Assembly (NCBI RefSeq): GCF_008370495.1
Contig: NZ_VTUX01000010.1
Location: forward strand, 124,001 to 188,000
Source of the DNA: Pseudohalioglobus sediminis
Lineage (GTDB): Bacteria; Pseudomonadota; Gammaproteobacteria; Pseudomonadales; Halieaceae
Reading direction: 5' to 3'
Length of the DNA stretch: 64,000 bases
Numbering within the stretch: the first letter of the stretch is position 1; every line of letters begins with the position of its first letter. The notes below the pieces were generated by a model that had not been told where the DNA came from, did no database searches, and saw nothing but the letters and a program-made list of their open reading frames with translations. This document shows positions 1 through 64,000 of this stretch, one piece after another. Both the position numbers and the translations under genes were made by a program.

Positions 1-9
1 CTGCGCAAG

Positions 10-52
10 TATGCGTGCCCGCTGTACCGCTTATATGCGTGCCCGCTGTACC
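10..52. repeat. Two-copy direct repeat at the window edge
   Basis: The 19-base unit TATGCGTGCCCGCTGTACC occurs at 10-28 and again at 34-52, a period of 24 bases, just upstream of the first gene. More copies may lie outside the window. Two copies are too few to call a CRISPR or a VNTR; a small local duplication in a promoter region is the simplest reading. Confidence 0.6.
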
Positions 53-88
53 CCTTAGTCGTAACACTAACTGACCGGAATAAAAACC

Positions 89-892
89 ATGACCACGTCA
101 GCATCTGCAGTAGCGTTCACCCAACTCGCTCCTGAGCGCGCACTCTCCCAGTCGGCAAGAACCATCTTCCTGGTGACCACATCGATCTGGTCCGCTGCGA
201 CCATCACCCTGATGATTCTGTTTTATGTGGGCGTGCTGGACTTTGTTATGAGCAGCAGACTCTCCATGTACTTCATCAGTGTCTGGCTCAACGTCTGGAT
301 CCTGGTCTGGTTCATGCGTCGCCATGCCGGGCAGGCGCAAATGGACTTCTGGCACGACCTGCTGGTGGTTTGGATGCTGTGCTACGCAATCACCAACATC
401 CAATGGGAAATCCCGTGGTTTATTTTCTCCCGGGTGGTCTTTGAGAACCTGCATACCCTTGAGGACCTGGTCGCGCAAACGGCTTACATGCGTGAATCAC
501 CGTGGCACATGTACTACTGGGTCCTGGGCACCTTCGGCGTACTGGACCTGCGTACTGTGAACCATGACGGCACATTCTTCGCGCTGGAGATGTTCTCCTT
601 TGTGAACCTGGCGATGACCTTCTACTTCTTCCACCTGAACAGGATACGCTCACCCTATCGCTACCTTCTCGTCATTATAGGTTGCGGAGAACCCATAGCG
701 GCCACGGTGATATTCAGCTTCTCGGAAGTGTTCGACGGCTTCGTCAATATGCCGGGCGATGTCTGGGACACGCTACTGGCACTGGTATGGACACAGTACC
801 AGTACATTGTGTTCCCCATGATATTTGGCGCACTGGCATCGAAAATGTTGCTGGATGACCTGCGACACAGCGCCCGCGTGGCAACAACGTAA
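89..892 (+). CDS. Polytopic membrane protein of unknown function
   Basis: A 267-residue protein with about six or seven hydrophobic segments and many Trp, Tyr and Phe residues. There is no signal peptide; the N-terminus (about 25 residues) is polar. Short acidic and aromatic loops such as WEIPWF and PWHMYYW sit between helices, which loosely recalls EXPERA/emopamil-binding-type proteins, but I cannot support that assignment. It stands alone on the plus strand, convergent with the NorF-like gene 17 bases downstream. The ATG at 89 follows GGAATAAAAACC, a weak ribosome site. Function unknown. Confidence 0.8.
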   Translation: MTTSASAVAFTQLAPERALSQSARTIFLVTTSIWSAATITLMILFYVGVLDFVMSSRLSMYFISVWLNVWILVWFMRRHAGQAQMDFWHDLLVVWMLCYAITNIQWEIPWFIFSRVVFENLHTLEDLVAQTAYMRESPWHMYYWVLGTFGVLDLRTVNHDGTFFALEMFSFVNLAMTFYFFHLNRIRSPYRYLLVIIGCGEPIAATVIFSFSEVFDGFVNMPGDVWDTLLALVWTQYQYIVFPMIFGALASKMLLDDLRHSARVATT

Positions 893-909
893 ATGCCGTA
901 ACAGCCGCC

Positions 910-1170
910 CTAGCCCGGAAACAGCAACAGCAATGCGATGCAGGTCACTACCACCCAGGCGTTGGTTGCCACGCGCATTGCCAGGGGAGCAAAGCGAATT
1001 TCCATAAACTCGTAAGCCACGATTCTGACTTTAACGAAGGCAATCAAGAGAATCAGGGTATTACGCAGGCCATCGCTTAAGCCCGACGCACCCCCGTCCA
1101 GCAGGTAGGTCATTGCAACCGTCACCAATACCAGCAGGAGCCATACCAGGGTTTCGCGATGAAGTGGCAT
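910..1170 (-). CDS. NorF-like / COX4_pro family small membrane protein
   Basis: An 86-residue protein with three hydrophobic segments and the pattern FVKVRIVAYEFMEIRFAP, typical of the prokaryotic cytochrome-c-oxidase subunit IV/NorF family. These small inner-membrane proteins accompany NorE- and CoxIII-like subunits and support nitric oxide reductase or haem-copper oxidase. It is the last gene of a three-gene minus-strand set, eight bases after the NorE-like gene. No norB, norC or catalytic oxidase subunit is present in the window, so its partner enzyme lies elsewhere or the pair has another role. The family call is firm; the NorF role is inferred. Confidence 0.75.
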   Translation of the reverse strand: MPLHRETLVWLLLVLVTVAMTYLLDGGASGLSDGLRNTLILLIAFVKVRIVAYEFMEIRFAPLAMRVATNAWVVVTCIALLLLFPG

Positions 1171-1178
1171 AAGCTAAC

Positions 1179-1799
1179 TCAACTCACCAGGTAGACCAGC
1201 GCGAACAGCACAATCCACAGCACATCGACCAGGTGCCAGAAGAGTGTACCGCCCTCCAGGGCCTGGCTGGATGGGGCCGTTGCAGACCCACTGCGCAGAC
1301 GCAGCCAAAACCACAACAGCACCGCAGAGCCTATGATCACGTGCAGTCCGTGAATACCGGTGAGCATGAAGAACAGGATAAAGTAGTCATTGCTGTCTAC
1401 CGAAATCCCCAGAGAGAAAAGGTGCTGCCATTCGATCGACTTGTTTACCAGGAAGAGGATGCCCGACACCCCCGCCAGCCCCATCAACCTGGCTGCACGA
1501 TCAGCCCGACCGGACCGGACCTGGCGCATGGCACTGGCGGCAAACCATGAGCCCGTTAGCAGTAGCAAGGTATTGGCGAAGCCGATCAGCGTATTCACCT
1601 GCGCCTGCGCTTGCGCGAAAACCGTTGGGTCCTGCTGCCAGTACCAGGCGTAGGTGGCAAAAAACAAGCCGAAAACCATGAAGTCTCCGCCCAGCAGCAC
1701 CCATATGTCGGCGCCACCGGGTATCACCCCGCGGCGCTGGTCTCCTGCGGTAGCGCTTGCAGTACTGACGTCAGGCGGCGGCACGGTCCGACCCGGCAA
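1179..1799 (-). CDS. NorE-like cytochrome c oxidase subunit III family protein
   Basis: A 206-residue protein with five hydrophobic helices and the subunit III signatures WVLLGGDFMVFGLFFATYAW near the N-terminus and HGLHVIIGS plus FWHLVDVLWIVLF near the C-terminus. Five rather than seven helices is usual for the NorE branch. NorE and NorF help nitric oxide reductase activity in denitrifiers, and relatives also serve haem-copper oxidases. Its start overlaps the end of the upstream membrane protein gene by 29 bases, which suggests translational coupling. Subunits I and II are not nearby. Confidence 0.8.
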   Translation of the reverse strand: MPGRTVPPPDVSTASATAGDQRRGVIPGGADIWVLLGGDFMVFGLFFATYAWYWQQDPTVFAQAQAQVNTLIGFANTLLLLTGSWFAASAMRQVRSGRADRAARLMGLAGVSGILFLVNKSIEWQHLFSLGISVDSNDYFILFFMLTGIHGLHVIIGSAVLLWFWLRLRSGSATAPSSQALEGGTLFWHLVDVLWIVLFALVYLVS

Positions 1800-2502
1800 G
1801 TGAAATAATCAGCCAGGCTGTCGTCCCCAGCCAACCGAAGAACACACCAAAGGGCAACCAGAACGCCAGCAGTCCATCCCAGGCGAAAGGCCCGGTCTTG
1901 AACAAAATGGCAAACATGCCCGGCAGAAACAGTATTCCCACCCAGATACAGAAAAAGCCAAACCAGCGTGGAAACACGGGCCGCTGGCTTTTATCTGTCA
2001 ACACTGCCAGGCCAATTGTCAGTGCCTGCAGTGCCGGTGGCGGTGCCACCGCGACCAGCATCAGCCAGGCAAAGTCACTCAGTAGAAGAATATCCTCCGC
2101 CGAGCGCTCGGGGCGAAAGACCAGCGTGGCATACAGCATCAGCACAATGATAGGTAGCGCAAGCGCAATAACACCGCAGGCAAGTTGCGTCAGGGCCAGG
2201 GTGTAAGAACGCGTGGACATTCGCAGCATGGCAGCCGACATGGCCGCGAACAGGGGCAGGATAAGCGTTGCACCCAGCAACGCAAGCACCGTGCCCAGCC
2301 GAACGCCCATGGTGTTGTCCAGGTAACGCGATGCAACGTCGGGTGCGTCACTCGCGGGCGATGGGGGCGGCACAAACCCCATCAATAGCCAGAAGCCGAT
2401 GCCGAAACAGATGATGCCAAGCAGGCAAACCCAGCCAGCCATGGCGTCGGCCGGTGCATGGGTCGATGGGCAAGCCGCTGTGTCCTGGGGCGTTGTGCTC
2501 AT
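1771..2502 (-). CDS. Membrane protein co-transcribed with NorE/NorF-like genes
   Basis: A 243-residue protein with about six transmembrane segments after a polar N-terminus of about 20 residues. The ATG at 2502 is preceded by GGAGAGG at eight bases spacing. It is the first gene of the norEF-like set and overlaps the next by 29 bases. I recognise no family motif. Its fixed place upstream of the two oxidase-accessory proteins suggests a role in the same membrane complex, which is inference only. Confidence 0.7.
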   Translation of the reverse strand: MSTTPQDTAACPSTHAPADAMAGWVCLLGIICFGIGFWLLMGFVPPPSPASDAPDVASRYLDNTMGVRLGTVLALLGATLILPLFAAMSAAMLRMSTRSYTLALTQLACGVIALALPIIVLMLYATLVFRPERSAEDILLLSDFAWLMLVAVAPPPALQALTIGLAVLTDKSQRPVFPRWFGFFCIWVGILFLPGMFAILFKTGPFAWDGLLAFWLPFGVFFGWLGTTAWLIISLAGSDRAAA

Positions 2503-2677
2503 GGCTAAAGCCTCTCCGGAAGCCCGGAAGCATGGGCTGAATGAAAACGATCGCTGCGAAGACTATAGCATGCACCGTTTACCGGCTGGGGTCGCTTACA
2601 ATGGCGTGCAAACCCGGGCGTTAATTGGGACAATCGTGGACCTGATTCACTGTCCAAACCAGCCCGAGGCCAACCCT

Positions 2678-3265
2678 ATGCACCTTCATCGCACACTCAC
2701 ATTGCTGGCCTGCCTGCTACCCAACCTGTTAATGGCAAGCGAAGTGGACATAGCAGCGGCGCTCGATCGTTTTCACGCGGCCGCAACAGCTGCCGATGAA
2801 GATGCGTACCTGGCGGAGGTTACCGATAACATGGTATTCCTTGGAACGGATGCCAGCGAACGCTGGCAGGGTCAGGCCTGGCGCGACTTTGTGCACCAGC
2901 ACTTCAGCGAAGGCCAGGGCTGGGAGTATCGCCTGCAGCGGCGTCACATAACGCTGTCAGCGGATGGCGCAAGCGCCTGGTTCGATGAACTCCTGGATAA
3001 CGACCAACTGGGTCTGTGTCGCGGCTCCGGGGTGCTGGTCAAGGACGCATCGGGCTGGAAGATCAGCCAGTACAACCTGAGTATGCCAGTACCCAATGAG
3101 ATGATCCTGGGCGTTGCCAGGGACATTGCCAGCGACACTTCAACGCCTGCAGGCGAGCCTTCGGCGCATTTTACAGAGGAGGCAAAGGAAGCAGAGGAAA
3201 CAGAGGAGGAAGCCGGGAAGCGCTGCCCCAAACGACACAAGACCAACCGCAGGGCGAATTGTTGA
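2678..3265 (+). CDS. Exported SnoaL-like (NTF2-fold) protein
   Basis: The open frame extends to 2399, but the ATG at 2678 begins a clear signal peptide (MHLHRTLTLLACLLPNLLMA) and is the likely start, giving 195 residues. Residues 25 to 140 resemble the SnoaL/NTF2-like fold: an early helix ALDRFHAAATAADEDAYL, then FLGTDASERWQG and the final strands. No catalytic residue can be named. The last 40 residues are odd: a Glu-rich run (EEAKEAEETEEEAG) followed by a basic tail, not expected in the fold, so the 3' end may have been altered by repeat slippage in GAGGAA-type DNA. Confidence 0.7.
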   Translation: MHLHRTLTLLACLLPNLLMASEVDIAAALDRFHAAATAADEDAYLAEVTDNMVFLGTDASERWQGQAWRDFVHQHFSEGQGWEYRLQRRHITLSADGASAWFDELLDNDQLGLCRGSGVLVKDASGWKISQYNLSMPVPNEMILGVARDIASDTSTPAGEPSAHFTEEAKEAEETEEEAGKRCPKRHKTNRRANC

Positions 3266-3364
3266 GCGTCAGCAAAACGGGGGCACACCACCCTGCCACG
3301 TGTATCGGTTCTCAACTCTCCAGACAGTGAGTTCGCCAAACTGCTGCCATATGCGCAAGTGGCG

Positions 3365-3967
3365 TTACGCAGAATCCCTATTCAGTATCAGCAGGCACAC
3401 CGCCAGCAGGACAGTGGCAAGCACACCGGACGCACCAGCCAATGGCAAATCGCCGAACACATCTCGACCTGCCGCCATGGAGGCGCTGTTGCTTACCAAC
3501 GCGACAACACCAGTAGAAGCACTCGCCCTGCCCAGCAGAACCGAGCCTGCACCAATGATCTCCAGGCCAATCACCAGCAAGCCCAGGGCCAGCAGGACTT
3601 TCGCGGCGTTGTAGACCATGAAGGAAAAAGCCACTACCGCACGTGCTGCGGGGGTGACGCCCTCAACGTTAGCGGCTGCCTCGAAGAAAGGGCCGAACAT
3701 GGTGAGACCCACGCCCACCTGAACAACGTTGAGTACTGCCGCCGCGGTAATAGCCGCCCACGCCAGTTGGTGGCGCCGGGTCTGAACCAGCGCAGCGCCG
3801 GCAAAGGCCGCAAGCAGCGTGAATAATATACTCTCGGCTCCCCATAACAGTTGACGCGGCACATCGGCACCTGAGGCGTAAAGAGCGGTGTAGATTGCCT
3901 GGGTAATGGCGGCAATGAGTAGCAATACGGCTGTGATCTGCGCGTTGCGCTTGAAAGTGAATTCCAT
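3365..3967 (-). CDS. Six-helix membrane protein of unknown function
   Basis: A 200-residue protein rich in Ala and Leu with about six transmembrane segments and no recognisable catalytic motif. It runs convergent to the SnoaL-like gene. The ATG at 3967 has only a weak ribosome site. It may belong to one of the DUF-type small integral membrane families, but I cannot name one. Confidence 0.65.
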   Translation of the reverse strand: MEFTFKRNAQITAVLLLIAAITQAIYTALYASGADVPRQLLWGAESILFTLLAAFAGAALVQTRRHQLAWAAITAAAVLNVVQVGVGLTMFGPFFEAAANVEGVTPAARAVVAFSFMVYNAAKVLLALGLLVIGLEIIGAGSVLLGRASASTGVVALVSNSASMAAGRDVFGDLPLAGASGVLATVLLAVCLLILNRDSA

Positions 3968-4069
3968 GTCGGCGTCCTGTGCAATGTTGTTTACTGAACT
4001 GTGTGATCGCGTTGTGGTGACTAAGTTTCAATTCAGTTCAAATCACCGCCGTTATAACCACCCAGAACG

Positions 4070-4369
4070 GTGAGATCCAAAGCCGGCTTTGGCCTGGGCA
4101 TTTACGCGCTGCCCATCCTGATGGCACCTGACGCGCCATCCTCTGCCGAGGTCGAGGGGCTGCAGAGCCAGTCCGCTTTCAGCGGCACGTTCAGGCGAGA
4201 CCTCGCCGACAGCGATTTCCTGCACTGGGGAGAGGGTGATGTGTCGATCGGTGAATCCGCAGTAACCCTGCTGGGCTGTATCGCGCTGGGGCACTGGTCC
4301 GTTGTCGGCCCGCGCCCGGAGTCAAGCTGTTGCGGATTGTGCAAAGTGCCGGCCAGCCGCGCTACCTAA
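4070..4369 (+). pseudogene. Decayed DM13-domain protein remnant
   Basis: The plus-strand reading frame contains GFGLGIYALPILMAP, a membrane anchor, then FSGTFRRDLADSDFLHWGEG and DVSIGESAVTLLG. This matches the start of anchored DM13 (electron-transfer-like) proteins, where HWGEG is followed by a G-x-LAPGPDYKLYL-type motif. Here the frame breaks down after the GCIALG segment, and only a scrambled trace (APGVKLL in another frame near 4312) remains. No good start codon or ribosome site exists upstream. The similarity is from memory of the family. This region fills the 398-base gap between the neighbouring genes. Confidence 0.5.
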
Positions 4370-7300
4370 CGCTGGTCGTAGTTATAAATTCCATCCCCGT
4401 CGCTATCCAGGGCGATCCGCTTTCCGCTGCCGGGAGGCACGCAACTGAATGTGAAAGCACGTTCCGGCTGCTTGGCCAGTTGCTTGATCGCGGCAACCGA
4501 AAGCGGGTCGGCGCTAGCGCTGTCGAGGTGGAAAAAACCGTCAGCGCGTAACCAGGCACCGCGTCGCTCACCTGCGACCACGCCATGGGCCACCAGGTCG
4601 CACTCAGGGCGCTCGGTCTCGGCCAGCGCACGCTGGATCATCAGGTCCAGTCGCGCTGCCGCTGCCGGGTAGCGCGACGAGGCATCCAGGGTGACCTGCT
4701 GGCCGACGACGGGCGCCAGGTTGGAATCTGAGGCCATCACGAAATCAATAATGGCGAAACGCCGTTCATCGTTGGCCGCCAGGTTGAACTGAATAGCAGA
4801 GAAAAAGTGGTCCAGCGTATCCATGCTGCCGTCGTGCAGGTAACCGAAACCGCGTACCTGGTCGCCCTGGTGTGCGTTGCCGAAAGCCATGAAGTTGGGT
4901 GACAGCCCGAACATGCCCACTTTGGTGTACAGGTTGCGGAAGTGCGGCACCTTGAAATCCTCGGTGATGCCCGGCCCCTCGTCGCTGACCCTGCCCCCGG
5001 TGCCGAACTGATTGCGCAGCGGGTCCAGGGTATGACAGTCGTTGCACAACAGGTTGCCCCCGGTGGTGACCTCGTTGAAGTAGATCTGCTCGCCCAGTTG
5101 CTGCGATGGATTCAGGCTGTTGTCCAGCGCGCGCAGGGGGTTGGGTGGCGGCACCAGGGTAAGGGCAAAGTCGGTGAACGCCTGCAGGTCCGCCTCGGCC
5201 AACTCGCTCTGTCGGCCAAGCAGGCCAACAAAGGCGCCGCGAAACTCCTTGAATGCCGCGGCCTCCACCGATTCCAGCCTGCCATCCACCACTTCACGGT
5301 TGCTGCCGGTGCGGTCTCCCCGCCAGTGCATCGGCCCGGAGTCATTGATGCCGCGGAAGGTTTGCGTTGTCATCGGCCCCTTCATGGGGTGGAAGGTGGC
5401 GCCGGGTTCGGGCCGTCCGCTCTGGGTGAAAACAAGCGGGTTCGGCACCACTTCTTCATCCGGGTTGCCGAGGTCCCAGGCCAGGTGGTCGGTGTCGCCG
5501 AAGATATGACAGGACGCGCAGGCGGTCGTGCCATTGCTGGAGGTCAGCGTGGCGTCGTACAGGAACGGCCTGCCGTTCACCACGTGCGCTGGCTCGGGGT
5601 TGGCCAGCACCTCAACACCCGCCACTTGCAGCGACGAGGTGTCCACCGTGACCACACTGTTGTTGTAACGGGCCAGCACATAGAGGTATTTGCCCGCCGC
5701 ATCCAGTGCCAGCCCGGTGGGGCCACCACCGGGTATCTTCACCTGCCGGCCGCCGTCGGGCTGGTAGCTGCCATCCAGCGCGTCGGCATCGATGGCGGCG
5801 ACCTTGTTCGAGCCCATCGCCGCGACGTATACGCGCTCCCCGTCGGGGGATACCGCGATGCCCACCGGCTGCGCCAGGCTGCGGGCCTTTATCGCTGCGG
5901 GCACACCCTGCCCCTGCGGCACGCTGTAGTCGACGTGCGGATTCAGGTCGACCGCCCGCACCTGCTGATTGTCGTCGATGACGCTGATACGACTGTCTGC
6001 GATATGCCCGCGCACGCTGCTGCCCAGGGTGCCCGGGCCTTCGAAGCGCACCTCGTTGCGGGCCTCGAAATTGGTCACGTACAGTTCCTGCCGGGCGGTG
6101 TTGTAGGCCATGTTGAACAGGGTGGTGCCAACGCCGCTGGCCCGGTCGATCTCTCGCGGCACCGGTGCATTGGCGTTGAGGGTAAACACATCGTAATCCG
6201 GCAGCGACAACCTCACCCGCTCGCTCCAGTCGTTGCCCGCCTCGTCGCGCCACGCCTGGCCATCGTACTTGACGATCAGTCCGGTAGCGGGCTGCGGTTC
6301 GCCGTGGACGCTGGCATCGGGGCCCGGTTTACCGGCGTTCACTTCCGGGGCGTTGAAGATGGTGGTGGTGCCGTTGCCCGACATAAATACCGCAGCGTAC
6401 ACCCGGCTGCCCGACGCGTTGGTGGCCAGCGCCCGCGGCACGTCGCCAAACAGGTTGATCACTGTCAGCGGCTTGCCGCTGAACACGAAATCCTGGCTGG
6501 CGCTGTCAAACACCCAGATGTCCGCTCGCGGGAGCCCAGCCTCGCGGTACTCCTCCAGGGGGTAGCCGCTATTCTGGCCTCTGCGCGCCGTGGTAATGAA
6601 AGCGCGCCTGCGCTGCGGCCCGGCAAAGACAATATCGCGTGGCTCATCGCCCACCTGCAGGGTGCGTACTACCTGCGGTACCTCGGCACCTACATCCACG
6701 ATGCTGATCGAGTCCGACAGGTGATTGACTACCCACACCTCGTTATTGCTGCGGGCAGCCACCGCCACCGGCTCCAGTCCCACGGGCACTGTATGCAGTG
6801 GCGTCAGCGCGGCCCCGTCCACAGCGAATATGTCCAGCGTGTTGTTAGGTGTATTGGTGACAAACAACCGGCTGCCATCCGGCGACAGCGCCAGGGGGCG
6901 CACCTGGCCACTCTCGAAATTGACGAAGTCGGTGGTGGCGAGCGATTCCAGCAGGGAACCCCTGATCACGCCATCGGCGCGATTGCAGCCTGATGCATCA
7001 TAGGTGCCGTCGAGGCTGCCTGCGCTGATCTCTCCCAGGAAGGTCACCTGGCAGGCATTGCTGGCGGCGGTGAAAGTGAAAGCCCCCTGCTCGTCTACCT
7101 GGCCATCCAACTCGAAGGGTACCTGCAAGAAGAAAGCGCCACTGATGCGCCCGTCGCGCACCACAAAGCTGTCGAAGGCCAGGGTATCGGCGCTCACCTC
7201 GTAAACACCGTCGTAACTGAGCGCAGGCGCTGCATCGGCAACAAAGGTAGCGGAAACGTTGCGGCGGCGCGAGTTGATGGTGAGGGTGCACTGGGCAGCG

Positions 7301-7803
7301 CTCGTATTCGCGCAGTCGCCACCCCACGACTGCAGGCGGTAACCCGGCAAGGGCTCCGCCGAAAGGGTGACGCGCGAGCCCGCCGCATAACTTGCTGCGC
7401 AATGCATGCCGCAACGCAACAGGCTGTCCTCGCTGCGCACCACACCGCCCGGGGAAGGTGTCGCTGCCAGTACAGCGCCGGCACCCTGCTGGAAGTGGGC
7501 GCGCACAGCCCGATCAGGGGTACGGGCGCCAACGCTCAGCTGGCAGGTCGCCGCGCTGCCGGTGCAATCACCGCTCCAGCCGACAAAGCTGTAGCCGGCA
7601 TCGGCGATCGCTTCCAGGGTATCGTTCACCGGCTCGGCACTGCCATACCAGGCGACACAATCGCCCTGTTCACCCGAGCAGTCTATCTTGGAGGATGCAG
7701 ACAGCACCTTGCCGCCGGGGTCGGTGCTGACGTCCAGACGGCAGGCGCTCAACACCAATACCGCTGCGACTAGAAAAACAGGCTTAATCAAATTCGAAAT
7801 CAT
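4366..7803 (-). CDS. Large lipoprotein: bacterial repeats, YVTN-type propeller and dihaem MauG/CcpA-like domain
   Basis: A 1,145-residue lipoprotein. The ATG at 7803 gives MISNLIKPVFLVAAVLVLSAC, a lipobox with Cys21; a TTG at 7830 is a possible longer start. Residues 25 to 190 hold two InlB-type bacterial repeats (GYSFVGWSGDC and GYRLQSWGGDC). Residues 290 to 740 form YVTN-like propeller blades, for example LALSPDGSRLFVTNTPNNT and GIAVSPDGERVYVAAMGSNK. The last third carries two c-haem sites, CASCH near residue 762 and CNDCH near 920, with the MauG/cytochrome-c-peroxidase pattern HFRNLYTKVGMFG and GYLHDGSMDTLDHFF. Such proteins are surface or periplasmic dihaem oxidoreductases; the substrate is unknown. 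It is monocistronic, with 315 bases upstream to the next gene. Confidence 0.85.
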   Translation of the reverse strand: MISNLIKPVFLVAAVLVLSACRLDVSTDPGGKVLSASSKIDCSGEQGDCVAWYGSAEPVNDTLEAIADAGYSFVGWSGDCTGSAATCQLSVGARTPDRAVRAHFQQGAGAVLAATPSPGGVVRSEDSLLRCGMHCAASYAAGSRVTLSAEPLPGYRLQSWGGDCANTSAAQCTLTINSRRRNVSATFVADAAPALSYDGVYEVSADTLAFDSFVVRDGRISGAFFLQVPFELDGQVDEQGAFTFTAASNACQVTFLGEISAGSLDGTYDASGCNRADGVIRGSLLESLATTDFVNFESGQVRPLALSPDGSRLFVTNTPNNTLDIFAVDGAALTPLHTVPVGLEPVAVAARSNNEVWVVNHLSDSISIVDVGAEVPQVVRTLQVGDEPRDIVFAGPQRRRAFITTARRGQNSGYPLEEYREAGLPRADIWVFDSASQDFVFSGKPLTVINLFGDVPRALATNASGSRVYAAVFMSGNGTTTIFNAPEVNAGKPGPDASVHGEPQPATGLIVKYDGQAWRDEAGNDWSERVRLSLPDYDVFTLNANAPVPREIDRASGVGTTLFNMAYNTARQELYVTNFEARNEVRFEGPGTLGSSVRGHIADSRISVIDDNQQVRAVDLNPHVDYSVPQGQGVPAAIKARSLAQPVGIAVSPDGERVYVAAMGSNKVAAIDADALDGSYQPDGGRQVKIPGGGPTGLALDAAGKYLYVLARYNNSVVTVDTSSLQVAGVEVLANPEPAHVVNGRPFLYDATLTSSNGTTACASCHIFGDTDHLAWDLGNPDEEVVPNPLVFTQSGRPEPGATFHPMKGPMTTQTFRGINDSGPMHWRGDRTGSNREVVDGRLESVEAAAFKEFRGAFVGLLGRQSELAEADLQAFTDFALTLVPPPNPLRALDNSLNPSQQLGEQIYFNEVTTGGNLLCNDCHTLDPLRNQFGTGGRVSDEGPGITEDFKVPHFRNLYTKVGMFGLSPNFMAFGNAHQGDQVRGFGYLHDGSMDTLDHFFSAIQFNLAANDERRFAIIDFVMASDSNLAPVVGQQVTLDASSRYPAAAARLDLMIQRALAETERPECDLVAHGVVAGERRGAWLRADGFFHLDSASADPLSVAAIKQLAKQPERAFTFSCVPPGSGKRIALDSDGDGIYNYDQR

Positions 7804-8118
7804 CCACGTCTGTCGCCAGGTCCGCAGCAACGGCAGAGTCCGTTGTGGCGTAGCAAAGCGTACTTTAACAAGAGCCTAAAACAGTACAGCAGTGGAGTCT
7901 ACCGCGGTACTGCCATGATCCAGTACCGTGAGCAGTGGTCTGGATTGCACCTGGCCCACGCGAGGCTGACAAGCTGAACCCGCGACCCGTTGCAGGCAAT
8001 TTTTTAAACATGAGAGGGGGATGGCGTTGACGGACACGACCGCGCAGGTGCCGGTGGATGTCCATATGGGCCTGGCCCGGGAAGCGTCGCAGGTCGGTAA
8101 TCGCAACGCGAGGTAGCG
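7804..8118. other. Intergenic region with an inverted repeat
   Basis: About 315 bases without a convincing gene. An inverted repeat CGGTACTG (7905-7912) and CAGTACCG (7921-7928) with an eight-base loop could be an operator or hairpin for the lipoprotein gene start about 100 bases away. It has no T-run, so it is not a clear intrinsic terminator. Two minus-strand open frames here (86 and 77 codons) show no domain or ribosome site and are left out. Confidence 0.4.
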
Positions 8119-8691
8119 TCACTGTTTGAGTTTATCGCCGGCGACCTGCTGCAGGGCACCAAGCTGAAACATCAGCCTGAGCGGGTCGAATAGCGGCCAC
8201 ACATCGGTAATGCGCCCATCCTGGATGCGAATCACGTCTTCGCCAAGTACATCTATCTTGCGGGAGGTCGGCGCAACGCCCCTGAAAGGGTGCTCATGGG
8301 TTCCAGTCCAGCGCCAACGCACGAAAACGCGATCACCCTCGGCAATGGGCTCCGCCACCATGGTGATCCTGGTATCCGGGAAGGCATCGTGACAGGACTT
8401 GATGATCGCCACATAGGCATCCGGCCCCTGCGCCGGATAGCCTTCACTGTGCCGCGTAAATTTCTCAGCGAGAAGTTCATCCGCCACTTCGAAACGAGCC
8501 TGGTCCCACAGCTCCGACAACCAGCGACGGACCAGCTCCTTATTTGCAGATTCCGTATTGGCTTGCGCTCGCAAAGCAGCCAGCTCCCGGTCCTCACCGG
8601 CGGCGTTGGCATACGGCAGCAGCGCCAGTAACAGAACGCCCAAACCCAGGGCAATCGCGCGCGAAAAGCGCTCAGAAACAGCGTGCTGCAT
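8119..8691 (-). CDS. Exported SnoaL-like / ester cyclase-type protein
   Basis: A 190-residue protein with a signal peptide ending near ANAA (residue 31) and a SnoaL-like domain at about residues 48 to 180: NKELVRRWLSELWDQARFE, KFTRHSEGYPAQGPDAY, FPDTRITMVAEPIAEGDRV, RWRWTGTHEHPFRGVAPT and a final IRIQDGRITDVWPLFDPLR. This is the standard order in SnoaL polyketide-cyclase-like proteins. The ATG at 8691 follows AGGAGAGG. The substrate is unknown; export to the periplasm is uncommon but recurrent in the family. Confidence 0.8.
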   Translation of the reverse strand: MQHAVSERFSRAIALGLGVLLLALLPYANAAGEDRELAALRAQANTESANKELVRRWLSELWDQARFEVADELLAEKFTRHSEGYPAQGPDAYVAIIKSCHDAFPDTRITMVAEPIAEGDRVFVRWRWTGTHEHPFRGVAPTSRKIDVLGEDVIRIQDGRITDVWPLFDPLRLMFQLGALQQVAGDKLKQ

Positions 8692-8791
8692 AAGCCTCTC
8701 CTGTCATCAAAAAAAACCTGGCCGCGAACTACAGACGTAGCTGACACCGCGCACGGGGCGCCGGGCCAACCCCGCCCGGACGGGGCAGCAC

Positions 8792-9901
8792 TCACGCTTC
8801 GCTGAGCGACACAATATGCCCGCTTTCTGGCTGCAGCCGGCCGGCCAGCACCTGGTGGTAAACACGGTCCGTCTGCGTCGGCCCGAGGTTGGTTTCCACC
8901 TGCATCCACTGGCTGACGAAGTCGGTGAAAGCCTGCCACTCCTGCGCCAGGTTTTGCTGAAACCGGGGCGCACCCCACTCGGAGATGCGTTTCTCCGCCT
9001 GGGTTGGCGCAAAAAACATAATCGGTTCGGGCCCGGGCAAGGCGCCGGTAGCGCCCATCTTGTCCCAGTGCGACGCGCCCACCAGGCAACTGTAGCGCAG
9101 CTGCGTATCGACATGGCGGTGAATCCGCGATAGCAATTCCGCATTGCCGGCAAAGTCCACCACCACGGTCGGCGCCTGCGCGTCCAATTGCTCAAGCTCC
9201 GGGTAACAGAGAACCTGGTCGTAACAGCCCAGGCTCTCGACAAAGCCGCGGTTGCCCTCGGAGGTCAACCCTATAATCCGATAATCGCGCTCGCGCCCGG
9301 CGCGGTGTCGATGCAACAGGTAGGCCATACCCAGCGCTGTTTTGCTGGACGCGCTGGTCAACAGCACGGTATCGGCGGCAAAAAAGTTGTTGTCGCTGAG
9401 AAAATCGTCCAGCAGGAAAGATGTGGTAAACAGCGGGCGCAGCAGCATCTGCAGGGCTTCGGTGTCCTGCCGGTACAATGGGTCTGCGGCGCAGCGCAGG
9501 TATTGGTTGTAGATAACAGGCAAGGACTGGCGGTGCGGAGTGACATCGACAAAACTGCCCCGCGATAAATGCCCGGGCGTTACCACCAGGTGGGTTGCCA
9601 TGGGCCAGTAACCGTACAGGCGTTCACCCACGTCGAGCCCCTCGCAGCGACTGGCTGCCACCTCGGCAAAGCCCCAGACCGGTATCACGCCCATGCCCGG
9701 GGCGGTGGGGAAAAACTCCCAGTAGCGCAGGGCCACACCGGTTGCGGCATAGCTGATATTGTTCGCGGTGAGCGCGAAGCGATCCACACGCAGCAGGGCC
9801 TGGCCCGGCTCGAGTTCATCCGCTTCCGGCAGGGCCACCTCGGCGATGTCAGTGCGGTCAAAATTTTCCCGGTCGACCCGGAACTCCAGCCCAGTGGTCA
9901 T
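8792..9901 (-). CDS. DUF2855 family protein (MDR-like oxidoreductase)
   Basis: A 369-residue protein matching the DUF2855 family, a distant branch of medium-chain dehydrogenases/quinone oxidoreductases. Visible features are the N-terminal GroES-like part (ALLRVDRFALTANNISYA), the catalytic-core YGYWPMATHLVV segment, and a Rossmann-like strand VLLTSASSKTALGMAYLL near residues 180 to 200. Nine bases separate it from the preceding reductase gene, and GGGGAAGG precedes the ATG. It is the last gene of the long minus-strand string, together with SDRs and a saccharopine-dehydrogenase-like reductase, so it probably acts on a lipid or ketone. The substrate is unknown. Confidence 0.8.
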   Translation of the reverse strand: MTTGLEFRVDRENFDRTDIAEVALPEADELEPGQALLRVDRFALTANNISYAATGVALRYWEFFPTAPGMGVIPVWGFAEVAASRCEGLDVGERLYGYWPMATHLVVTPGHLSRGSFVDVTPHRQSLPVIYNQYLRCAADPLYRQDTEALQMLLRPLFTTSFLLDDFLSDNNFFAADTVLLTSASSKTALGMAYLLHRHRAGRERDYRIIGLTSEGNRGFVESLGCYDQVLCYPELEQLDAQAPTVVVDFAGNAELLSRIHRHVDTQLRYSCLVGASHWDKMGATGALPGPEPIMFFAPTQAEKRISEWGAPRFQQNLAQEWQAFTDFVSQWMQVETNLGPTQTDRVYHQVLAGRLQPESGHIVSLSEA

Positions 9902-9910
9902 AGCCTTCCC

Positions 9911-11086
9911 CTACTCTGTTTTAAACGCCAGGCCGGCATTGGCCTGCAGGCGTTGAAGCAACTCTTCACCCATAGCCGCAGCCGGTGTCCAGATGCCGCC
10001 GGCTGTTGCGATATCATCGAGTGCCAACGCCACCGCACTCTCGGCAATCATTTTCGAGGTGGAACCGTAGCCCGGGTCGCGGTCACCGGTTACCGAAATC
10101 GAGATAGTGTCCCCGCTGTTGCTCTGGCCCTGGAACAGCAGGTCATAGAAGCCGGCCTCCTGTTCCTCGCGACTGGGCCCCTCGCCCGGTTGCGGTTCCT
10201 TGTCACCGGCAACGAGGTTCGGCTCTGCCATTGCCCTGGCCATAGCCTCACCCTTCTCGCCCGGACCGGTAAGCACCATTTCAGTGTAGGTAAAGTCCGC
10301 GCCATAGGCATGGCCCTGCAGCGCATTGGAACGATGCACATTGGGTATATTGATCTGCGCCATAATGAAGGGCGCCGCCCAGCTGCCGATGTCCTCATCA
10401 TAGGCGGGCTTGTGGCTTGGTGGTTGCGGCACGCCTTCCGCACCCGGCACCAGGCAGTACGGGTCCTTGAGCCGGGTGAGAATAGAGGGATCGCCGGCGG
10501 CCGCGGTCATGGTCGCTTTCAGGCTTGCCACGGTGCCGCCGGATGCATGCCCCTGCATCGCGCGCACCCGCCCCTTCACATGCGTCAGGGCGGCCCCGGT
10601 TTTCTCCCGCGCGACCTGTTGCAGGTAGTACACACCCAGGTCGAAGGGAATCGAGTCAAAGCCGCAGGAAAATACAATGCGCGCACCCGACTCCCGGGCC
10701 GCATCGTTGTGCTGCTCGATCATTTGCCACATCCAGTTGGGTTCGCCGCACAGGTCCACGTAATCGGTACCGGCAGCAGCGCAGGCTGCCAGCAGGCCCG
10801 AACCATAGAGCTGATACGGGCCCACCGCAGTGAGCACAACGCGCGTGCGCTCTACCATTTCCTTCAGCGCGGCCGGGTCTGCGGAATCTGCCGTGATCAC
10901 GGGAATCTCCCCGGACAGTCCCGACTCGCAGGCCGCCTCGCGAATCTTCGCCTCGCTGCGCCCCGCCAGCGCCCAGCGCAGGCCCTCGCCCACCCCGTAG
11001 CGCTCCGCCAGGTACTCGGCGATCAACTGGCCGGTAAACCCGCTGGCGCCGTAAACGATCACATCGAACTCTCTGTTGTCTTTCAT
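9911..11086 (-). CDS. Saccharopine dehydrogenase-like / trans-acting enoyl reductase family protein
   Basis: A 391-residue protein. The start at 11086 (MKDNREFDVIVYGASGFTG) is chosen because AGGAGC lies seven bases upstream; the frame opens 36 bases earlier. The N-terminus has a Rossmann glycine motif YGASGFTGQLIAEYL, then LAGRSEAKI and VVLTAVGPYQLYG, as in the saccharopine dehydrogenase NADP-binding superfamily and the related Rv2449c/Rv2953-type enoyl reductases. The motif DLCGEPNWMWQMI and the cysteine-containing FSCGFDSIPFDLG are typical of this branch. Neighbouring SDR and DUF2855 genes suggest a lipid-modifying set. The exact reaction is not determined. Confidence 0.8.
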   Translation of the reverse strand: MKDNREFDVIVYGASGFTGQLIAEYLAERYGVGEGLRWALAGRSEAKIREAACESGLSGEIPVITADSADPAALKEMVERTRVVLTAVGPYQLYGSGLLAACAAAGTDYVDLCGEPNWMWQMIEQHNDAARESGARIVFSCGFDSIPFDLGVYYLQQVAREKTGAALTHVKGRVRAMQGHASGGTVASLKATMTAAAGDPSILTRLKDPYCLVPGAEGVPQPPSHKPAYDEDIGSWAAPFIMAQINIPNVHRSNALQGHAYGADFTYTEMVLTGPGEKGEAMARAMAEPNLVAGDKEPQPGEGPSREEQEAGFYDLLFQGQSNSGDTISISVTGDRDPGYGSTSKMIAESAVALALDDIATAGGIWTPAAAMGEELLQRLQANAGLAFKTE

Positions 11087-11136
11087 TGCGGGTGCTCCTG
11101 CGTAGTGTTGTTTCTGTTGCATGGTTTTGGCCCGTT

Positions 11137-12018
11137 TCAGCCGTCAAACAGCGTCACATCCTGTTCGGCTATGCCTTCCAGAAGCGGGCTCTTTGCGGCG
11201 CGCTCGAACGCGGCGGCGATGGCAGCACTGCGATGCTGCGGCACCACACTGTAGTTGGGATGGGTAAAAATATACAGCTCGCCCTGCTCCAGTGCCTCCA
11301 GCACGCGCGCGCTCACGACCTCAACATCGATCCCGTTTTCCACAGCCTTTGTAGTCACCTTTGCCATGTGCAATACGTCAGGTGTAGGTGGCGAGAGCGG
11401 TGCATAGCGGGCCTGGCGGTTGCGATGCGACAGGTGGATACGCGTTTTCACGAAGGCCGGAGCCAGCACTGACACCTGCACAGGCGTGTTTTTCAGCTCG
11501 TCATACCAGGACTCGGACAAGGCGACGACGGCGGCCTTGGTGGCAGTATAAGCGCCGCCAAGGGGCGCGCCCGCCATACCCGCCATGGAGGCGACATTGA
11601 TCAACCACGCGGCCTCACCGTGCTCTTTCAGGAGCGGAATGAAGGTATTGGCGCCGTACACCACGCCCATCAGGTTGACATCAATAGCCCAGCGCCAGCC
11701 TGGCTCGTCCAGCGTTTCCAGGGCACCGATTCCACCACCCACACCGGCGTTGTTGATGAGCATGTGCACGGCACCGAAACGCTGCACGGCCGCTTCCGCC
11801 GTGCGCGACCAGTCCTCACGCAGTGCCACGTCCATGGCCACGGCGAGCACCTCGATGCCGGCATCGCGCAGCGCCGCCTCGGCACTGGCCAGTTGCGGCG
11901 CCTCGATGTCTGCGAGCACGATATTCATACCGGCCTTGCCCAGGGTCAGTCCCAGGTTGAAGCCGATACCGTCAGCGCCGCCGCTGATGACTGCTGTCTT
12001 GCCCTTTAAATCCAGCAC
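11137..12018 (-). CDS. Short-chain dehydrogenase/reductase
   Basis: A 293-residue classical SDR. The cofactor motif is SGGADGIGFN near residues 12 to 21, with LADIE suggesting a D-type acidic residue after strand 2 (an NAD preference). It has NNAGVGGG and the catalytic YTATK near residue 157. It starts with GTG at 12018 behind GGAGGA at seven bases. The C-terminal extension (about residues 210 to 293) includes a helix pair seen in bacterial SDRs of lipid or steroid type. It lies between a second SDR and the saccharopine-dehydrogenase-like reductase. Substrate unknown. Confidence 0.88.
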   Translation of the reverse strand: MLDLKGKTAVISGGADGIGFNLGLTLGKAGMNIVLADIEAPQLASAEAALRDAGIEVLAVAMDVALREDWSRTAEAAVQRFGAVHMLINNAGVGGGIGALETLDEPGWRWAIDVNLMGVVYGANTFIPLLKEHGEAAWLINVASMAGMAGAPLGGAYTATKAAVVALSESWYDELKNTPVQVSVLAPAFVKTRIHLSHRNRQARYAPLSPPTPDVLHMAKVTTKAVENGIDVEVVSARVLEALEQGELYIFTHPNYSVVPQHRSAAIAAAFERAAKSPLLEGIAEQDVTLFDG

Positions 12019-12089
12019 TTACTGGTCCTCCTTAAATTTGCGCGCTGACTCGTCCGCCAGCACGGTGTACGGGTTGTTTGGCGATAAAT

Positions 12090-12929
12090 CTAAAACCGGT
12101 CCTCAGCGAACACGCCCTTGCGATCACGGTACATGCGCGCGAGGGAGTTGAAGAAAAATTCCGGCGACAGGCGTTTCATGCGCCAGCCCCAGCGCGCATC
12201 GGGCTGCGTCATCACGTACAGGCGTCGGCGCTCGATGGCGTCGAATACATCCGCAACAATTTCTTTTGCGGAAACCTGCGTCTGCTCGAGCTGGCGCTGC
12301 AGCATCTTTTCACCGCGGGTGCTGTCGCCAATGTTCTCACCGAGCGAGCTGGCGAATACCGTCGGACAGACCACGGTCACGCCGATATCGTATTTGGAAA
12401 GCTCAACCCGCAGCGTTTCCGAGAGTGAGATCACCCCCGCCTTGGCGACGTTGTAAGGCGCCATTTCCGGTGCCGACAGCGTGCCGGCACTGGAGGCAGT
12501 GTTGATGATGTGGCCGCTGCCCTGCTGTTTCAGCAGGGACGAGAACGTGCGACAACCGTGTATCACGCCCCAGAGATCCACATTGATGACCCGGTGCCAG
12601 TCTTCCAGGGCCACTTCATCAACCTCTCCGGCAACGGCGATACCGGCATTATTGAACACCAGGTCCACACCGCCCCAGGCCGCGACGATATCCGCGCGGG
12701 CGGTATCCAGTGCCTCCGGCCGGGTGACATCCAGCTCCCTGTCGATGACCTCCGCACCCATCGCACGCAGCTTCTCCGCCACATCGTGCAAGCGCGGCGC
12801 ATTGATATCAACGATAAACAGCTTCCACTGCTGGTGGGCTAGCTGCTCACAGATCTCCAGCCCCAACCCGGCAGCGGCACCTGTTACGAAAGCGCGCTTT
12901 TCTGGAAAGCGACGGTCTATCCTGCTCAT
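12090..12929 (-). CDS. Short-chain dehydrogenase/reductase
   Basis: A 279-residue classical SDR beginning MSRIDRRFPEKRAFVTGAAA; the ATG at 12929 has AAGGTAA eight bases upstream. The motifs are TGAAAGLGLEI (nucleotide binding), NNAGIAV, an active-site Ser in INTASSAGTLSAP and YNVAK near residue 159. The tail (MKRLSPEFFFNSLARMYRDR) resembles SDR family oxidoreductases found beside fatty-acid or alkane genes. It is 55 bases after the ion-channel gene, so it may be the distal part of the same transcript. Substrate unknown. Confidence 0.88.
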   Translation of the reverse strand: MSRIDRRFPEKRAFVTGAAAGLGLEICEQLAHQQWKLFIVDINAPRLHDVAEKLRAMGAEVIDRELDVTRPEALDTARADIVAAWGGVDLVFNNAGIAVAGEVDEVALEDWHRVINVDLWGVIHGCRTFSSLLKQQGSGHIINTASSAGTLSAPEMAPYNVAKAGVISLSETLRVELSKYDIGVTVVCPTVFASSLGENIGDSTRGEKMLQRQLEQTQVSAKEIVADVFDAIERRRLYVMTQPDARWGWRMKRLSPEFFFNSLARMYRDRKGVFAEDRF

Positions 12930-12984
12930 GTGATTGTTACCTTTTCTTGATAAAGCCCCGGCAGGCTGCCGGGGAAATTCAGGG

Positions 12985-13422
12985 TCACTCGCCGGCCTGT
13001 TGCCTGGCATTGCGGGTGCGCCTGAGCGCGTCCTGCGAGGCGGACATCATCACCGCCGTGGTCACACCAATCATCAACACACCGTTTATCGCCTGCATGG
13101 GGCCGAGAATCCGGTGCGCGGGCGACATAACAATATCGCCGTAACCCAGCGTGGCGAAGTTCACCGCAGAATGGTAGACCGCCACCACAATGTCATCAAA
13201 CTCGCCCAGGCCCAGAAACAACAGCGCCCAGATAAAGATCTGCAGAAAGTTTCCCATCACCATGACCACCATGACACCGCTAATCAACAACAGCGTACTG
13301 AAGAACGATGCCGAGCGGGCCCGCCCCTGGTAGCGTGCATAAAATTGCACGGCAATCGCGACCAACAGCGCCTGCACCACCAGGCACACCAGCATGGCGC
13401 CGAGGCCCACCATGAAATTCAC
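12985..13422 (-). CDS. Two-helix potassium-channel-like protein
   Basis: A protein of about 145 residues with hydrophobic segments at both ends and in the middle and a selectivity-filter motif TLGYGDIVMSP preceded by the pore helix VYHSAVNFA, as in the Ion_trans_2 family. The GTG at 13422 lies six bases after the upstream stop; an ATG at 13413 is an alternative. The open frame extending to 13509 is inside the neighbouring gene. It probably conducts K+ or a similar cation across the inner membrane. Its tight link to an efflux permease is noteworthy. Confidence 0.75.
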   Translation of the reverse strand: MNFMVGLGAMLVCLVVQALLVAIAVQFYARYQGRARSASFFSTLLLISGVMVVMVMGNFLQIFIWALLFLGLGEFDDIVVAVYHSAVNFATLGYGDIVMSPAHRILGPMQAINGVLMIGVTTAVMMSASQDALRRTRNARQQAGE

Positions 13423-13427
13423 TAACA

Positions 13428-14462
13428 CTACAGCGGCCCTCCATCGCCCACGGCCTGGCGAACGAATTGCCTGCGCTTGCGCAGCCATTCGAGCGTCACC
13501 AGGGTCCACCAGGCGTATACCGTAACACCGAGAAACAGCCCCAGCCGCACTGCCGAGGCTTTGTACGGGTCTTTTCCAGACTCCGTATCACCGACCGCCG
13601 GGCCAATAAAAATAAGCAAGGTGATCATCACGTTGGACCAGAAACTGGGCGTGAAGCGAGTGGGCGCGACGCCATAGACCCTGGCAATGATGAAGACGCC
13701 GAAAGCCAGGGTCCACAACGTGTACATCCACAGCGTGGGCGACAGCTTAAGGCACCACCACATGACTACGGCAAGCAGCGCCGCCAGCAGGGTGGAACCG
13801 ATCAGTTCACGCCCGGCGACACGCATGTCGGTCTCCGACACCTGCTGCCCGAGCGCCACGGACTTCATGATGATAGGCGCATACAGGGTGGGGTTACTCA
13901 GCACCAGCAGGTAGCTTGGGAAGACGATGAGCGTGGCGCGCAAGGCAAGCCAGCTCGACTGCGCGGGCTGTGGTGCAGGCGGTTGCGGCGCCGCGCCCCC
14001 ATCCTCCGGGAAAAACGGGTATACCAGCCACTGGCTTATCACCGCGATTGCCACGTTCACGCACATGGCCTGGATCAGCAGCCAGCCGATGCCATAACCC
14101 ATCAACCCGATGGCGGAAATCATGGCGATACCGACCGTCAGCAATGCGCCGACCATGGCCTTGCCCAGGTTCAGCGTCACGTAGTTGGCAAGAAACAGGC
14201 CCGCCAACGCCACCATCAACCCTACCGCGGGGTAGTGCTGTAGCAGCGGCACCAACAGCAGGCCGCTACCCAGGGTGACGCACAGGGCCAGCACCAGGCC
14301 GAGCAGGCCTTTTGGCCCCAGCGGCGGCTTGGGCGCCGCGCCGAGCATAAACGCAAACAGGGGGGCGATAAACGGCAACGCCTGCGCCGTGCCATAGGCC
14401 AGAGCCAGTGACAGCGCTACACTCAGGCTGAGCCGGAATACACGCTTGGCGGCAACAGGCAT
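13428..14462 (-). CDS. DUF2955 family permease (FUSC/aromatic acid exporter-like)
   Basis: A 344-residue protein with two blocks of about five transmembrane helices separated by a proline-rich loop (PQPPAPQPAQ) near residue 165. The layout matches DUF2955 proteins, relatives of fusaric-acid/aromatic-acid exporters (FUSC). It starts one base after the HlyD-like adaptor stop, so the two are certainly co-transcribed. By analogy with AaeB/FusC systems it moves a small organic acid or drug through the HlyD adaptor and the outer-membrane factor encoded just upstream. Substrate unknown. Confidence 0.8.
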   Translation of the reverse strand: MPVAAKRVFRLSLSVALSLALAYGTAQALPFIAPLFAFMLGAAPKPPLGPKGLLGLVLALCVTLGSGLLLVPLLQHYPAVGLMVALAGLFLANYVTLNLGKAMVGALLTVGIAMISAIGLMGYGIGWLLIQAMCVNVAIAVISQWLVYPFFPEDGGAAPQPPAPQPAQSSWLALRATLIVFPSYLLVLSNPTLYAPIIMKSVALGQQVSETDMRVAGRELIGSTLLAALLAVVMWWCLKLSPTLWMYTLWTLAFGVFIIARVYGVAPTRFTPSFWSNVMITLLIFIGPAVGDTESGKDPYKASAVRLGLFLGVTVYAWWTLVTLEWLRKRRQFVRQAVGDGGPL

Positions 14463-14463
14463 A

Positions 14464-15615
14464 TTAGTAAGCGTAGGTCATCACGCTCATGAAGCGGATG
14501 TACAGCTTGCCCAGCCAGCGCGTCAGCCAGGCTTTGTCGCTGTAGGCGATCACGGAAGCCTGCCCGCCAACGCGAAGCTGCGACAGCAGTGCGTCGTCAT
14601 CGCGCACGGGAAAACGCACAATGACCGGGAAGCGTTGCGACTGGCGCAACCAGTCCCGGTTATTGCTGACGCTGGGCAGCGTCCCCGGCGGCGGCGGTTG
14701 GGACGCGCTGATGCCAAGGCCGATATTGCTGATCTCGCCGGCAAATACCTGCCCCGGCAACACGTCGAAAAGGATTTCTACCGGGGTACCGGTCTGGATA
14801 TTGCCGAGGTTATTCTCGGTAAAATCGGCCTGCACCCAGACATCACTGAAGGACACCATGGTCATCAGTGGGCCGCCGGCGGCCGCATACATGCCCACAT
14901 CTGTGCGCAGGTCGGTGATGACCCCGGCTGATGTTGCCCTGACCACGGTGCGCTCCAGGTCAAGCTGCGCTTTTTCCACGGCGGTGCGGGCGATCTTGAG
15001 CAGGGTATTGTTGTCATCGTCAGAGTCCCCGCCCTTGGCCTCGATGGCCTGTGCAATGCCCGCCTCGGCTGCCGCCACCGCGGCCCTGGACTGATCCAGT
15101 GTGGCCCGGGAGATTTCCAGGCGCCGCATCGAGATGGTACCCGGATCTTCCTTGTAGAGTCGCTCCAGCCGCGCAGTGTCCTTCTGCGCCTTGACCAGGT
15201 TTGCCTGCGCAGAGCGCAGGTTGGCCCGTGCCGCTTCCACCCCGGCGTCGCCGGCATCGACCTGGCGCAAGGTGTTCTCGTAATCTGACTGCGCCTTGGC
15301 CAGGGCAATCTCGTACTGGGTGGTATCAATACGGAAAAGCTGCTGCCCGGCCTCTACCCGCTGGTTGTTTTTGACATTCACCTCGACCACATAGCCAGAC
15401 ACTTGCGGCGCGATGCCGACCACGTAGGCCTGCACCCGGGCCTGTGTGGTATAGGGTGTGAACCGGTCTGCGCTCAGGTACCACGCCAGGCTCAGCAGGA
15501 TCAGCGCGGCAATCACCACGCCACCGCGCCTCACCGCAGCCGGCGCCTGACCCTGCGTGTCCTGGCTTTGCGTCGCGCCGTCGCCTGTCTCTGTCTCTGC
15601 TTTCGCTTCATTCAT
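14464..15615 (-). CDS. HlyD/EmrA-family membrane fusion protein
   Basis: A 383-residue periplasmic adaptor: an acidic polar N-terminus, one transmembrane helix (GGVVIAALILLSLAWYL, about residues 29 to 50), a biotinyl-lipoyl half (GIAPQVSGYVVEVNVKNNQRV), a long coiled-coil hairpin (residues 105 to 210) and a beta-barrel with RATSAGVITDLRTDVGMY. This is the EmrA/AaeA arrangement. It sits 15 bases after the outer-membrane factor and one base before DUF2955, making a tripartite efflux pump. ATG at 15615. Confidence 0.9.
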   Translation of the reverse strand: MNEAKAETETGDGATQSQDTQGQAPAAVRRGGVVIAALILLSLAWYLSADRFTPYTTQARVQAYVVGIAPQVSGYVVEVNVKNNQRVEAGQQLFRIDTTQYEIALAKAQSDYENTLRQVDAGDAGVEAARANLRSAQANLVKAQKDTARLERLYKEDPGTISMRRLEISRATLDQSRAAVAAAEAGIAQAIEAKGGDSDDDNNTLLKIARTAVEKAQLDLERTVVRATSAGVITDLRTDVGMYAAAGGPLMTMVSFSDVWVQADFTENNLGNIQTGTPVEILFDVLPGQVFAGEISNIGLGISASQPPPPGTLPSVSNNRDWLRQSQRFPVIVRFPVRDDDALLSQLRVGGQASVIAYSDKAWLTRWLGKLYIRFMSVMTYAY

Positions 15616-15630
15616 AGCTTGTTAAACCTG

Positions 15631-17157
15631 TCAGGGTTGCGTTGCCACCGGTAACGGCGCATCCAGCATACCGTCCCAGTCAGTGCGCTCGGCCATGATT
15701 GCACGGATGGGCTCCGGCACCAGGTCGTCGCCATTGGCCGGCTGCCAGCCACCGCCCACTGCCTTGTAAAAATCGATCACCGCGCTGATATGCGCACCCT
15801 GGTTGGACACGTAACTGGCGGAGCGCGCTGCCAGCGACTGCTGCGCGGTCAGCACGCGCTGGAAGTCCGAATAGCCTTCCTGGTAGCGCTTGGTGGACAG
15901 GGTCAGGGAGCGTTCCGCAGCGGCCAGCGCATCGGCGAGAATGCCCTGCTGTTCCATGGTCTTGACCACACTGATTGCGGCGCCGTCAATCTCCGATGCC
16001 GCCGCCAGCACGGTCAGCTGGTAACGTTCTATCGCCTGCTGCAGGCGTGCATCCTGCACCCTGACATTGTTTTCGAGACGGCCGTAATTAAACAGGTTCC
16101 AGCTAAAGGCCGGGCCAAAACCCGTACTGAGAGTATCGTTGGTGCCACTCAGTGAATTACCCGACCAGCCGATAGTGCCAAACAGCGAGATTGCCGGGTA
16201 GAGATCGGCACGGGCAACGCCGATCTGTGCAGACTGTGCCGCCACCGACCAGGCTGCAGTGCGCACGTCAGGCCGGCGCAGCAACAGGTTGGCGGGGAAA
16301 TCGTCGATAAAGACCGGGTTTAAAGTGGGCAGGTCGGGCGAGACCGCGGCCATTTCCGGCAGTTCGCCAGGGGCTCGCCCCAACAGCACAGCCAGCGCGT
16401 TCTCTATCTGCCGCAGCGCAATCTCCAGTTCCGGGATGGTGGCCATCGTCGCCAGGTACTGGGTCCGGGCCTGTTGCACGTCCAGTTCAGCGGACTGTCC
16501 ACTCTCGAACAGGTTGGTCGTAATCTCCAGGCTGCGCTTCTGTAAACCGGCGTTCTCGCGGGCAATCTCTATCTGCCGCGCCGTGGTGCGATAGGCGTAA
16601 TAGGCATCAGCTACCTGCGCGGCGAGTAACACCTGCGCATTCTGCTGGTTGGTTACGGAAGCGAAAAAGGCCGCATCGGCAGACTCTACACCGCGCCGCC
16701 AACGCCCCCAGAAATCCAGCTCCCAGGCCACGTCAAACCCTGCACCGTAGCTGTTCAGCTGACTGTGGTCCCCGGAGTCATCACCCTCGGTGGGCCAGCT
16801 ATCGACCCGGGTCCAGTTGCCGCTGGCACGCTGCACCTGCGGGTAACGGCGGCCGGTAGCGATACCCAGCAGCGCCCTGCTCTCCAGGATCGCCAGGCCG
16901 GCAATACGCAGGGTGGGGTTCTCCGTCCGCGCGGTCTCTATCAACTGGTTGAGGATCGGGTCATTGAAGGCCTGCCACCAGAAGCCGACATCCTGCGCCT
17001 GCTGCGGCGCCGAGGTCAGCGCCTGGCCGTAGAGATCTGTCTCCCACTGCTGCAGCCAGTCAACCGGTGGCTCCTCGTAGTCGGGTCCGAGGTTGGTGCA
17101 GGCCTGCAGGATGATGGCGGCGAGTGCGACAGTGGCCGCTCGGCGGGCTGGCATCAT
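15631..17157 (-). CDS. NodT-family outer membrane factor lipoprotein
   Basis: A 508-residue TolC-like outer-membrane channel. The signal peptide with lipobox LQACTNLGPDYEEP (Cys at about residue 20) and the sequence GPDYEEPPVDWLQ are signatures of the RND/NodT outer-membrane lipoproteins. Two repeated OEP domains follow, including RRPDVRTAAWSVAAQSAQIGVARADLYP. The ATG overlaps the stop of the AI-2E transporter gene (ATGA). It is the exit duct for the HlyD-DUF2955 pump encoded downstream. Confidence 0.92.
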   Translation of the reverse strand: MMPARRAATVALAAIILQACTNLGPDYEEPPVDWLQQWETDLYGQALTSAPQQAQDVGFWWQAFNDPILNQLIETARTENPTLRIAGLAILESRALLGIATGRRYPQVQRASGNWTRVDSWPTEGDDSGDHSQLNSYGAGFDVAWELDFWGRWRRGVESADAAFFASVTNQQNAQVLLAAQVADAYYAYRTTARQIEIARENAGLQKRSLEITTNLFESGQSAELDVQQARTQYLATMATIPELEIALRQIENALAVLLGRAPGELPEMAAVSPDLPTLNPVFIDDFPANLLLRRPDVRTAAWSVAAQSAQIGVARADLYPAISLFGTIGWSGNSLSGTNDTLSTGFGPAFSWNLFNYGRLENNVRVQDARLQQAIERYQLTVLAAASEIDGAAISVVKTMEQQGILADALAAAERSLTLSTKRYQEGYSDFQRVLTAQQSLAARSASYVSNQGAHISAVIDFYKAVGGGWQPANGDDLVPEPIRAIMAERTDWDGMLDAPLPVATQP

Positions 17158-18269
17158 TCCCCGGCCTCGGCCACCTCTTGCGCCGTGTCGCTGTCATCCG
17201 CTAACGCCACCCACTCCATGAATATCCGGTAGCCCACAGCCAGCACCACGGCACCGACAAACAGGCCGACAAAGCCCGTGGATATCATGCCGCCCAGGGC
17301 CCCTATCAGGATCACCGGCATGGGCGCATCGACGCCGCGGCCCAGCAGCATGGGTTTCAGGACATTGTCTGCCAGGGCTGTCAACAGCAGATAGACCGTC
17401 CACACGATGTTCATGGCCGTACCGGCATCACCGTTATTCCACAGCCAGATGATGACCGGCAGCATGATGAGGATAACCGGCAACTGCATGATCGCCATCA
17501 TCAGCACCACAAATGCGAGTATGCCCGCTGCCGGGACATCGGCGAGCATAAAGCCGGCACCGGCGAGGATACCCTGGATCAGCGCCACTCCCAGCACGCC
17601 TGCCGCCACGGAGCGAGTGGTCAGCGTGGCGAGGGAATGCACCCTGGGGCCGTGCTCGGACCCGACCAGCCGATTGAGTATTGCATACAGCGCTTCACTG
17701 CCGCTGCGTCCGTAGGCCATCATGATCCCGGAAACGATGAGCGCGCCGATGAACATCAGCACATAGCCTGCTGTGCTCTTGGCGACCGCCACACCCTTGG
17801 TCAACAGCGACTCTATCGTGGTGCGGTTTTCCTCGACGAATGCGGGCAGGTTGGCGGCAGCCTTTGACCACGCGGAATACACTTGCTCACCGATCAACGG
17901 CCATTCCGCCACCGCATCTGCCGGCGGACGCAGGGCCAGGGTGCCGGCCTGGTAGCCATCGGCCACCTGCATCACGTGCTGGGCCGCAGCAGAGCCGATA
18001 ATGGCAACCGGTATGCCCACGACCAGCAGGCTGATCAGTATCAGCAGCGTCGCCGCCCGACCCTGCTTGCCACCCAGCCTCGCTGCCAGGCGCTGGTGGG
18101 TCGGGTACAGGGTCACCGCGAGGATAAGTGCCCACAGCATCAGGCTCATAAACGGGCTGAATACACGCAGCGAGGCAACGACCATCAGCAGGATAAGCCC
18201 CACCCTGATGAGTCCGTCGGTGAACTCGGCGGCAGTCAATGGATGGTCGGGTTTACTGGCATTACTCAT
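17154..18269 (-). CDS. AI-2E family transporter
   Basis: A 371-residue membrane protein of the AI-2E/UPF0118 family: a helical pair at residues 15 to 60, a soluble region with coiled-coil character (residues 90 to 150) and a C-terminal set of helices containing GLFVGAVVLAVGYRIF. The ATG at 18269 is preceded by GGGAG at six bases; a longer frame to 18284 lacks this. Family members export small molecules or act as Na+/H+ antiporters; true AI-2 export is shown for few. It heads the efflux gene string. Confidence 0.85.
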   Translation of the reverse strand: MSNASKPDHPLTAAEFTDGLIRVGLILLMVVASLRVFSPFMSLMLWALILAVTLYPTHQRLAARLGGKQGRAATLLILISLLVVGIPVAIIGSAAAQHVMQVADGYQAGTLALRPPADAVAEWPLIGEQVYSAWSKAAANLPAFVEENRTTIESLLTKGVAVAKSTAGYVLMFIGALIVSGIMMAYGRSGSEALYAILNRLVGSEHGPRVHSLATLTTRSVAAGVLGVALIQGILAGAGFMLADVPAAGILAFVVLMMAIMQLPVILIMLPVIIWLWNNGDAGTAMNIVWTVYLLLTALADNVLKPMLLGRGVDAPMPVILIGALGGMISTGFVGLFVGAVVLAVGYRIFMEWVALADDSDTAQEVAEAGE

Positions 18270-18448
18270 ACGAACTCCCTGCACCGCCAGAGCGGCATCA
18301 GCGCCGGCTGCCTCGCCAAAGGGGTCACCGGCCAGTTATTTTATTATTGCCCACACTGCCGTGCGCTGCGCTTGCAAAAGCTTATGGCGACGCACTTGCA
18401 ACGTGGGCGTCATTCTAGCACCGCCGAGGCGACGGCTCGACTAAACCA

Positions 18449-18913
18449 CTAGGATTTCCAGACCTGGTGGCCGGCGCCGCTGCACTTGGCAACACTGAGC
18501 TTGGCGCCGTTCTTGGGGCTATTGCCCTGGGGCTGCAGGCACTGGCCGTTGGCATTGGCCAGGCGATTCTGCTGGTCCAGTGTCCACTTCTGGTTTTTGC
18601 CACCGCCACATTTGGCCAGCTGGGCATTGTTCACACAGCGACCGTCACTGGCTACCAGCCTGCTCTGGCCATCGAAGTGCCAGGTCTGGGTGCTGCCGCT
18701 TTTCTTGCACTTTTTCAGCACCAGGGCCTTACCCGCGTAGTCGAGACAGAATCCATTGCCCATTTTGAAGGCGCGGCCACCCTGCGCCTCTGCGGCTATC
18801 TTGTGGCCCTCCTGCTGAATGGTTTTCAATGCGTCGGTGTTGAATTCCACCGCCGATGCAGTAGAAACGGCGGCCATTGTCATCACCAGTGTCAGCGTTT
18901 GCGGTTTCATCAT
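18449..18913 (-). CDS. Secreted single-domain ricin-type lectin
   Basis: A 154-residue protein with a signal peptide ending near TASA (residue 21) and one beta-trefoil: three repeats each ending in a Q-x-W motif (QTWHF, QKWTL and QVWKS) and carrying cysteines in CLDYAGKAL, CVNNAQLAKC and CLQPQGNS. This is the ricin B-type lectin pattern, so it probably binds a sugar outside the inner membrane. It starts at one of two adjacent ATG codons behind GGAGACC and diverges from tamB. No attached enzyme domain is present. Confidence 0.8.
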   Translation of the reverse strand: MMKPQTLTLVMTMAAVSTASAVEFNTDALKTIQQEGHKIAAEAQGGRAFKMGNGFCLDYAGKALVLKKCKKSGSTQTWHFDGQSRLVASDGRCVNNAQLAKCGGGKNQKWTLDQQNRLANANGQCLQPQGNSPKNGAKLSVAKCSGAGHQVWKS

Positions 18914-19011
18914 GGGTCTCCTTTCACTACTATCTATTCGCTACGGGCAAAGTAGCCTGTAGTGTGCGCTCTGACAACCATTTAAAGCGTGTAACCCGGC
19001 CCGGAGGTAAT

Positions 19012-22000
19012 TTGGTCCTGTCGAAAACCGTGAAACTCGCCATGGCACTGCTCGCTGCCGTGGCATTGCTGTGCCTCGTCGCCGTGGCGGGATTGTGGTG
19101 GCTGGCGGGTTCTGATCGCGGATCGGCCCTGTTAGCCGGGCAAGTACAGCAACGCCTCGGGGACGACATACAGTGGCAACAGTTCAGCGGCTCGCTGCTG
19201 GGCGCCATGACGGTGAACGGGGTCACTATCTCCCAGCCGGGGCTTGAGGCCAGTGTGGAGCGCCTGCAAATAGCGTGGTCACCGGCCGCCCTGCTGCGAG
19301 GCGAACTGCTGATCGATAGCGCCACCGTGCAGGGGGTGGATATTGTGTCCACAGCCAGTGACAGCGAGCCCGCCACCGGGCCATTCCTGCCCGGCAGCCT
19401 GCCGTTGCCAGTTGACGTCACCTTACAGGGTCTCGCGATCCAGGACATCAGCTGGCGCAGCGGTGACGGCCCTCCCCTGCTGATTGACAGCGTGTCGGTC
19501 GCGGCCGCAATCAAGGACCGCGCACTGCGCATCGATTCACTGACCGTGGCAGCGCCGGGCGGAAGCATCGCACTGCGGGGCGACGTGGTGCTGCGCAATG
19601 ACATGCCAGTGGACATCAACGCCGAATGGTCAGGGTCAGTGCCGCTGGCCGCTGGCGCCGCCGCAGAACTGGCGGGTAACGCTGTACTCAACGGCGATCT
19701 GGCCTGGGGGGACACACTGGCTTTCGACCTGGCGTTTGGCGCCAGCGCCGAAGGCTTGCAGGCCCTCAACGCCGAGCTGCCCGATGCGCTTGCACTGGAC
19801 GGCGATATCGAGGGCAGCCAGGGCGACAACCGCGCCGAGGTGAGGCGGCTGCAGGTGTCCTTGCGCGAGACAGCCCTGAGCTTTCTCGCCAGCGGCAAAG
19901 TCAGTGGCCTCGACCAACCAGCGCCTCGATTCGAGGGCGAACTGGCATGGCGCGCACTGCGCTGGCCGCTGATGACCGATCCAATATTGGCAGAGAGTGC
20001 AAACGGCAAGCTGGCCATTGCCGGGTCCACCGAGGCTTACGAGCTGACGGTAAACGCTGCGCTGGCCGGGCAGGACATTCCGCCCGGGCAGTGGCAATTG
20101 CAGGGCAGTGGCGACACCACGCAGCTGCAGATCGCCGCACTGCGCGGCCAGCTCCTGGATGGCGAGGTAAACATCCGGGGACCCGTGCACTGGCAACCAG
20201 CGCCGCGCTGGGCCCTGCAAATCGACGCGACCCGCCTCAACCCCGCCGCACTGACTGAACTGCCAGGGCAACTGTCGCTGGCGCTGGAGACCAGCGGGCA
20301 GTTGCAGGCGGATGGTGAGGTGCAGGCGCTCATCGACCTGCAGGCGCTGTCCGGAGAGCTCATGGGCTACCCGGTGGCCGCATCCGCCGTGGCCGAAATC
20401 GCCGGTGAGCGCATCACGCTGCAGCAATTGCGCGCGCAAAGCGACGACAATAGCCTGGCGGCCGATGGCCACCTCGAAGGTGACGCCCTGGCCCTGCGCT
20501 GGCAGGCCGATATCAACGACCCGGGAGTCCTGCTCGACGGCGCCACAGGCGCGATCATGGCACAGGGGGAACTCGCCGGGACAATATCAGCGCCGCTGCT
20601 GAGCGCTGAGATCAGCGGCGGGACACTGGCGCTGGACAACCTGCAACTGGAATCGCTGGCACTGCGCCTGCAGTCGGGCATTGAGCTGCAATCGGCGCTG
20701 GCGATTGACCTGAGCACGGGTGAACTGCGCAGCGACGGTGAAGCACTGGCGAAAGCTCTGCAGCTACAGGTAGATGGCACCCTGGGCCAGCATCGATTGC
20801 GGTTTCAGGGACGCACTGCCAGCGAGACACTGTCACTGGGCCTCTCCGGCGGGCTGGGAACAGGGCGTTCCAACTGGCGCGGCACAGTGACCGGGCTAGA
20901 CCTCGCCAGCGAACAACTCGGCAGCTGGCAACTGCGCCAGGGCGGTGCCCTGGCACTGTCTGCGCAAGAGGCATCGTTGGCGAATACCTGCCTGGAACAG
21001 CAGAGTAGCAGCGCCGCATTGTGTACCGCTGCCGCCTGGCAGGCCGATGGTGACAGCACGCTGGTGGCGAAGCTGCAGGAACTTCCCCTGCAGGGCCTGC
21101 TGGATACCGCCAGCGGCAGCGTCTCCGCCAATATCGATGCCGCCATGGATGCGCAGGGTATGCTGCGCGCCTCGGGTGCCATCGATTTGAGTCCGGGAGT
21201 AATACAGGTAGACACCCAGGCCGGCCTGCGGCAGCTGCATTACGCGGGTGGCGTCACCGGATTCCGTATCGACAACGACGGCCTTCAAGCTGACACCAGT
21301 CTCGGCCTGCCCGAGCAGGGTCGGGTGTCTGGCAACATCAGCCTGCCGAACCTCAAGCGCTGGCCGCTGCCCGCACAGCAGCCTCTAAAGGGCCAGCTTA
21401 AGGCCAACATCCCGGAACTCGAGGGCCTCGCCGCCTGGCTACCGGATGTGAGCGCCGCCGCGGGCAGCCTGGACGCTGATCTCGCGCTGGCAGGCAGCCT
21501 GGAACAGCCCGCCATCGCCGGGGAAGTCGCCCTGCGCAACGGCGCTGCAGATATACCCATGGCCGGTTTAAAACTGCGCCGGGTGAGCCTGCTGGCAACC
21601 AGCGACCCGGACACTACCGGCCTGCTCGACATCGCCGGCAGCGCCGCATCAGGTGATGGGCAGTTGCAAGTGAAAGGCAGCGTCAACCTCGATACACAGT
21701 CCGCCGACGTGGCGCTGCAGGGCGAGAGCTTCACCGTTTACAACACCGCGGATGCACGCGTCGCCGTCTCCCCGGACCTGGCAATCAGCTGGCTCGAGGA
21801 CACACTGCGACTGCGCGGCGACATCCGCGTACCCGCAGCTGACATCACCCCACAAATACAGCTCAGCCCCGCCGCGCTGGCAGCGAGTCCCGAGCAGCAA
21901 GCATCATCCGGGCAGCGGGTGGCGCCCTCGGCCGATGTGGTGGTTATCAACCGCTCAGTGGAGCCCCCGCCGGACCTGTTCTCCACGGCCGCCCCGTTTC

Positions 22001-22583
22001 GCATTGACAGCCAGGTGCGCCTGGTGCTGGGAGACGCGGTTAACGTCAATGCGGTAGGCTTCCGCAGCCAGATCACCGGTGCCGTAACCTTTACCAACTC
22101 GCCGGACCAGGCCGACATCATGCCCACTGCCCGCGGCAGGCTGGCGCTGGAAGGCGGCACCTTCCGCTCCTTTGGCCAGGACCTGCAGATTGAAAACGGG
22201 CAGATTATTTTCGCCGATGTCACCGCCTCGGAACCGGAGCTGAACATACGCGCGGTGCGCTGGATCGACAACGACCCGCAGGTCACCGCCGCCGGCGTAT
22301 CCATCAGCGGCACACGGTGCTGGAACTGTTCTCGCGGCCGCAGCTGCCGGCCAGCGAAATACAGAGCTACCTGCTCACCGGGCGCTCGCCGCGCTCACGG
22401 GACAACGTGCTCAGCCTGGGCACTTACATCAGCCCGCGCATCTACGTGGGCTACGGCTACAACATGGTCCAGGACACCAGTGAGTTCAACTCGCTGTTTA
22501 CGATCACCCCGCGCTACGGTGTCAGCGCCAACGTGGGTGAAGCGGATAACAACGTCAATGCGACCTTTACCTATGAGCACTGA
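19012..22583 (+). CDS. tamB: TamB (translocation and assembly module), with apparent frameshift near the 3' end
   Basis: A TamB/DUF490 protein of about 1,190 residues: one N-terminal membrane anchor (MALLAAVALLCLVAVAGLWW), then a long repetitive beta-rich region and a C-terminal DUF490 domain. The likely start is TTG at 19012, five bases after GGAGG; CTG at 19018 and GTG at 19030 are alternatives. Up to about 22310 the protein runs in one frame (ending VTAAGVSISGT). From about 22317 the conserved end, LELFSRPQLPASEIQSYLLTG through VNATFTYEH, is in another frame, stopping at 22583. As written, the first frame runs straight into tamA without a stop. A small deletion or a sequencing error near 22306-22323 is the simplest cause. 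The order tamB-tamA is reversed relative to the enteric operon. Confidence 0.85.
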
Positions 22584-24489
22584 GACGAATACTGAATGGT
22601 GTGTCGCGCGGCGCTTGTTCGCATTCAGCTGCCTGTGGCTGTTGCTTTGTGCCCCGGCTGCGGTCGGCGCCACTGTGGCGGTCTCTGTCACGGGTCTCGA
22701 GGGAGAGCTGCTGCAAAACGTGGAGGCCTCGCTGCGCATACGGGCCAGGCAGCAGGACTCGCAACTCGACGCCGAAACCATCACCGCGCTGCACAACGAG
22801 GCCACCTGGGAAATACGCCGTGCGCTGGAGCCTTTCGGTTACTACCGCCCGCGTATAGATGCCACGCTCACGCCGCCTGGCAACGACAACGCCGCCTGGC
22901 AGGCTGCCTATGCAGTGATCCCGGGCGAGTCGGTTGCCATCGCAGAGGTCAGCGCTACCCTGCGTGGCCCCGGCGAGACCGACACTGCACTGCAGCGGGC
23001 CACCAACGACATCCCACTGCGCCCGGGTGATACGCTGGACCACCGCGATTACGAAGCCGCCAAGGTGCGCCTGCTGGAACAGGCGCAGACCCTGGGCTTC
23101 CTCGACGCCGAATTCAGCGAGCACCGCGTTGAAGTGGACATGGCGAGCTACGCAGCGAGCGTGCAACTGCTGCTGGACACCGGCCCGCGCTACCGTTTCG
23201 GCCCCATTTCATTCTCACAGCAACAGTTTGCCACTGACTACCTCGAACACTACCTGGTGATCAGCGAGGGAGACGTTTATAACCCCGATGCCATTGCCCG
23301 CCAGCGCGCGGCCCTGAGCCGGAGCGGCCATTTTCGCGAGGTCAATATTGTCACTGGCGAACCGCTTGGTGATACGCAACCGGCCATACCCATTGGCATC
23401 GAACTCACCCCCTTCAAGCCCAATCGGTATCGCGGCCGCCTCGGCTGGGGCACGGACTACGGGCTCGGCGGCCAGCTCGACTGGACGCGGCGCTACCTTG
23501 GCCGCAAAGGCCACCAGCTCACCCTCGGAGCCACCGCCGTGGAGGATCGCAACCGCATCGCGGGCGACGCCAGCTACACCATACCCATAGCGCCGCTTTC
23601 CGGCAGCAGCATCGAATTCACGGCGCGACACGAAAGCAAGGACCTGACCTTTGATGATGTCGATCTCGACGAGGGCGGAGAAACCCGTATTGCCACCAAT
23701 ATCGCCTCGATGTACTGGCACATGCCCCGGCTCAGCTGGCACGACTTTACCTTTGATCGCAGCATCGGCCTGGGCGTGGCGGCGGAGACCTATGACATCT
23801 TCGAAGTGGTGTTTGGCAACCTGTCTGACAGCTCGCAGCAGGACATTATCGAAAGCATCGGTCGCGAGACCTACGACATACTGGCGCCCGACTTCGAAAC
23901 CGTGGTGCCCACGCTCAGGCTGGAACTGTATCGTGCCGACGACCCGCTCTACATTCGCCGGGGCGACTTCTATAAACTCGCGTTGCTCGGAGCCAGCGAA
24001 GACCTGGGTTCCAACATCAGCTTCTGGCAACTGCGCGCAGACACCTGGAATATATTCCCGGTGGGCGAAAACAACCGCTTGTTGCTGCGCTCGTCACTGG
24101 GCTATAGCGACGCCGAGAGCGAGACAGCGCTGGGTATCAACTTCAACCAGTTGCCGGAGTACTTCGAGTTTCGTGCGGGCGGCGCGCGCAGTGTGCGCGG
24201 CTATGGCTTCGAGGAACTCTTCGCCGCCGATACGATAACTGGCGGCAAGCACCTGCTGGTGGCGAGTGTTGAATATGAACAGCAGATCATTCCCGACTTC
24301 AGCGCCGCGGTGTTCCTCGACGCGGGCAATGCCTTCAATGATTTCGACGACATCGGCGAAAAACTGGGCGCGGGTTTCGGGCTGCGCTGGCGTTCCCCGG
24401 TAGGCCTGGCGCGCATCGACTTTGGCTTCCCACTGGACGACGCCGAGGATTCCTTCCAGATCTACATTACGGTCGGCCCGGAATTCTAG
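22573..24489 (+). CDS. tamA: TamA outer-membrane assembly factor
   Basis: A 638-residue Omp85-family protein: signal peptide (LFAFSCLWLLLCAPAAVGA), POTRA domains at about residues 30 to 270, with the TamA-type motifs YYRPRIDAT and TLGFLDAEFSEHRVEVD, then a 16-strand barrel including GWGTDYGLGGQ and the conserved RAGGARSVRGYGFEEL loop (the VRGY motif), ending ITVGPEF with a terminal Phe. The ATG at 22573 overlaps the tamB stop by 11 bases. TamA works in the outer membrane with TamB to assist autotransporter or lipid transport. Confidence 0.92.
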   Translation: MSTETNTEWCVARRLFAFSCLWLLLCAPAAVGATVAVSVTGLEGELLQNVEASLRIRARQQDSQLDAETITALHNEATWEIRRALEPFGYYRPRIDATLTPPGNDNAAWQAAYAVIPGESVAIAEVSATLRGPGETDTALQRATNDIPLRPGDTLDHRDYEAAKVRLLEQAQTLGFLDAEFSEHRVEVDMASYAASVQLLLDTGPRYRFGPISFSQQQFATDYLEHYLVISEGDVYNPDAIARQRAALSRSGHFREVNIVTGEPLGDTQPAIPIGIELTPFKPNRYRGRLGWGTDYGLGGQLDWTRRYLGRKGHQLTLGATAVEDRNRIAGDASYTIPIAPLSGSSIEFTARHESKDLTFDDVDLDEGGETRIATNIASMYWHMPRLSWHDFTFDRSIGLGVAAETYDIFEVVFGNLSDSSQQDIIESIGRETYDILAPDFETVVPTLRLELYRADDPLYIRRGDFYKLALLGASEDLGSNISFWQLRADTWNIFPVGENNRLLLRSSLGYSDAESETALGINFNQLPEYFEFRAGGARSVRGYGFEELFAADTITGGKHLLVASVEYEQQIIPDFSAAVFLDAGNAFNDFDDIGEKLGAGFGLRWRSPVGLARIDFGFPLDDAEDSFQIYITVGPEF

Positions 24490-24504
24490 CCGCGCCAGCA
24501 GGCC

Positions 24505-25563
24505 CTAGCCGAGCTCCGCCTTGATAGCGTCGAGCGACCCCAGCAACTGCAGCGTCTCATGCAGGCGCTGCAGCGATGCCATGATATAGCGACTCGGCTG
24601 CCAGGCATCGCCCATCGCCAGGGTGACGACCGCACCCAGCCACGGATATACCGCCTGGATCGCGTACTCCCGCTGCAGCGTCGCCAGGTCCGGTGCAGTC
24701 ACTCCGGTGGCCAGCAGTTGCCGGCGATAAAAATCCAGCAATTGCTTACTGCCCACCTGCTGCTCCTTCGGCGCCAGGGTACCGGCAAGGAAATAGCCGA
24801 CATCACGCATTGGCGGCCCTTTTGCCAGCAGGGCCCAGTCCAGCAGGCCGGGTGCATCGGCGAGGGTGTCGTAAAACAGGTTGCCGTCGTGTATATCGCC
24901 ATGAATCAGTGTATGTTCACCGCGACGCCACAGTTCATGTATGGCATCTTCCTCGGCGAGGTACAACTCGGCCAGCTCGACAAACAGCGGCGGCATGGCT
25001 GCAGCATGCTTTTGCAGCGCCAGCGGCAGCAGCTGTCGAGTGATGTCATGCTGGACGATGGGTTCGACCCATTGCATGCCCGCAGAAAATGCTGGCGCTT
25101 GCCAGTACTGCCCATGCAGTCGAGCCAGCGCCGCCAGCACTTGCCGCAGGTAGCCTGGCGAACCGCGCGTGGACGCATTGCGGAACGTGCAACCGGCGTC
25201 TGGCAGGTACTCCAGTAACATGATGTAACGCTCACCGCCCTGATCCCAGCCAGAGAAGAAACACCGCGGCACGCGCACCGGCAGGTCCGCGGCCAGCTCG
25301 CGATAGAAACGCGCTTCGCGTACACCCATGCCGGTGGCACGTACGAAGGCACGCTGCTGTCTATCAGCAGGCGGCAGCTTGACAAAAAAGCGATGAGGCA
25401 ACTGCGTCGCTTCTGCATACTCGACAGTTATGACCGCCCTGCCGGTGGTCCCGTCATCAGTGGCTTCAAGGCAAACGCGGCTCACGGTAACGCCCAGCGC
25501 CGCCTGCAACCAGGCGGTGCTGATTTCATCCACGCTCTGCGGTATGGCGACATCACAATTCAT
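24505..25563 (-). CDS. Aminoglycoside-phosphotransferase-like kinase
   Basis: A 352-residue phosphotransferase-family protein. The kinase motif HGDIHDGN (about residues 221 to 228) provides the catalytic Asp and the metal-binding Asn, with LLDWALL as the second metal site; FFVKLPP near residue 57 supplies the ATP lysine. Such APH/EcKinase-like proteins phosphorylate small hydroxylated compounds, including acyl-CoA dehydrogenase-linked substrates. The ATG at 25563 has GAGGT seven bases upstream. It is convergent to tamA with a 15-base gap. Substrate unknown. Confidence 0.85.
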   Translation of the reverse strand: MNCDVAIPQSVDEISTAWLQAALGVTVSRVCLEATDDGTTGRAVITVEYAEATQLPHRFFVKLPPADRQQRAFVRATGMGVREARFYRELAADLPVRVPRCFFSGWDQGGERYIMLLEYLPDAGCTFRNASTRGSPGYLRQVLAALARLHGQYWQAPAFSAGMQWVEPIVQHDITRQLLPLALQKHAAAMPPLFVELAELYLAEEDAIHELWRRGEHTLIHGDIHDGNLFYDTLADAPGLLDWALLAKGPPMRDVGYFLAGTLAPKEQQVGSKQLLDFYRRQLLATGVTAPDLATLQREYAIQAVYPWLGAVVTLAMGDAWQPSRYIMASLQRLHETLQLLGSLDAIKAELG

Positions 25564-25573
25564 GGCTGGCACC

Positions 25574-26041
25574 TCACCGGCGCAACGCCTCAAAGCCCGC
25601 GCCAGTCACACTGGCCAGGTCTTGCGGGCTGAGTTCAATTTCCAGACCGCGGCGGCCAGCGCTGACAAAAATCGTGTCAAAAGCCTGGGCAGACCGGTCG
25701 ATCACCATGGGTAAACGCTTTTTCTGGCCCAGGGGGCTCACGCCGCCGAGTACATAACCGGTGGCGCGCTGGGCGGATTCCGCATCCGCCATGGCGGCCT
25801 TTCTGGCACCGAGCGCGCGCGCCAGGGATTTCATATGCAGCTGGTCGCAAACCGGCACCAGGGCGACAGCCAACTGGCTCCCGTCGAGGCTTACCACCAG
25901 GGTCTTGAACACACGCTCTGGGGGCAGCTGCAATGCCTCGGCAGCCTCCAGGCCGTAGGACGTGCTGGCATTGTCATGCCTGTAGGCATGCAGTGTATGC
26001 GCAACGCCGTGGCGCTGTGCCGCCTTGACCCCGGGTGTCAA
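25574..26041 (-). CDS. ybaK: Cys-tRNA(Pro)/Cys-tRNA(Cys) deacylase YbaK
   Basis: A 155-residue YbaK/EbsC editing protein. It hydrolyses Cys mischarged on tRNA(Pro). The family motifs are visible: VFKTLVVSLDGSQLAVALVP, KSLARALGARKAAMADAES, the glycine-rich TGYVLGGVSPLGQKKRLP, and the C-terminal VSAGRRGLEIELSPQDL. The start is TTG at 26041, strongly supported by GGAGGAG four bases upstream. It lies between pepF and the kinase on the same strand. Confidence 0.93.
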   Translation of the reverse strand: MTPGVKAAQRHGVAHTLHAYRHDNASTSYGLEAAEALQLPPERVFKTLVVSLDGSQLAVALVPVCDQLHMKSLARALGARKAAMADAESAQRATGYVLGGVSPLGQKKRLPMVIDRSAQAFDTIFVSAGRRGLEIELSPQDLASVTGAGFEALRR

Positions 26042-26068
26042 CGCACTCCTCCGGCGACGCCCTGCACT

Positions 26069-27961
26069 CTACAAGCCAAACTCGCGGGCCAGTTGTTGCT
26101 GCAACAGGCCAAAGCGATCCATCACTGCGCGGATTACCGAGGGGTCTGTCATATCCACACCGCCGGCCTTGAGCACATCGAGGGGATAGACGCTCCCGCC
26201 CAGCTTGAGCATGTTCATGTAGTCCTCGGCGGCGCTCTTGTCGCCGCTGCGAAAACGCGCTGCCAAAGCCTCACCGGCAGCAAAACTGGTGGCGTACTTC
26301 CACACGTAGAAATTGCGGAAGAAATGCGGAATGCGCGCCCAGTGCAGTGCGTCCAGTTCATGCCGGGCGTAGGTATCGCCATTGTAGGTTTTGAGCAGGT
26401 CAACATAGACCTCGCCCATCGATGCAGCCGTCAACGCTTGCCCCTCCTCGGCCATGGCATGCACCCGGGCTTCCCACTCGTGAAAGAAAATCTGCGTGAC
26501 AAAGGTATTGCGGATGCTGCTGAGTGCATGATCCAGCAGTTGCTTGCGTTCCTGCTTATCTTTGGTGCGTTCCAGCATCCATTCGCCGAACAGGGACTCG
26601 CTGGCAACAGAGCCCACCTCGGCAACGAAAAGATCTACCGGCGCGTCGTGATAGGACTGGTTGTTACTGGCCAGCACACCATGTACCGAGTGGCCCATTT
26701 CGTGTACCAGCGTGGAAACGTCCTCGAACTCGCCACCCCAGTTCAGGAACAGGTAGTAAGGCTGCTGATACGTACCCCAGGAGTAGGCGCCGCCGCGCTT
26801 GCCCTCGTTGCTGTAGACATCGACCCAGCGATTATCCAGCGCCTGCTGGGCAATGCTGGCGAACTCATCGCCGAAGGTCTCGCGCCAGAACTGCATCGCC
26901 AGCTCCCACGCTTCCGCAAAGGTGTATTTCCGTCCGCCATCGGGGAGCAGGGAGACCTGGCTGTCCCAGGGCTGCAGGGTTTCAACCCCCAAGATCTCGC
27001 GTCGCAAAACATTGTAGCCCTGTATCTTGTCGGCGTTGTCATGCACCGTCGACAGCAGCGTTTCCATTACTTCTGGCGGGACATTGCTGGCCGACAGTGC
27101 CGCCTCGATCGAGGAGGGATAACGATAGACCTGTGCCAACCAGACATCGCGCTGGATTTTCGAGCCCAGGGTCGCCGCATAGGTGTTCTGGAAATCAGCC
27201 ACCTTCTGCATATGCGCCTCCCAGGCGCGCTTGCGCAGGTCGCGGTCCGTGCTCGCCCGGAAGCGCGCAAACTGGCCCGGTGACACGACTGCCGGCTCGC
27301 CGTTTTCATCAACGATGGTGGGCCATGCAATATCGGCGTGGTTGAGTTCCTCATAGGTATTGAAATGCCCGGCTCCGGGCAGGGTGGAGCCGGCAATGAC
27401 CTGTTCTACCTCCGGCGACCGTGTGTGCTCGCGCAGGCGCCAGACATTGTCCAGGTAGTGACGATAGGGTTTGAGTTCGGGGGCCTTGCGAAACGCCGCG
27501 ACCTTGTCCTGCGGCATCAGCGCGATTTCCGGCTGTATGAAGGCGGCCTCACGCTGGAAACGCGACAACAGGCTGTTCACGCGGCCCGACTGCTCTGCGC
27601 CCACCGGGTCGCTCCGCAGCAGATGGATTTTCTGGTTGGCGTTGATGTACAGCGGGCCGAGTTTGCGGCTCAGCCTGAACTGTTCCTCCAGCGCCGCTGC
27701 CATGGTCGCCGGCGACTCCGCCACCCGGTCCCGATACTTTTCCAGCTGCGGCAACTCGGCCTCCAGTTCGGCAAAAGCTGCTTCCCATGCCTGCTCATCG
27801 GCGAAATACAGGCCCAGATCCCAGGTGTATGGCTCAGGTATTTGTGCGCGGTCCTCGTAATAGAGCACTTCCCCGGCTGCACTTGCCGGTGCGGAGAGTG
27901 GCAGCGCCAGGGCGAACAGGGATGAGAAAAGTATTTGGCGCAGCGGCTTCACCGGTGACAT
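26069..27961 (-). CDS. Exported M3 family oligoendopeptidase F
   Basis: A 630-residue zinc metallopeptidase of the M3B/PepF family. The motif LVHEMGHSVHG (HEMGH near residue 420) gives two zinc His and the catalytic Glu; further conserved segments are SEVGSVASESLFGEWML-like (AEVGSVASESL) and WARIPHFFRNFYVWKYAT near the end. The start at 27961 gives a signal peptide ending near APASAA, so this copy acts in the periplasm; PepF is usually cytosolic. AGGAAT precedes the ATG. Confidence 0.9.
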   Translation of the reverse strand: MSPVKPLRQILFSSLFALALPLSAPASAAGEVLYYEDRAQIPEPYTWDLGLYFADEQAWEAAFAELEAELPQLEKYRDRVAESPATMAAALEEQFRLSRKLGPLYINANQKIHLLRSDPVGAEQSGRVNSLLSRFQREAAFIQPEIALMPQDKVAAFRKAPELKPYRHYLDNVWRLREHTRSPEVEQVIAGSTLPGAGHFNTYEELNHADIAWPTIVDENGEPAVVSPGQFARFRASTDRDLRKRAWEAHMQKVADFQNTYAATLGSKIQRDVWLAQVYRYPSSIEAALSASNVPPEVMETLLSTVHDNADKIQGYNVLRREILGVETLQPWDSQVSLLPDGGRKYTFAEAWELAMQFWRETFGDEFASIAQQALDNRWVDVYSNEGKRGGAYSWGTYQQPYYLFLNWGGEFEDVSTLVHEMGHSVHGVLASNNQSYHDAPVDLFVAEVGSVASESLFGEWMLERTKDKQERKQLLDHALSSIRNTFVTQIFFHEWEARVHAMAEEGQALTAASMGEVYVDLLKTYNGDTYARHELDALHWARIPHFFRNFYVWKYATSFAAGEALAARFRSGDKSAAEDYMNMLKLGGSVYPLDVLKAGGVDMTDPSVIRAVMDRFGLLQQQLAREFGL

Positions 27962-28108
27962 AACAGATTCCTGGTGTATTGAACGGTGGCCGCAGTGTAC
28001 TGGAAATCGCAATCACTGCTAAGCCCGGAAACAGGCCTGTGTCAGCCCGTATCCTTCAAGTCTTCACCGGGCCGCCGGAGCGGACGCGGTGTGCCGCTCC
28101 ACCAACAA

Positions 28109-28492
28109 TCAGTTACCGCCGTAGAGCTTCTCGGCCATGTCACGGTACTTGCGACACTCTGCGGTATCCACCTTGGTGTCATCCTGGAAATCGGCGCAGC
28201 TGAGATTCGCCATGCTGCGCAAACAGGCAATGGCCGGGGCGTGCAGTTCATGCTCAACCGGCACCTCACGAATGCCTTCACGCATGGCGACACACATGTT
28301 TTCCAGCATCGGTTCCATCATCGCCTTGAGTTCCGGCGTCAACTCCTGTTGGTTCATTTCCGCCAGCGTGCAGGACTTGACCTTCTCACAGAGGTCGTTG
28401 GCTGCCGACTCCAGGCTGTCGGCGGTCGCCACAGCGGGGGCAGCGAGCAGCACCGCAGTCAGTGGCATTATCAGGGGGCGTAACAGGCTCAT
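28109..28492 (-). CDS. Small exported cysteine-containing protein of unknown function
   Basis: A 127-residue protein with a signal peptide (VLLAAPAVATA) and six cysteines in the mature part (LCEKVKSCTL, NMCVAM, ACLRS, SCADFQ, ECRKYR), which suggests disulfides. GGAG lies six bases before the ATG at 28492. It is the last gene of the fhs-hxlR strand, 48 bases from the regulator. I do not recognise the family. Confidence 0.75.
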   Translation of the reverse strand: MSLLRPLIMPLTAVLLAAPAVATADSLESAANDLCEKVKSCTLAEMNQQELTPELKAMMEPMLENMCVAMREGIREVPVEHELHAPAIACLRSMANLSCADFQDDTKVDTAECRKYRDMAEKLYGGN

Positions 28493-28540
28493 GGTTTTCT
28501 CCTTGTTGAGGTGGCGTTGATTTCCAGGACTGCGGGACAA

Positions 28541-29476
28541 TTACAGGCTCTCCCCATCCAGTTGATAGTGCACCTGATGGGCCTTGAGGTGCTCGCCGCA
28601 GGCACTGCATCGTGTCTGCGCATGCAGTGCCTGCCCGCAACGGCGATGCAGCACAATCATCGGGCGGCCGCGACCCTCCGGGTCACACCATTTGTCGCCC
28701 CACTGCAACAGCGCCAGGAACCAGGGAAACAGGTCCCGACCCTTGTCTGTCAACTCGTAGGCATGGCGCAGCGGACGCTGCTGATAGGCCACCTGTTGGA
28801 AGACGCCCTCGCCAACCAGCAAACGCAGCCGGTCAGAAAGGATATTGGTCGCCACGGGCAACTCACCATGGAACTCATCAAAGCGTGTCAATCCATGAAA
28901 GGATAGCGCGATGATATTCGCGGTCCAGCGATCGCCCACCAGGTTGATGAGATTGCGGTACAGCGCCCGGTCAGAAGGGATATCGTTGATGGAGATGGAA
29001 GAACGTCGACGCACCTTTTTTTCGCGCACGTCCCGGGTAGCACCGGGTCCTGGTGCGTAACTTACGTCTTCCAGCCTGACCTCACCATCGCAGGCCACGC
29101 ATTGCAATTGCGGATGAAAAACGCGGCCACAGGATTCATGCACCAGTTCAACCCGGTCCAGGCGTGGATGACTGAACCAGTTGCGCTCCCAGCGTGTGGC
29201 CATCAGCGCACAGTCATAGAGTTCGACCGACTTGCGCGTCAGGTGGTAGACCGGACGCTGGCTGACCGGGCTGGTACCCTTGCGCAGGCAGTCCACATCC
29301 TGCAGCCACTTCAGGCGGTTCGACAACACGCCACGTGACACGCCCATGGCAGCCATCATGTCGTTGAAGGTGTTAATCCCCCAGAGCACTTCCTGGATAA
29401 TCAACAGACACCATTTGTCGCCGATCTGATCCAGGGCCCGGTTGATCGAGCTCGCCCGGGTGATCAATTGATTCAT
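28541..29476 (-). CDS. Tandem HxlR-type regulator with two zinc-ribbon-like tails
   Basis: A 311-residue protein made of two HxlR winged-helix domains in one chain. The first covers residues 1 to 150 (GDKWCLLIIQEVLWGINTFN, MGVSRGVLSNRLKWL, CGRVF-CVACDGEVRLEDV). The second covers 165 to 311 (GDRWTANIIALSFHGLTRFD, LPVATNILSDRLRLL, RCGQAL-CSACGEHLKAHQV). Each half has the pattern C then CxxC, seen in HxlR proteins that may bind zinc or sense thiols. Normal HxlR proteins are about 100 to 160 residues and dimerise, so this could act as a built-in dimer. It starts directly after the fhs stop (TGAATG), so it is co-transcribed. Confidence 0.88.
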   Translation of the reverse strand: MNQLITRASSINRALDQIGDKWCLLIIQEVLWGINTFNDMMAAMGVSRGVLSNRLKWLQDVDCLRKGTSPVSQRPVYHLTRKSVELYDCALMATRWERNWFSHPRLDRVELVHESCGRVFHPQLQCVACDGEVRLEDVSYAPGPGATRDVREKKVRRRSSISINDIPSDRALYRNLINLVGDRWTANIIALSFHGLTRFDEFHGELPVATNILSDRLRLLVGEGVFQQVAYQQRPLRHAYELTDKGRDLFPWFLALLQWGDKWCDPEGRGRPMIVLHRRCGQALHAQTRCSACGEHLKAHQVHYQLDGESL

Positions 29477-31147
29477 TCAGAACAATCCTTCGATTTGTCC
29501 CTGTGCGTTCACATGGATGTTGTTGGCGGCTGGCTTACGCGGCAGTCCCGGCATACGCATGATGTCGCCGCAGACCACCACCAGGAACTCGGCACCTGCC
29601 GCCAGCACCAGTTCGCGCACTTTAACACGATGATTGCTCGGCGCGCCCATCTGCTGCGGGTCCGTGGAGAAGCTGTATTGCGTCTTCGCCATGCACACCG
29701 GGAAATGGCCGTAGCCCTCTTCTTCAAACTGGGCAAACTGGTCACGCACTTTCTGGTCTGCGTCCAGTTCGTCGGCGCCGTAGACCGCTCGCGCCACGGT
29801 GCGCGCCTTCTCCCAGAGACTCAGGTGGTCGTCATACAGGGTGCGGAACTGGGCGCGACCGCTGTCTGCCAGCGAGATGACGTCCTCTGCCAGGCCCAGG
29901 GCCCCGCCACCGCCGTCACGGTGATGTGTGCACAGGTGCGCCTTGAGGCCACGTTGAGCGACATAAGTGGTGATGGCCGCGATCTCCGCATCGCTATCGC
30001 TGGCAAAGTGATTGATGGCCACGACCAGTGGCACGCCGTACTGCCCGCAGTTGCGGATATGCCGCCCGAGGTTTTCGAGGCCCGCTTCCAGCGCGGTGAC
30101 ATCCTCCTCGTCCAGCGCATCGCGGGCAACACCGCCGTGCATCTTCAAGGCGCGCACTGTTACCACTATCACAGCCACGTCGGGCACCAGGCCCGACTTG
30201 CGGCACTTGATGTTGAAAAACTTTTCCGCGCCGAGATCGGCGCCAAAGCCGGCCTCGGTGACCACGTAGTCTGACAACTTGAGCGCCGTCTCGGTGGCGA
30301 TCACCGAGTTGCAACCGTGGGCGATATTGGCGAAGGGGCCCCCGTGAATAAACGCCGGACTGTTCTCCAGGGTCTGCACCAGGTTCGGGGCCAGCGCATC
30401 GCGCAACAGCGCCGTCATGGCGCCCGGTGCCTGCACCTCAGCGGCGGTGACAGGTTCTTTCTCCCGTGTATGGCCGATAACAATATTCCCGAGGCGCCGC
30501 TGCAGGTCCTGCAGGTCGCGCGCAAGACAGAAAATCGCCATGACCTCCGAAGCCACTGTGATATCAAAACCGGCCTCCATGGGAAAGCCGTTGGCCGGGC
30601 CGCCAATCCCGGTAACGATCTGCCGCAACTGGCGGTCATTGATATCCACTACCCTGCGCCAGGTCATGCGACGCAGGTCGAGGCGGCGGTCGTTGCCCCA
30701 GTGGATGTAGTTATCGATCATGGCCGCCAGCAGATTGTGGGCCGCGCCGATGGCATGCATGTCGCCGGTGAAGTGCAGGTTGATGTCTTCCATGGGCACG
30801 ACCTGGGACATGCCACCTCCTGCCGCGCCACCCTTCAGGCCAAAACAGGGGCCGAGACTCGGCTCGCGCAGGCAGACCGAGGCGCGCTTCTGCAATCGGT
30901 TCATGGCATCGGCCAGGCCAATGGCCACCGTGGTCTTGCCCTCCCCGGCCGGTGTCGGGCTCATGGCCGTTACCAGCACCAGCTTGCCATTGTCGCGATC
31001 GCGCAGGCTGTTGATATAGTCGAGCCCTATCTTGGCCTTGTAGTGCCCGTAGGGCACCAGGTGTCCTGCATCGACGCCGAGCCCGGCGGCAATATCCAGG
31101 ACAGGCTTCATGCTCGCCTCTCGGGCGATCTCGATATCGGCTTTCAA
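29477..31147 (-). CDS. fhs: Formate--tetrahydrofolate ligase
   Basis: A 556-residue enzyme that makes 10-formyl-THF from formate, ATP and THF, feeding one-carbon metabolism. The P-loop-like ATP motif TPAGEGKTT is near residues 65 to 73; [32 protein letters not shown] and [15 protein letters not shown] are family signatures. The start is TTG at 31147 behind AAGGAGAG at five bases; the longer frame to 31174 lacks a ribosome site. It is followed with no gap by the tandem HxlR regulator. Confidence 0.95.
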
Positions 31148-31199
31148 GTGCTCTCTCCTTATTGTTATCGGCACGTCGCGGGTGCCATGCGCCGGCTGG

Positions 31200-31222
31200 C
31201 AGCTGTGATTTTTTCACAGCTG
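31200..31222. promoter_or_regulatory. Perfect 9-bp inverted repeat upstream of fhs
   Basis: CAGCTGTGA and TCACAGCTG flank a TTTTT spacer, 53 bases upstream of the fhs start. The inner TGTGA-N5-TCACA is one base short of the Crp spacing. It could be an operator for the tandem HxlR regulator encoded in the same operon, or a hairpin. The DNA is read directly; its role is inference. Confidence 0.45.
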
Positions 31223-31234
31223 GGCAGACAACCA

Positions 31235-31248
31235 TTGACCCCGATCAA
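31235..31248. promoter_or_regulatory. Possible FNR/ANR box
   Basis: TTGACCCCGATCAA matches TTGAT-N4-ATCAA at nine of ten consensus positions. It lies 88 bases upstream of the fhs start and could link one-carbon metabolism or the plus-strand transcript to oxygen supply. The chance occurrence of near matches is not negligible. Confidence 0.3.
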
Positions 31249-31443
31249 CTACCGGCGCAGTATAAGCGGTCTGTCCAAACAGGACTGAAAACATTACCAG
31301 CGTAGATTACAGCAGCAAAACCATGATCACACTGCACCAGACATATAGCTATAAGCGAAGCGGCATGCAAACCGCATCGCCGGTATGCCTGTGTAAAGGC
31401 AGCGTGATTTGAGGACGCACATGTAATCAGCAATATTGATAAC

Positions 31444-31481
31444 AAAGGCCTCCGAGAATCCTGATTCCGGAGGCCTTTTTT
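31444..31481 (+). terminator. Strong intrinsic terminator upstream of the MFS gene
   Basis: The stem AAAGGCCTCCG (31444-31454) pairs with CGGAGGCCTTT (31468-31478), with an inner stem GAATC/GATTC and a CT loop, then a run of T to 31481. It reads on the plus strand and ends about 60 bases before the MFS start, with no plus-strand gene upstream. Confidence 0.88.
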
Positions 31482-31539
31482 ATTTCTGTCGATAATTTGC
31501 TTCCGCCATCAGGGTTCTCCCGTAAAAGGGATCAGAACC

Positions 31540-32784
31540 GTGAACAGGTCACTGCAACACAACATCAAGACGATTTACCTGCTGGGATTTTTCACCGGCT
31601 TTATGGTGATCGTACCCGTATTCGTGCCACTGCTGCAGGGCCACGGGCTGTCGATGAGCCAGGTCCTGCAGACGCAGGCGCTGTTCGCGCTCACCATTGC
31701 ATTGTGCGAGGTGCCTTCCGGTTACCTTGCCGACCTCTGGGGTCGTCGCAATGCGATCCTGGCGGGCTCTGCGCTGAACGCGGTGGGCTTCCTCTCACTG
31801 CTGTGGGCCGACACCTTTGTCGACTTCCTGCTGTACGAGTTCATCCTGGGCATCGGCTTCAGCCTTGTCTCGGGCGCTGATCTCGCGCTGCTCTATGACA
31901 CCGAGGTCTACCTGCAGGAAAATGAATCCGGCGGCGCTGGCGCTGGCAGGTCCCTGAGCCGACTGATTGCGGTGGAAGCCGCTGCTTCCGGCATCGCCGG
32001 CATTGCCGCCAGCCTGTTGCTGATGTGGTCTCTTGACTCCGTGGTACTGGTACAGGCGTTTACCGGGCTCGCACCTCTGGTGCTGGCGCTGTTCCTGTGC
32101 GAGGCGCCGCGCCCGCGATCAGCGGAGATGACGCAGGTGAAAAGCCACGGCGACAACGCCCGACGCATCCTGGAACTGCTGCTGTTCGGTAAACCGGTGG
32201 TGTTATGGACCGCATTCGCCATCGCCGTGTTTGGCCTGCTCGCCGTGTACGTGTTCTGGGTCTACCAGAAATACTGGGAGTTGCAGGGCGTGCCCCTGGC
32301 TTGGTTCGGCTATATCTGGGCAGCCTTTGCCTTGACTGTGAGCATGGCCGCGCGCTTCAGCGAGGCGCTGGAACGCTGGCTGGGCTACCGCCGGCTGCTT
32401 TTGCTGATCGGCCTCCTGCCCCTGTGCGGACTGCTGGGTATGGCTTTTGGCAGTGGCTGGTGGGGTGTGCTGTGTGGCTTTGCCATCCAGATATCGCGTG
32501 GATTATCCATGAGCCTGTTTTACGAGGCGCTGAACCGGCGGGTACCCGGCGAGTTTCGTGCCACCGTCAATTCCCTGGTGAGCCTGGGTGTCAGGGCCAT
32601 ATTCATCGTCACCGGCCCGCTGCTGGGGCTGGCGCTGGATAGCCGCGGCATGCAGTGGACGCTGCTGTGGCTGGTGGCCATCTTCCTGCCACTGATGGGG
32701 CTGGTGCTGATTCCACTGACGCGGCGCATACGCAGCGAGCAGGCGCAGCCGGCAGCAACACCGGGCATCTCCCCCGCCGCCTGA
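31540..32784 (+). CDS. MFS transporter
   Basis: A 414-residue protein with twelve hydrophobic segments. The loop 2-3 motif GYLADLWGRRNAILAG (about residues 61 to 76) is the MFS signature A, so the family call is secure. It starts with GTG at 31540 behind AAGGGATC. It lies beside the nag regulon, but no NagR-type palindrome is upstream of it; the nearest is downstream, before nagR. It resembles generic multidrug or small-molecule MFS proteins; the substrate is unknown. Confidence 0.85.
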   Translation: MNRSLQHNIKTIYLLGFFTGFMVIVPVFVPLLQGHGLSMSQVLQTQALFALTIALCEVPSGYLADLWGRRNAILAGSALNAVGFLSLLWADTFVDFLLYEFILGIGFSLVSGADLALLYDTEVYLQENESGGAGAGRSLSRLIAVEAAASGIAGIAASLLLMWSLDSVVLVQAFTGLAPLVLALFLCEAPRPRSAEMTQVKSHGDNARRILELLLFGKPVVLWTAFAIAVFGLLAVYVFWVYQKYWELQGVPLAWFGYIWAAFALTVSMAARFSEALERWLGYRRLLLLIGLLPLCGLLGMAFGSGWWGVLCGFAIQISRGLSMSLFYEALNRRVPGEFRATVNSLVSLGVRAIFIVTGPLLGLALDSRGMQWTLLWLVAIFLPLMGLVLIPLTRRIRSEQAQPAATPGISPAA

Positions 32785-32794
32785 GGGCGGCGGG
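32773..32794 (+). terminator. Hairpin over the MFS stop codon
   Basis: CCCGCCGCC (32773-32781) pairs with GGCGGCGGG (32786-32794) over a TGAG loop that contains the stop codon. There is no T-run (CCTTCC follows), so it is a weak terminator candidate or a transcript-stabilising hairpin. Confidence 0.35.
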
Positions 32795-32829
32795 CCTTCC
32801 TGCGAGTTATCCACCGCAAAAAACCCGCA

Positions 32830-32866
32830 TGACAACGTTGTCCCGTCGGCAGAATGCGGTTAGACT
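32830..32866 (+). promoter_or_regulatory. nagR promoter overlapped by a NagR operator
   Basis: The palindrome TGACAACGTTGTCC (32830-32843, one mismatch from TGACAACGTTGTCA) overlaps a candidate -35 TTGTCC (32838-32843). After a 17-base spacer comes TAGACT (32861-32866) as -10, about 50 bases before the nagR ATG. The arrangement predicts autoregulation of the LacI-type repressor. Confidence 0.65.
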
Positions 32867-32916
32867 GAGGTTTTGCCGGGTGTAGCCCCACCGATTATAA
32901 GGATTATCTCCGCACC

Positions 32917-33945
32917 ATGACGGCCACCATAAAAGACGTAGCCAAGCTCGCCGGGGTCTCCTTCAAGACCGTGTCCCGGGTGATCAATCGCGAGCCCTCT
33001 GTGGGCGAAGACTTGCGTCAACGCGTCTGGGACGCCATCAAGGAACTGAATTACCAGCCGAATCTCTCCGCCAGGCAACTGCGTGGCGCGGGCAGTTTCA
33101 TCGCCTTCATCTACGACAATCCCAACAGCCACTATGTCATTGAGATGCAGCACGGCTTACTGGCAGAGTGCCAGCGCCAGGGCTTTGAACTGCTGATACA
33201 CCCCCTGTCTGTCGGTGACGACGATGTCACCGACGAGTTGCTGCAACTTGCCAGTAACGGCCATGTCGCCGGACTGGTCCTGACGCCGCCTTTCTCCGAG
33301 TCAATGGAACTCATTGCCGCGCTGGAACAGCGCGGCATACGTCACGTGCGCATTTTGTCCGGCGAGAGCGAATGCGACTGCACCGGACCCTGCGTGCTGG
33401 TTGACGACTACCACGCGGCATATGACATCACCCACTACCTGCTCGGCCTCGGGCACCAGCGCATTGCCTTCCTTGGCGGTGACCCGGAGCACGCCTCCAG
33501 CGACAACCGACTCTCCGGCTATCGCGCCGCGCTGCAGTCCCACGGCGTGGAGGAAAAGCCTGAATTGGTCATGGCAGGCGAATACACCTTCGATTCGGGC
33601 AGCGAGCGCACCGAGCAGTTGCTGAACCTGGCAACACCGCCCAGCGCCATCTTCGCCTGTAACGACGAGATCGCCGCAGGCGCACTGTTCGCCGCGCGCA
33701 TCAAGCACATTGCCGTGCCCCAGGAACTGTCCATCGTGGGCTTTGAGGACAGCCCGTTCTCGCGCCAGAGCTGGCCCAAGCTGACCACGGCCCACCAGCC
33801 CAACGGCGATATCGCCGGCTCGGCAGCACGACTGCTCATAGAGAGCATTCGCTCCACGCGCCGCGGCGGAGATGATATGCCACAGCATTTGGGCTTCAAG
33901 CCTGAACTGGTTGTGCGCGATTCGACATGCCCGGCCCCGGTGTGA
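32917..33945 (+). CDS. nagR: LacI-family regulator of GlcNAc use (NagR-type)
   Basis: A 342-residue LacI/GalR repressor. The helix-turn-helix is TIKDVAKLAGVSFKTVSRVI at residues 4 to 23 with the hinge helix YQPNLSARQLRG; the periplasmic-binding-like sensor domain follows (IAFLGGDPEHASSDNRLSGY, IFACNDEIAAGALFA, SIVGFEDSPFSRQSWPKLTT). It overlaps the nagA start. Its probable operator, TGACAACGTTGTCA, is found before nagR, between nagK and the hexosaminidase and before the TonB receptor. This matches the NagR motif known from Shewanella and other Alteromonadales, where GlcNAc-6-phosphate is the inducer. The name rests on operator and context. Confidence 0.88.
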   Translation: MTATIKDVAKLAGVSFKTVSRVINREPSVGEDLRQRVWDAIKELNYQPNLSARQLRGAGSFIAFIYDNPNSHYVIEMQHGLLAECQRQGFELLIHPLSVGDDDVTDELLQLASNGHVAGLVLTPPFSESMELIAALEQRGIRHVRILSGESECDCTGPCVLVDDYHAAYDITHYLLGLGHQRIAFLGGDPEHASSDNRLSGYRAALQSHGVEEKPELVMAGEYTFDSGSERTEQLLNLATPPSAIFACNDEIAAGALFAARIKHIAVPQELSIVGFEDSPFSRQSWPKLTTAHQPNGDIAGSAARLLIESIRSTRRGGDDMPQHLGFKPELVVRDSTCPAPV

Positions 33946-35096
33946 CCGCGACGCTCACAGCACGCCGGATCTTCGACGGTGAGCGCTGGCTGCGGGATCA
34001 CGTCATCGTGGTCGACGGTCAACGTATCAGCAGCGTAATGCAGCGCAAGCAGTTGCCAGCGGATACCCCGGTGACCGATCTCGGCGACACCACCATTGCG
34101 CCCGGGCTGATCGACGTCCAGGTCAATGGCGGTGGCGGCGTACTGCTCAACAACCAGCCCGACCGCAGTGGCCTGCGCAGTATCGCCCGGGCCCATCGCT
34201 GTGCCGGAACCACCGCCATCATGCCAACCGTGATCAGCGATACAGCGGCACTGGTGCGATCCGCCGCGGAGGCGGCGGCAGCGGCCATCGCCGATGAAGA
34301 AGCGGGGATCATCGGTTTACACATCGAGGGGCCGTTTTTTGCGCCGGCCCGCCGCGGCACCCACAAGGCCGACATGATCCGGCGCCCGGACGCCGGCGAC
34401 CTGGAATGGCTGTGCCAGCCGCGGCCATTTCCACTCATGCTGACCCTGGCACCCGAACAATTACAGGCCGGCGTGGTCCGCATGCTGAGCGACGCGGGCG
34501 TACTGGTCTGCGCCGGGCATACGGACGCCGACTACGAACGGGTGCGGCAGGCCATTGACGAGGGCGTGCGCGGATTTACCCACCTGTTCAATGCCATGAG
34601 CCCACTGACCTCGCGTGAACCGGGTGCGGTGGGCGCCGCCCTGGAAGACGCTGCCACCTGGGCCGGCATCATTGCCGATGGACACCACGTGCACCCCGCC
34701 ACCCTGGCACTGGCGCAGCGCTGCAAAGCGCGCGGCAAGCTGTTCCTGGTCAGTGACGCGATGGCAACGGTGGGCTCTGCGCAGGACAGCTTCGAACTCT
34801 ACGGCAAGCGCATCACCGTGCGTGATGGCTGCCTGGTCAATGCCGAGGGGCGCCTGGCAGGAAGTGCAATCAGCCTGTTGGATGCCGTGCGTATTGCCCA
34901 TCGGGAAGCCGGCATCGAGCTTGGCGAGTGCCTGCGCATGGCCTCGCTGTACCCGGCAACCTTTCTCAAACTGGAACACGAACGAGGCCGGCTGCAGGCA
35001 GGCTATCGCGCCGACCTGGTCGCCTTCGATGAACACTTCGCAGCAACTGACACCTGGGTTGGCGGGGAACACCTGGCGCACCCAGGGCAGCCCTGA
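33927..35096 (+). CDS. nagA: N-acetylglucosamine-6-phosphate deacetylase
   Basis: A 389-residue amidohydrolase that turns GlcNAc-6-P into glucosamine-6-P and acetate. The motifs are [15 protein letters not shown] near residue 60, [56 protein letters not shown] and [10 protein letters not shown], with the catalytic Asp in the last. An alternative GTG at 33942 overlaps the nagR stop as GTGA, a usual coupling pattern. It is followed after 11 bases by nagB. Confidence 0.93.
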
Positions 35097-35107
35097 ACGA
35101 GAGCTAT

Positions 35108-35911
35108 ATGAAAGTCGTTATACTGGATGATGCAGCAGCCGTGGCGCGTTATGGCGCCGACATTTACCGCGAACAATTGCGCAAAAAGCCGGACTCAGTG
35201 CTGGGCCTTGCCACCGGCTCCACGCCGCTGAGCCTGTATCGCGAACTGATTGACGGCAATCGTCGCGGCGAATATTCCTTCGCCGGGGTCACCAGCTTCA
35301 ATCTCGACGAGTACATGGGCCTGTCCGCCGATCACCCGCAGAGCTATCGCCAGTTCATGAACCGGGAGTTCTTTACGCACATCGACATCGATCCGGCAAA
35401 TACCCACGTGCCGCCCGGCGACGCTGTCGATCCGATACAGGCCTGTCGCGATTACGAGTCCGCGATCGCCGCAGCGGGCGGCATCGACATCCAGTTGCTG
35501 GGCATCGGCCGCAACGGCCATATCGGTTTCAACGAGCCGACGTCCTGCCTGAACTCACGCACCCGGGTAAAAACCCTGACCCGGGAGACCATCGCCGACA
35601 ACGCGCGTTTTTTCCGTGCCGACGAGTTCCAGCCACAGCTCTCCGTGACCATGGGCATCGGTACAATCATGGAAGCGCGGCTGATCGTGTTGCTGGCCAC
35701 CGGCCAGAGCAAGGCGGCGGCAGTGCAAGCCATGGTGGAGGGGCCGGTCTCGTCCTGGTGTCCGGCATCGGCCCTGCAGTTTCACTCCTCAACCGTGGTC
35801 ATCGTTGACGAGGCCGCGGCCAGTGAGCTCAGCGATCCGGCTTTCTTCAAGCACATCGAAGAGCAGAACCAGGCCCTGCTGGGCCGCCTGCGTGCTGCGG
35901 GTTCCGCCTAG
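35108..35911 (+). CDS. nagB: Glucosamine-6-phosphate deaminase
   Basis: A 267-residue enzyme converting glucosamine-6-P to fructose-6-P and ammonia. The family motifs are [48 protein letters not shown] and [19 protein letters not shown]. Length matches E. coli NagB (266). It ends four bases inside the convergent nagK gene. Confidence 0.96.
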
Positions 35912-36783
35912 CGGCGGTGAGCAGTCAGCGCCAGGCGTACCGCACCCTCGTCGGGCTGGCCCAGCGGGGCACGAATCCGCGCTGCAACATCGGCGGACAG
36001 CCAGGGCGTGATGTGCACGGCGAGACCGCCCAGCAGGCAGAACTCCCCTGTTCCGGCACGCTGCAGGCGACGGGCCAGGGCATCCAGATAGGCGGCACCT
36101 TCCTCGACAATTCCCCTGGCCACCGCGTCGCCGGCAGCAGCCGCCGTAAACACCAGCGGTGCCAGCGCACCATAGTCCCTTGAACTACCCCCTGCCATGG
36201 CATCCACGATGCCGAGGCTGGCCGTACCCAGGTGTGATTCGATAGCGCCGAGCAGTGTCGTGGCCGGGCCCAGTTCGTCCATGGCCAGCAGGGCGGCTTT
36301 CAATGCTTCCAGCCCTAGCCAGGCGCCACTACCCTTGTCGCCAAACGGGAAACCGTGGGCGCCAAAGCTGGTGCCCACGCCATTCACCAGGCTGTAACCG
36401 ACGGAGCCGGTTCCGGCGACAATCACCGCCCCATCCGCGCCCGCATGCGCGCCCAGGCAGGCTACATGGATATCCGTGGCCAGGTAAAAAGCGGCGAACG
36501 GGTGTTGCCATGCTGTCATCTCGTGATGGCAGCGCGGGATATTAACGCCAGCCAGTCCCGCGCCAACAACCAGCCCGCCCAGCGCGTCGGCGGGCAGTTG
36601 CGCGTCGGCCAGCGCCTGCCGGGCGGCCTCTACGATCGATACGCGCGTCTGGCAGGCGTCCTGGAAAGCATTGGCCGGGCCGGCAACGCCCGTACCCAGT
36701 AATTCACCCCGGGTATCGACCAGCCGCGCCTTGCACTTGCTGCCGCCACCGTCGATACCCAAAAATAACTGATCCCTGCTCAT
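35908..36783 (-). CDS. nagK: N-acetylglucosamine kinase (BadF/BadG family)
   Basis: A 291-residue ASKHA-fold sugar kinase. The phosphate-1 motif [19 protein letters not shown] is at residues 5 to 23, then [12 protein letters not shown], the phosphate-2 motif [13 protein letters not shown] and [10 protein letters not shown]. The ATG at 36783 has GGAAAG just upstream. In NagR-type regulons of marine bacteria, cytosolic GlcNAc freed from chitooligosaccharides is phosphorylated by such kinases before NagA. It diverges from the hexosaminidase gene across a shared operator region. Confidence 0.88.
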
Positions 36784-36836
36784 CGCTTTCCACGTCAACG
36801 CCCTGAGGGGCCTTCATTGCATTTATTGCGTAATTA

Positions 36837-36850
36837 TGACAACGTTGTCA
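36837..36850. promoter_or_regulatory. NagR operator 1 between nagK and hexosaminidase gene
   Basis: A perfect 14-base palindrome TGACAACGTTGTCA in the divergent space. On the minus strand its edge overlaps CATAAT, a good -10 candidate for nagK. On the plus side TACAAT (36855-36860) lies just after it. Repressor bound here would block both genes. Confidence 0.8.
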
Positions 36851-36868
36851 TTTGTACAATACGAGGCG

Positions 36869-38803
36869 ATGACAACGTTGTCAACGAATTCTTCGCGGGC
36901 CACGCGGGGGCTGGGGCTGGAATTGAATCAGGTGCAGACGGACGGCTGCAGCGAGCTCTGGCTGACGCTGCACAACTCCACCTCGAGGACACTGCGCAAC
37001 TGGGTGCTGCACTGCGACTTGCTGCGCGAGATCGAGCCGGGGCAAGACACCCGCATCCTCGGGCGGGTCGGCAGTCACATCCGCGTTACCAGTAGCCGCC
37101 ACCAGGATCTCACCGCGGGCGGCAGCGTCACGCTCTGCCTGCTGGGCGCAGCAGACCTGTTGCAACGGCATACAGACCTGCCTGCGGGCGTGTTCCTGGT
37201 AACCGGCGCTGAGACCCTGCCGGTGACACTGGCCTGCCCGCAATTCCCGCCGCGTCGTCAGCGCACGTCGACAACACCAGCGGTGTCCCCTGCGGCCCCA
37301 TCCGCGGTCTCCCCCGCCGGCGCCCTGGTGCCACCGCCTGCAAGGTCCTCCAGCCTGCCCGGCCACTGTGACTGGCCCGCGTCAGTCACTTTCGCCGCAG
37401 TATCCGCGGCGGCGCCTGCAGTGGCGTGGTTGCAGCATATGTTGGGGCAGGCTTGGACCCCGGCGGATAGCGAGGACGCCACCCTTGTATTCACCCTGGT
37501 CGATGACTTCGCGCAAGAGCAGTACCGCCTGCAGGTGATGCCCGGCGGTGTTACCGTGACCGCGTCGCATGCCGAGGGGTTTCTACGCGCCGCGGCCAGT
37601 CTGCTGCAGCTCCTGGACATGCGCCCGCCGGGCAGGGGTGACCTCTCCTGTCAGCAGATAGACGACGAACCCCGACACGCCTACCGCGGCCTGATGCTGG
37701 ACTGTGCCCGGCATTTTCACAGTGTGGACACGTTGCTCGAATTGCTGGACTGGATGGCCCTGTACAAGTTGAATTACTTCCACTGGCATCTCACCGACGA
37801 CGAGGCCTGGCGCCTGGAAATCAAGGCCTTCCCGCAGCTTACAGAGGCAGGTGCCTGGCGCGGTCACGCTGAAGTGCTGCCCCCGCAACTGGGTAGCGGT
37901 GCACAACGTTACGGCGGCTACTATTCCCGTGAAGATGTTACCCGGGTGGTGAACGCCGCAGCCGCGCGCGGCATTTGCGTTATCCCGGAAATCGATATTC
38001 CGGGGCACTGCCGGGCTGCCATCGCCTCGCTGCCGCAACTGCTGTGCGAGCCGGCCGACATATCGGCATACACCTCAGTACAGTTCTTTAACGACAATGT
38101 GCTGAACCCCGGCCTTCCCGGCACCTACGCATTCCTTGACGCGGTGCTGGATGAAGTCTGCGCGCTGTTCCCCGGCCCCTACGTGCATATGGGCGGCGAT
38201 GAAGTCCCCGCCGGTGCCTGGACAGGCTCACCCGCCTGCGCCCGGCTCATGGCCAGCGAGGGCTACAGCAACACGCGGGACCTGCAGGGGCACATCATGC
38301 GCGTAGCCCAGGAGCGACTGGCCGCCCGGGGACGCACGCTGATCGGCTGGGAAGAAGTGATTGAGAGCGGCTCGCTTGACGCGCGCACACCCGTTTGCGC
38401 CTGGACGGGCGCGGCCGCGGTAAGCCGTATTGCCGCCAGCGGCCATCCTGTAATCGGCTGCCCCGCGCCCTGGGCCTATCTCGACATGGCATGGAGCGCA
38501 GATGCCGACGAACCGGGCCTCTACTGGGCCGGCACAGCCGACCTGGAACAGTGCTTCCAGCATTTTTCCGCTCAGGGCGAACTGCACGCTCCCCTGTTCG
38601 GGGTGCAGGGAAATCTCTGGTGCGAGTTGATCGATGACCGGGAAAAACTGTGTTACATGCTGTTTCCACGCCTGTTCGCTATTGCCGAGTGGGGCTGGTG
38701 CGGCGCTACCGGGCAGGACTGGCCGGCTTTTCTGCAGCGCAGCCAGCAACAACACCAGTTACTGGCTGCGCGCGGCGTCCACGGCCGCGCAGTCAACGCC
38801 TAG
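36869..38803 (+). CDS. GH20 beta-N-acetylhexosaminidase, cytoplasmic type
   Basis: A protein of 644 residues (655 if started at the ATG at 36836). The ATG at 36869 has GAGG close upstream. Residues 10 to 135 form a CHB_HEX-like N-terminal domain, followed by a Pro/Ala-rich linker; the GH20 barrel starts near residue 265 (YRGLMLDCARHFHSVDTLLELLDWM). The catalytic Asp-Glu pair is in HMGGDEVP (D444 and E445), with HWHLTDDEAWR and GWEEVIESGSLD. There is no signal peptide, so it likely cleaves imported chitobiose or oligosaccharides in the cytosol. It ends four bases inside the convergent SSS transporter gene. Confidence 0.9.
   Translation: MTTLSTNSSRATRGLGLELNQVQTDGCSELWLTLHNSTSRTLRNWVLHCDLLREIEPGQDTRILGRVGSHIRVTSSRHQDLTAGGSVTLCLLGAADLLQRHTDLPAGVFLVTGAETLPVTLACPQFPPRRQRTSTTPAVSPAAPSAVSPAGALVPPPARSSSLPGHCDWPASVTFAAVSAAAPAVAWLQHMLGQAWTPADSEDATLVFTLVDDFAQEQYRLQVMPGGVTVTASHAEGFLRAAASLLQLLDMRPPGRGDLSCQQIDDEPRHAYRGLMLDCARHFHSVDTLLELLDWMALYKLNYFHWHLTDDEAWRLEIKAFPQLTEAGAWRGHAEVLPPQLGSGAQRYGGYYSREDVTRVVNAAAARGICVIPEIDIPGHCRAAIASLPQLLCEPADISAYTSVQFFNDNVLNPGLPGTYAFLDAVLDEVCALFPGPYVHMGGDEVPAGAWTGSPACARLMASEGYSNTRDLQGHIMRVAQERLAARGRTLIGWEEVIESGSLDARTPVCAWTGAAAVSRIAASGHPVIGCPAPWAYLDMAWSADADEPGLYWAGTADLEQCFQHFSAQGELHAPLFGVQGNLWCELIDDREKLCYMLFPRLFAIAEWGWCGATGQDWPAFLQRSQQQHQLLAARGVHGRAVNA
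36870..36883. promoter_or_regulatory. NagR operator 2, overlapping the hexosaminidase start
   Basis: A second perfect TGACAACGTTGTCA, 33 bases (about three helical turns) from operator 1. It includes part of the likely start codon ATG at 36869, so the repressor site is inside the 5' end of the gene. The spacing suits cooperative binding on one DNA face. Confidence 0.8.
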
Positions 38804-40914
38804 GGCGCTGCGACTCCGCGATCAATTCGCCCCATGCCCCGGACCATCCATGCCAGGGCAACGCTACAAAGCAACAGCAAACCAATCCCCTGGGCGTACT
38901 GCAGACGCAGCAAATATCCTACCCCGAACATACCGGCATAAATCGAACTACCGCCCAGCGCGAAATACCACAGGGATTCGCGAAAGCTGCGCTCCGGGGC
39001 GTAGCCCTCGGCATACTCGCGCCAGAAACCCATCGGCCGCGTCCTGGCCACAAAGCGGCGCAATTGCGCCGCCTCGACAGGTGCTGTGACCAGCGTCGCG
39101 ACCACCGAAGCCAGCGCAGAGACAAGTGAAATCCAGCAGATCACGTGCACGGCATGGCTGGCCATGAACGCAGGGAAAATCGAAATCTGTCCATCGGGTA
39201 GCAGTGCGTTCTGGCCGGCAATGTAGTTGGCCAGCGCCAGCACAAACCCGGTCAGCATACCGCTGATCTCCGTCCAGGCATTGGCTCGCCACCACAGCCA
39301 GCGCATCAGGTGAGGCAAGCCCAGGCCCGCCATCATGCCGCCGTACAACTCCCACATGGAACCAATATTATCCACCGTGCTCGCGACGACGATTGCCATC
39401 AGGGCGATCACCAGCGTGGCCAGCCGGCTCACCGTGGTGAGGTGCTGCTCGCTGGCCCGGGGGTTGATGAAGCGGTAGTAGAAATCGTTCGCCAGGTAGG
39501 ACGCGCCCCAGTTGATGTGTGTAGACACCGTGGACATGAACGCCGCCATCAGCGATGCCAGCATCAGGCCCATTAAGCCGGCGGGCAGCAATTCCCGGAT
39601 CATGGCCGGATAACTGCGCTCGCGATCTTCGCGGAACACGACGACGGTGGCCTCGTCTTCCGCCGCCACCGCGGCCGCGCTGAGCCCGTCGCGAGACAAC
39701 TGTCCCTCATCGCGATACAGCAATGCATACTCGGGGACACTGCAGGCATAGCGATTCTCCAGGCACTCACGCATCTCAAGGGTACAGGCCTGCTCCTGGT
39801 GCAGGCACTCGGTAAACTGGCGTGCAGCCAGGTCCACATCCGGTCGCGGGAAGATCACCAGCGCAGCGACCCCGGCGATGGCCCAGGGCCAGGAGCGCAA
39901 CATAAAATTGGCAAAGCTGTACCACAGCGCGCCCTTCTCCGCCTCGCCTCCGTCGCGTGCGGTATACAGGCGCTGGGCCGTGAACCCGGAGCCGTCAACA
40001 GTGCCGCTGGTCCACCACATCACACCCAGCGTCAGCACAAAAGCGGAAAACGGGATACCCAGAGACCCCACTACACCGTCACCAAAGTCCGGCACGAAAG
40101 CGGCAACCCTCTCATGAGTCAGGTAGGGTGTGCCATCAAGACTGGTCGCCGAACCATCGGAGGGATAGATTGCCGCCAGCCCATCCCACATCGCCTCCAA
40201 CCCGCCAAGGTGGGACACCGCGAGGACAGTAAGCAATACCGACATACACATCGCCAGCGCGAACTGGACCAGGTCGGTAATGATCACCGCGCGCATACCA
40301 CCGAGTGCAGAATAGGCCAGGGTGACGACAACGAGTACGGCGATGGTCAGGGTGTTATCGAAACTGCCAAACAGCAAGGCTTCCGGGTAGGCCGCCTCCA
40401 TCGCGCCATAGAGGCCGCTGCCCAGCAACCACTGCCAGTCCATGAATGATTCGGAAATCTTGCTCATGCCGGCAAAAACCCAGCCCAGGATCACGCAGTT
40501 CACCAGGGTGGCATTGATGAAGGCCTTGACCGAGCGCAAGGTCGCCGCGGCGGGACCGCCGTAGCGCAGCTCGGTGATCTCCACATCGGTGACCACGCCG
40601 GATGTACGCCACTTGCGTGCGAAAAACACCGTCATGGCAACGGAACCGAGCACCCCGCCCCACCAGAACCAGTTACCGGCAATACCATAGCGCGCGATCC
40701 AGCCGGTGATCGCCAGCGGCGTGTCGGACGCGAACGTGGTGGCCACGATCGAGGTGCCCAGCAGCCACCACTTCATTTTCCGACCGGCAGTAAAGAAGCC
40801 TTCAACGCCACCTTCACTGGCCTGGTCCTTGACCAGGAATCCAACCAGCAGTGATGCGCCCAACATGGCCGCGATCACCCACCAGTCCACTGGCGCCAGC
40901 ACGGTTTGTTCCAT
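38800..40914 (-). CDS. Sodium:solute symporter (SSS), probable amino sugar or chitooligosaccharide transporter
   Basis: A 704-residue membrane protein of the SSS family with about 14 transmembrane segments. The signatures are FFTAGRKMKWWLLGTSIVAT near residue 40 and YSALGGMRAVIITDLVQFAL near residue 205 (the SSS sodium-binding region), as well as LMLASLMAAFMSTVSTHINW. A soluble insertion at about residues 370 to 445 holds four cysteines (CLHQEQAC, ECLENRYAC). Its place between the hexosaminidase and the TonB receptor suggests it brings periplasmic GlcNAc or chitobiose into the cytosol; the substrate is inferred. ATG at 40914, and a terminator separates it from the receptor gene. Confidence 0.85.
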   Translation of the reverse strand: MEQTVLAPVDWWVIAAMLGASLLVGFLVKDQASEGGVEGFFTAGRKMKWWLLGTSIVATTFASDTPLAITGWIARYGIAGNWFWWGGVLGSVAMTVFFARKWRTSGVVTDVEITELRYGGPAAATLRSVKAFINATLVNCVILGWVFAGMSKISESFMDWQWLLGSGLYGAMEAAYPEALLFGSFDNTLTIAVLVVVTLAYSALGGMRAVIITDLVQFALAMCMSVLLTVLAVSHLGGLEAMWDGLAAIYPSDGSATSLDGTPYLTHERVAAFVPDFGDGVVGSLGIPFSAFVLTLGVMWWTSGTVDGSGFTAQRLYTARDGGEAEKGALWYSFANFMLRSWPWAIAGVAALVIFPRPDVDLAARQFTECLHQEQACTLEMRECLENRYACSVPEYALLYRDEGQLSRDGLSAAAVAAEDEATVVVFREDRERSYPAMIRELLPAGLMGLMLASLMAAFMSTVSTHINWGASYLANDFYYRFINPRASEQHLTTVSRLATLVIALMAIVVASTVDNIGSMWELYGGMMAGLGLPHLMRWLWWRANAWTEISGMLTGFVLALANYIAGQNALLPDGQISIFPAFMASHAVHVICWISLVSALASVVATLVTAPVEAAQLRRFVARTRPMGFWREYAEGYAPERSFRESLWYFALGGSSIYAGMFGVGYLLRLQYAQGIGLLLLCSVALAWMVRGMGRIDRGVAAP

Positions 40915-40948
40915 TGTTGTTCCTTTACCGTGAAAAACACAGCCTCAT

Positions 40949-40990
40949 AAAAAAAGGGCCGATACGCAAGTATTCCTCACATATCGACCC
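40949..40990 (-). terminator. Intrinsic terminator downstream of the TonB receptor
   Basis: On the minus strand GGGTCGATA (40990-40982) pairs with TATCGGCCC (40964-40956), followed by seven T residues to 40949. It sits between the receptor stop and the SSS start, so the receptor would have a separate transcript or reduced read-through. Confidence 0.75.
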
Positions 40991-41055
40991 TCAAAGGGTT
41001 ACAGAGATACCTCCTCACCCGACATGGGCGTCACCGCAACGCCCGACACACAACT

Positions 41056-43782
41056 CTAGAAGTGGTAGTTGAAGCCCACCGTGTAACGTGCACCGTTGTC
41101 GTACAGGCGCGCGCTGCGGCCGGTGTCGATGTGGTAGTGCTCCAGCTCTTCACCGGTGATGTTCACACCTTCAAAGACGATGTCCCAGTCGTTGTAAACG
41201 GTAAAGGTGATGCTGGTATCCAGCTGGCCGTAATCATCGATGTACATCTCCGAGCCAAACTCAGACAGGCCGTCATACCATTCGGTACGGTAGTTGTAGG
41301 ACAGGCGCGCGCTCATCCAGTCGTTCTCGTAGAAGCCGGTCAGGTTGGCCATATGCTCTGACGTGCCGCGCACCAGGCCAGACCCGGGGTTGTTCACCGG
41401 ATCGCGATCATCCTTGCTGTCGGCATCGGTGTAGGTGTAGTTGGCGATGACACCGAAGTTGCCGAAGTTCTGCTGGTAGCTGACCTCAAGGCCCTGAACT
41501 TCCGCGCCCTTGCCGTTCACCGGCTGCACGAACAACACGTCGACAAACTCGCCCTGCTTCTCGTCGAAGCGTTTCTCCACCGAGGTGCTGGAGATCACGG
41601 AGTCGCTGATGTCCTTGTTGAAGTAGGTGAATGCGAGCAATGCCTGATCCTGGAAGTACCACTCATAGGCCAGGTCAAACTGGTTCGCAGTTTCCGGGTC
41701 CAGCTCCGGGTTACCGCGGCTGCCGGTGCGGGTATCGGTATTGGCCGATTCCTGGTTGGCGATCTTCACGTAGTCAGGACGCGCCATCACCTTGGCGGCG
41801 GAGAAACGCAGGATACTGTCATCAGTGAGATCGAAGGCCACGTTCATGTTGGGCAGCACTTCTGTGTAGTCGTGGTCAATGGTTTCCTGACGCACGTTGA
41901 AGTCGCCGCGGGGATCGAGCAAATCCACCAGCAGCTGGTAGCCGCCGAGCTGGTCGATACTGGCGGCGAGCCAGTCACCGTCCCAGTTATAACCCTGCGA
42001 CGCGACCTCGGTCTGTACTACACGCACGCCGAAATTACCGCGGAAACCCTCGCCCTCAAATTCGAGCTGGCCGTACGCCGCGATAATCTCCTCGTTGACA
42101 TCCCAGGTATCGGGCAGGAAGAGAATGGTAGCGGCATTGGCATAGGCTTCGGCCGGGAAAATGACCGAGGCGGCCTTGCTCATATTCATCAGCGGGTAAG
42201 GTGCACCGGACTCGTTGCGTGCGTAGTCCGCCAGGGTGCCGGCATCGAGATTGCCGTACAGCCAGCGATCCCAGCCGGAGGTGTCCGAGCCGCCGCCATA
42301 TTCGGTGGCATCGTCAGAGTGCATGGCATCAGTCAACCAGTGGAAGCGTGTGCCGTTCTGGAACTGGCTCTTGTCGTGATCGCGATAATTCATGCCGGCC
42401 TTGATGCCGTTGAACACGCCCATTTCCAGGGGGAAGTCGAAGTCGACGGAGGCATAGTCCTCTTCATCTTCCATGATGCGCTTGTTTTCCATCATCCAGC
42501 CGAGGCCGCGGGTCACAAGCTGCTCATCACTTTCCACCTGTCCCTCGAAGAAGGGTGTGTGATTCAGGCCGCTGAAGCTGGAGCCGTCGAGGAAACGGTC
42601 AAAGCCATACTGGCGATCACTGGAGGTGCCGCCTTCCGCTTCGGTGTGGCCAACGCGCAGGTCCATGGACCAGGTCTCGAAATTGTGGCTGTACTGCAGG
42701 TCGATGGACTCTGTCTCGCTGTAGGACACGCGATCGATCACGTAATATTCGGCGTAGTTGTTGTCCACTTCACCTGCCACCACGCCGCTGCCAACGCGAC
42801 GTGCTGTGGCCGGGTCGATAGTGCCGCCGCCAGCCTGGCCATTGAACCACTCGTAACGGTTATAGTTGGTGTTGTCTGCATCCAGCTCCGAGTTGAGGTA
42901 GGTCAGGGTGAATTCGCCGGCATCCGTGGGGCGCCACTGGCCTGTGATCAGCGCGGTTTCACGCTCACGGTCCTGGGTGAAGTAGGCGTCACCGATTGCG
43001 CGCGGTGTCCACAGTGGGCCGAGGCCAAAGTCCTGGAACTGGTAGCCCAGCACTTCTGTTCCCTCGCGCAACACGGTGCGGTCCTGCTTGGTCAGGGAAA
43101 CGTTGATACCCAGGGTTTCGGCATCATTTTTCCAGGAGTACAGCGCGGACAGGTTCGGGTCCCACTCTTCGGAATTCTCGGAATAGATACCCTGGACCTG
43201 GACCACGCCACTGTTGGCTTCCATGTCCAGCGGCCTGCGCGTGCGCAACATGACAGTACCGCCAAGGGAACCTTCCTGGATGCTGGCTTCCGGTGTCTTG
43301 TAGACCTCAAGGGAGGACACGATAGTCGAGGGCAGCAGCGTGTAGTTGAAGGCACGCGAGGGATTGTCGAGCACGAACCAGTCCGCTGAAGCGACCGCCG
43401 CACCGTTGAGCAGGGTCCGGTTCTGGTCCGGGGAGGTGCCGCGCACGGCAATCTTCTCACCTTCACCAAAACCCCGTGTCACCGAAACACCGGTGATGCG
43501 CGACAGGGAATCAGCCACGTTCTTGTCGGGAAACTTACCGAGGTCCTCTGCGGTAATCGCATCGACAACGGCTCCGGCGTAACGCTTGGTTTCCAGGGAT
43601 TCCTGCAGGCTGCTGCGGATTCCGGTGACCACGACCTCTTCCAGTACCGCGGGTTCTTCCTGTTGCGCCTGCGCTGCAACAGAACCGACGACACCGGTCA
43701 GGGCCAATACGGCCAGTGAACTGTGCAGGAACGTGGTCTTGCTCCCGCTGAGCTTTCGAATGCTTGAATTGATGGTATTCAC
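41056..43782 (-). CDS. TonB-dependent outer-membrane receptor, NagR-regulated
   Basis: A 908-residue receptor. The start is GTG at 43782, with GAGGGA six bases upstream. The signal peptide ends near AAQAQQ. The TonB box region EEVVVTGIRSSLQESLETKR, the plug (DLGKFPDKNVADSLSRITGVSVTRG) and the barrel ending in RYTVGFNYHF (terminal Phe) are those of the TIGR01782-type receptors of polysaccharide users. Two NagR palindromes upstream, one overlapping a TTGACA -35, suggest uptake of chitooligosaccharides or GlcNAc across the outer membrane. Confidence 0.9.
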   Translation of the reverse strand: MNTINSSIRKLSGSKTTFLHSSLAVLALTGVVGSVAAQAQQEEPAVLEEVVVTGIRSSLQESLETKRYAGAVVDAITAEDLGKFPDKNVADSLSRITGVSVTRGFGEGEKIAVRGTSPDQNRTLLNGAAVASADWFVLDNPSRAFNYTLLPSTIVSSLEVYKTPEASIQEGSLGGTVMLRTRRPLDMEANSGVVQVQGIYSENSEEWDPNLSALYSWKNDAETLGINVSLTKQDRTVLREGTEVLGYQFQDFGLGPLWTPRAIGDAYFTQDRERETALITGQWRPTDAGEFTLTYLNSELDADNTNYNRYEWFNGQAGGGTIDPATARRVGSGVVAGEVDNNYAEYYVIDRVSYSETESIDLQYSHNFETWSMDLRVGHTEAEGGTSSDRQYGFDRFLDGSSFSGLNHTPFFEGQVESDEQLVTRGLGWMMENKRIMEDEEDYASVDFDFPLEMGVFNGIKAGMNYRDHDKSQFQNGTRFHWLTDAMHSDDATEYGGGSDTSGWDRWLYGNLDAGTLADYARNESGAPYPLMNMSKAASVIFPAEAYANAATILFLPDTWDVNEEIIAAYGQLEFEGEGFRGNFGVRVVQTEVASQGYNWDGDWLAASIDQLGGYQLLVDLLDPRGDFNVRQETIDHDYTEVLPNMNVAFDLTDDSILRFSAAKVMARPDYVKIANQESANTDTRTGSRGNPELDPETANQFDLAYEWYFQDQALLAFTYFNKDISDSVISSTSVEKRFDEKQGEFVDVLFVQPVNGKGAEVQGLEVSYQQNFGNFGVIANYTYTDADSKDDRDPVNNPGSGLVRGTSEHMANLTGFYENDWMSARLSYNYRTEWYDGLSEFGSEMYIDDYGQLDTSITFTVYNDWDIVFEGVNITGEELEHYHIDTGRSARLYDNGARYTVGFNYHF

Positions 43783-43827
43783 GGTATTCCCTCTTCGGCA
43801 CCTTGTTATATCCACGCCGCCCGTCTG

Positions 43828-43841
43828 AGACAACGTTGTCG
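43828..43841. promoter_or_regulatory. NagR operator, TonB receptor proximal
   Basis: The near-palindrome has the core GACAACGTTGTC at 43829-43840, flanked by A and G instead of T and A. It lies about 46 bases upstream of the receptor GTG, downstream of the predicted promoter start. Confidence 0.7.
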
Positions 43842-43847
43842 TGAGAT

Positions 43848-43876
43848 ACCCTAAAAGCCTGTGACAACGTTGTCAA
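43848..43876 (-). promoter_or_regulatory. TonB receptor promoter with embedded NagR operator
   Basis: Minus-strand TTGACA (43876-43871), a perfect -35, then a 17-base spacer and TAGGGT (43853-43848). The palindrome TGACAACGTTGTCA (43862-43875) covers the -35, and a second operator lies 34 bases away. This would be classic double-operator repression. Confidence 0.72.
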
Positions 43877-44032
43877 TGAATTTTTTTCAGGGTGCCCTCG
43901 GGCGCCGCCAACAGACCGCCAGAACGGGCAAGGCGGCAACGCTAACTGGCTGAAGTAGCTGGAAAAGTTATTTGACCCCACTCCTGTTTCGCGCAATCCT
44001 TCGCTATCAACAGCAACCCCGGATGACGGCTT

Positions 44033-45514
44033 ATGCAACAACTTTCTGGCCAGGATGCCATGTTCCTGCACGCGGAGATCGATGGTCTGCCACAACACAT
44101 CGGCGGTGTCAGCATCTACGATCAGTCCACCGCGCCTGGCGGCAAGGTCCGCTTCAAACAGATCCTGGACATGCTCGAGCGACGCCTGCACCTGTCACCG
44201 ATATTCCGTCGCAAACTGGCCTTTGTGCCGGGTGGCCTGGGGCGGCCTTACTGGGTGGAAGACCCGGACTTTGACCTGGAATACCACGTGCGCCACATTG
44301 CCCTGCCGAAGCCGGGCGACTGGCGCCAGTTGTGCATCCTGACCGCGCGCATTCACTCCATGCCGCTACGACGCGACAAGCCCATGTGGGAAATGTATGT
44401 GATCGAGGGGCTGAACAACGTCGAGGGCTATCCACGGGGCTGTTTCGGCCTCCTGCTCAAGGTGCACCACTGCGCGATGGACGGCGCCACCGGTACGCAA
44501 TTCATGAATATCGTCCACGACCTGACACCGGAGACCCGGGATCCCGGCAATCCACCGCCCTGGATCGTGGAACGCCCGTCAAAGGCGCGTATGCTGGGTC
44601 GCGCCTACCTGGATGCCTGGCGCAAACCGGGCCAGGCGCTCGATTTCATCAAGGAATCGATCCCCGCCGCCCTGCGCATCCGCCGCGGCAGCAAGGCCGG
44701 TTCTTTTCACTTCATCGAGGACAAGCCCACCACGCGCTTCCAGGGTAAGATTTCCCGACACCGGGTGGTTGGGGCAAGGAAGTTCGACTTCGAGCAGGTG
44801 CGGGAAATCAAGAACAGTGTACCGGGCGCCACCATCAACGACGCCATGCTGACCATCGTCTCCGGCGCCATGCGCCGTTACCTCGAGGACAAGGGTGAAC
44901 TACCGGATGAATCACTGGTGACCGGCTGCCCTATCGATGTGCGCTCGCCAGAGGAAAAGGCCGCCGGTGGCAATATGGTGGGCTTTATGAACGTGGCCCT
45001 GTGCAGTGACATCCTCGACCCGGCAGCGCGACTGGCAGCGATTCACGAGGAGTCACAGAACGCCAAGACCTATGCCGAAGCGCTGGGACCCCGCTTCGCC
45101 GTTGACCTCACCGATGTACTGCCGGGTAACGTGCTGTCCCTGGCCGTGCGCACGGCCTCCGCCACCGGCCTGTCAGAGGCCAGCGTGATGTTCAACACCA
45201 TCGTCACCAACGTCCCGGGGGCGCCCTACCAGTTGTACATGTGCGGGGCCGCCCTGGTGGACTCCATCAGCCTCGGGCCGCTGTTGCCGAATGTCGGCCT
45301 GTTCCAGATCGTGTACAGCTCGGTGCAGAACAAGAAGGGCAGCATCGTGCTGTCATTTACGGCTTGCCGGGAAATGATGCCCGACCCCGAATTCTATGCG
45401 AAATGCCTGCAGGCATCCTTTGATGAACTGTATGCGGCCACGGTCAGGAAAACGAAGAAGAAGAAAAAGCCTGCGGCAAAGAAAAAACGCAGTCGGACTA
45501 AAGGAACTGCTTGA
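44033..45514 (+). CDS. Wax ester synthase/diacylglycerol acyltransferase (WS/DGAT)
   Basis: A 493-residue acyltransferase of the WS/DGAT family, which joins acyl-CoA to fatty alcohols or diacylglycerol for storage lipids. The active-site motif is HHCAMDG (about residues 144 to 150), preceded by LLLKV; a second conserved region is TIVTNVPGAPYQLYMCGA. The C-terminus carries a lysine-rich tail (KKKKKPAAKKKRSR), unusual but seen in some family members. Its 3' end overlaps the ABC1 kinase by 17 bases in tail-to-tail orientation. Confidence 0.9.
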   Translation: MQQLSGQDAMFLHAEIDGLPQHIGGVSIYDQSTAPGGKVRFKQILDMLERRLHLSPIFRRKLAFVPGGLGRPYWVEDPDFDLEYHVRHIALPKPGDWRQLCILTARIHSMPLRRDKPMWEMYVIEGLNNVEGYPRGCFGLLLKVHHCAMDGATGTQFMNIVHDLTPETRDPGNPPPWIVERPSKARMLGRAYLDAWRKPGQALDFIKESIPAALRIRRGSKAGSFHFIEDKPTTRFQGKISRHRVVGARKFDFEQVREIKNSVPGATINDAMLTIVSGAMRRYLEDKGELPDESLVTGCPIDVRSPEEKAAGGNMVGFMNVALCSDILDPAARLAAIHEESQNAKTYAEALGPRFAVDLTDVLPGNVLSLAVRTASATGLSEASVMFNTIVTNVPGAPYQLYMCGAALVDSISLGPLLPNVGLFQIVYSSVQNKKGSIVLSFTACREMMPDPEFYAKCLQASFDELYAATVRKTKKKKKPAAKKKRSRTKGTA

Positions 45515-46826
45515 TCAGCGCGTGCACATTGACCCGCGCCCTGAGCCGACTGGCCAGCAGGAACATGCCACCCAGCTTGCGGTGGAAATACACCGCATCG
45601 GTCGGTGGTGCCTGCCAGAAGTCGCGATAATCGGTCACGTCCTCGGCCATTGCCGACATGCGGTTGGCCATGTCGGAGCGCGCGAAATCGTAAGGTGCGT
45701 CCTCCTGCAAAGGCTCCAGCGCCAGCAGGAACAGTGACAACACCAGTTCCCGGTAGTCACTGTCCTCATCGCCCATGGCGTAGCCCACTTTCTCCGCGGC
45801 GGCGACCAGGCGCTTCTCGTTGCCGGCAATCGCCGCTTTTACCAGGCTGCGATAGGCATTGGCAAATCCGGCCTTGAAACGCCGGGTAGCACCGAAATCA
45901 AGCAGTACTATCTTGCCGCTGGCCCGATTGTACTGGTAGTTGGCAAAATTGGGATCTGTCTGCACCATGCGCAATTCGAACAGTTCCCTGAACATCAGTT
46001 CTACCAGCGAGGTCATCACCGCATCGCGTTCTTCCTGCGGCAGGTCGGCGATCGACTCAATGGGTTCGCCGCTGACATAGGTCATCGCCAGCACCGTCTG
46101 GCGAGTGAGGTCAGGCAGCACCTCCGGCACCAGGAAACGTTCATCGCCAGCAAGCAGATCACCGAAGGCGGCAAGGAATTCGGCCTCCTTGTTGTAGTCG
46201 GCCTCATCCTTGAGTTGCGCCTTGGCGTCATCGAGTAGCGGCTGAATATTGAATTCTGTCGGCAGTAATCCGGAAACCCGCAGCAGTGCGGCGATATTGT
46301 CGACATCCGCATCGATACTGCCCGCGACACCGGGATACTGCACCTTGAGCACAATCTCGCGCCCGTCCGGGGAGACAGCCCGATGCACCTGCCCTATGGA
46401 GGCCGCAGCCAGGGGCCGGTGCTGAAACCCGTAGAACACCGCCTCCCAGTCTTCGCCGTAGGCATCGGTCATGACCTTGTCCAGTTGGCCCGGTGGCATA
46501 TAGCGCGCATCGGCACGCAAGCGGGCGAGTATGTCGGCCAACTCCCGGGGCAGGAAGTCCCCGGCATCCATGGACAGTATCTGCCCTACCTTCATGGCAG
46601 CGCCGCGCATGGTCGCCAGTTGGTCAGCCACGCGGCGGGCATTGGCCGGTGTCATCAACATGTCCCGGGCGCGCGGCCTTTTCCCGGCACGCAACTGGCG
46701 CGTGCCCTCCGCGAGCATGCCACCGGCGACACCGCTGGCCATGCGCGCCACCCGGGCAAAGCGCCCTACCCGGGAAGTCGGTACTGCCTTGTGCTTCTCA
46801 TTACGCTCGTTACGGTCTTTTGCCAC
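45498..46826 (-). CDS. ABC1/UbiB-family atypical kinase, second of a pair
   Basis: A 442-residue ABC1 (UbiB/AarF) kinase-like protein. The family KxGQ motif is KVGQIL near residue 76; SIGQVHRA and EIVLKVQYPGV (ATP Lys) follow, then VLLDFGATRRF. The GTG at 46826 lies 17 bases inside the preceding gene, behind GGAGCGAG. Family members support ubiquinone synthesis or lipid homeostasis. Two consecutive copies occur here beside a WS/DGAT, a common pairing in lipid-accumulating marine bacteria. Confidence 0.88.
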   Translation of the reverse strand: MAKDRNERNEKHKAVPTSRVGRFARVARMASGVAGGMLAEGTRQLRAGKRPRARDMLMTPANARRVADQLATMRGAAMKVGQILSMDAGDFLPRELADILARLRADARYMPPGQLDKVMTDAYGEDWEAVFYGFQHRPLAAASIGQVHRAVSPDGREIVLKVQYPGVAGSIDADVDNIAALLRVSGLLPTEFNIQPLLDDAKAQLKDEADYNKEAEFLAAFGDLLAGDERFLVPEVLPDLTRQTVLAMTYVSGEPIESIADLPQEERDAVMTSLVELMFRELFELRMVQTDPNFANYQYNRASGKIVLLDFGATRRFKAGFANAYRSLVKAAIAGNEKRLVAAAEKVGYAMGDEDSDYRELVLSLFLLALEPLQEDAPYDFARSDMANRMSAMAEDVTDYRDFWQAPPTDAVYFHRKLGGMFLLASRLRARVNVHALIKQFL

Positions 46827-48222
46827 GCTGTTCTCGCTCCTGCCAGGCTGCCACATGGGCCTCGATCATGTCGCAGGCATTGAACTGGGCATCCAGCACC
46901 GCGATAAAGTTAAATACGCCTGTAAGCTTGCGGGCGATCAGTGCAAAGTCCCGTGATGGCGGCGTGAAGTGCCGGCTGGCAGCAGACGCCGCCGCTTGTT
47001 TGCCGGCGCGCTTCATCAGGCGTGAGCGCCCCCAGCAGTACTCGCCACGCTCGTTGAGGTACTCTGCGGGCAGTTTGTCGACTGGCCGCAGCGGCTCCAG
47101 CAGGTGTAAACAGAAGTCGGCGAACATCTTCCTGCCCTCCTCGCTGGCATCCGGCTGCAGGCAACCCAGACCTATGAGGCCGTCGACAATAGCGGGCACG
47201 TCCTCGCGCTGGCTGGCAGCGATGGTATGACGCAGGTGGTAGAGAAAGTCCTCGGAGCAGTCCAGCACCGAGCCGAAGTCCAGCAGCGCCAGTTCATCAT
47301 GTGCATGCTTTTTGCGCCGGTCGTCCAGGCGCAGCAGGTAGTTACCAAAGTTCGGATCGGTTTGCAGTACGCCCCAGTCATAGAGCTCGTAAAAAAACAG
47401 TTCCAGCATCGCGCGAGCCAGCGCATTGCGCCGCGCCTGGGACAGGCCGGCAACATCCGCATCGATAACCGAGTAACCCTCGATATACTCCATGGCGAGA
47501 ACCTCGCCACTGCAGTATCGGGGGTAGAGTTCCGGCACGTGATAACGCACACCGTCGAGTTCGAGGCCGGCCACGCGCGCGCCCATCTCCCGTGTTAACC
47601 GGGCCTCGCGCTGGTAATCGATTTCATTGTGCAAATGCGTGCGCAGGGATTGCATCCAGCTGTCCAGGTCGCGTCCGGACTTGACCCAGCGGGCCAGCAC
47701 CAGCATTTTCACTACCGCGTCAAAGTCGCTGTCGATCATCTGCGCCAGGCCGGGATACTGTACCTTGATACAGATCCACTCCCCGGTATCGCGAATTTTG
47801 GCCAGGTGCACCTGTGCCAGTGACGCCGCCGCGATGGCCTCGGGATCAATTTCCAATTCGTCGAAAACCGGGCCCAGTGAACCGCGCACAAAGGACTCCA
47901 GCGCATCCCAGTGCAACGGTTCAGTTGCATCAGACAGGTCGCGCAACGCATCAACCAGCACCGGAGGCAGGAAATGCTCGCCAAACAGGGCCAGCATCTG
48001 CCCGATCTTGACGTAAGTGCCCTTGAGGCGCCCCAGTTCCTCGGCGAAGCGCTGGGCCTCACGCCGCGCGAATTCCGATTGGGGATCATCCTCACTGCGC
48101 CCCAGCACCCGCGACATGGCGCTGTCCACTGCCAGCGCCCCGCCTGCGCGCAGGCCGGCCATGGATACGGACAGACTGCGACCCAGAGCCCGGGTGGGAA
48201 ACGGTTTCTTTTTCCTGGCCAC
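46810..48222 (-). CDS. ABC1/UbiB-family atypical kinase, first of a pair
   Basis: A 470-residue ABC1 kinase-like protein: basic start MARKKKPFPT, the KxGQ motif YVKIGQML, then SLAQVHLAKI, WICIKVQYPG and the metal-site LLDFGSVLD. The GTG at 48222 has GAGGT at five bases. Its end overlaps the start of the second copy. Only about a third of residues seem shared between the two, so this is an old duplication. Confidence 0.88.
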   Translation of the reverse strand: MARKKKPFPTRALGRSLSVSMAGLRAGGALAVDSAMSRVLGRSEDDPQSEFARREAQRFAEELGRLKGTYVKIGQMLALFGEHFLPPVLVDALRDLSDATEPLHWDALESFVRGSLGPVFDELEIDPEAIAAASLAQVHLAKIRDTGEWICIKVQYPGLAQMIDSDFDAVVKMLVLARWVKSGRDLDSWMQSLRTHLHNEIDYQREARLTREMGARVAGLELDGVRYHVPELYPRYCSGEVLAMEYIEGYSVIDADVAGLSQARRNALARAMLELFFYELYDWGVLQTDPNFGNYLLRLDDRRKKHAHDELALLDFGSVLDCSEDFLYHLRHTIAASQREDVPAIVDGLIGLGCLQPDASEEGRKMFADFCLHLLEPLRPVDKLPAEYLNERGEYCWGRSRLMKRAGKQAAASAASRHFTPPSRDFALIARKLTGVFNFIAVLDAQFNACDMIEAHVAAWQEREQRGKRP

Positions 48223-48254
48223 GCTATACCTCGGCTTTCTGATGGCTGCTGGAA

Positions 48255-48893
48255 CTAGACCTGGTCGCGCGCCGGCAACTGCAGCGGTTCACCCTGGCCT
48301 TCGGCACGCTTGAACGCGGGACGCGAGGTCATGCGTTCAAGGTAATTACGCGTCTGCGGCTTGAACCGTTCATCGAGTTGCAGCGCCCTGGCAAAGAACA
48401 ACGCGTAGGTAACGGCAATATCGGCTATCGTGAAACGCCCATCCACCAGGAACTCGTGACTTTCCAGGTGCGCGTCCAGGCGCCGCAAACGCGCGATAAA
48501 CCACTTGGCGTAGTCGTCGGCGACGGCCTGCTTTTCAGGGCTGGGCTCGAGGTAGTAATAGCGCATGGAAATCGTTTGCGGAAAGGTCAGCGTAGCATCG
48601 GCATGATGCAGCCAGTTCAGGTAGTCACCGTACTGCGCATGCTCCGGGCGCAGGCCGAAATCGTATTGCTGGTAGCGGTCAACCAGGTACTGGCAGATAG
48701 CCGACGATTCCGTCATGTGCGTATCGCCATCGACAAAATACGGGACGGTACCCAGCGCGTTGACCTCAAGGTAATCGCGTTGGAACACCCGCGGCGGAAA
48801 GGGCAGTATCTCGATGTCGTACTCAAGGCCCATCTCTTCCAGCGCCCACAGCGGGCGCAGGGAACGCGAGCCGGCACAATGCCAAAGCTTCAT
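48255..48893 (-). CDS. Glutathione S-transferase family protein
   Basis: A 212-residue GST. The N-terminal thioredoxin-like half has the catalytic-region Ser pair in HCAGSRSLRPLWALEEMG, the cis-Pro in ALGTVPYFVDG and the glutathione-binding ESSAICQYL; the helical C-half contains GRFTIADIAVTYALF with the N-capping box. Close to other marine beta/theta-type GSTs. GGAG lies seven bases before the ATG. Confidence 0.9.
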   Translation of the reverse strand: MKLWHCAGSRSLRPLWALEEMGLEYDIEILPFPPRVFQRDYLEVNALGTVPYFVDGDTHMTESSAICQYLVDRYQQYDFGLRPEHAQYGDYLNWLHHADATLTFPQTISMRYYYLEPSPEKQAVADDYAKWFIARLRRLDAHLESHEFLVDGRFTIADIAVTYALFFARALQLDERFKPQTRNYLERMTSRPAFKRAEGQGEPLQLPARDQV

Positions 48894-49021
48894 ACAGGAA
48901 CTCCGTTAGAGAAAAGTCATTATTATGGGTGGGGCATACTACCGGAGTGGCCTGCCGCTATACAGTGAGACAAGTCAAGGAAATCGTGTTAGGCGGGGCG
49001 CGCAGGCAGGTGCGCTACCAA

Positions 49022-49098
49022 TGCCGGGGGCAACACCCCGGCACGGTAACTGTGTGACAGTTCAAAGGTCGAGCAGGCCCCGGGAAGAACCCGGAGCC
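49022..49098. terminator. Two hairpins downstream of the octahaem cytochrome gene
   Basis: TGCCGGGG/CCCCGGCA (49022-49043, 6-base loop) and, nearer the gene, GGCTCCGGG/CCCGGGGCC on the minus strand (49098-49076, loop TTCTT). The T-tracts after them are weak (CCTTTG), so termination is only probable. The rest of the 216-base gap holds nothing recognisable. Confidence 0.4.
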
Positions 49099-49109
49099 GG
49101 AGGCTGGGC

Positions 49110-50423
49110 TCAGTCCTCGATCTCGCCGGTCTCCAGGCGCTTGTTGTAGATCGCCTTGAGCTTGTACAGGTCCTGCTGCAGTTCGAAGAAACCGTGCCAG
49201 TGAGCGTAATCCGGTGCGCCCATCATGGCGCCCTGCCGCGCCCGACGGCCCTGGTGGTGCCAGAGGTAGTAGTACACGATCTGGAATTCATCCGTCCAGG
49301 GATTGTCGCGCACCAGCCCCTTCTCCTTGAGCTCGTTGAGCATCGCGGTGGCCGGCTCGTAATAGGCCTCGTTGTAGAGCCGTACGGCCTTGTCACCCTG
49401 CTTGAAGAAACCCTCGGTATGCGACTGCGTGTGGCAGTTGTTACAGACCATTTTCATCTTTTCACGGCCGGCGGGGCCATCACCCAGCAGCGGGCTGAGC
49501 ACATCATCCGAGCCGCGCACATTGGATTTCTTGGCCCACAGGTTCCAGTACAGGCGCTCGCTGATATTGTGGGTGACAGCCAGTTCACCGATGCCGCTCA
49601 TGTGACAGGTGGCGCAGGTCGGACCGCGGTAATCACCCGGCTCCCAGGCATCGGGCGCGGAGTCCATTTTCCACTCATCACCCTCGGTGTTGTAGATGTG
49701 GCCATGCTTGGAATTGTTGAAGATTTCGATGTTGGGGTGGTCCGGCCCCAGGTGGCAGGAGGCGCAGGCGTGCGGGTGCCGGGCCTCGGCAATAGAGAAC
49801 TTGTGCCGGCTGTGACAGGCGGTACAGCTGCCGGTGCTGCCATCGGGATAGATATTGCCCATGCCGTTGTTGGGCCAGGTTTCCGGTGTGGGGCGGTTGT
49901 TTTCATCCAGCTTGATTTCGGTACCGTGGCACTGCATACAGCCGGTTTCCCCGGGGGCACCCGAGAGTTCCGGGTGATTCTGGCCCTCATGCACGATTTG
50001 CAATGCGTGCAGGCTGTCCTTGGGAATAATCTGGCGATAGGCGCGGAAGTGGCCGGAGGCGTCGAACTGTTCCTTCGCATCCACGTGGCAGCGTCCACAC
50101 ACGGCGGGAGATACCAGCGCCGATACGAACACCGGGGTGTCCTCGACGTTGGCGTGCCGCGTTGCATGCGGCGCGTCCTCGGGCACCTGGTGGCAGTCGA
50201 TACAGGAGATACCCGCATGTGCGTGGCGGCTGTCGGCCCAGTCGGATACCTGCCCCGGGGAAATTTGCTGGTGGCAGGTGATACAGGCCTTACCTTCTGC
50301 GCTCAGGTCGCGATTGATCTTGAGGGTCTTCACCGGCGCAATGCTCATGGACGTATCGGCCTGGGTCAGCGCGACAACGCCCAGCATGACGATGGACAGG
50401 CCAATCTGCATTAGTGCTTTCAT
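49110..50423 (-). CDS. Octahaem hydroxylamine-oxidoreductase-like cytochrome c
   Basis: A 437-residue periplasmic protein with a signal peptide ending near TQA (residue 22). It has eight CXXCH sites near residues 47, 74, 109, 162, 200, 220, 270 and 327, the number and order of HAO-family octahaem cytochromes. The C-terminal signature WHHQGRRARQGAMMGAPDY followed by HWHG (residues 388 to 411) is typical of HAO. It is shorter than nitrifier HAO (about 550) and lacks a C-terminal anchor, like the HAO relatives of nitrite ammonifiers. The ATG at 50423 shares one base with the stop of the NapC/NirT-like gene (TAATG), so the two form one unit. Nitrite, hydroxylamine or NO reduction is more likely than ammonia oxidation. 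Confidence 0.9.
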   Translation of the reverse strand: MKALMQIGLSIVMLGVVALTQADTSMSIAPVKTLKINRDLSAEGKACITCHQQISPGQVSDWADSRHAHAGISCIDCHQVPEDAPHATRHANVEDTPVFVSALVSPAVCGRCHVDAKEQFDASGHFRAYRQIIPKDSLHALQIVHEGQNHPELSGAPGETGCMQCHGTEIKLDENNRPTPETWPNNGMGNIYPDGSTGSCTACHSRHKFSIAEARHPHACASCHLGPDHPNIEIFNNSKHGHIYNTEGDEWKMDSAPDAWEPGDYRGPTCATCHMSGIGELAVTHNISERLYWNLWAKKSNVRGSDDVLSPLLGDGPAGREKMKMVCNNCHTQSHTEGFFKQGDKAVRLYNEAYYEPATAMLNELKEKGLVRDNPWTDEFQIVYYYLWHHQGRRARQGAMMGAPDYAHWHGFFELQQDLYKLKAIYNKRLETGEIED

Positions 50424-50986
50424 TATTTTTCGCCCTCTGGTTTGGGCCAGCCCATGGCCTCGAGATGATAGCCCAGCCGATTGTGGCCGACATGCTCGTG
50501 GCACTCTACGCAGCTGTAGTCGTCTGGATCATTGAAATAACGGCGATGCCCGCGGAAGGCCTTGCGATTGCTCTCGGTGGCCTCCTGCAGGTACTTGTGG
50601 CAATTCAGGCAGGATGAGTCGTAAACGAATTTTTCGCGACGCTCGCGAATGCCGTGCCAGTCGATCTCGTGAGGCTCCTTGAGCAGCGACATGGTCGGGT
50701 CGACAATGCCGTGTTTTGCCTTGACCACGAAGTAGTGCAACGAGTTGTCGTGCGGTAAATGGCAATCGTTGCACGCAGCGCGGAAACCGTACTGGTTATT
50801 CCCCCCGTGCACATCTTCACGATAGGCAGCAGCAATCGGCTCATAGCCATGACAACTGGTGCAGAATTCGTAGTCCCCGGTTGCGTGGAACGCGGTATCG
50901 AAGACAGCCCAGCTGGCAATCGCACCGATGCCCACGACAGACAGCACTACAAGGGCCTTGACTATCCGATTATTGAATAGATTCAC
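50423..50986 (-). CDS. NapC/NirT-family tetrahaem cytochrome c (quinol dehydrogenase)
   Basis: A 187-residue inner-membrane-anchored protein: one helix at residues 9 to 30, then four CXXCH sites at 42, 72, 126 and 159 in the NapC/NirT/CymA arrangement, with KAKHGI near residue 91 after the second haem. Such proteins oxidise menaquinol or ubiquinol and pass electrons to periplasmic reductases. It starts with GTG at 50986. It can serve its co-encoded octahaem partner, and by analogy with CymA of Shewanella it may also feed the MtrABC proteins encoded on the other strand. Confidence 0.92.
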   Translation of the reverse strand: MNLFNNRIVKALVVLSVVGIGAIASWAVFDTAFHATGDYEFCTSCHGYEPIAAAYREDVHGGNNQYGFRAACNDCHLPHDNSLHYFVVKAKHGIVDPTMSLLKEPHEIDWHGIRERREKFVYDSSCLNCHKYLQEATESNRKAFRGHRRYFNDPDDYSCVECHEHVGHNRLGYHLEAMGWPKPEGEK

Positions 50987-51294
50987 CGAGCATTGATCCC
51001 TGGTTTCTAATTCTCGTTTTATTGTTGTCCAGTGCTGGCAGGCTCGACCTTACTCCCCTGCCAATCACGCACAAACTTTCAGGAAATCATAGCAGAGCAC
51101 CGCAATCTGGCAATCACTAATCTGCCTTTCACCCTATGGCGGGGAGAAACTGGTGTCGTGAGCTCCACATCGTTGTTCCCGGTTCAAAAATATCGCGTTG
51201 GACTCGCAGATATTCCCCTTACGGGGTAACCTTGTGAGCCAACGCTCAAGCGGGCCAACCGCCGGTTATTGTTCACCACAGGCTCACGCAGTAA
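50987..51294. other. Divergent control region of the cytochrome island
   Basis: About 308 bases between the NapC/NirT-like gene and the prenyltransferase gene, less GC-rich than its surroundings near 51000-51130. It holds an inverted repeat AATATC (51189-51194)/GATATT (51209-51214) and a small CCCC/GGGG hairpin at 51215-51226. I see no clear FNR, NarP or NsrR box. It must contain both promoters. Confidence 0.5.
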
Positions 51295-52287
51295 ATGATC
51301 GATTTCACAATGTGGGGCAAGGCCCTCAACCAGATGCCAAAGCTTTCGCCGCATGAGTGGCAGGCTCTGGACCCTGTCGCCAAGTGGCTCATCGCCTGTC
51401 GCGCCTCGGTGTTGTTTATGACCTTCACCGCCGCCGCCCTCGGTGGGCTGCTGGCATGGCGTGCGGGTGCCTTCCAGTGGGATCTCTGGCTGGCCACGGT
51501 GCTCGGCCTGATGTTCGCCCACGCCACCAACAACCTGCTCAATGATTACACTGACTCGCGCCGGGGTATCGACAAGGACAATTACTACCGCAACCAGTAC
51601 GGTGTGCACGTGCTGGAAGACGGCCTGATGAGCGAGAGCCAGTTCTGGCGCTATGTGGGCGTTACTGCAGGCTTGGCCCTGGTCCTGGGCGGCTGGCTGA
51701 TCTACCAGCGCAGCGGCCTGACCCTGGATCTCATGTTGGCAGGTGCGTTCTTCGTACTGTTCTACACCTGGCCGTTAAAGTACTACGGCATGGGCGAGCC
51801 CGCCGTGCTCCTGGTCTGGGGGCCGCTTATGGTTGGCGGCAGCTACTACGTGCTCGCCGGGAGCTGGAGTTGGGACGTGACCTGGTTGAGCCTGGTGTTC
51901 GCACTGGGCCCCACCACTGTATTGTTCGGCAAGCACACCGATAAACTGGAGGCCGACCGCAGCAAGGGCGTGAATACGCTGCCGGTGATCCTCGGCGAAG
52001 CCGCCTCCCGTTACAGCGTGCTGGCGATGATTGCCGCACAATACCTGCTCTGTTTGGCCCTGGTCTGGTCGGGCAGCTTCAGCTGGCCCCTGTTACTGGT
52101 CCTGGTCAGTCTGCCCGTGCTGCCGCAGCTGTTCTCCGTTTACGGCAAGCCCAAACCGGCGGAGCCACCGGCAGATTATCCCAGCGGCGTCTGGCCGCTC
52201 TGGTTCTCCGCCTTTGCCTTCCAACACACGCGCAGGTTTACATCCCTGTTCCTGCTGGGCGTGATCGTCGATACCGTGCTCGCATGA
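51295..52287 (+). CDS. UbiA/MenA-like prenyltransferase
   Basis: A 330-residue membrane protein with about eight or nine helices. The first prenyl-diphosphate/Mg motif is NNLLNDYTDSRRGID (residues 79 to 93), which fits the MenA pattern NDYxDxxxGxD; the second is DKLEADRSKGVNTLPVILG near residue 218. MenA-type enzymes prenylate dihydroxynaphthoate on the way to menaquinone. It begins the plus-strand cytochrome set, its stop overlapping the next start (ATGA). It could make a dedicated quinone for the electron-transfer chain. The ring substrate cannot be read from sequence. Confidence 0.85.
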   Translation: MIDFTMWGKALNQMPKLSPHEWQALDPVAKWLIACRASVLFMTFTAAALGGLLAWRAGAFQWDLWLATVLGLMFAHATNNLLNDYTDSRRGIDKDNYYRNQYGVHVLEDGLMSESQFWRYVGVTAGLALVLGGWLIYQRSGLTLDLMLAGAFFVLFYTWPLKYYGMGEPAVLLVWGPLMVGGSYYVLAGSWSWDVTWLSLVFALGPTTVLFGKHTDKLEADRSKGVNTLPVILGEAASRYSVLAMIAAQYLLCLALVWSGSFSWPLLLVLVSLPVLPQLFSVYGKPKPAEPPADYPSGVWPLWFSAFAFQHTRRFTSLFLLGVIVDTVLA

Positions 52288-53780
52288 CCAGGTTCTTTCT
52301 ACGATCTGCCAAAGCCGCCTGCGCACTGTTGTTGTGTCTGCTGTGGGGCCCCGCACTGGCAGCCACTGACGCCGCCGAGGCGATTCAGCCCTGCCTCGAC
52401 TGCCACGACTACGGCGAGAACGCCCCCGCCCACCAGGTCTTACTCGGTTCACACGGCATCGACGGTGACCCGGCAGACATCGGCGCTCGCCGCGGCTGCC
52501 TGGACTGTCACGGAGAAAGCGCCGCCCACATAGACGACCCGCGCCGGCACGGGCCCGACCTCAGTTTCGGACCCCGCTGGACCGCCAGCGGCAGCGCCCA
52601 GGACAGGCCCTGCCTCGACTGCCACCTCCAGGACAGCGCCAGCGACTGGCAGAACGCCTTGCACATGGTCAACAACATGACCTGCATCACCTGCCACGAC
52701 ATCCATACCGAGCAGGACCGGGTGCTGGTAGCCTCGACGCAGGGCCAGGTGTGCACCACCTGCCACAAGGCACAAAAATCAGGTATCCACGATCTCGGCG
52801 CCGGGGGGCCGGAGAATCCTCCCTGCAGCCTGTGTCACAACCCCCATGACCACCAGGAAGCCGGGCCGCGCATGGCGGAGAATGCCTCAGCCGGCTGCAC
52901 CTTCTGCCACGATGCGGGGCAGATGTCTTCACTGGCGGCACTGAACCCACGAGCGGGGAACTTCCACCAGGCCGTGGAGAGTGGCAAACGCGCATGCCTC
53001 GACTGTCACCAGGGGATATCACATGCTCCCGAGGACAGCGCGCCGCTACTGCACCCGGCGCCCGTGCGCGGCCGCCAGGTCACCCTGTTCTATCCGGGCA
53101 ATGCCACACGCGAGTGGCTGACCAGCGGCCACCCGGGCTCACAACCGCTGCGCCAGGGCACCGAATGTGCCCTGTGTCATCGCGGCGACGAGGCAGCCAT
53201 GGGCGCAAGTCTGGCGCCGGACCTGGAACGCCCCTGGCGCCAGGTTGGCATGGCCTTCTCACGCACCGGGGACGGCCTGCAGATTGACCTCACCTGGCGC
53301 GGCGACTCTGCCGACCAACAACTGGCAATGATGTGGGGCGATGACGACAACACCGCATTTCGTCGCGGCGGCTGTTTTGCCGCCTGCCACGACAACAAGC
53401 AGGGCAAGGCCAGCACGATTCTCAGCCATAGCTCGAGCACAGGCACCGATGCGGCCATGGGGGGGACGAGACCCGGGGCAACACTCTGGACTATCGACCT
53501 CGCCAGCGCCGAAGTCGCCGTGTCGCGCCTGGGGCCCGCTGCCGGTGACGCCTCCGGGCGCACGGTGACAGCCAGTGTGAATAAAGCTGGCGGCGAGTGG
53601 TCGGTGCGTCTCCTGGTAAGCCCCTCCGACCCCAACGCTCCCATGCCACTGGCGGGAGACCAGCGCTACACCTTCGGCGTCGCCATGCACGGGCGCGACA
53701 ATCCCGGACGCGAACACTGGGTGTCGCTACCGATGACCCTGAGCCTGTCAGGACAGAGCACTGACTTTATAGTCGAGTGA
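52284..53780 (+). CDS. Multihaem cytochrome c with C-terminal ethylbenzene-dehydrogenase-like haem domain
   Basis: A 498-residue exported protein (signal peptide to about residue 26). Nine CXXCH sites lie between residues 37 and 300 (first CLDCH at 37, last CALCH at 295). Near residue 364 a CX3CH motif, GGCFAACHDNKQG, gives a possible tenth c-haem. The C-terminal 180 residues (LTWRGDSADQQLAMMWGDDD, ATLWTIDLASAEV, RYTFGVAMHGRD, STDFIVE) resemble the EB_dh-like haem-binding beta domain. It overlaps the prenyltransferase stop by four bases. It probably shuttles electrons in the periplasm; an extracellular site is possible. Confidence 0.82.
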   Translation: MTRFFLRSAKAACALLLCLLWGPALAATDAAEAIQPCLDCHDYGENAPAHQVLLGSHGIDGDPADIGARRGCLDCHGESAAHIDDPRRHGPDLSFGPRWTASGSAQDRPCLDCHLQDSASDWQNALHMVNNMTCITCHDIHTEQDRVLVASTQGQVCTTCHKAQKSGIHDLGAGGPENPPCSLCHNPHDHQEAGPRMAENASAGCTFCHDAGQMSSLAALNPRAGNFHQAVESGKRACLDCHQGISHAPEDSAPLLHPAPVRGRQVTLFYPGNATREWLTSGHPGSQPLRQGTECALCHRGDEAAMGASLAPDLERPWRQVGMAFSRTGDGLQIDLTWRGDSADQQLAMMWGDDDNTAFRRGGCFAACHDNKQGKASTILSHSSSTGTDAAMGGTRPGATLWTIDLASAEVAVSRLGPAAGDASGRTVTASVNKAGGEWSVRLLVSPSDPNAPMPLAGDQRYTFGVAMHGRDNPGREHWVSLPMTLSLSGQSTDFIVE

Positions 53781-54100
53781 ACCGCCCGGCGGACCGACCC
53801 CGCTCTGCCCGGACCTGCGCCTGAGGCCCCCGGTGCCGACGATCGTTGCCGGGCGAGATCTCCAGCGCTGCGCTGGCCCGGGGGTTGCGAAAAACGTTAA
53901 CCCAGATCAAAAAAGATCCAATTCCCGGCACTCAGGATTGGCGCGCCGCCCTTTTCTGTACAATACTAGCCACAAGCCGTGTATTAATTGGTGCCGCCCA
54001 TTCTCTGAGGGGATCAGTTTCGGGCAGTGCTGAGGGCTGGGCCGCAAAGCGCCCCGAACCAGTGCACAGGCGCCACAAAAACGAGCCGAGTAACGTAAAA
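53781..54100 (+). promoter_or_regulatory. Leader region upstream of mtrA-like gene, possible internal promoter
   Basis: This 320-base gap is the only large one within the set. It has a hairpin CCAGCG-CTG-CGCTGG (53862-53876), a weak FNR-like box TTAACCCAGATCAA (53897-53910, right half perfect) and a -10-like TACAAT (53957-53962) about 50 bases downstream. A separate promoter for mtrABC is plausible. The open frame reading through from 53846 lacks a signal peptide or ribosome site and is not taken as the gene start. Confidence 0.4.
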
Positions 54101-54982
54101 ATGATAAATGGACTCGTGCGAACGCTGCTGGTCGCTTGCTGGCTGTCAGCGAGCCACATCGCGTTGTCTGCTGACGAACCGGGCTGCCTCGATTGCCATG
54201 AGGACGAAGCCGGGTCGGTCGTGCACAACGTCTACAAGACGCTGCATGGCAACCTGGATGGTGGCGGAGCGTCTGCCTGTACTGCCTGTCACGGCACTTC
54301 TGCAGCACACGATCGGCGCGGTCGGCGCGAAGCACCCGATATCAGTTTTGGCCCCAAGTGGCTGTCGCCGCTGGAAGACCGCAACGGCGCCTGCCAGAGT
54401 TGCCACGACAACGGCAGCCAGTTGCTCTGGGCGGGCAGTGAACACGAGCAGGAGAACATGGCCTGCACCGATTGCCACGACTCCCATCAATTGCGTGATC
54501 CCGCACTCGACGAGCTCAGCGCACAAAACCAATGCACTAACTGCCACACCCAGGTGAAGGCGCAGTTGCACCTGCCCTCGCGCCACCCCATAGCGGAGGG
54601 CAAAACCGCCTGTACCGACTGCCACAATCCACACGGCAGCGCCAGCGACGCGGCCCTGCACCAGGTCACGCTGAACGAGAACTGCTACAGCTGCCACCAG
54701 GAAAAACGCGGGCCCATGCTCTGGGAGCACGAACCGGTTACGGAAGACTGCGCCCTGTGTCACAAGCCGCATGGCTCTGTACACCCGGGGCTGTTGACCG
54801 CTCGTGGGCCGGCACTCTGCCAGCAATGTCATTCGGCGGCCTTCCACCCCAGCGTAGCCTACGGGGCCGAGGGCCTGCCGGCAGGCAGCAGCAACCGCAA
54901 TCTGCTGGGGCAAAACTGCATGAACTGCCACAGCCAGGTACACGGATCCAACCACCCGTCGGGAGCGCGGCTGACACGATGA
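54101..54982 (+). CDS. mtrA: Decahaem cytochrome c, MtrA/DmsE family
   Basis: A 293-residue periplasmic protein with signal peptide (TLLVACWLSASHIALSA) and ten CXXCH sites from residue 29 to 273, spaced as in MtrA, DmsE and PioA. In Shewanella, MtrA sits inside the MtrB porin and moves electrons across the outer membrane. The ATG at 54101 is chosen because the frame upstream lacks a start with a signal peptide. It overlaps mtrB (ATGA). The protein is slightly shorter than Shewanella MtrA (333). Confidence 0.93.
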   Translation: MINGLVRTLLVACWLSASHIALSADEPGCLDCHEDEAGSVVHNVYKTLHGNLDGGGASACTACHGTSAAHDRRGRREAPDISFGPKWLSPLEDRNGACQSCHDNGSQLLWAGSEHEQENMACTDCHDSHQLRDPALDELSAQNQCTNCHTQVKAQLHLPSRHPIAEGKTACTDCHNPHGSASDAALHQVTLNENCYSCHQEKRGPMLWEHEPVTEDCALCHKPHGSVHPGLLTARGPALCQQCHSAAFHPSVAYGAEGLPAGSSNRNLLGQNCMNCHSQVHGSNHPSGARLTR

Positions 54983-57252
54983 CCAAGCGCACGCAGATAC
55001 CGTTCCAGTTGACCGCCCTCGGCGCTGCCGTGCTGGCAATTAGTGGTGCTGTTGCCCAGACTGAAACGGAAGAAGATACCGCCGCACAAGCTATTTACAC
55101 CCCCCTGTTGATCACCGGGCGCTACCTGGATACCCGCTGGCAGGGCGACTACACGGGCGGCATACAGCTGGGCCTGGGTTACACCTCGGACGACAACTTC
55201 ATGTTTGGCCAGTACAACGGCCTGTATGAGGAAGACATCAAGATTATCGGCAACCTGCGCTGGCAGGACATTTCCCCGGGGGACAGCTACTGGCGCGCGT
55301 CGGTCGATGACCTGGGGCTGGATACGCGCCAGGGAGAAATCGCCTGGGGAAAAAGTGATCAACTGCGTCTGTCTTTCGGCTTTGATTCGCAGATCAAGGC
55401 TGGCAATAACACGGGGGCAACACCGTTTCGCGGCGGTGACAGCCCCCTGCGCCTGCCTCAGGACTGGGTAACGGGTTCAACCACGGGCGACTTCAGCCAG
55501 TTGCAGGCCAGCCTGCAGCAATTTGACCAGGAACTGGAACGCGACAAACTGAGCGCGGCCCTGGCCATGCGCCTCAGTGATGCCTGGCATATCGACGGCA
55601 ACCTGTCCTACGAGGAACGCCAGGGCACCGACAGCACGGCAGGCGCCATCTATTCCGACGCCTCTACGGGCGACGCGGCCCTGCTGCCACTGCCCGTTGA
55701 TTACCGGACCACCGAGTTCGATGCCGGCGTCACCTACAGCGGTGGCAAACTGAACCTTGAGGGCCGTGTCAATTACTCGGACTTCGACAACAAGGACGAT
55801 ATCCTTGTCTGGCAGAACCCCTACCGCTCGCGCTCTCCAGAGAGCGTGGGTGGGCTGGGCCTGGCCCCCGACAATGACCAGTTGCAAGGGCGTTTCACCG
55901 GCCAGTACCTGTTCAGCCCGAAGGTGCGCCTGCAATTCGATGGCAGCTATGCCGTGTCCAATCAGGACCAGTCCTACCTCGATTACAGCGCCAATCCAGC
56001 GGCTGTTGTAGTCGAACCCCTGCCCCGTGACAGCTTTGACGGCGAGGCGCAGACGGGGACCCTGAATGGCAAATTGTGGCTGCGCCCACTGCGCCAGATG
56101 GATGTGGAAGTCTTCTACAAGGCCCGGGAACGGGACTACGACAACCCCCGGGACGGTTACCGCTACATTCGCGGCGACGGCAGCAGCCAGCCTGATGCAG
56201 CATTGACGGTATACAACACATCACACCACTTCCTGTCCCAGACCACAGGCCTGGAGGGCACTTACCGCCTGCCAATGCGCAGCCGCCTGCAATTCGGCTA
56301 CGCATTCGAACGCGTGGAACGGGAAAATGCAGCGGTTGAAGAAACAGAGGAAGACCAGTTCACCCTGGGCTACCGCATACAGCCGCTGGACAGCTTCACC
56401 GCCCGCCTCGAGTTGCTCTACGGCAACCGCAGCGCGGATACCTACAACTGGGACCAGCGCTATTACGCCCTTCTGGACGTGGCGCTGATCAATGCCACCC
56501 CCGACAACCAGCGCTATATCAACCACCCCGAGCTCAGCCAGTACTACATGGCCAACCGCGAGCAGGAACAGGGCAAGCTCGACCTGGCCTGGATGCCGGC
56601 AGAAAACTGGAACCTGAACTTCAACCTGCTGGTGCGCAACGACGACTACGACAAGACCTACACCGGCCTGCGCTATGCCTACTGGGAACGCTATCACCTC
56701 AGCGCCAGTTACAGCCCCGGTGCGAAACTATCAGCCTCGCTTTACGGTGGCTATGACCGCTTCGAATCTGAACAGATGGGCCGCAGCTTCCGCGGTGGCG
56801 CCGAGAAGAACGCCTTTGAGATCTATCCACCCCTGCCCCAGGCCAGCGACCCCGACCGTGACTGGCGCATGGATGCCACCGACACCAGCATCACCCTGGG
56901 TGCCAACGTGATGTGGCAGCTGAGCGAGAGTATTGATCTGGAAGCAGACTACAGTTACGTCGATACCGAGAGCGACCAGGCCTACCGCAGTTACGGTGCG
57001 GCGGACGTGAACCCGCAGGACCTGCCGACGGTGTCAACGACACTGCATCACTTCCGTGCCAGCGGCAACTGGCATATGCGCAAGGACCTGTCGCTGCGCC
57101 TTGATTACCAGTACTACCGCTATCAGGACGATGACTGGGCTTTGCAGGGCGTTGCTGCCGACACTATCGACAAAGTACTGACATTCGGGGCACGTAACCC
57201 CAATGAAAAGATTCACTACGTGGGTGTATCGGCGATTTATCGCTGGAACTAG
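54979..57252 (+). CDS. mtrB: Outer-membrane porin, MtrB/PioB family
   Basis: A 757-residue beta-barrel with signal peptide ending near AVAQ (residue 27). Alternating aromatic strands run to the end (AIYRWN). The family layout of GRYLDTRWQGDYTGGIQLGLGY at the start and GDSPLRLPQDW near residue 155 matches MtrB/PioB-type porins. No N-terminal CXXC pair, described for Shewanella MtrB, is present in the mature sequence. It is the sheath for the decahaem MtrA. ATG at 54979, overlapping the mtrA stop. Confidence 0.92.
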   Translation: MTKRTQIPFQLTALGAAVLAISGAVAQTETEEDTAAQAIYTPLLITGRYLDTRWQGDYTGGIQLGLGYTSDDNFMFGQYNGLYEEDIKIIGNLRWQDISPGDSYWRASVDDLGLDTRQGEIAWGKSDQLRLSFGFDSQIKAGNNTGATPFRGGDSPLRLPQDWVTGSTTGDFSQLQASLQQFDQELERDKLSAALAMRLSDAWHIDGNLSYEERQGTDSTAGAIYSDASTGDAALLPLPVDYRTTEFDAGVTYSGGKLNLEGRVNYSDFDNKDDILVWQNPYRSRSPESVGGLGLAPDNDQLQGRFTGQYLFSPKVRLQFDGSYAVSNQDQSYLDYSANPAAVVVEPLPRDSFDGEAQTGTLNGKLWLRPLRQMDVEVFYKARERDYDNPRDGYRYIRGDGSSQPDAALTVYNTSHHFLSQTTGLEGTYRLPMRSRLQFGYAFERVERENAAVEETEEDQFTLGYRIQPLDSFTARLELLYGNRSADTYNWDQRYYALLDVALINATPDNQRYINHPELSQYYMANREQEQGKLDLAWMPAENWNLNFNLLVRNDDYDKTYTGLRYAYWERYHLSASYSPGAKLSASLYGGYDRFESEQMGRSFRGGAEKNAFEIYPPLPQASDPDRDWRMDATDTSITLGANVMWQLSESIDLEADYSYVDTESDQAYRSYGAADVNPQDLPTVSTTLHHFRASGNWHMRKDLSLRLDYQYYRYQDDDWALQGVAADTIDKVLTFGARNPNEKIHYVGVSAIYRWN

Positions 57253-57289
57253 CACCAACCATGCCCCCGGAGGGCGGGAGAGAGGAAAC

Positions 57290-59563
57290 ATGGGAACACT
57301 TACGCGCAACTGGATAACGGCGGCAATGCTGGGCCTGCTGGTCGCTTGTGGCGGCGGTGGCGGCGGCGATCGGGCGTCAGGCGTCGAACCCGGACCACCT
57401 CCCGGTGGTGGCAATCCCCCCATACCCCCGCCTGTGGTACCCGAACCCGGTGAAGCACCCTACGCCGAACAGGAAGTGCTACTGGCCACGATTACCGAGG
57501 TAAGCCTCAATGGCAGTAACCAGCCCGTGGTGCAGTTTCAGCTGACCAATGAACAGGGCGCGGCCATTGTTGACCTTGAAGCGGGCAACGTGCGTTTCGT
57601 GGTATCCAAGCTGCAGGGCAGCCCTCTCGGCAATCTCACCGGCAGTTGGCAGTCTTATGTCAATCGCATCGAGACCGCCGGCAGCGTCGGCCCGGGCACG
57701 GAAGACAAGCTGCAGGCCACTTACGAACGTGAGGAAGCCAATTTCGTCAACAACGGCGACGGCACCTACCAGTACACCTTTGCCACCGACATCAGCAACC
57801 TGCCCGCTGACATTCTCGCGCAGGCTGAAACCGAGGGCCTGGACCTGAGCTACGAGGCTGATCGCACCCACCGTGTAGCCATGCAATTCGACGGCAATCC
57901 CAACACCACCGCCAACCCGGTTTATGACTGGGTGCCGGCGACAGGCGCCACCGATGGCATCTTCAAAATGGACATCGCCGCCACCGCCAATTGCAACAAC
58001 TGCCACGACCCGCTGGCGATCCATGGGGGCAACCGTCAGGAGATGCAGTACTGCGTCACCTGCCATAACGCAGGCTCCACCGACGCCAACAGTGGCAACA
58101 GCGTGGACATGAAAGTAATGATCCACAAACTGCACATGGGCGCCAACCTGCCCAGCGTGCAGGCCGGCGGTGAGTACGCCATCTGGGGCTTCCGCGACAG
58201 CAAACACGACTATTCGATGCTGCATTACCCCCAGGATATCCGTAACTGCGTTAACTGCCACGCCGGCACCGGCACGGGCGCCGGCCGCGATGACCTGGTG
58301 CTGACCGCCCAGGGTGATAACTGGGCGGAGGTTGCATCCGGCGCTGCCTGCGGCAGCTGTCACGACGGCGAGGGCGCCCAGCGCCACATCAGCGGCCAGG
58401 AAGAGGCCAACTGCAGCAGCTGCCACTCCCAGGGCGGCCCGGCGGGCAGTATTGCCCAGAGTCACGTCAACCTCGTGACCGAGGCGGCAAAGTCCTTCGC
58501 TGCCGAGATCACCGACGTGCGCAATACCATGCCCGGCGAAAACCCCCAGGTGACTTTCCGCATCAGCAACCCGCTTACCGATGAGGACTACGACATCAAG
58601 AACGATCCGGTGTTCGAGCCGTTTGGTGTACGCGTTGGCATCGCCTGGAACACCACCGACTACACCAACACCGGCAATGGCGGCGACAACGCCAGTAACG
58701 CCCAGTCTGACGCCATACTGGCCTCCACCGACAACGGCGACGGCACTTACACCGTGACCATGCCAGTGGCCATACCCGATGGCAGCCTGGCACCCGGCAT
58801 TGCCGCCAGTGGCAGTGGTGCCGCGACCATCGAGGGTCACCCGGTGGCCGATGTGGACGGAGACGGTGAGGCAGACAACATCCCGCTTACCAATGTGCAC
58901 GCCTTCTTCTCTATCGATGAAGCCGATGGCAACCCTGTGGCGCGCCGCCAGTCTGTAGAACTGGCCAGTTGCAACAGCTGCCACAGTTCGCTGGTATTCC
59001 ATGGCAGCAACCGCACCGACGATATAGATGGCTGTGTCACCTGTCACAACCCGCGCAATACCGACAAGCGCGTGCGGGAAATCGCCATGGACCCGCCCAC
59101 AGATGGCAAGGATGAAGAGTCCATCGACTTCAAGACCATGGTGCACGCCATCCATGCCGCCGGCATGCGTGAAAATGCGCTGGAAGTCGTTGGTTTCCGC
59201 GGCTTCAGCACCCATCGCTACACCGAGGAGCAGGTGCACTACCCTGGGGACCTGACCAACTGTACGGCCTGCCACACCGACTCCGGTTACACACTGCCGC
59301 TCGCTGACGGGGTACTGGGCACCACCATCGACACCGGGGATGACCGTGCTGATCCCGGCGACGACACCGTGGTCACGCCGGTCTCGGCAGTATGCTCGAG
59401 CTGCCACGACGACCAGGTTGCACTGTCACACATGAGCTCCAATGGCGGCAACTTCGCCACAACGCAGGCTGCAATCGACGCCGGCGAAGTGGTTGAAGAG
59501 TGCTCGGTTTGTCACGGCGAGGGCCGTAGCGCAGATGTATCGGCGGTGCACAACCCGCGATAG
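57290..59563 (+). CDS. mtrC: OmcA/MtrC-family decahaem surface lipoprotein
   Basis: A 757-residue lipoprotein with lipobox LVAC (Cys20) and a Gly/Pro-rich spacer (residues 21 to 60). Ten CXXCH sites run from residue 235 to 738, in two groups of five separated by a beta domain (residues about 400 to 560). This is the OmcA/MtrC fold: domain I, pentahaem II, beta III, pentahaem IV. The surface cytochrome receives electrons from MtrA-MtrB and passes them to, or takes them from, minerals, electrodes or shuttles. AGAGGAAAC precedes the ATG; 37 bases follow the mtrB stop. The gene order A-B-C differs from Shewanella C-A-B. Confidence 0.93.
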   Translation: MGTLTRNWITAAMLGLLVACGGGGGGDRASGVEPGPPPGGGNPPIPPPVVPEPGEAPYAEQEVLLATITEVSLNGSNQPVVQFQLTNEQGAAIVDLEAGNVRFVVSKLQGSPLGNLTGSWQSYVNRIETAGSVGPGTEDKLQATYEREEANFVNNGDGTYQYTFATDISNLPADILAQAETEGLDLSYEADRTHRVAMQFDGNPNTTANPVYDWVPATGATDGIFKMDIAATANCNNCHDPLAIHGGNRQEMQYCVTCHNAGSTDANSGNSVDMKVMIHKLHMGANLPSVQAGGEYAIWGFRDSKHDYSMLHYPQDIRNCVNCHAGTGTGAGRDDLVLTAQGDNWAEVASGAACGSCHDGEGAQRHISGQEEANCSSCHSQGGPAGSIAQSHVNLVTEAAKSFAAEITDVRNTMPGENPQVTFRISNPLTDEDYDIKNDPVFEPFGVRVGIAWNTTDYTNTGNGGDNASNAQSDAILASTDNGDGTYTVTMPVAIPDGSLAPGIAASGSGAATIEGHPVADVDGDGEADNIPLTNVHAFFSIDEADGNPVARRQSVELASCNSCHSSLVFHGSNRTDDIDGCVTCHNPRNTDKRVREIAMDPPTDGKDEESIDFKTMVHAIHAAGMRENALEVVGFRGFSTHRYTEEQVHYPGDLTNCTACHTDSGYTLPLADGVLGTTIDTGDDRADPGDDTVVTPVSAVCSSCHDDQVALSHMSSNGGNFATTQAAIDAGEVVEECSVCHGEGRSADVSAVHNPR

Positions 59564-59934
59564 CCCGGGGATCCAGCCGCAGCGCCCTGGCTTGCCGGGG
59601 CCGCTGCGACCCCCTGCCACGCGCCGGCATGCTCTCTCATCGCCAGCCCGAAGGGCCGGGTGAGGCTGTCAGCGCCAGCAGCGGCAACGCGGCTCACGAG
59701 ACCTCACCAGCCAGCCAATCCGGGTACCCGTCGGCAGCGTATCAACTTGCAACGAGACCGAGACACAGGGCGCCCTTATCGGTGCAGCGAGCAGCGTTTA
59801 TTGTGCCTGGCTGGAAACAGCTCCGGAGGACCTATTGGCACGCTCTCCACGCCGCCTCCTCCAGGACATGGAATACGTAGTTTTCAGCACCCAGCTCTTG
59901 GCCGCCCTCTCATCCACACGTATATTAGCGCTCC
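59564..59934. other. Intergenic region after mtrC
   Basis: This 371-base stretch has no convincing gene. A stem CGCAGCG/CGCTGCG with inner CCC/GGGG pairs (59578-59608) follows the mtrC stop by 15 bases. It has no T-run but could end or stabilise the transcript. The open frames here lack ribosome sites and domains. Confidence 0.4.
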
Positions 59935-60972
59935 ATGAAATACATCAATACAGACCGTAATGAGCCAGGCGGCCCGGACCGTGTCGGTGTCCTGATTACC
60001 AATCTGGGCACGCCGGACGCACCGGAAAAAAAATCACTGCGCCGCTACCTCAAGCAGTTCCTCTCTGACCCACGCGTGGTGGAGATCCCGCGTTTGCTAT
60101 GGTGGTTTATCCTCAACCTGGTAATCCTGAATATTCGCCCTTCCCGATCAGCCGCTGCCTACAAAACAGTGTGGACGGAGCGTGGTTCACCGTTGATGTT
60201 TCACACCAGGGACCAGGCGGAACATCTGCGGCAGGCCCTGGGTGAACGCTTTGGTGACCAGGTGATCGTGGATTTCGCAATGCGCTATGGCTCGCCATCT
60301 TTCGCAGACGTCATTGACCGAATGATGGCCGAGGGGGTCACGCGCCTGCTGGTTCTGCCGCTGTATCCCCAGTACAGTTGCGCCACCACCGGCTCTACCT
60401 TCGACGCGGTAGCGGAAGAATTTACTCGACGCCGCAGTGTCCCGTCATTGCGTTTCGTTTCCCGCTACTACGACCATGCCGATTACATTGGCGCCATGGC
60501 GCTGAGTATCAGGGCGTTCCAGCGCGAACACGGCACAGCGGACAAACTGGTGTTCTCCTATCACGGCACACCACAGCGCTATTGCGATCAGGGCGACCCC
60601 TACTACTGCGAATGCATCCATACCTCGCAACTGATTGCTGAGCTGCTGGACCTGCCCGAGGACAGCTACATGACGACGTTCCAGTCACGCTTCGGGCGCG
60701 AGGCGTGGCTGCAACCCTACACCGACGAAACACTGAAAAGCCTGCCGGGCAAGGGCGTGAAATCTGTACAGATAGTATGCCCGGGCTTCAGTGCCGATTG
60801 CCTGGAAACTATCGAGGAAATTGGTGAGGAAAATCGGGAATACTTTATGGAGGCGGGCGGCGAGAGCTACCAGTACATTCCCTGCCTTAACAGTGAACCG
60901 GAGCATATCGCCGTACTGGCGCAGATAGCGGAAGAGGAACTCCAGGGCTGGGTATTGAAGCGCCTGGAGTGA
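59935..60972 (+). CDS. hemH: Ferrochelatase
   Basis: A 345-residue enzyme inserting Fe2+ into protoporphyrin IX. The family motifs are VGVLITNLGTPDAPEKKSLR at the N-terminus, LPLYPQYSCATTGST near residue 142, the metal-site FSYHGTPQRYCDQGDPYYCE (His near residue 206) and VCPGFSADCLETIEEIGEE (Glu near 284). It follows the Mtr cluster on the same strand, perhaps reflecting a local demand for haem. Its ribosome site is weak, and it may have its own promoter in the 371-base gap. Confidence 0.96.
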   Translation: MKYINTDRNEPGGPDRVGVLITNLGTPDAPEKKSLRRYLKQFLSDPRVVEIPRLLWWFILNLVILNIRPSRSAAAYKTVWTERGSPLMFHTRDQAEHLRQALGERFGDQVIVDFAMRYGSPSFADVIDRMMAEGVTRLLVLPLYPQYSCATTGSTFDAVAEEFTRRRSVPSLRFVSRYYDHADYIGAMALSIRAFQREHGTADKLVFSYHGTPQRYCDQGDPYYCECIHTSQLIAELLDLPEDSYMTTFQSRFGREAWLQPYTDETLKSLPGKGVKSVQIVCPGFSADCLETIEEIGEENREYFMEAGGESYQYIPCLNSEPEHIAVLAQIAEEELQGWVLKRLE

Positions 60973-60979
60973 ACGCGGT

Positions 60980-61219
60980 CTACTCTGATATCAGGGTGGC
61001 GATAATCGCGCGCAGCTGCTCTTCAGTGAAGTCCGCATTGTCGGCGTGGCGCTTGATGGAAAGGTCGGACGCAGAAGCCAGAATTTCATCCGCGGTCATG
61101 CCCTCCCAGTCCTCCGCTGGCTCGTGACAATCCAGGCACAGCTCCTCGTCACCGGCGGACGCCGCCAGGGGCAGGGCCATCATTGCGGCGATTGCCATAA
61201 TCTTGTGAACGTTTTTCAT
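60980..61219 (-). CDS. Small monohaem c-type cytochrome
   Basis: A 79-residue exported protein with signal peptide (residues 1 to 22, ending ASAG) and one CLDCH haem site right at the mature N-terminus. A Met in WEGMTADE may be the second haem ligand, but that is not certain. It is shorter than usual class I cytochromes. GAGGAAGT precedes the ATG. It is convergent with hemH. Confidence 0.85.
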   Translation of the reverse strand: MKNVHKIMAIAAMMALPLAASAGDEELCLDCHEPAEDWEGMTADEILASASDLSIKRHADNADFTEEQLRAIIATLISE

Positions 61220-61319
61220 ACTACTTCCTCAAATAATGATCCGCGGGTAACTATAGTACAGCAACTGGAGGGGTGACCAGTGCAGAAGCATGAATACCAA
61301 ACCCGGAGACGAACGCATT

Positions 61320-61739
61320 ATGGATAAAGCCCTGAAGACCCTTTTCCTGGCCGCAATGCTGCTGTTTTCAGCCGGCAGCCTGGCGCAATCACCGATATTC
61401 ATCGACGTGCGCAGTACAGAAGAGTTCCAGGAAGGGCATGTTGCCGGTGCGGAATTGATCCCCCACGAAGAGATCGCGGCCGGCATCGCCCGCCTGCAAC
61501 CGGCATTGGACACGCCGCTGTATCTTTACTGCCGCAGCGGCCGCCGCGCCGGTCTCGCCGCGGAGGTATTGCGTGAGCTTGGTTACTCCCGGGTGATCAA
61601 CCTCGAAACACTGGAGAATGCGCAAAACATGCAGGAGCAGATGCTGCTCTGCGCTAAATCCAGCGACGCACCCGGCTGCAGTAGGCAGGAAACTCCTGCG
61701 GAAACAGCTCCCGCAGCATTTCCTCCTCGGGAAGGATGA
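61320..61739 (+). CDS. Exported rhodanese-like protein
   Basis: A 139-residue protein with signal peptide (LFLAAMLLFSAGSLA) and a single rhodanese domain: IDVRSTEEFQEGHVAGAELI and the active-site loop YCRSGRRAGLA with the catalytic Cys, as in PspE and GlpE. It may move sulfane sulfur in the periplasm. The start at 61320 is supported by GGAG ten bases upstream. Its last 86 bases overlap the opposite-strand methyltransferase gene, giving a non-homologous-looking tail. Confidence 0.85.
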   Translation: MDKALKTLFLAAMLLFSAGSLAQSPIFIDVRSTEEFQEGHVAGAELIPHEEIAAGIARLQPALDTPLYLYCRSGRRAGLAAEVLRELGYSRVINLETLENAQNMQEQMLLCAKSSDAPGCSRQETPAETAPAAFPPREG

Positions 61740-62109
61740 AGCGATGGTGGATAATCACCACAAAGGCTAGTGGCACCAGAAACGCAGTGCCGGCGCCCAC
61801 GATCACCGCACACGCAAGCAGGATGAGCGCCATCCCCAGGTACATGGGATTGCGGGTGTAGCGGTATACCCCGGTGGTCACTAACGCACTCACGTTCTTG
61901 AAGGGGACCATATCCGTATCTGCCTGCTTGAACAAACCGCCCGCCAGCACCAGCAACAACAGCCCCAGCAAGAGAATACCACTGCCAGCCAATTGCCCCT
62001 CCAGCGAGGTAAAGCGGAACCCAGGGAAATACTCATTGCAGACGAACTGGGCGATGATACCCAGGGCCAGCCACATCGGCGGATAAATCACGCGCTTAAC
62101 CCCGGCCAT
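61654..62109 (-). CDS. Isoprenylcysteine methyltransferase-like membrane protein
   Basis: A 151-residue protein with four transmembrane segments and the ICMT/PEMT motif LVTTGVYRYTRNPMYLGM (about residues 79 to 96) and the C-terminal EEEMLRELFPQEFPAYCSRV. Bacterial members methylate unknown substrates, some lipids. GGAG precedes the ATG at 62109. Confidence 0.85.
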   Translation of the reverse strand: MAGVKRVIYPPMWLALGIIAQFVCNEYFPGFRFTSLEGQLAGSGILLLGLLLLVLAGGLFKQADTDMVPFKNVSALVTTGVYRYTRNPMYLGMALILLACAVIVGAGTAFLVPLAFVVIIHHRFILPEEEMLRELFPQEFPAYCSRVRRWI

Positions 62110-62121
62110 AGCCTGTCTCCT

Positions 62122-62970
62122 TTACCCGCTGTGCATGCCGGCTGGCTCTACCAGCCCGATTCCATAAGCCACGACAATACCCAGCAGGAATGCCAGGGTC
62201 AATTTGCCCCTGTCGTGACTGTGAAAATGCACTTCCGGCAGCAGGTCACTGAGGGCAATACAGATGAAAGCCCCGGCCGAAAACGCGAGCGCCCCTGCAA
62301 CGATACTCTCCCGGGTCACCGCAAACGCATCCACACCGAAGTAGAACAGCAGCGCGCCGAGGGGACACATCAGGGCAAACACCAGATTGGTCGTTGCCCG
62401 CGCGGTGCGGTTCCAACCGCCAGCCTCCATAATCGAGGTGATCGACAGTGCATCGAGGGGTTTGTGCAGCAGTATGGCAAGGAATACGCCGAATCCGGCC
62501 ATGCTCACACCGCTGTGTCCGTGGGACTCACCCAGCATTACCGCACCCAGTGCCACCCCATCTATCAGGGTATGCAATGCCAGGCCAAAAGCAATACCCA
62601 GCCAGCTGAGCCGATGCACCCCCGCATCGTGCAAGTGCGCGTGGCTGTGATCGTGGTGGGCGTCTTCGTCACTGCTGAAATCGTGCTGGTGAAAATGAAA
62701 CATACGCAACAGCAGAAACATTGTGATCAGGCCGGCCATCAACCACCAGACGGCTGCGTCGATCCCCGACTGCCCACCTCGCATTACCATGCTGTGCGGC
62801 AGCAGATGGTAGAAGGCGACACCCAGCATCAGCCCCGACACCAGGCTCATCACCATCTGCGTGCGCGTGTGGGTCATCTTGACCCAGTTGGGCAACAGGC
62901 CGCCCACCAGCGAAAAGCAGGCGATAGCGATGCAGTACACGAAGAGCGTTAACGTGGGTGACGCCGACAT
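62122..62970 (-). CDS. ZIP-family metal transporter
   Basis: A 282-residue membrane protein with about eight helices. The His-rich loop HFHQHDFSSDEDAHHDHSHA (residues about 100 to 120) and the helix IV-V metal-binding motif ALHTLIDGVALGA with HKPLDALS mark the ZIP family (zinc or iron uptake). ATG at 62970; a TTG at 63003 would extend it by 11 residues without a ribosome site. It lies 12 bases upstream of the methyltransferase gene and may be co-transcribed with it. Confidence 0.88.
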   Translation of the reverse strand: MSASPTLTLFVYCIAIACFSLVGGLLPNWVKMTHTRTQMVMSLVSGLMLGVAFYHLLPHSMVMRGGQSGIDAAVWWLMAGLITMFLLLRMFHFHQHDFSSDEDAHHDHSHAHLHDAGVHRLSWLGIAFGLALHTLIDGVALGAVMLGESHGHSGVSMAGFGVFLAILLHKPLDALSITSIMEAGGWNRTARATTNLVFALMCPLGALLFYFGVDAFAVTRESIVAGALAFSAGAFICIALSDLLPEVHFHSHDRGKLTLAFLLGIVVAYGIGLVEPAGMHSG

Positions 62971-63145
62971 AGAGGTGGATGGCCAAGGAGAAACAACCGG
63001 CAATTATTTCACACCAGGGGGCCCCGCGCATAGCGACATCGACTGACTGAGCGCATTCGTCAGTGCAGCTTGACGGGAGCCGTCATTGACGCCCGGGCAC
63101 ATCGACATTAGTTTGATGGGAAGATCACCACCCCGGAGCAGGCAC

Positions 63146-64000
63146 ATGTCATTGTATGAACCCATCGAATCAACCGATTCACGCCGGCACCTGCAATTGC
63201 GCAGCCCGGTCACCCTCGAGCCCACGGGCGAACTGATCTGCGCCAATGAGGAGGATGTCGCCAGCGCCATTCAGCGCGCACGCGCGGCACAGCCGGCATG
63301 GGCAGCCACCAGCATGGGTGAGCGCTCCGCCATTGTGGAGCGGGCCCTGAAAATCGTGCTGCAGAAGCAGGATGAAATCATCGACACCGTGGTGCGCGAG
63401 ACCGGCAAGGCCCGCACCGATGCCATGAGCATGGAAGTGTTTTCAGTGGCGGACCAGCTCTGCTACTACGCCAAGAACGCCGAAAAATTCCTGCAACCGC
63501 GCAAGCGCAAGGTCCATGGCCTGCTGGGCCTGATGAAACAGTTGCGCATTGTGTACAAGCCACTGGGGGTGATTGGCCTCATTACGCCCTGGAACGGCCC
63601 CTTTGTCCTGGTGATGAACCAGGCCTGCCAGGCTATCCTCGCGGGCAACACGGTGGTTGCCAAGGGTTCGGAAGTGACACCCTGGTCCGCCAGGCTGGCA
63701 GAAACCATCTTCACCGAGGCGGGCCTGCCTGAGGGCGTGCTGCAGGTCCTGCTGGGAGACGGCGAAACGGGCGCCGCGATTGTTCGCGGCGGCGTCGACA
63801 AGGTTTCTTTCACCGGCAGTGTTGCCACGGGAAGAAAGGTCGCCGTGGCCTGTGCCGAGCAGCTGATTCCCTGCACCCTGGAACTGGGCGGCAACGACGC
63901 CATGATCGTTTGCGCCGACGCGGACCTGGATCGCGCTGCGGATGGCGCCTGGGTGGGCTCTTGCATGAACACCGGCCACTACTGTTGCGGCACAGAGCGC
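63146..64000 (+). CDS. Aldehyde dehydrogenase, 5' part, cut by window edge
   Basis: The first 285 codons of an NAD(P)-dependent aldehyde dehydrogenase. ATG at 63146 has GGAG seven bases before it. Visible features are ITPWNGPFVLVMNQACQAIL (residues about 148 to 167), KGSEVTPWSA (cofactor Lys), FTGSVATGRKV, the general base Glu246 in LELGGND and the nucleophile Cys280 in NTGHYCCGTER, with the usual spacing of 34. The 3' end lies beyond position 64000. Substrate not predictable; it resembles the succinate-semialdehyde/benzaldehyde-type group. Confidence 0.9.
   Translation, partial: MSLYEPIESTDSRRHLQLRSPVTLEPTGELICANEEDVASAIQRARAAQPAWAATSMGERSAIVERALKIVLQKQDEIIDTVVRETGKARTDAMSMEVFSVADQLCYYAKNAEKFLQPRKRKVHGLLGLMKQLRIVYKPLGVIGLITPWNGPFVLVMNQACQAILAGNTVVAKGSEVTPWSARLAETIFTEAGLPEGVLQVLLGDGETGAAIVRGGVDKVSFTGSVATGRKVAVACAEQLIPCTLELGGNDAMIVCADADLDRAADGAWVGSCMNTGHYCCGTER

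Follow-up and report, generated by a model that had tools for sequence, protein, structure and literature searches.

The 64,000 nucleotides of Pseudohalioglobus sediminis DNA analyzed here (the window) hold, by gene content, a complete MtrCAB outer-membrane conduit, beside a NapC-type tetrahaem and an octahaem cytochrome of the epsilon-Hao type. We give an even chance to the reading that these are two side-by-side modules, a Group 6 MtrCAB conduit and a NapC/epsilon-Hao pair, with NapC probably serving both. As such, they are neighbors that may share one electron donor, and not a single new machine. The cluster type has been described before, in the passages on Group 6 of Baker et al. 2022 (mBio; PMC8805035), which report mtrCAB of Halieaceae with a nonahaem MtrA-DOMON, an inner-membrane tetrahaem, a periplasmic octahaem cytochrome and hemH just downstream. 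The window, which matches in each of these genes and in taxonomy, is a further instance; the initial annotation, which did not recognize the combination, had been preceded in print.

Gene content and protein families

The five multihaem cytochromes and the MtrB porin lie within positions 49110-59563 (Table 1). A recount from translated frames agreed with the 41 CXXCH sites counted previously (8, 4, 9 plus one CX3CH, 10 and 10, in table order), and family models together with these counts bore out the earlier identification of a full MtrCAB set together with a tetrahaem of NapC type and an octahaem protein resembling Hao. Chance CXXCH runs are excluded, since every other window ORF of ≥60 aa has two or fewer.

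Table 1. Features of the cluster and its flanks. Starts given for the Hao-like, MtrA, MtrB and MtrC genes are likely starts, as distinct from those of the raw ORFs.
Feature	Position	Strand	Raw ORF	Evidence
ABC1 gene, flank	46810-48222			flank together with GST-like gene
GST-like gene, flank	48255..48893	-		same flank in several relatives
Hao-like octahaem c-type cytochrome, epsilon-Hao/IhOCC-like	49110..50423	-	49110-50504	8 CXXCH, PF13447, 4qo5
NapC/NrfH-type tetrahaem quinol dehydrogenase (predicted)	50423..50986	-	50423-50986	PF03264 100.8 bits, 2j7a NrfH, 4 CXXCH
UbiA-family prenyltransferase, divergent from NapC	51295..52287	+		PF01040 107.4 bits
MtrA-DOMON, nine-haem	52284..53780	+	52284-53780	9 CXXCH + CX3CH, MtrA-like N half, EB_dh-type C domain
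Degenerate FNR/ANR-like box upstream of mtrA	53897..53910	no strand		score 1.5
MtrA/DmsE-type decahaem cytochrome	54101..54982	+	53846-54982	10 CXXCH, TIGR03508
MtrB/PioB outer-membrane barrel	54979..57252	+		PF11854 392.5 bits, TIGR03509
MtrC/OmcA-type decahaem surface lipoprotein	57290..59563	+	57203-59563	10 CXXCH, TIGR03507
hemH ferrochelatase, downstream flank	59935..60972	+		PF00762, TIGR00109 over cut-off

The three adjacent mtr genes each score above a curated cut-off: 267.9 bits for MtrA as DmsE-type decahaem (cut-off 192.2), 345.2 for MtrB/PioB (240.05) and 498.1 for OmcA/MtrC (209.3). The mtrB gene overlaps mtrA by 4 bases, and MtrC has a lipobox-like LLVAC close to its start. The window's MtrB contains no cysteines, and an N-terminal CXXC of the Shewanella type was present in none of 29 MtrB sequences, the window's included, from their likely starts onward; a single CXXC in L056 sits 5' of the likely start. 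This motif is a signature of metal-reducing Gammaproteobacteria and not of all MtrB. As stated in PMC12175506, the first cysteine of the Shewanella motif is required for Fe(III) reduction in that genus.

The nine-haem protein joins an MtrA-like N half to an EB_dh/DOMON-type C domain, and its counterpart in Group 6 clusters was named mtrA-DOMON (passages of PMC8805035 on those clusters). PF09459 matches 14 of 16 homologues (best 2.6e-13); on the window's own protein the match is weak (E 0.0054; 17.2 bits, below the cut-off of 33.3). The CX3CH is invariant (16/16). A structure prediction from 3 sequences had a mean pLDDT of 38.8 and was left out of the evidence.

The octahaem protein belongs to the HAO family, having sites for eight c-type haems and HAO homology along most of the chain. 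Its best structural and sequence relative is IhOCC of Ignicoccus (4qo5; E 3.6e-41 by sequence, 1.3e-66 by profile), which is archaeal and longer (521 residues); we know of no NapC-mtr context for IhOCC. The window's protein shares 48–54% identity with homologues from records of Campylobacter, Arcobacter and Sulfurimonas. With the cross-linking tyrosine of the oxidizing HAO in mind, we noted that sequence alignments to 1fgj stop at residue 404, that a C-terminal query gave no match, and that the fold alignment lists no paired residues. The protein is probably a nitrite/hydroxylamine reductase. ONR and tetrathionate reductase were rejected as identities, there being no match in sequence or profile searches. 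Weak ONR/NrfA fold matches were also seen; these exclude nothing.

The napC and Hao-like genes share 1 base, and the NapC protein resembles the NrfH subunit in the NrfHA structure (2j7a; E 1.9e-8). In the window and in 72 of 80 named Hao-like loci napC is directly upstream, and mtr genes are in view at just two of the 80. Hao-like/NapC pairs are thus widespread. The window's pair has the same make-up as the epsilon-Hao/NapC pair of Campylobacterota, an octahaem HAO-family protein with a NapC/NrfH partner, set out in the treatment of reverse-HURM by Hanson et al. 2013 (PMC3701875). Homologues in Campylobacter concisus are 50% identical and have the same NapC-Hao order. The window differs from the Campylobacterota systems in being gammaproteobacterial, in having mtr adjoining, and in that Hcp is absent and NapA did not exceed its cut-off in the genome; Hcp, the hydroxylamine reductase that marks reverse-HURM, was found in none of 41 genomes, the window's own included.

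Linkage and regulation in relatives

Among 31 family genomes with MtrC over the cut-off, the Hao-like gene is beside mtr in 8, on another contig in 7 and without an intact match in 16. The initial annotation had proposed, as one reading, that conduit and octahaem enzyme form one unit, with the two exchanging electrons in the periplasm. In such a unit, for example, outside electrons entering via MtrC would reduce nitrite, or nitrogen oxidation would discharge outward. That the two sets adjoin and diverge in 8 of the 15 genomes holding both is consistent with this proposal, as are the intermixed positions of linked and unlinked Hao genes on the tree, where at least 3 changes are forced; linkage may therefore have more than one origin or have been retained repeatedly. 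A common quinol dehydrogenase would also couple the two indirectly. However, the loci are apart in 7 of those 15 genomes, and the upstream motifs are unlike, which is the outcome that the initial annotation had named as refuting a unit; the 16 mtr genomes with no intact Hao also speak against it. Among clusters of relatives, 14 of 28 carry an FNR-type box ahead of mtrA, vs 77 of 4000 random stretches, and none of 7 Hao/NapC loci located away from mtr has one. As a conserved unit, mtr-Hao was rejected on these unlinked loci and differing motifs. In nine other mtr genomes of the class, a Hao relative occurs in four (at E 1e-15) and never on the mtr contig, though G359 has a multihaem match, 22% identical, ~2.5 kb before mtrC. 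Overall, we consider one functional unit improbable.

The box counts apply a limit of 1, with G at one position scored as half a mismatch (the analyst's choice), and omit L098 and L099 from the window itself, the relic L096, genes with a late hit start and upstream stretches of <300 bases. The window's box scores 1.5, outside the limit. Neither the NapC-UbiA nor the NapC-mtrA intergenic DNA matched CRP or NarL-like patterns.

A weaker tie stands where the one-unit claim fell. In five genomes that have no intact Hao match (G001, G006, G037, G072 and G090), the Hao pair's NapC still adjoins mtr, a newly observed link. The NapC tree forces at least 3 changes. A second tetrahaem (c7), absent from the window, is present in 18 of 28 scored clusters; NapC is adjacent in all 10 clusters without c7 vs 4 of the 18 with it (Fisher p 1.5e-4, uncorrected for kinship). 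These counts omit G016, G022, G038, G062, G067, G092 and G094, whose clusters either run off a contig or were retrieved as short stretches, and take in two fragments, G044 and G045, with MtrC below the cut-off. NapC is not merely a c7 substitute in G001, G006, G014 and G049, because both tetrahaems adjoin mtr there.

Electron donor and alternative explanations

From the gene content, protein families, linked and unlinked arrangements, NapC beside mtr without Hao and the upstream boxes of relatives, all observed, we infer a direction of flow, substrates, a shared NapC and ubiquinol as donor. In the conduit, NapC would oxidize quinol, and electrons would then travel by way of MtrA-DOMON and/or MtrA in the periplasm, traverse the outer membrane within MtrB and exit via MtrC to an outside acceptor at low oxygen. 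In the other module, NapC and the octahaem protein would probably reduce nitrite or hydroxylamine in the periplasm. In the window genome both modules probably rely on the single NapC as their quinol dehydrogenase, and ubiquinol is probably its feed. Neither of two menaquinone markers exceeded its cut-off in family genomes (MenD 0/37, MqnC 0/25), and the pool is therefore probably high-potential ubiquinone. We also asked whether UbiA might make menaquinone for the conduit. The nearest NCBIfam models to UbiA are MenA types, but it scores below every MenA cut-off, and with neither marker over its cut-off in the family this role was rejected.

Like CymA-MtrCAB of Shewanella, the window combines a tetrahaem quinol dehydrogenase (here predicted) with MtrA, MtrB and MtrC. 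It differs in lacking the MtrB CXXC and a menaquinone marker over cut-off, in its extra MtrA-DOMON, in the order mtrA-B-C, and in that the tetrahaem, judged by gene order, also belongs with a Hao-like gene. Points against the two-module reading are the degenerate box in the window, the missing CXXC, the four genomes with both tetrahaems beside mtr, and the NapA and Hcp results.

The strongest competitor, to which we give roughly one chance in four, is that NapC works solely with the octahaem enzyme, the conduit uses another donor, and adjacency reflects no more than a shared insertion site beside UbiA/hemH. The frequent napC-Hao pairing, nearly always without mtr in view, points this way, as does the site between GST/ABC1 and hemH, which holds varied gene sets across relatives. 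UbiA belongs, in part at least, to the flank of that site, since it adjoins hemH with no mtr between in five genomes (G017, G033, G047, G059 and G077). It may be more than a flank: in the window its gene runs 4 bases into that of MtrA-DOMON, and it is beside mtr with hemH not in view in G015, G043, G052 and G062. What argues for a shared NapC instead is its persistence beside mtr in the five genomes without intact Hao, together with the two queries of the window genome, which turned up no further tetrahaem: that for NapC gave a single match (at E 1e-20) and that for c7 none. It is also unlikely, in our estimate, that the conduit runs inward, with electrons from reduced metals or particles entering the ubiquinone pool through MtrCAB. 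A high-potential pool and an MtrB without the CXXC seen in Shewanella would suit such a flow, but the presence of MtrC speaks against it, and relatives carry FNR-type boxes ahead of mtrA that suggest low-oxygen expression. Extending the two-module reading to the family, we think it possible, at somewhat less than even chances, that the NapC of the epsilon-Hao pair has repeatedly been taken over in Halieaceae as quinol dehydrogenase by oxygen-regulated MtrCAB, with ubiquinol replacing menaquinol, so that a single inner-membrane cytochrome could pass electrons either to periplasmic nitrite or to acceptors beyond the cell.

Implications for Halieaceae

These data correct the record in one respect. 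The Group 6 passages of Baker et al. (PMC8805035) call the accessory cytochromes unique to Group 6 species and give the octahaem protein no family, whereas it belongs to a widespread epsilon-Hao-like family. UbiA, prenyltransferase and ubiquinone do not occur in their main text, whereas the window has UbiA. Our literature searches returned only that paper for Halieaceae with mtrC or an octaheme cytochrome, and none joining a prenyltransferase with mtrC and mtrA. Pseudohalioglobus lutimaris is of the same genus as the window genome, and its strain HF004 (L101) has an identical order of these genes.

In Shewanella the chain is regarded as menaquinol-dependent. Menaquinone genes are named as a precondition of MtrCAB function in the relevant passage of PMC8805035. 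If true, an Mtr conduit run by ubiquinol through a borrowed NapC would be the point of importance here. Halieaceae are marine bacteria regarded as aerobes, and a low-oxygen outlet to outside acceptors, if true, would change the view of their life in sediments and on particles.

Gene content of the locus and the quinone pool

The multihaem and mtr genes listed in the initial annotation were all confirmed, with 41 CXXCH sites counted and clear family matches. In the genome that carries them (family Halieaceae; 4.43 Mb in 23 contigs, the window being C1:124001-188000), the Hao-like and NapC genes overlap by 1 base and the UbiA/MtrA-DOMON and MtrA/MtrB pairs by 4 bases each.

Features of the window and of related loci
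Sequence	Position	Strand	Predicted start	Feature
Window	44033-48222			Wax ester synthase/DGAT gene and two ABC1-kinase genes
Window	49110-50423	-	50423	Octahaem Hao-like protein
Window	50423-50986	-		NapC tetrahaem
Window	51295-52287	+		UbiA
Window	52284-53780	+		MtrA-DOMON
Window	53897-53910			Candidate FNR-type box, score 1.5
Window	54101-54982	+	54101	MtrA
Window	54979-57252	+	54979	MtrB
Window	57290-59563	+	57290	MtrC
Window	59935-60972	+		hemH
G000:C16	410111-412387			Frame with two MqnC-like stretches
G005, same genus	30032-31342			Hao gene
L096 (G003:C1)	8443-11845			hemH, UbiA remnant, Hao remnants, ABC1
L040 (G051:C51)	4189-8985			Tandem MtrC genes
L042 (G039:C1)	6707-8925			Split MtrB match

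The flank with the wax ester synthase gene is common to several relatives. MtrA-DOMON contains a CX3CH at residues 364-369, within its EB_dh/DOMON-type domain, that was invariant in 16/16 aligned homologues (alignment A2) and is possibly a tenth haem site with unusual spacing. The domain itself is missing from the copies of three relatives (G002, G008, and G044).

UbiA matches were found in 54 of 195 genomes, 27 of which had MtrC over the cut-off. In five genomes (G017, G033, G047, G059, and G077) UbiA adjoins hemH with no mtr in between, and the mtr run was probably inserted between these two genes. MenD was over the cut-off in 1/58 genomes (0/37 in Halieaceae) and MqnC in 0/38, of which 25 were Halieaceae, which points to ubiquinone as the likely quinone pool. 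Most MqnC matches below the cut-off fell in long frames that contain two such stretches; frames of this kind (about 790-1110 aa, each with a pair of MqnC-like radical SAM stretches) recur in many family genomes, and we take them to be F420 FO synthase, perhaps fused.

Baker et al. 2022 (PMC8805035) have described Group 6 mtrCAB clusters, mostly from Halieaceae, in which a nonahaem MtrA-DOMON is accompanied by an inner-membrane tetrahaem, an octahaem protein of the periplasm, and a monohaem. According to the same paper hemH lies directly downstream of Halieaceae mtr clusters, except in two species, and mtr-less relatives also have hemH in the corresponding regions. Its main text makes no mention of UbiA, prenyltransferase, or ubiquinone, and literature searches that paired Halieaceae with mtrC or octaheme gave no other publication.

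Linkage of the Hao and mtr genes

When 195 relatives, own genome included, were searched, MtrC was over the cut-off in 31, every one in Halieaceae. A Hao match with an E value no higher than 1e-200 occurred in 17 family genomes, and 15 family genomes held both genes. The Hao gene of the same-genus genome G005 has the same position as that on NZ_PKUS01000041.1 of Pseudohalioglobus lutimaris HF004. Hao lay within about 11 kb of mtr in 8/15 (G000, G002, G004, G005, G014, G049, G056, and G083) and on a separate contig in 7/15 (G013, G015, G035, G051, G052, G081, and G092), although contig breaks might conceal some distant linkage. The proposal that mtr and Hao form one unit was thus not borne out, while the observation of the genes themselves was sound. 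In G035, G051, and G081 the site beside UbiA was visible and without Hao. An intact Hao match was missing in 16/31 mtr genomes, two of them poorly complete (G016, 66%; G067, 81%), and one (G001) retains a Hao relic at the equivalent place. G003 has no MtrC match; its locus L096, in which relics of UbiA and Hao stand between hemH and ABC1, lacks mtr and is arranged as if the island had been deleted.

Elsewhere in the class, MtrC was over the cut-off in 9/368 genomes, four of which had a Hao relative at E 1e-15, in no case on the mtr contig. UbiA, MtrA-DOMON, and c7 (our label for the second tetrahaem type beside Halieaceae mtr) had no match in six mtr regions examined from these nine genomes. 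One of the six, that of G359, has a multihaem match of 22% identity some 2.5 kb upstream of mtrC, which speaks against a clean absence. Two family loci showed other variations: the second MtrC of L040 is only 31% identical to that of the window, and the MtrB match of L042 is split into two parts that lie in different frames, so that the gene may be broken.

Tetrahaem types beside mtr and FNR-type boxes

Two tetrahaem types neighbor Halieaceae mtr. One is the NapC that is paired with Hao, and the other is c7, perhaps the group 6 tetrahaem of PMC8805035. NapC was adjacent in all 10 of the 28 scored clusters that lack c7 and in 4 of the 18 that have it (Fisher p 1.5e-4, uncorrected for kinship). 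Searches of the window genome at E 1e-20 gave one match for NapC and none for c7. In G001, G006, G037, G072, and G090 NapC adjoins mtr without an intact Hao match in the genome; these five fall at three places in the NapC tree, in which many forks are weak and well-supported branches force at least three changes. The simplest reading of these sequences is that NapC would be able to serve mtr.

We scanned the stretches upstream of genes for similarity to the FNR/ANR consensus, TTGATNNNNATCAA, with a limit of our own choosing (score 1). A box in the 350 bases before mtrA was within the limit in 14/28 clusters, with a score of 0.5 or better in 12 of them, compared to 77/4000 random stretches of equal length from the same loci; several of these boxes fall within the 3'-terminal part of the MtrA-DOMON gene. 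NapC had a box in 2/13, both where it shares an intergenic stretch with mtrA, and Hao/NapC loci away from mtr in 0/7 (five in genomes that have mtr, one in G064, and one in G156, which belongs to another family). Boxes were few before UbiA (2/38), MtrA-DOMON (2/20), and c7 (1/18), and there were none before hemH (0/21), GST (0/13), ABC1 (0/16), MtrB (0/28), or MtrC (0/30). Two observations count against a clean rule: the window's own candidate before mtrA is degenerate, and 2/4 Hao genes without the Hao-pair NapC were within the limit (L093 at 1, L095 at 0.5).

The octahaem protein and its setting

The octahaem protein belongs to the HAO family, its nearest structures by sequence being IhOCC (4qo5, E 3.6e-41) and then Nitrosomonas HAO; a 38-row profile gave E 1.3e-66 and 8.7e-37, respectively. 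Its structure model (mean pLDDT 74.8) had 10 PDB matches at E <=0.001, all HAO-family chains, with TM-scores of only 0.30-0.38. A genome_contigs scan found at least 571 relatives. The 80 kept (44-91% identity) came from Campylobacter, Helicobacter, Sulfurimonas, Desulfobulbus, Chloroflexi, Acidobacteria, Verrucomicrobia, and other records, so that the protein is not restricted to mtr species. Among these 80 of at least 571, NapC is directly upstream of Hao in 72, not there in four, and unjudgeable or elsewhere in four. MtrB/MtrC was visible in two (L101 and L103), with 8 kb visible on both sides in only 37/80.

It has been proposed that in Nautilia a HaoA-NapC pair converts nitrite into hydroxylamine and that Hcp then completes the process (PMC3701875). 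Hcp was absent from 41/41 genomes. NapA was over the cut-off in 8/41, the own genome not among them, and therefore nitrite for the octahaem enzyme would have to come from elsewhere. Overall, the best-supported picture is that of a described mtr type lying next to a widespread Hao pair, in which the two probably share one NapC.
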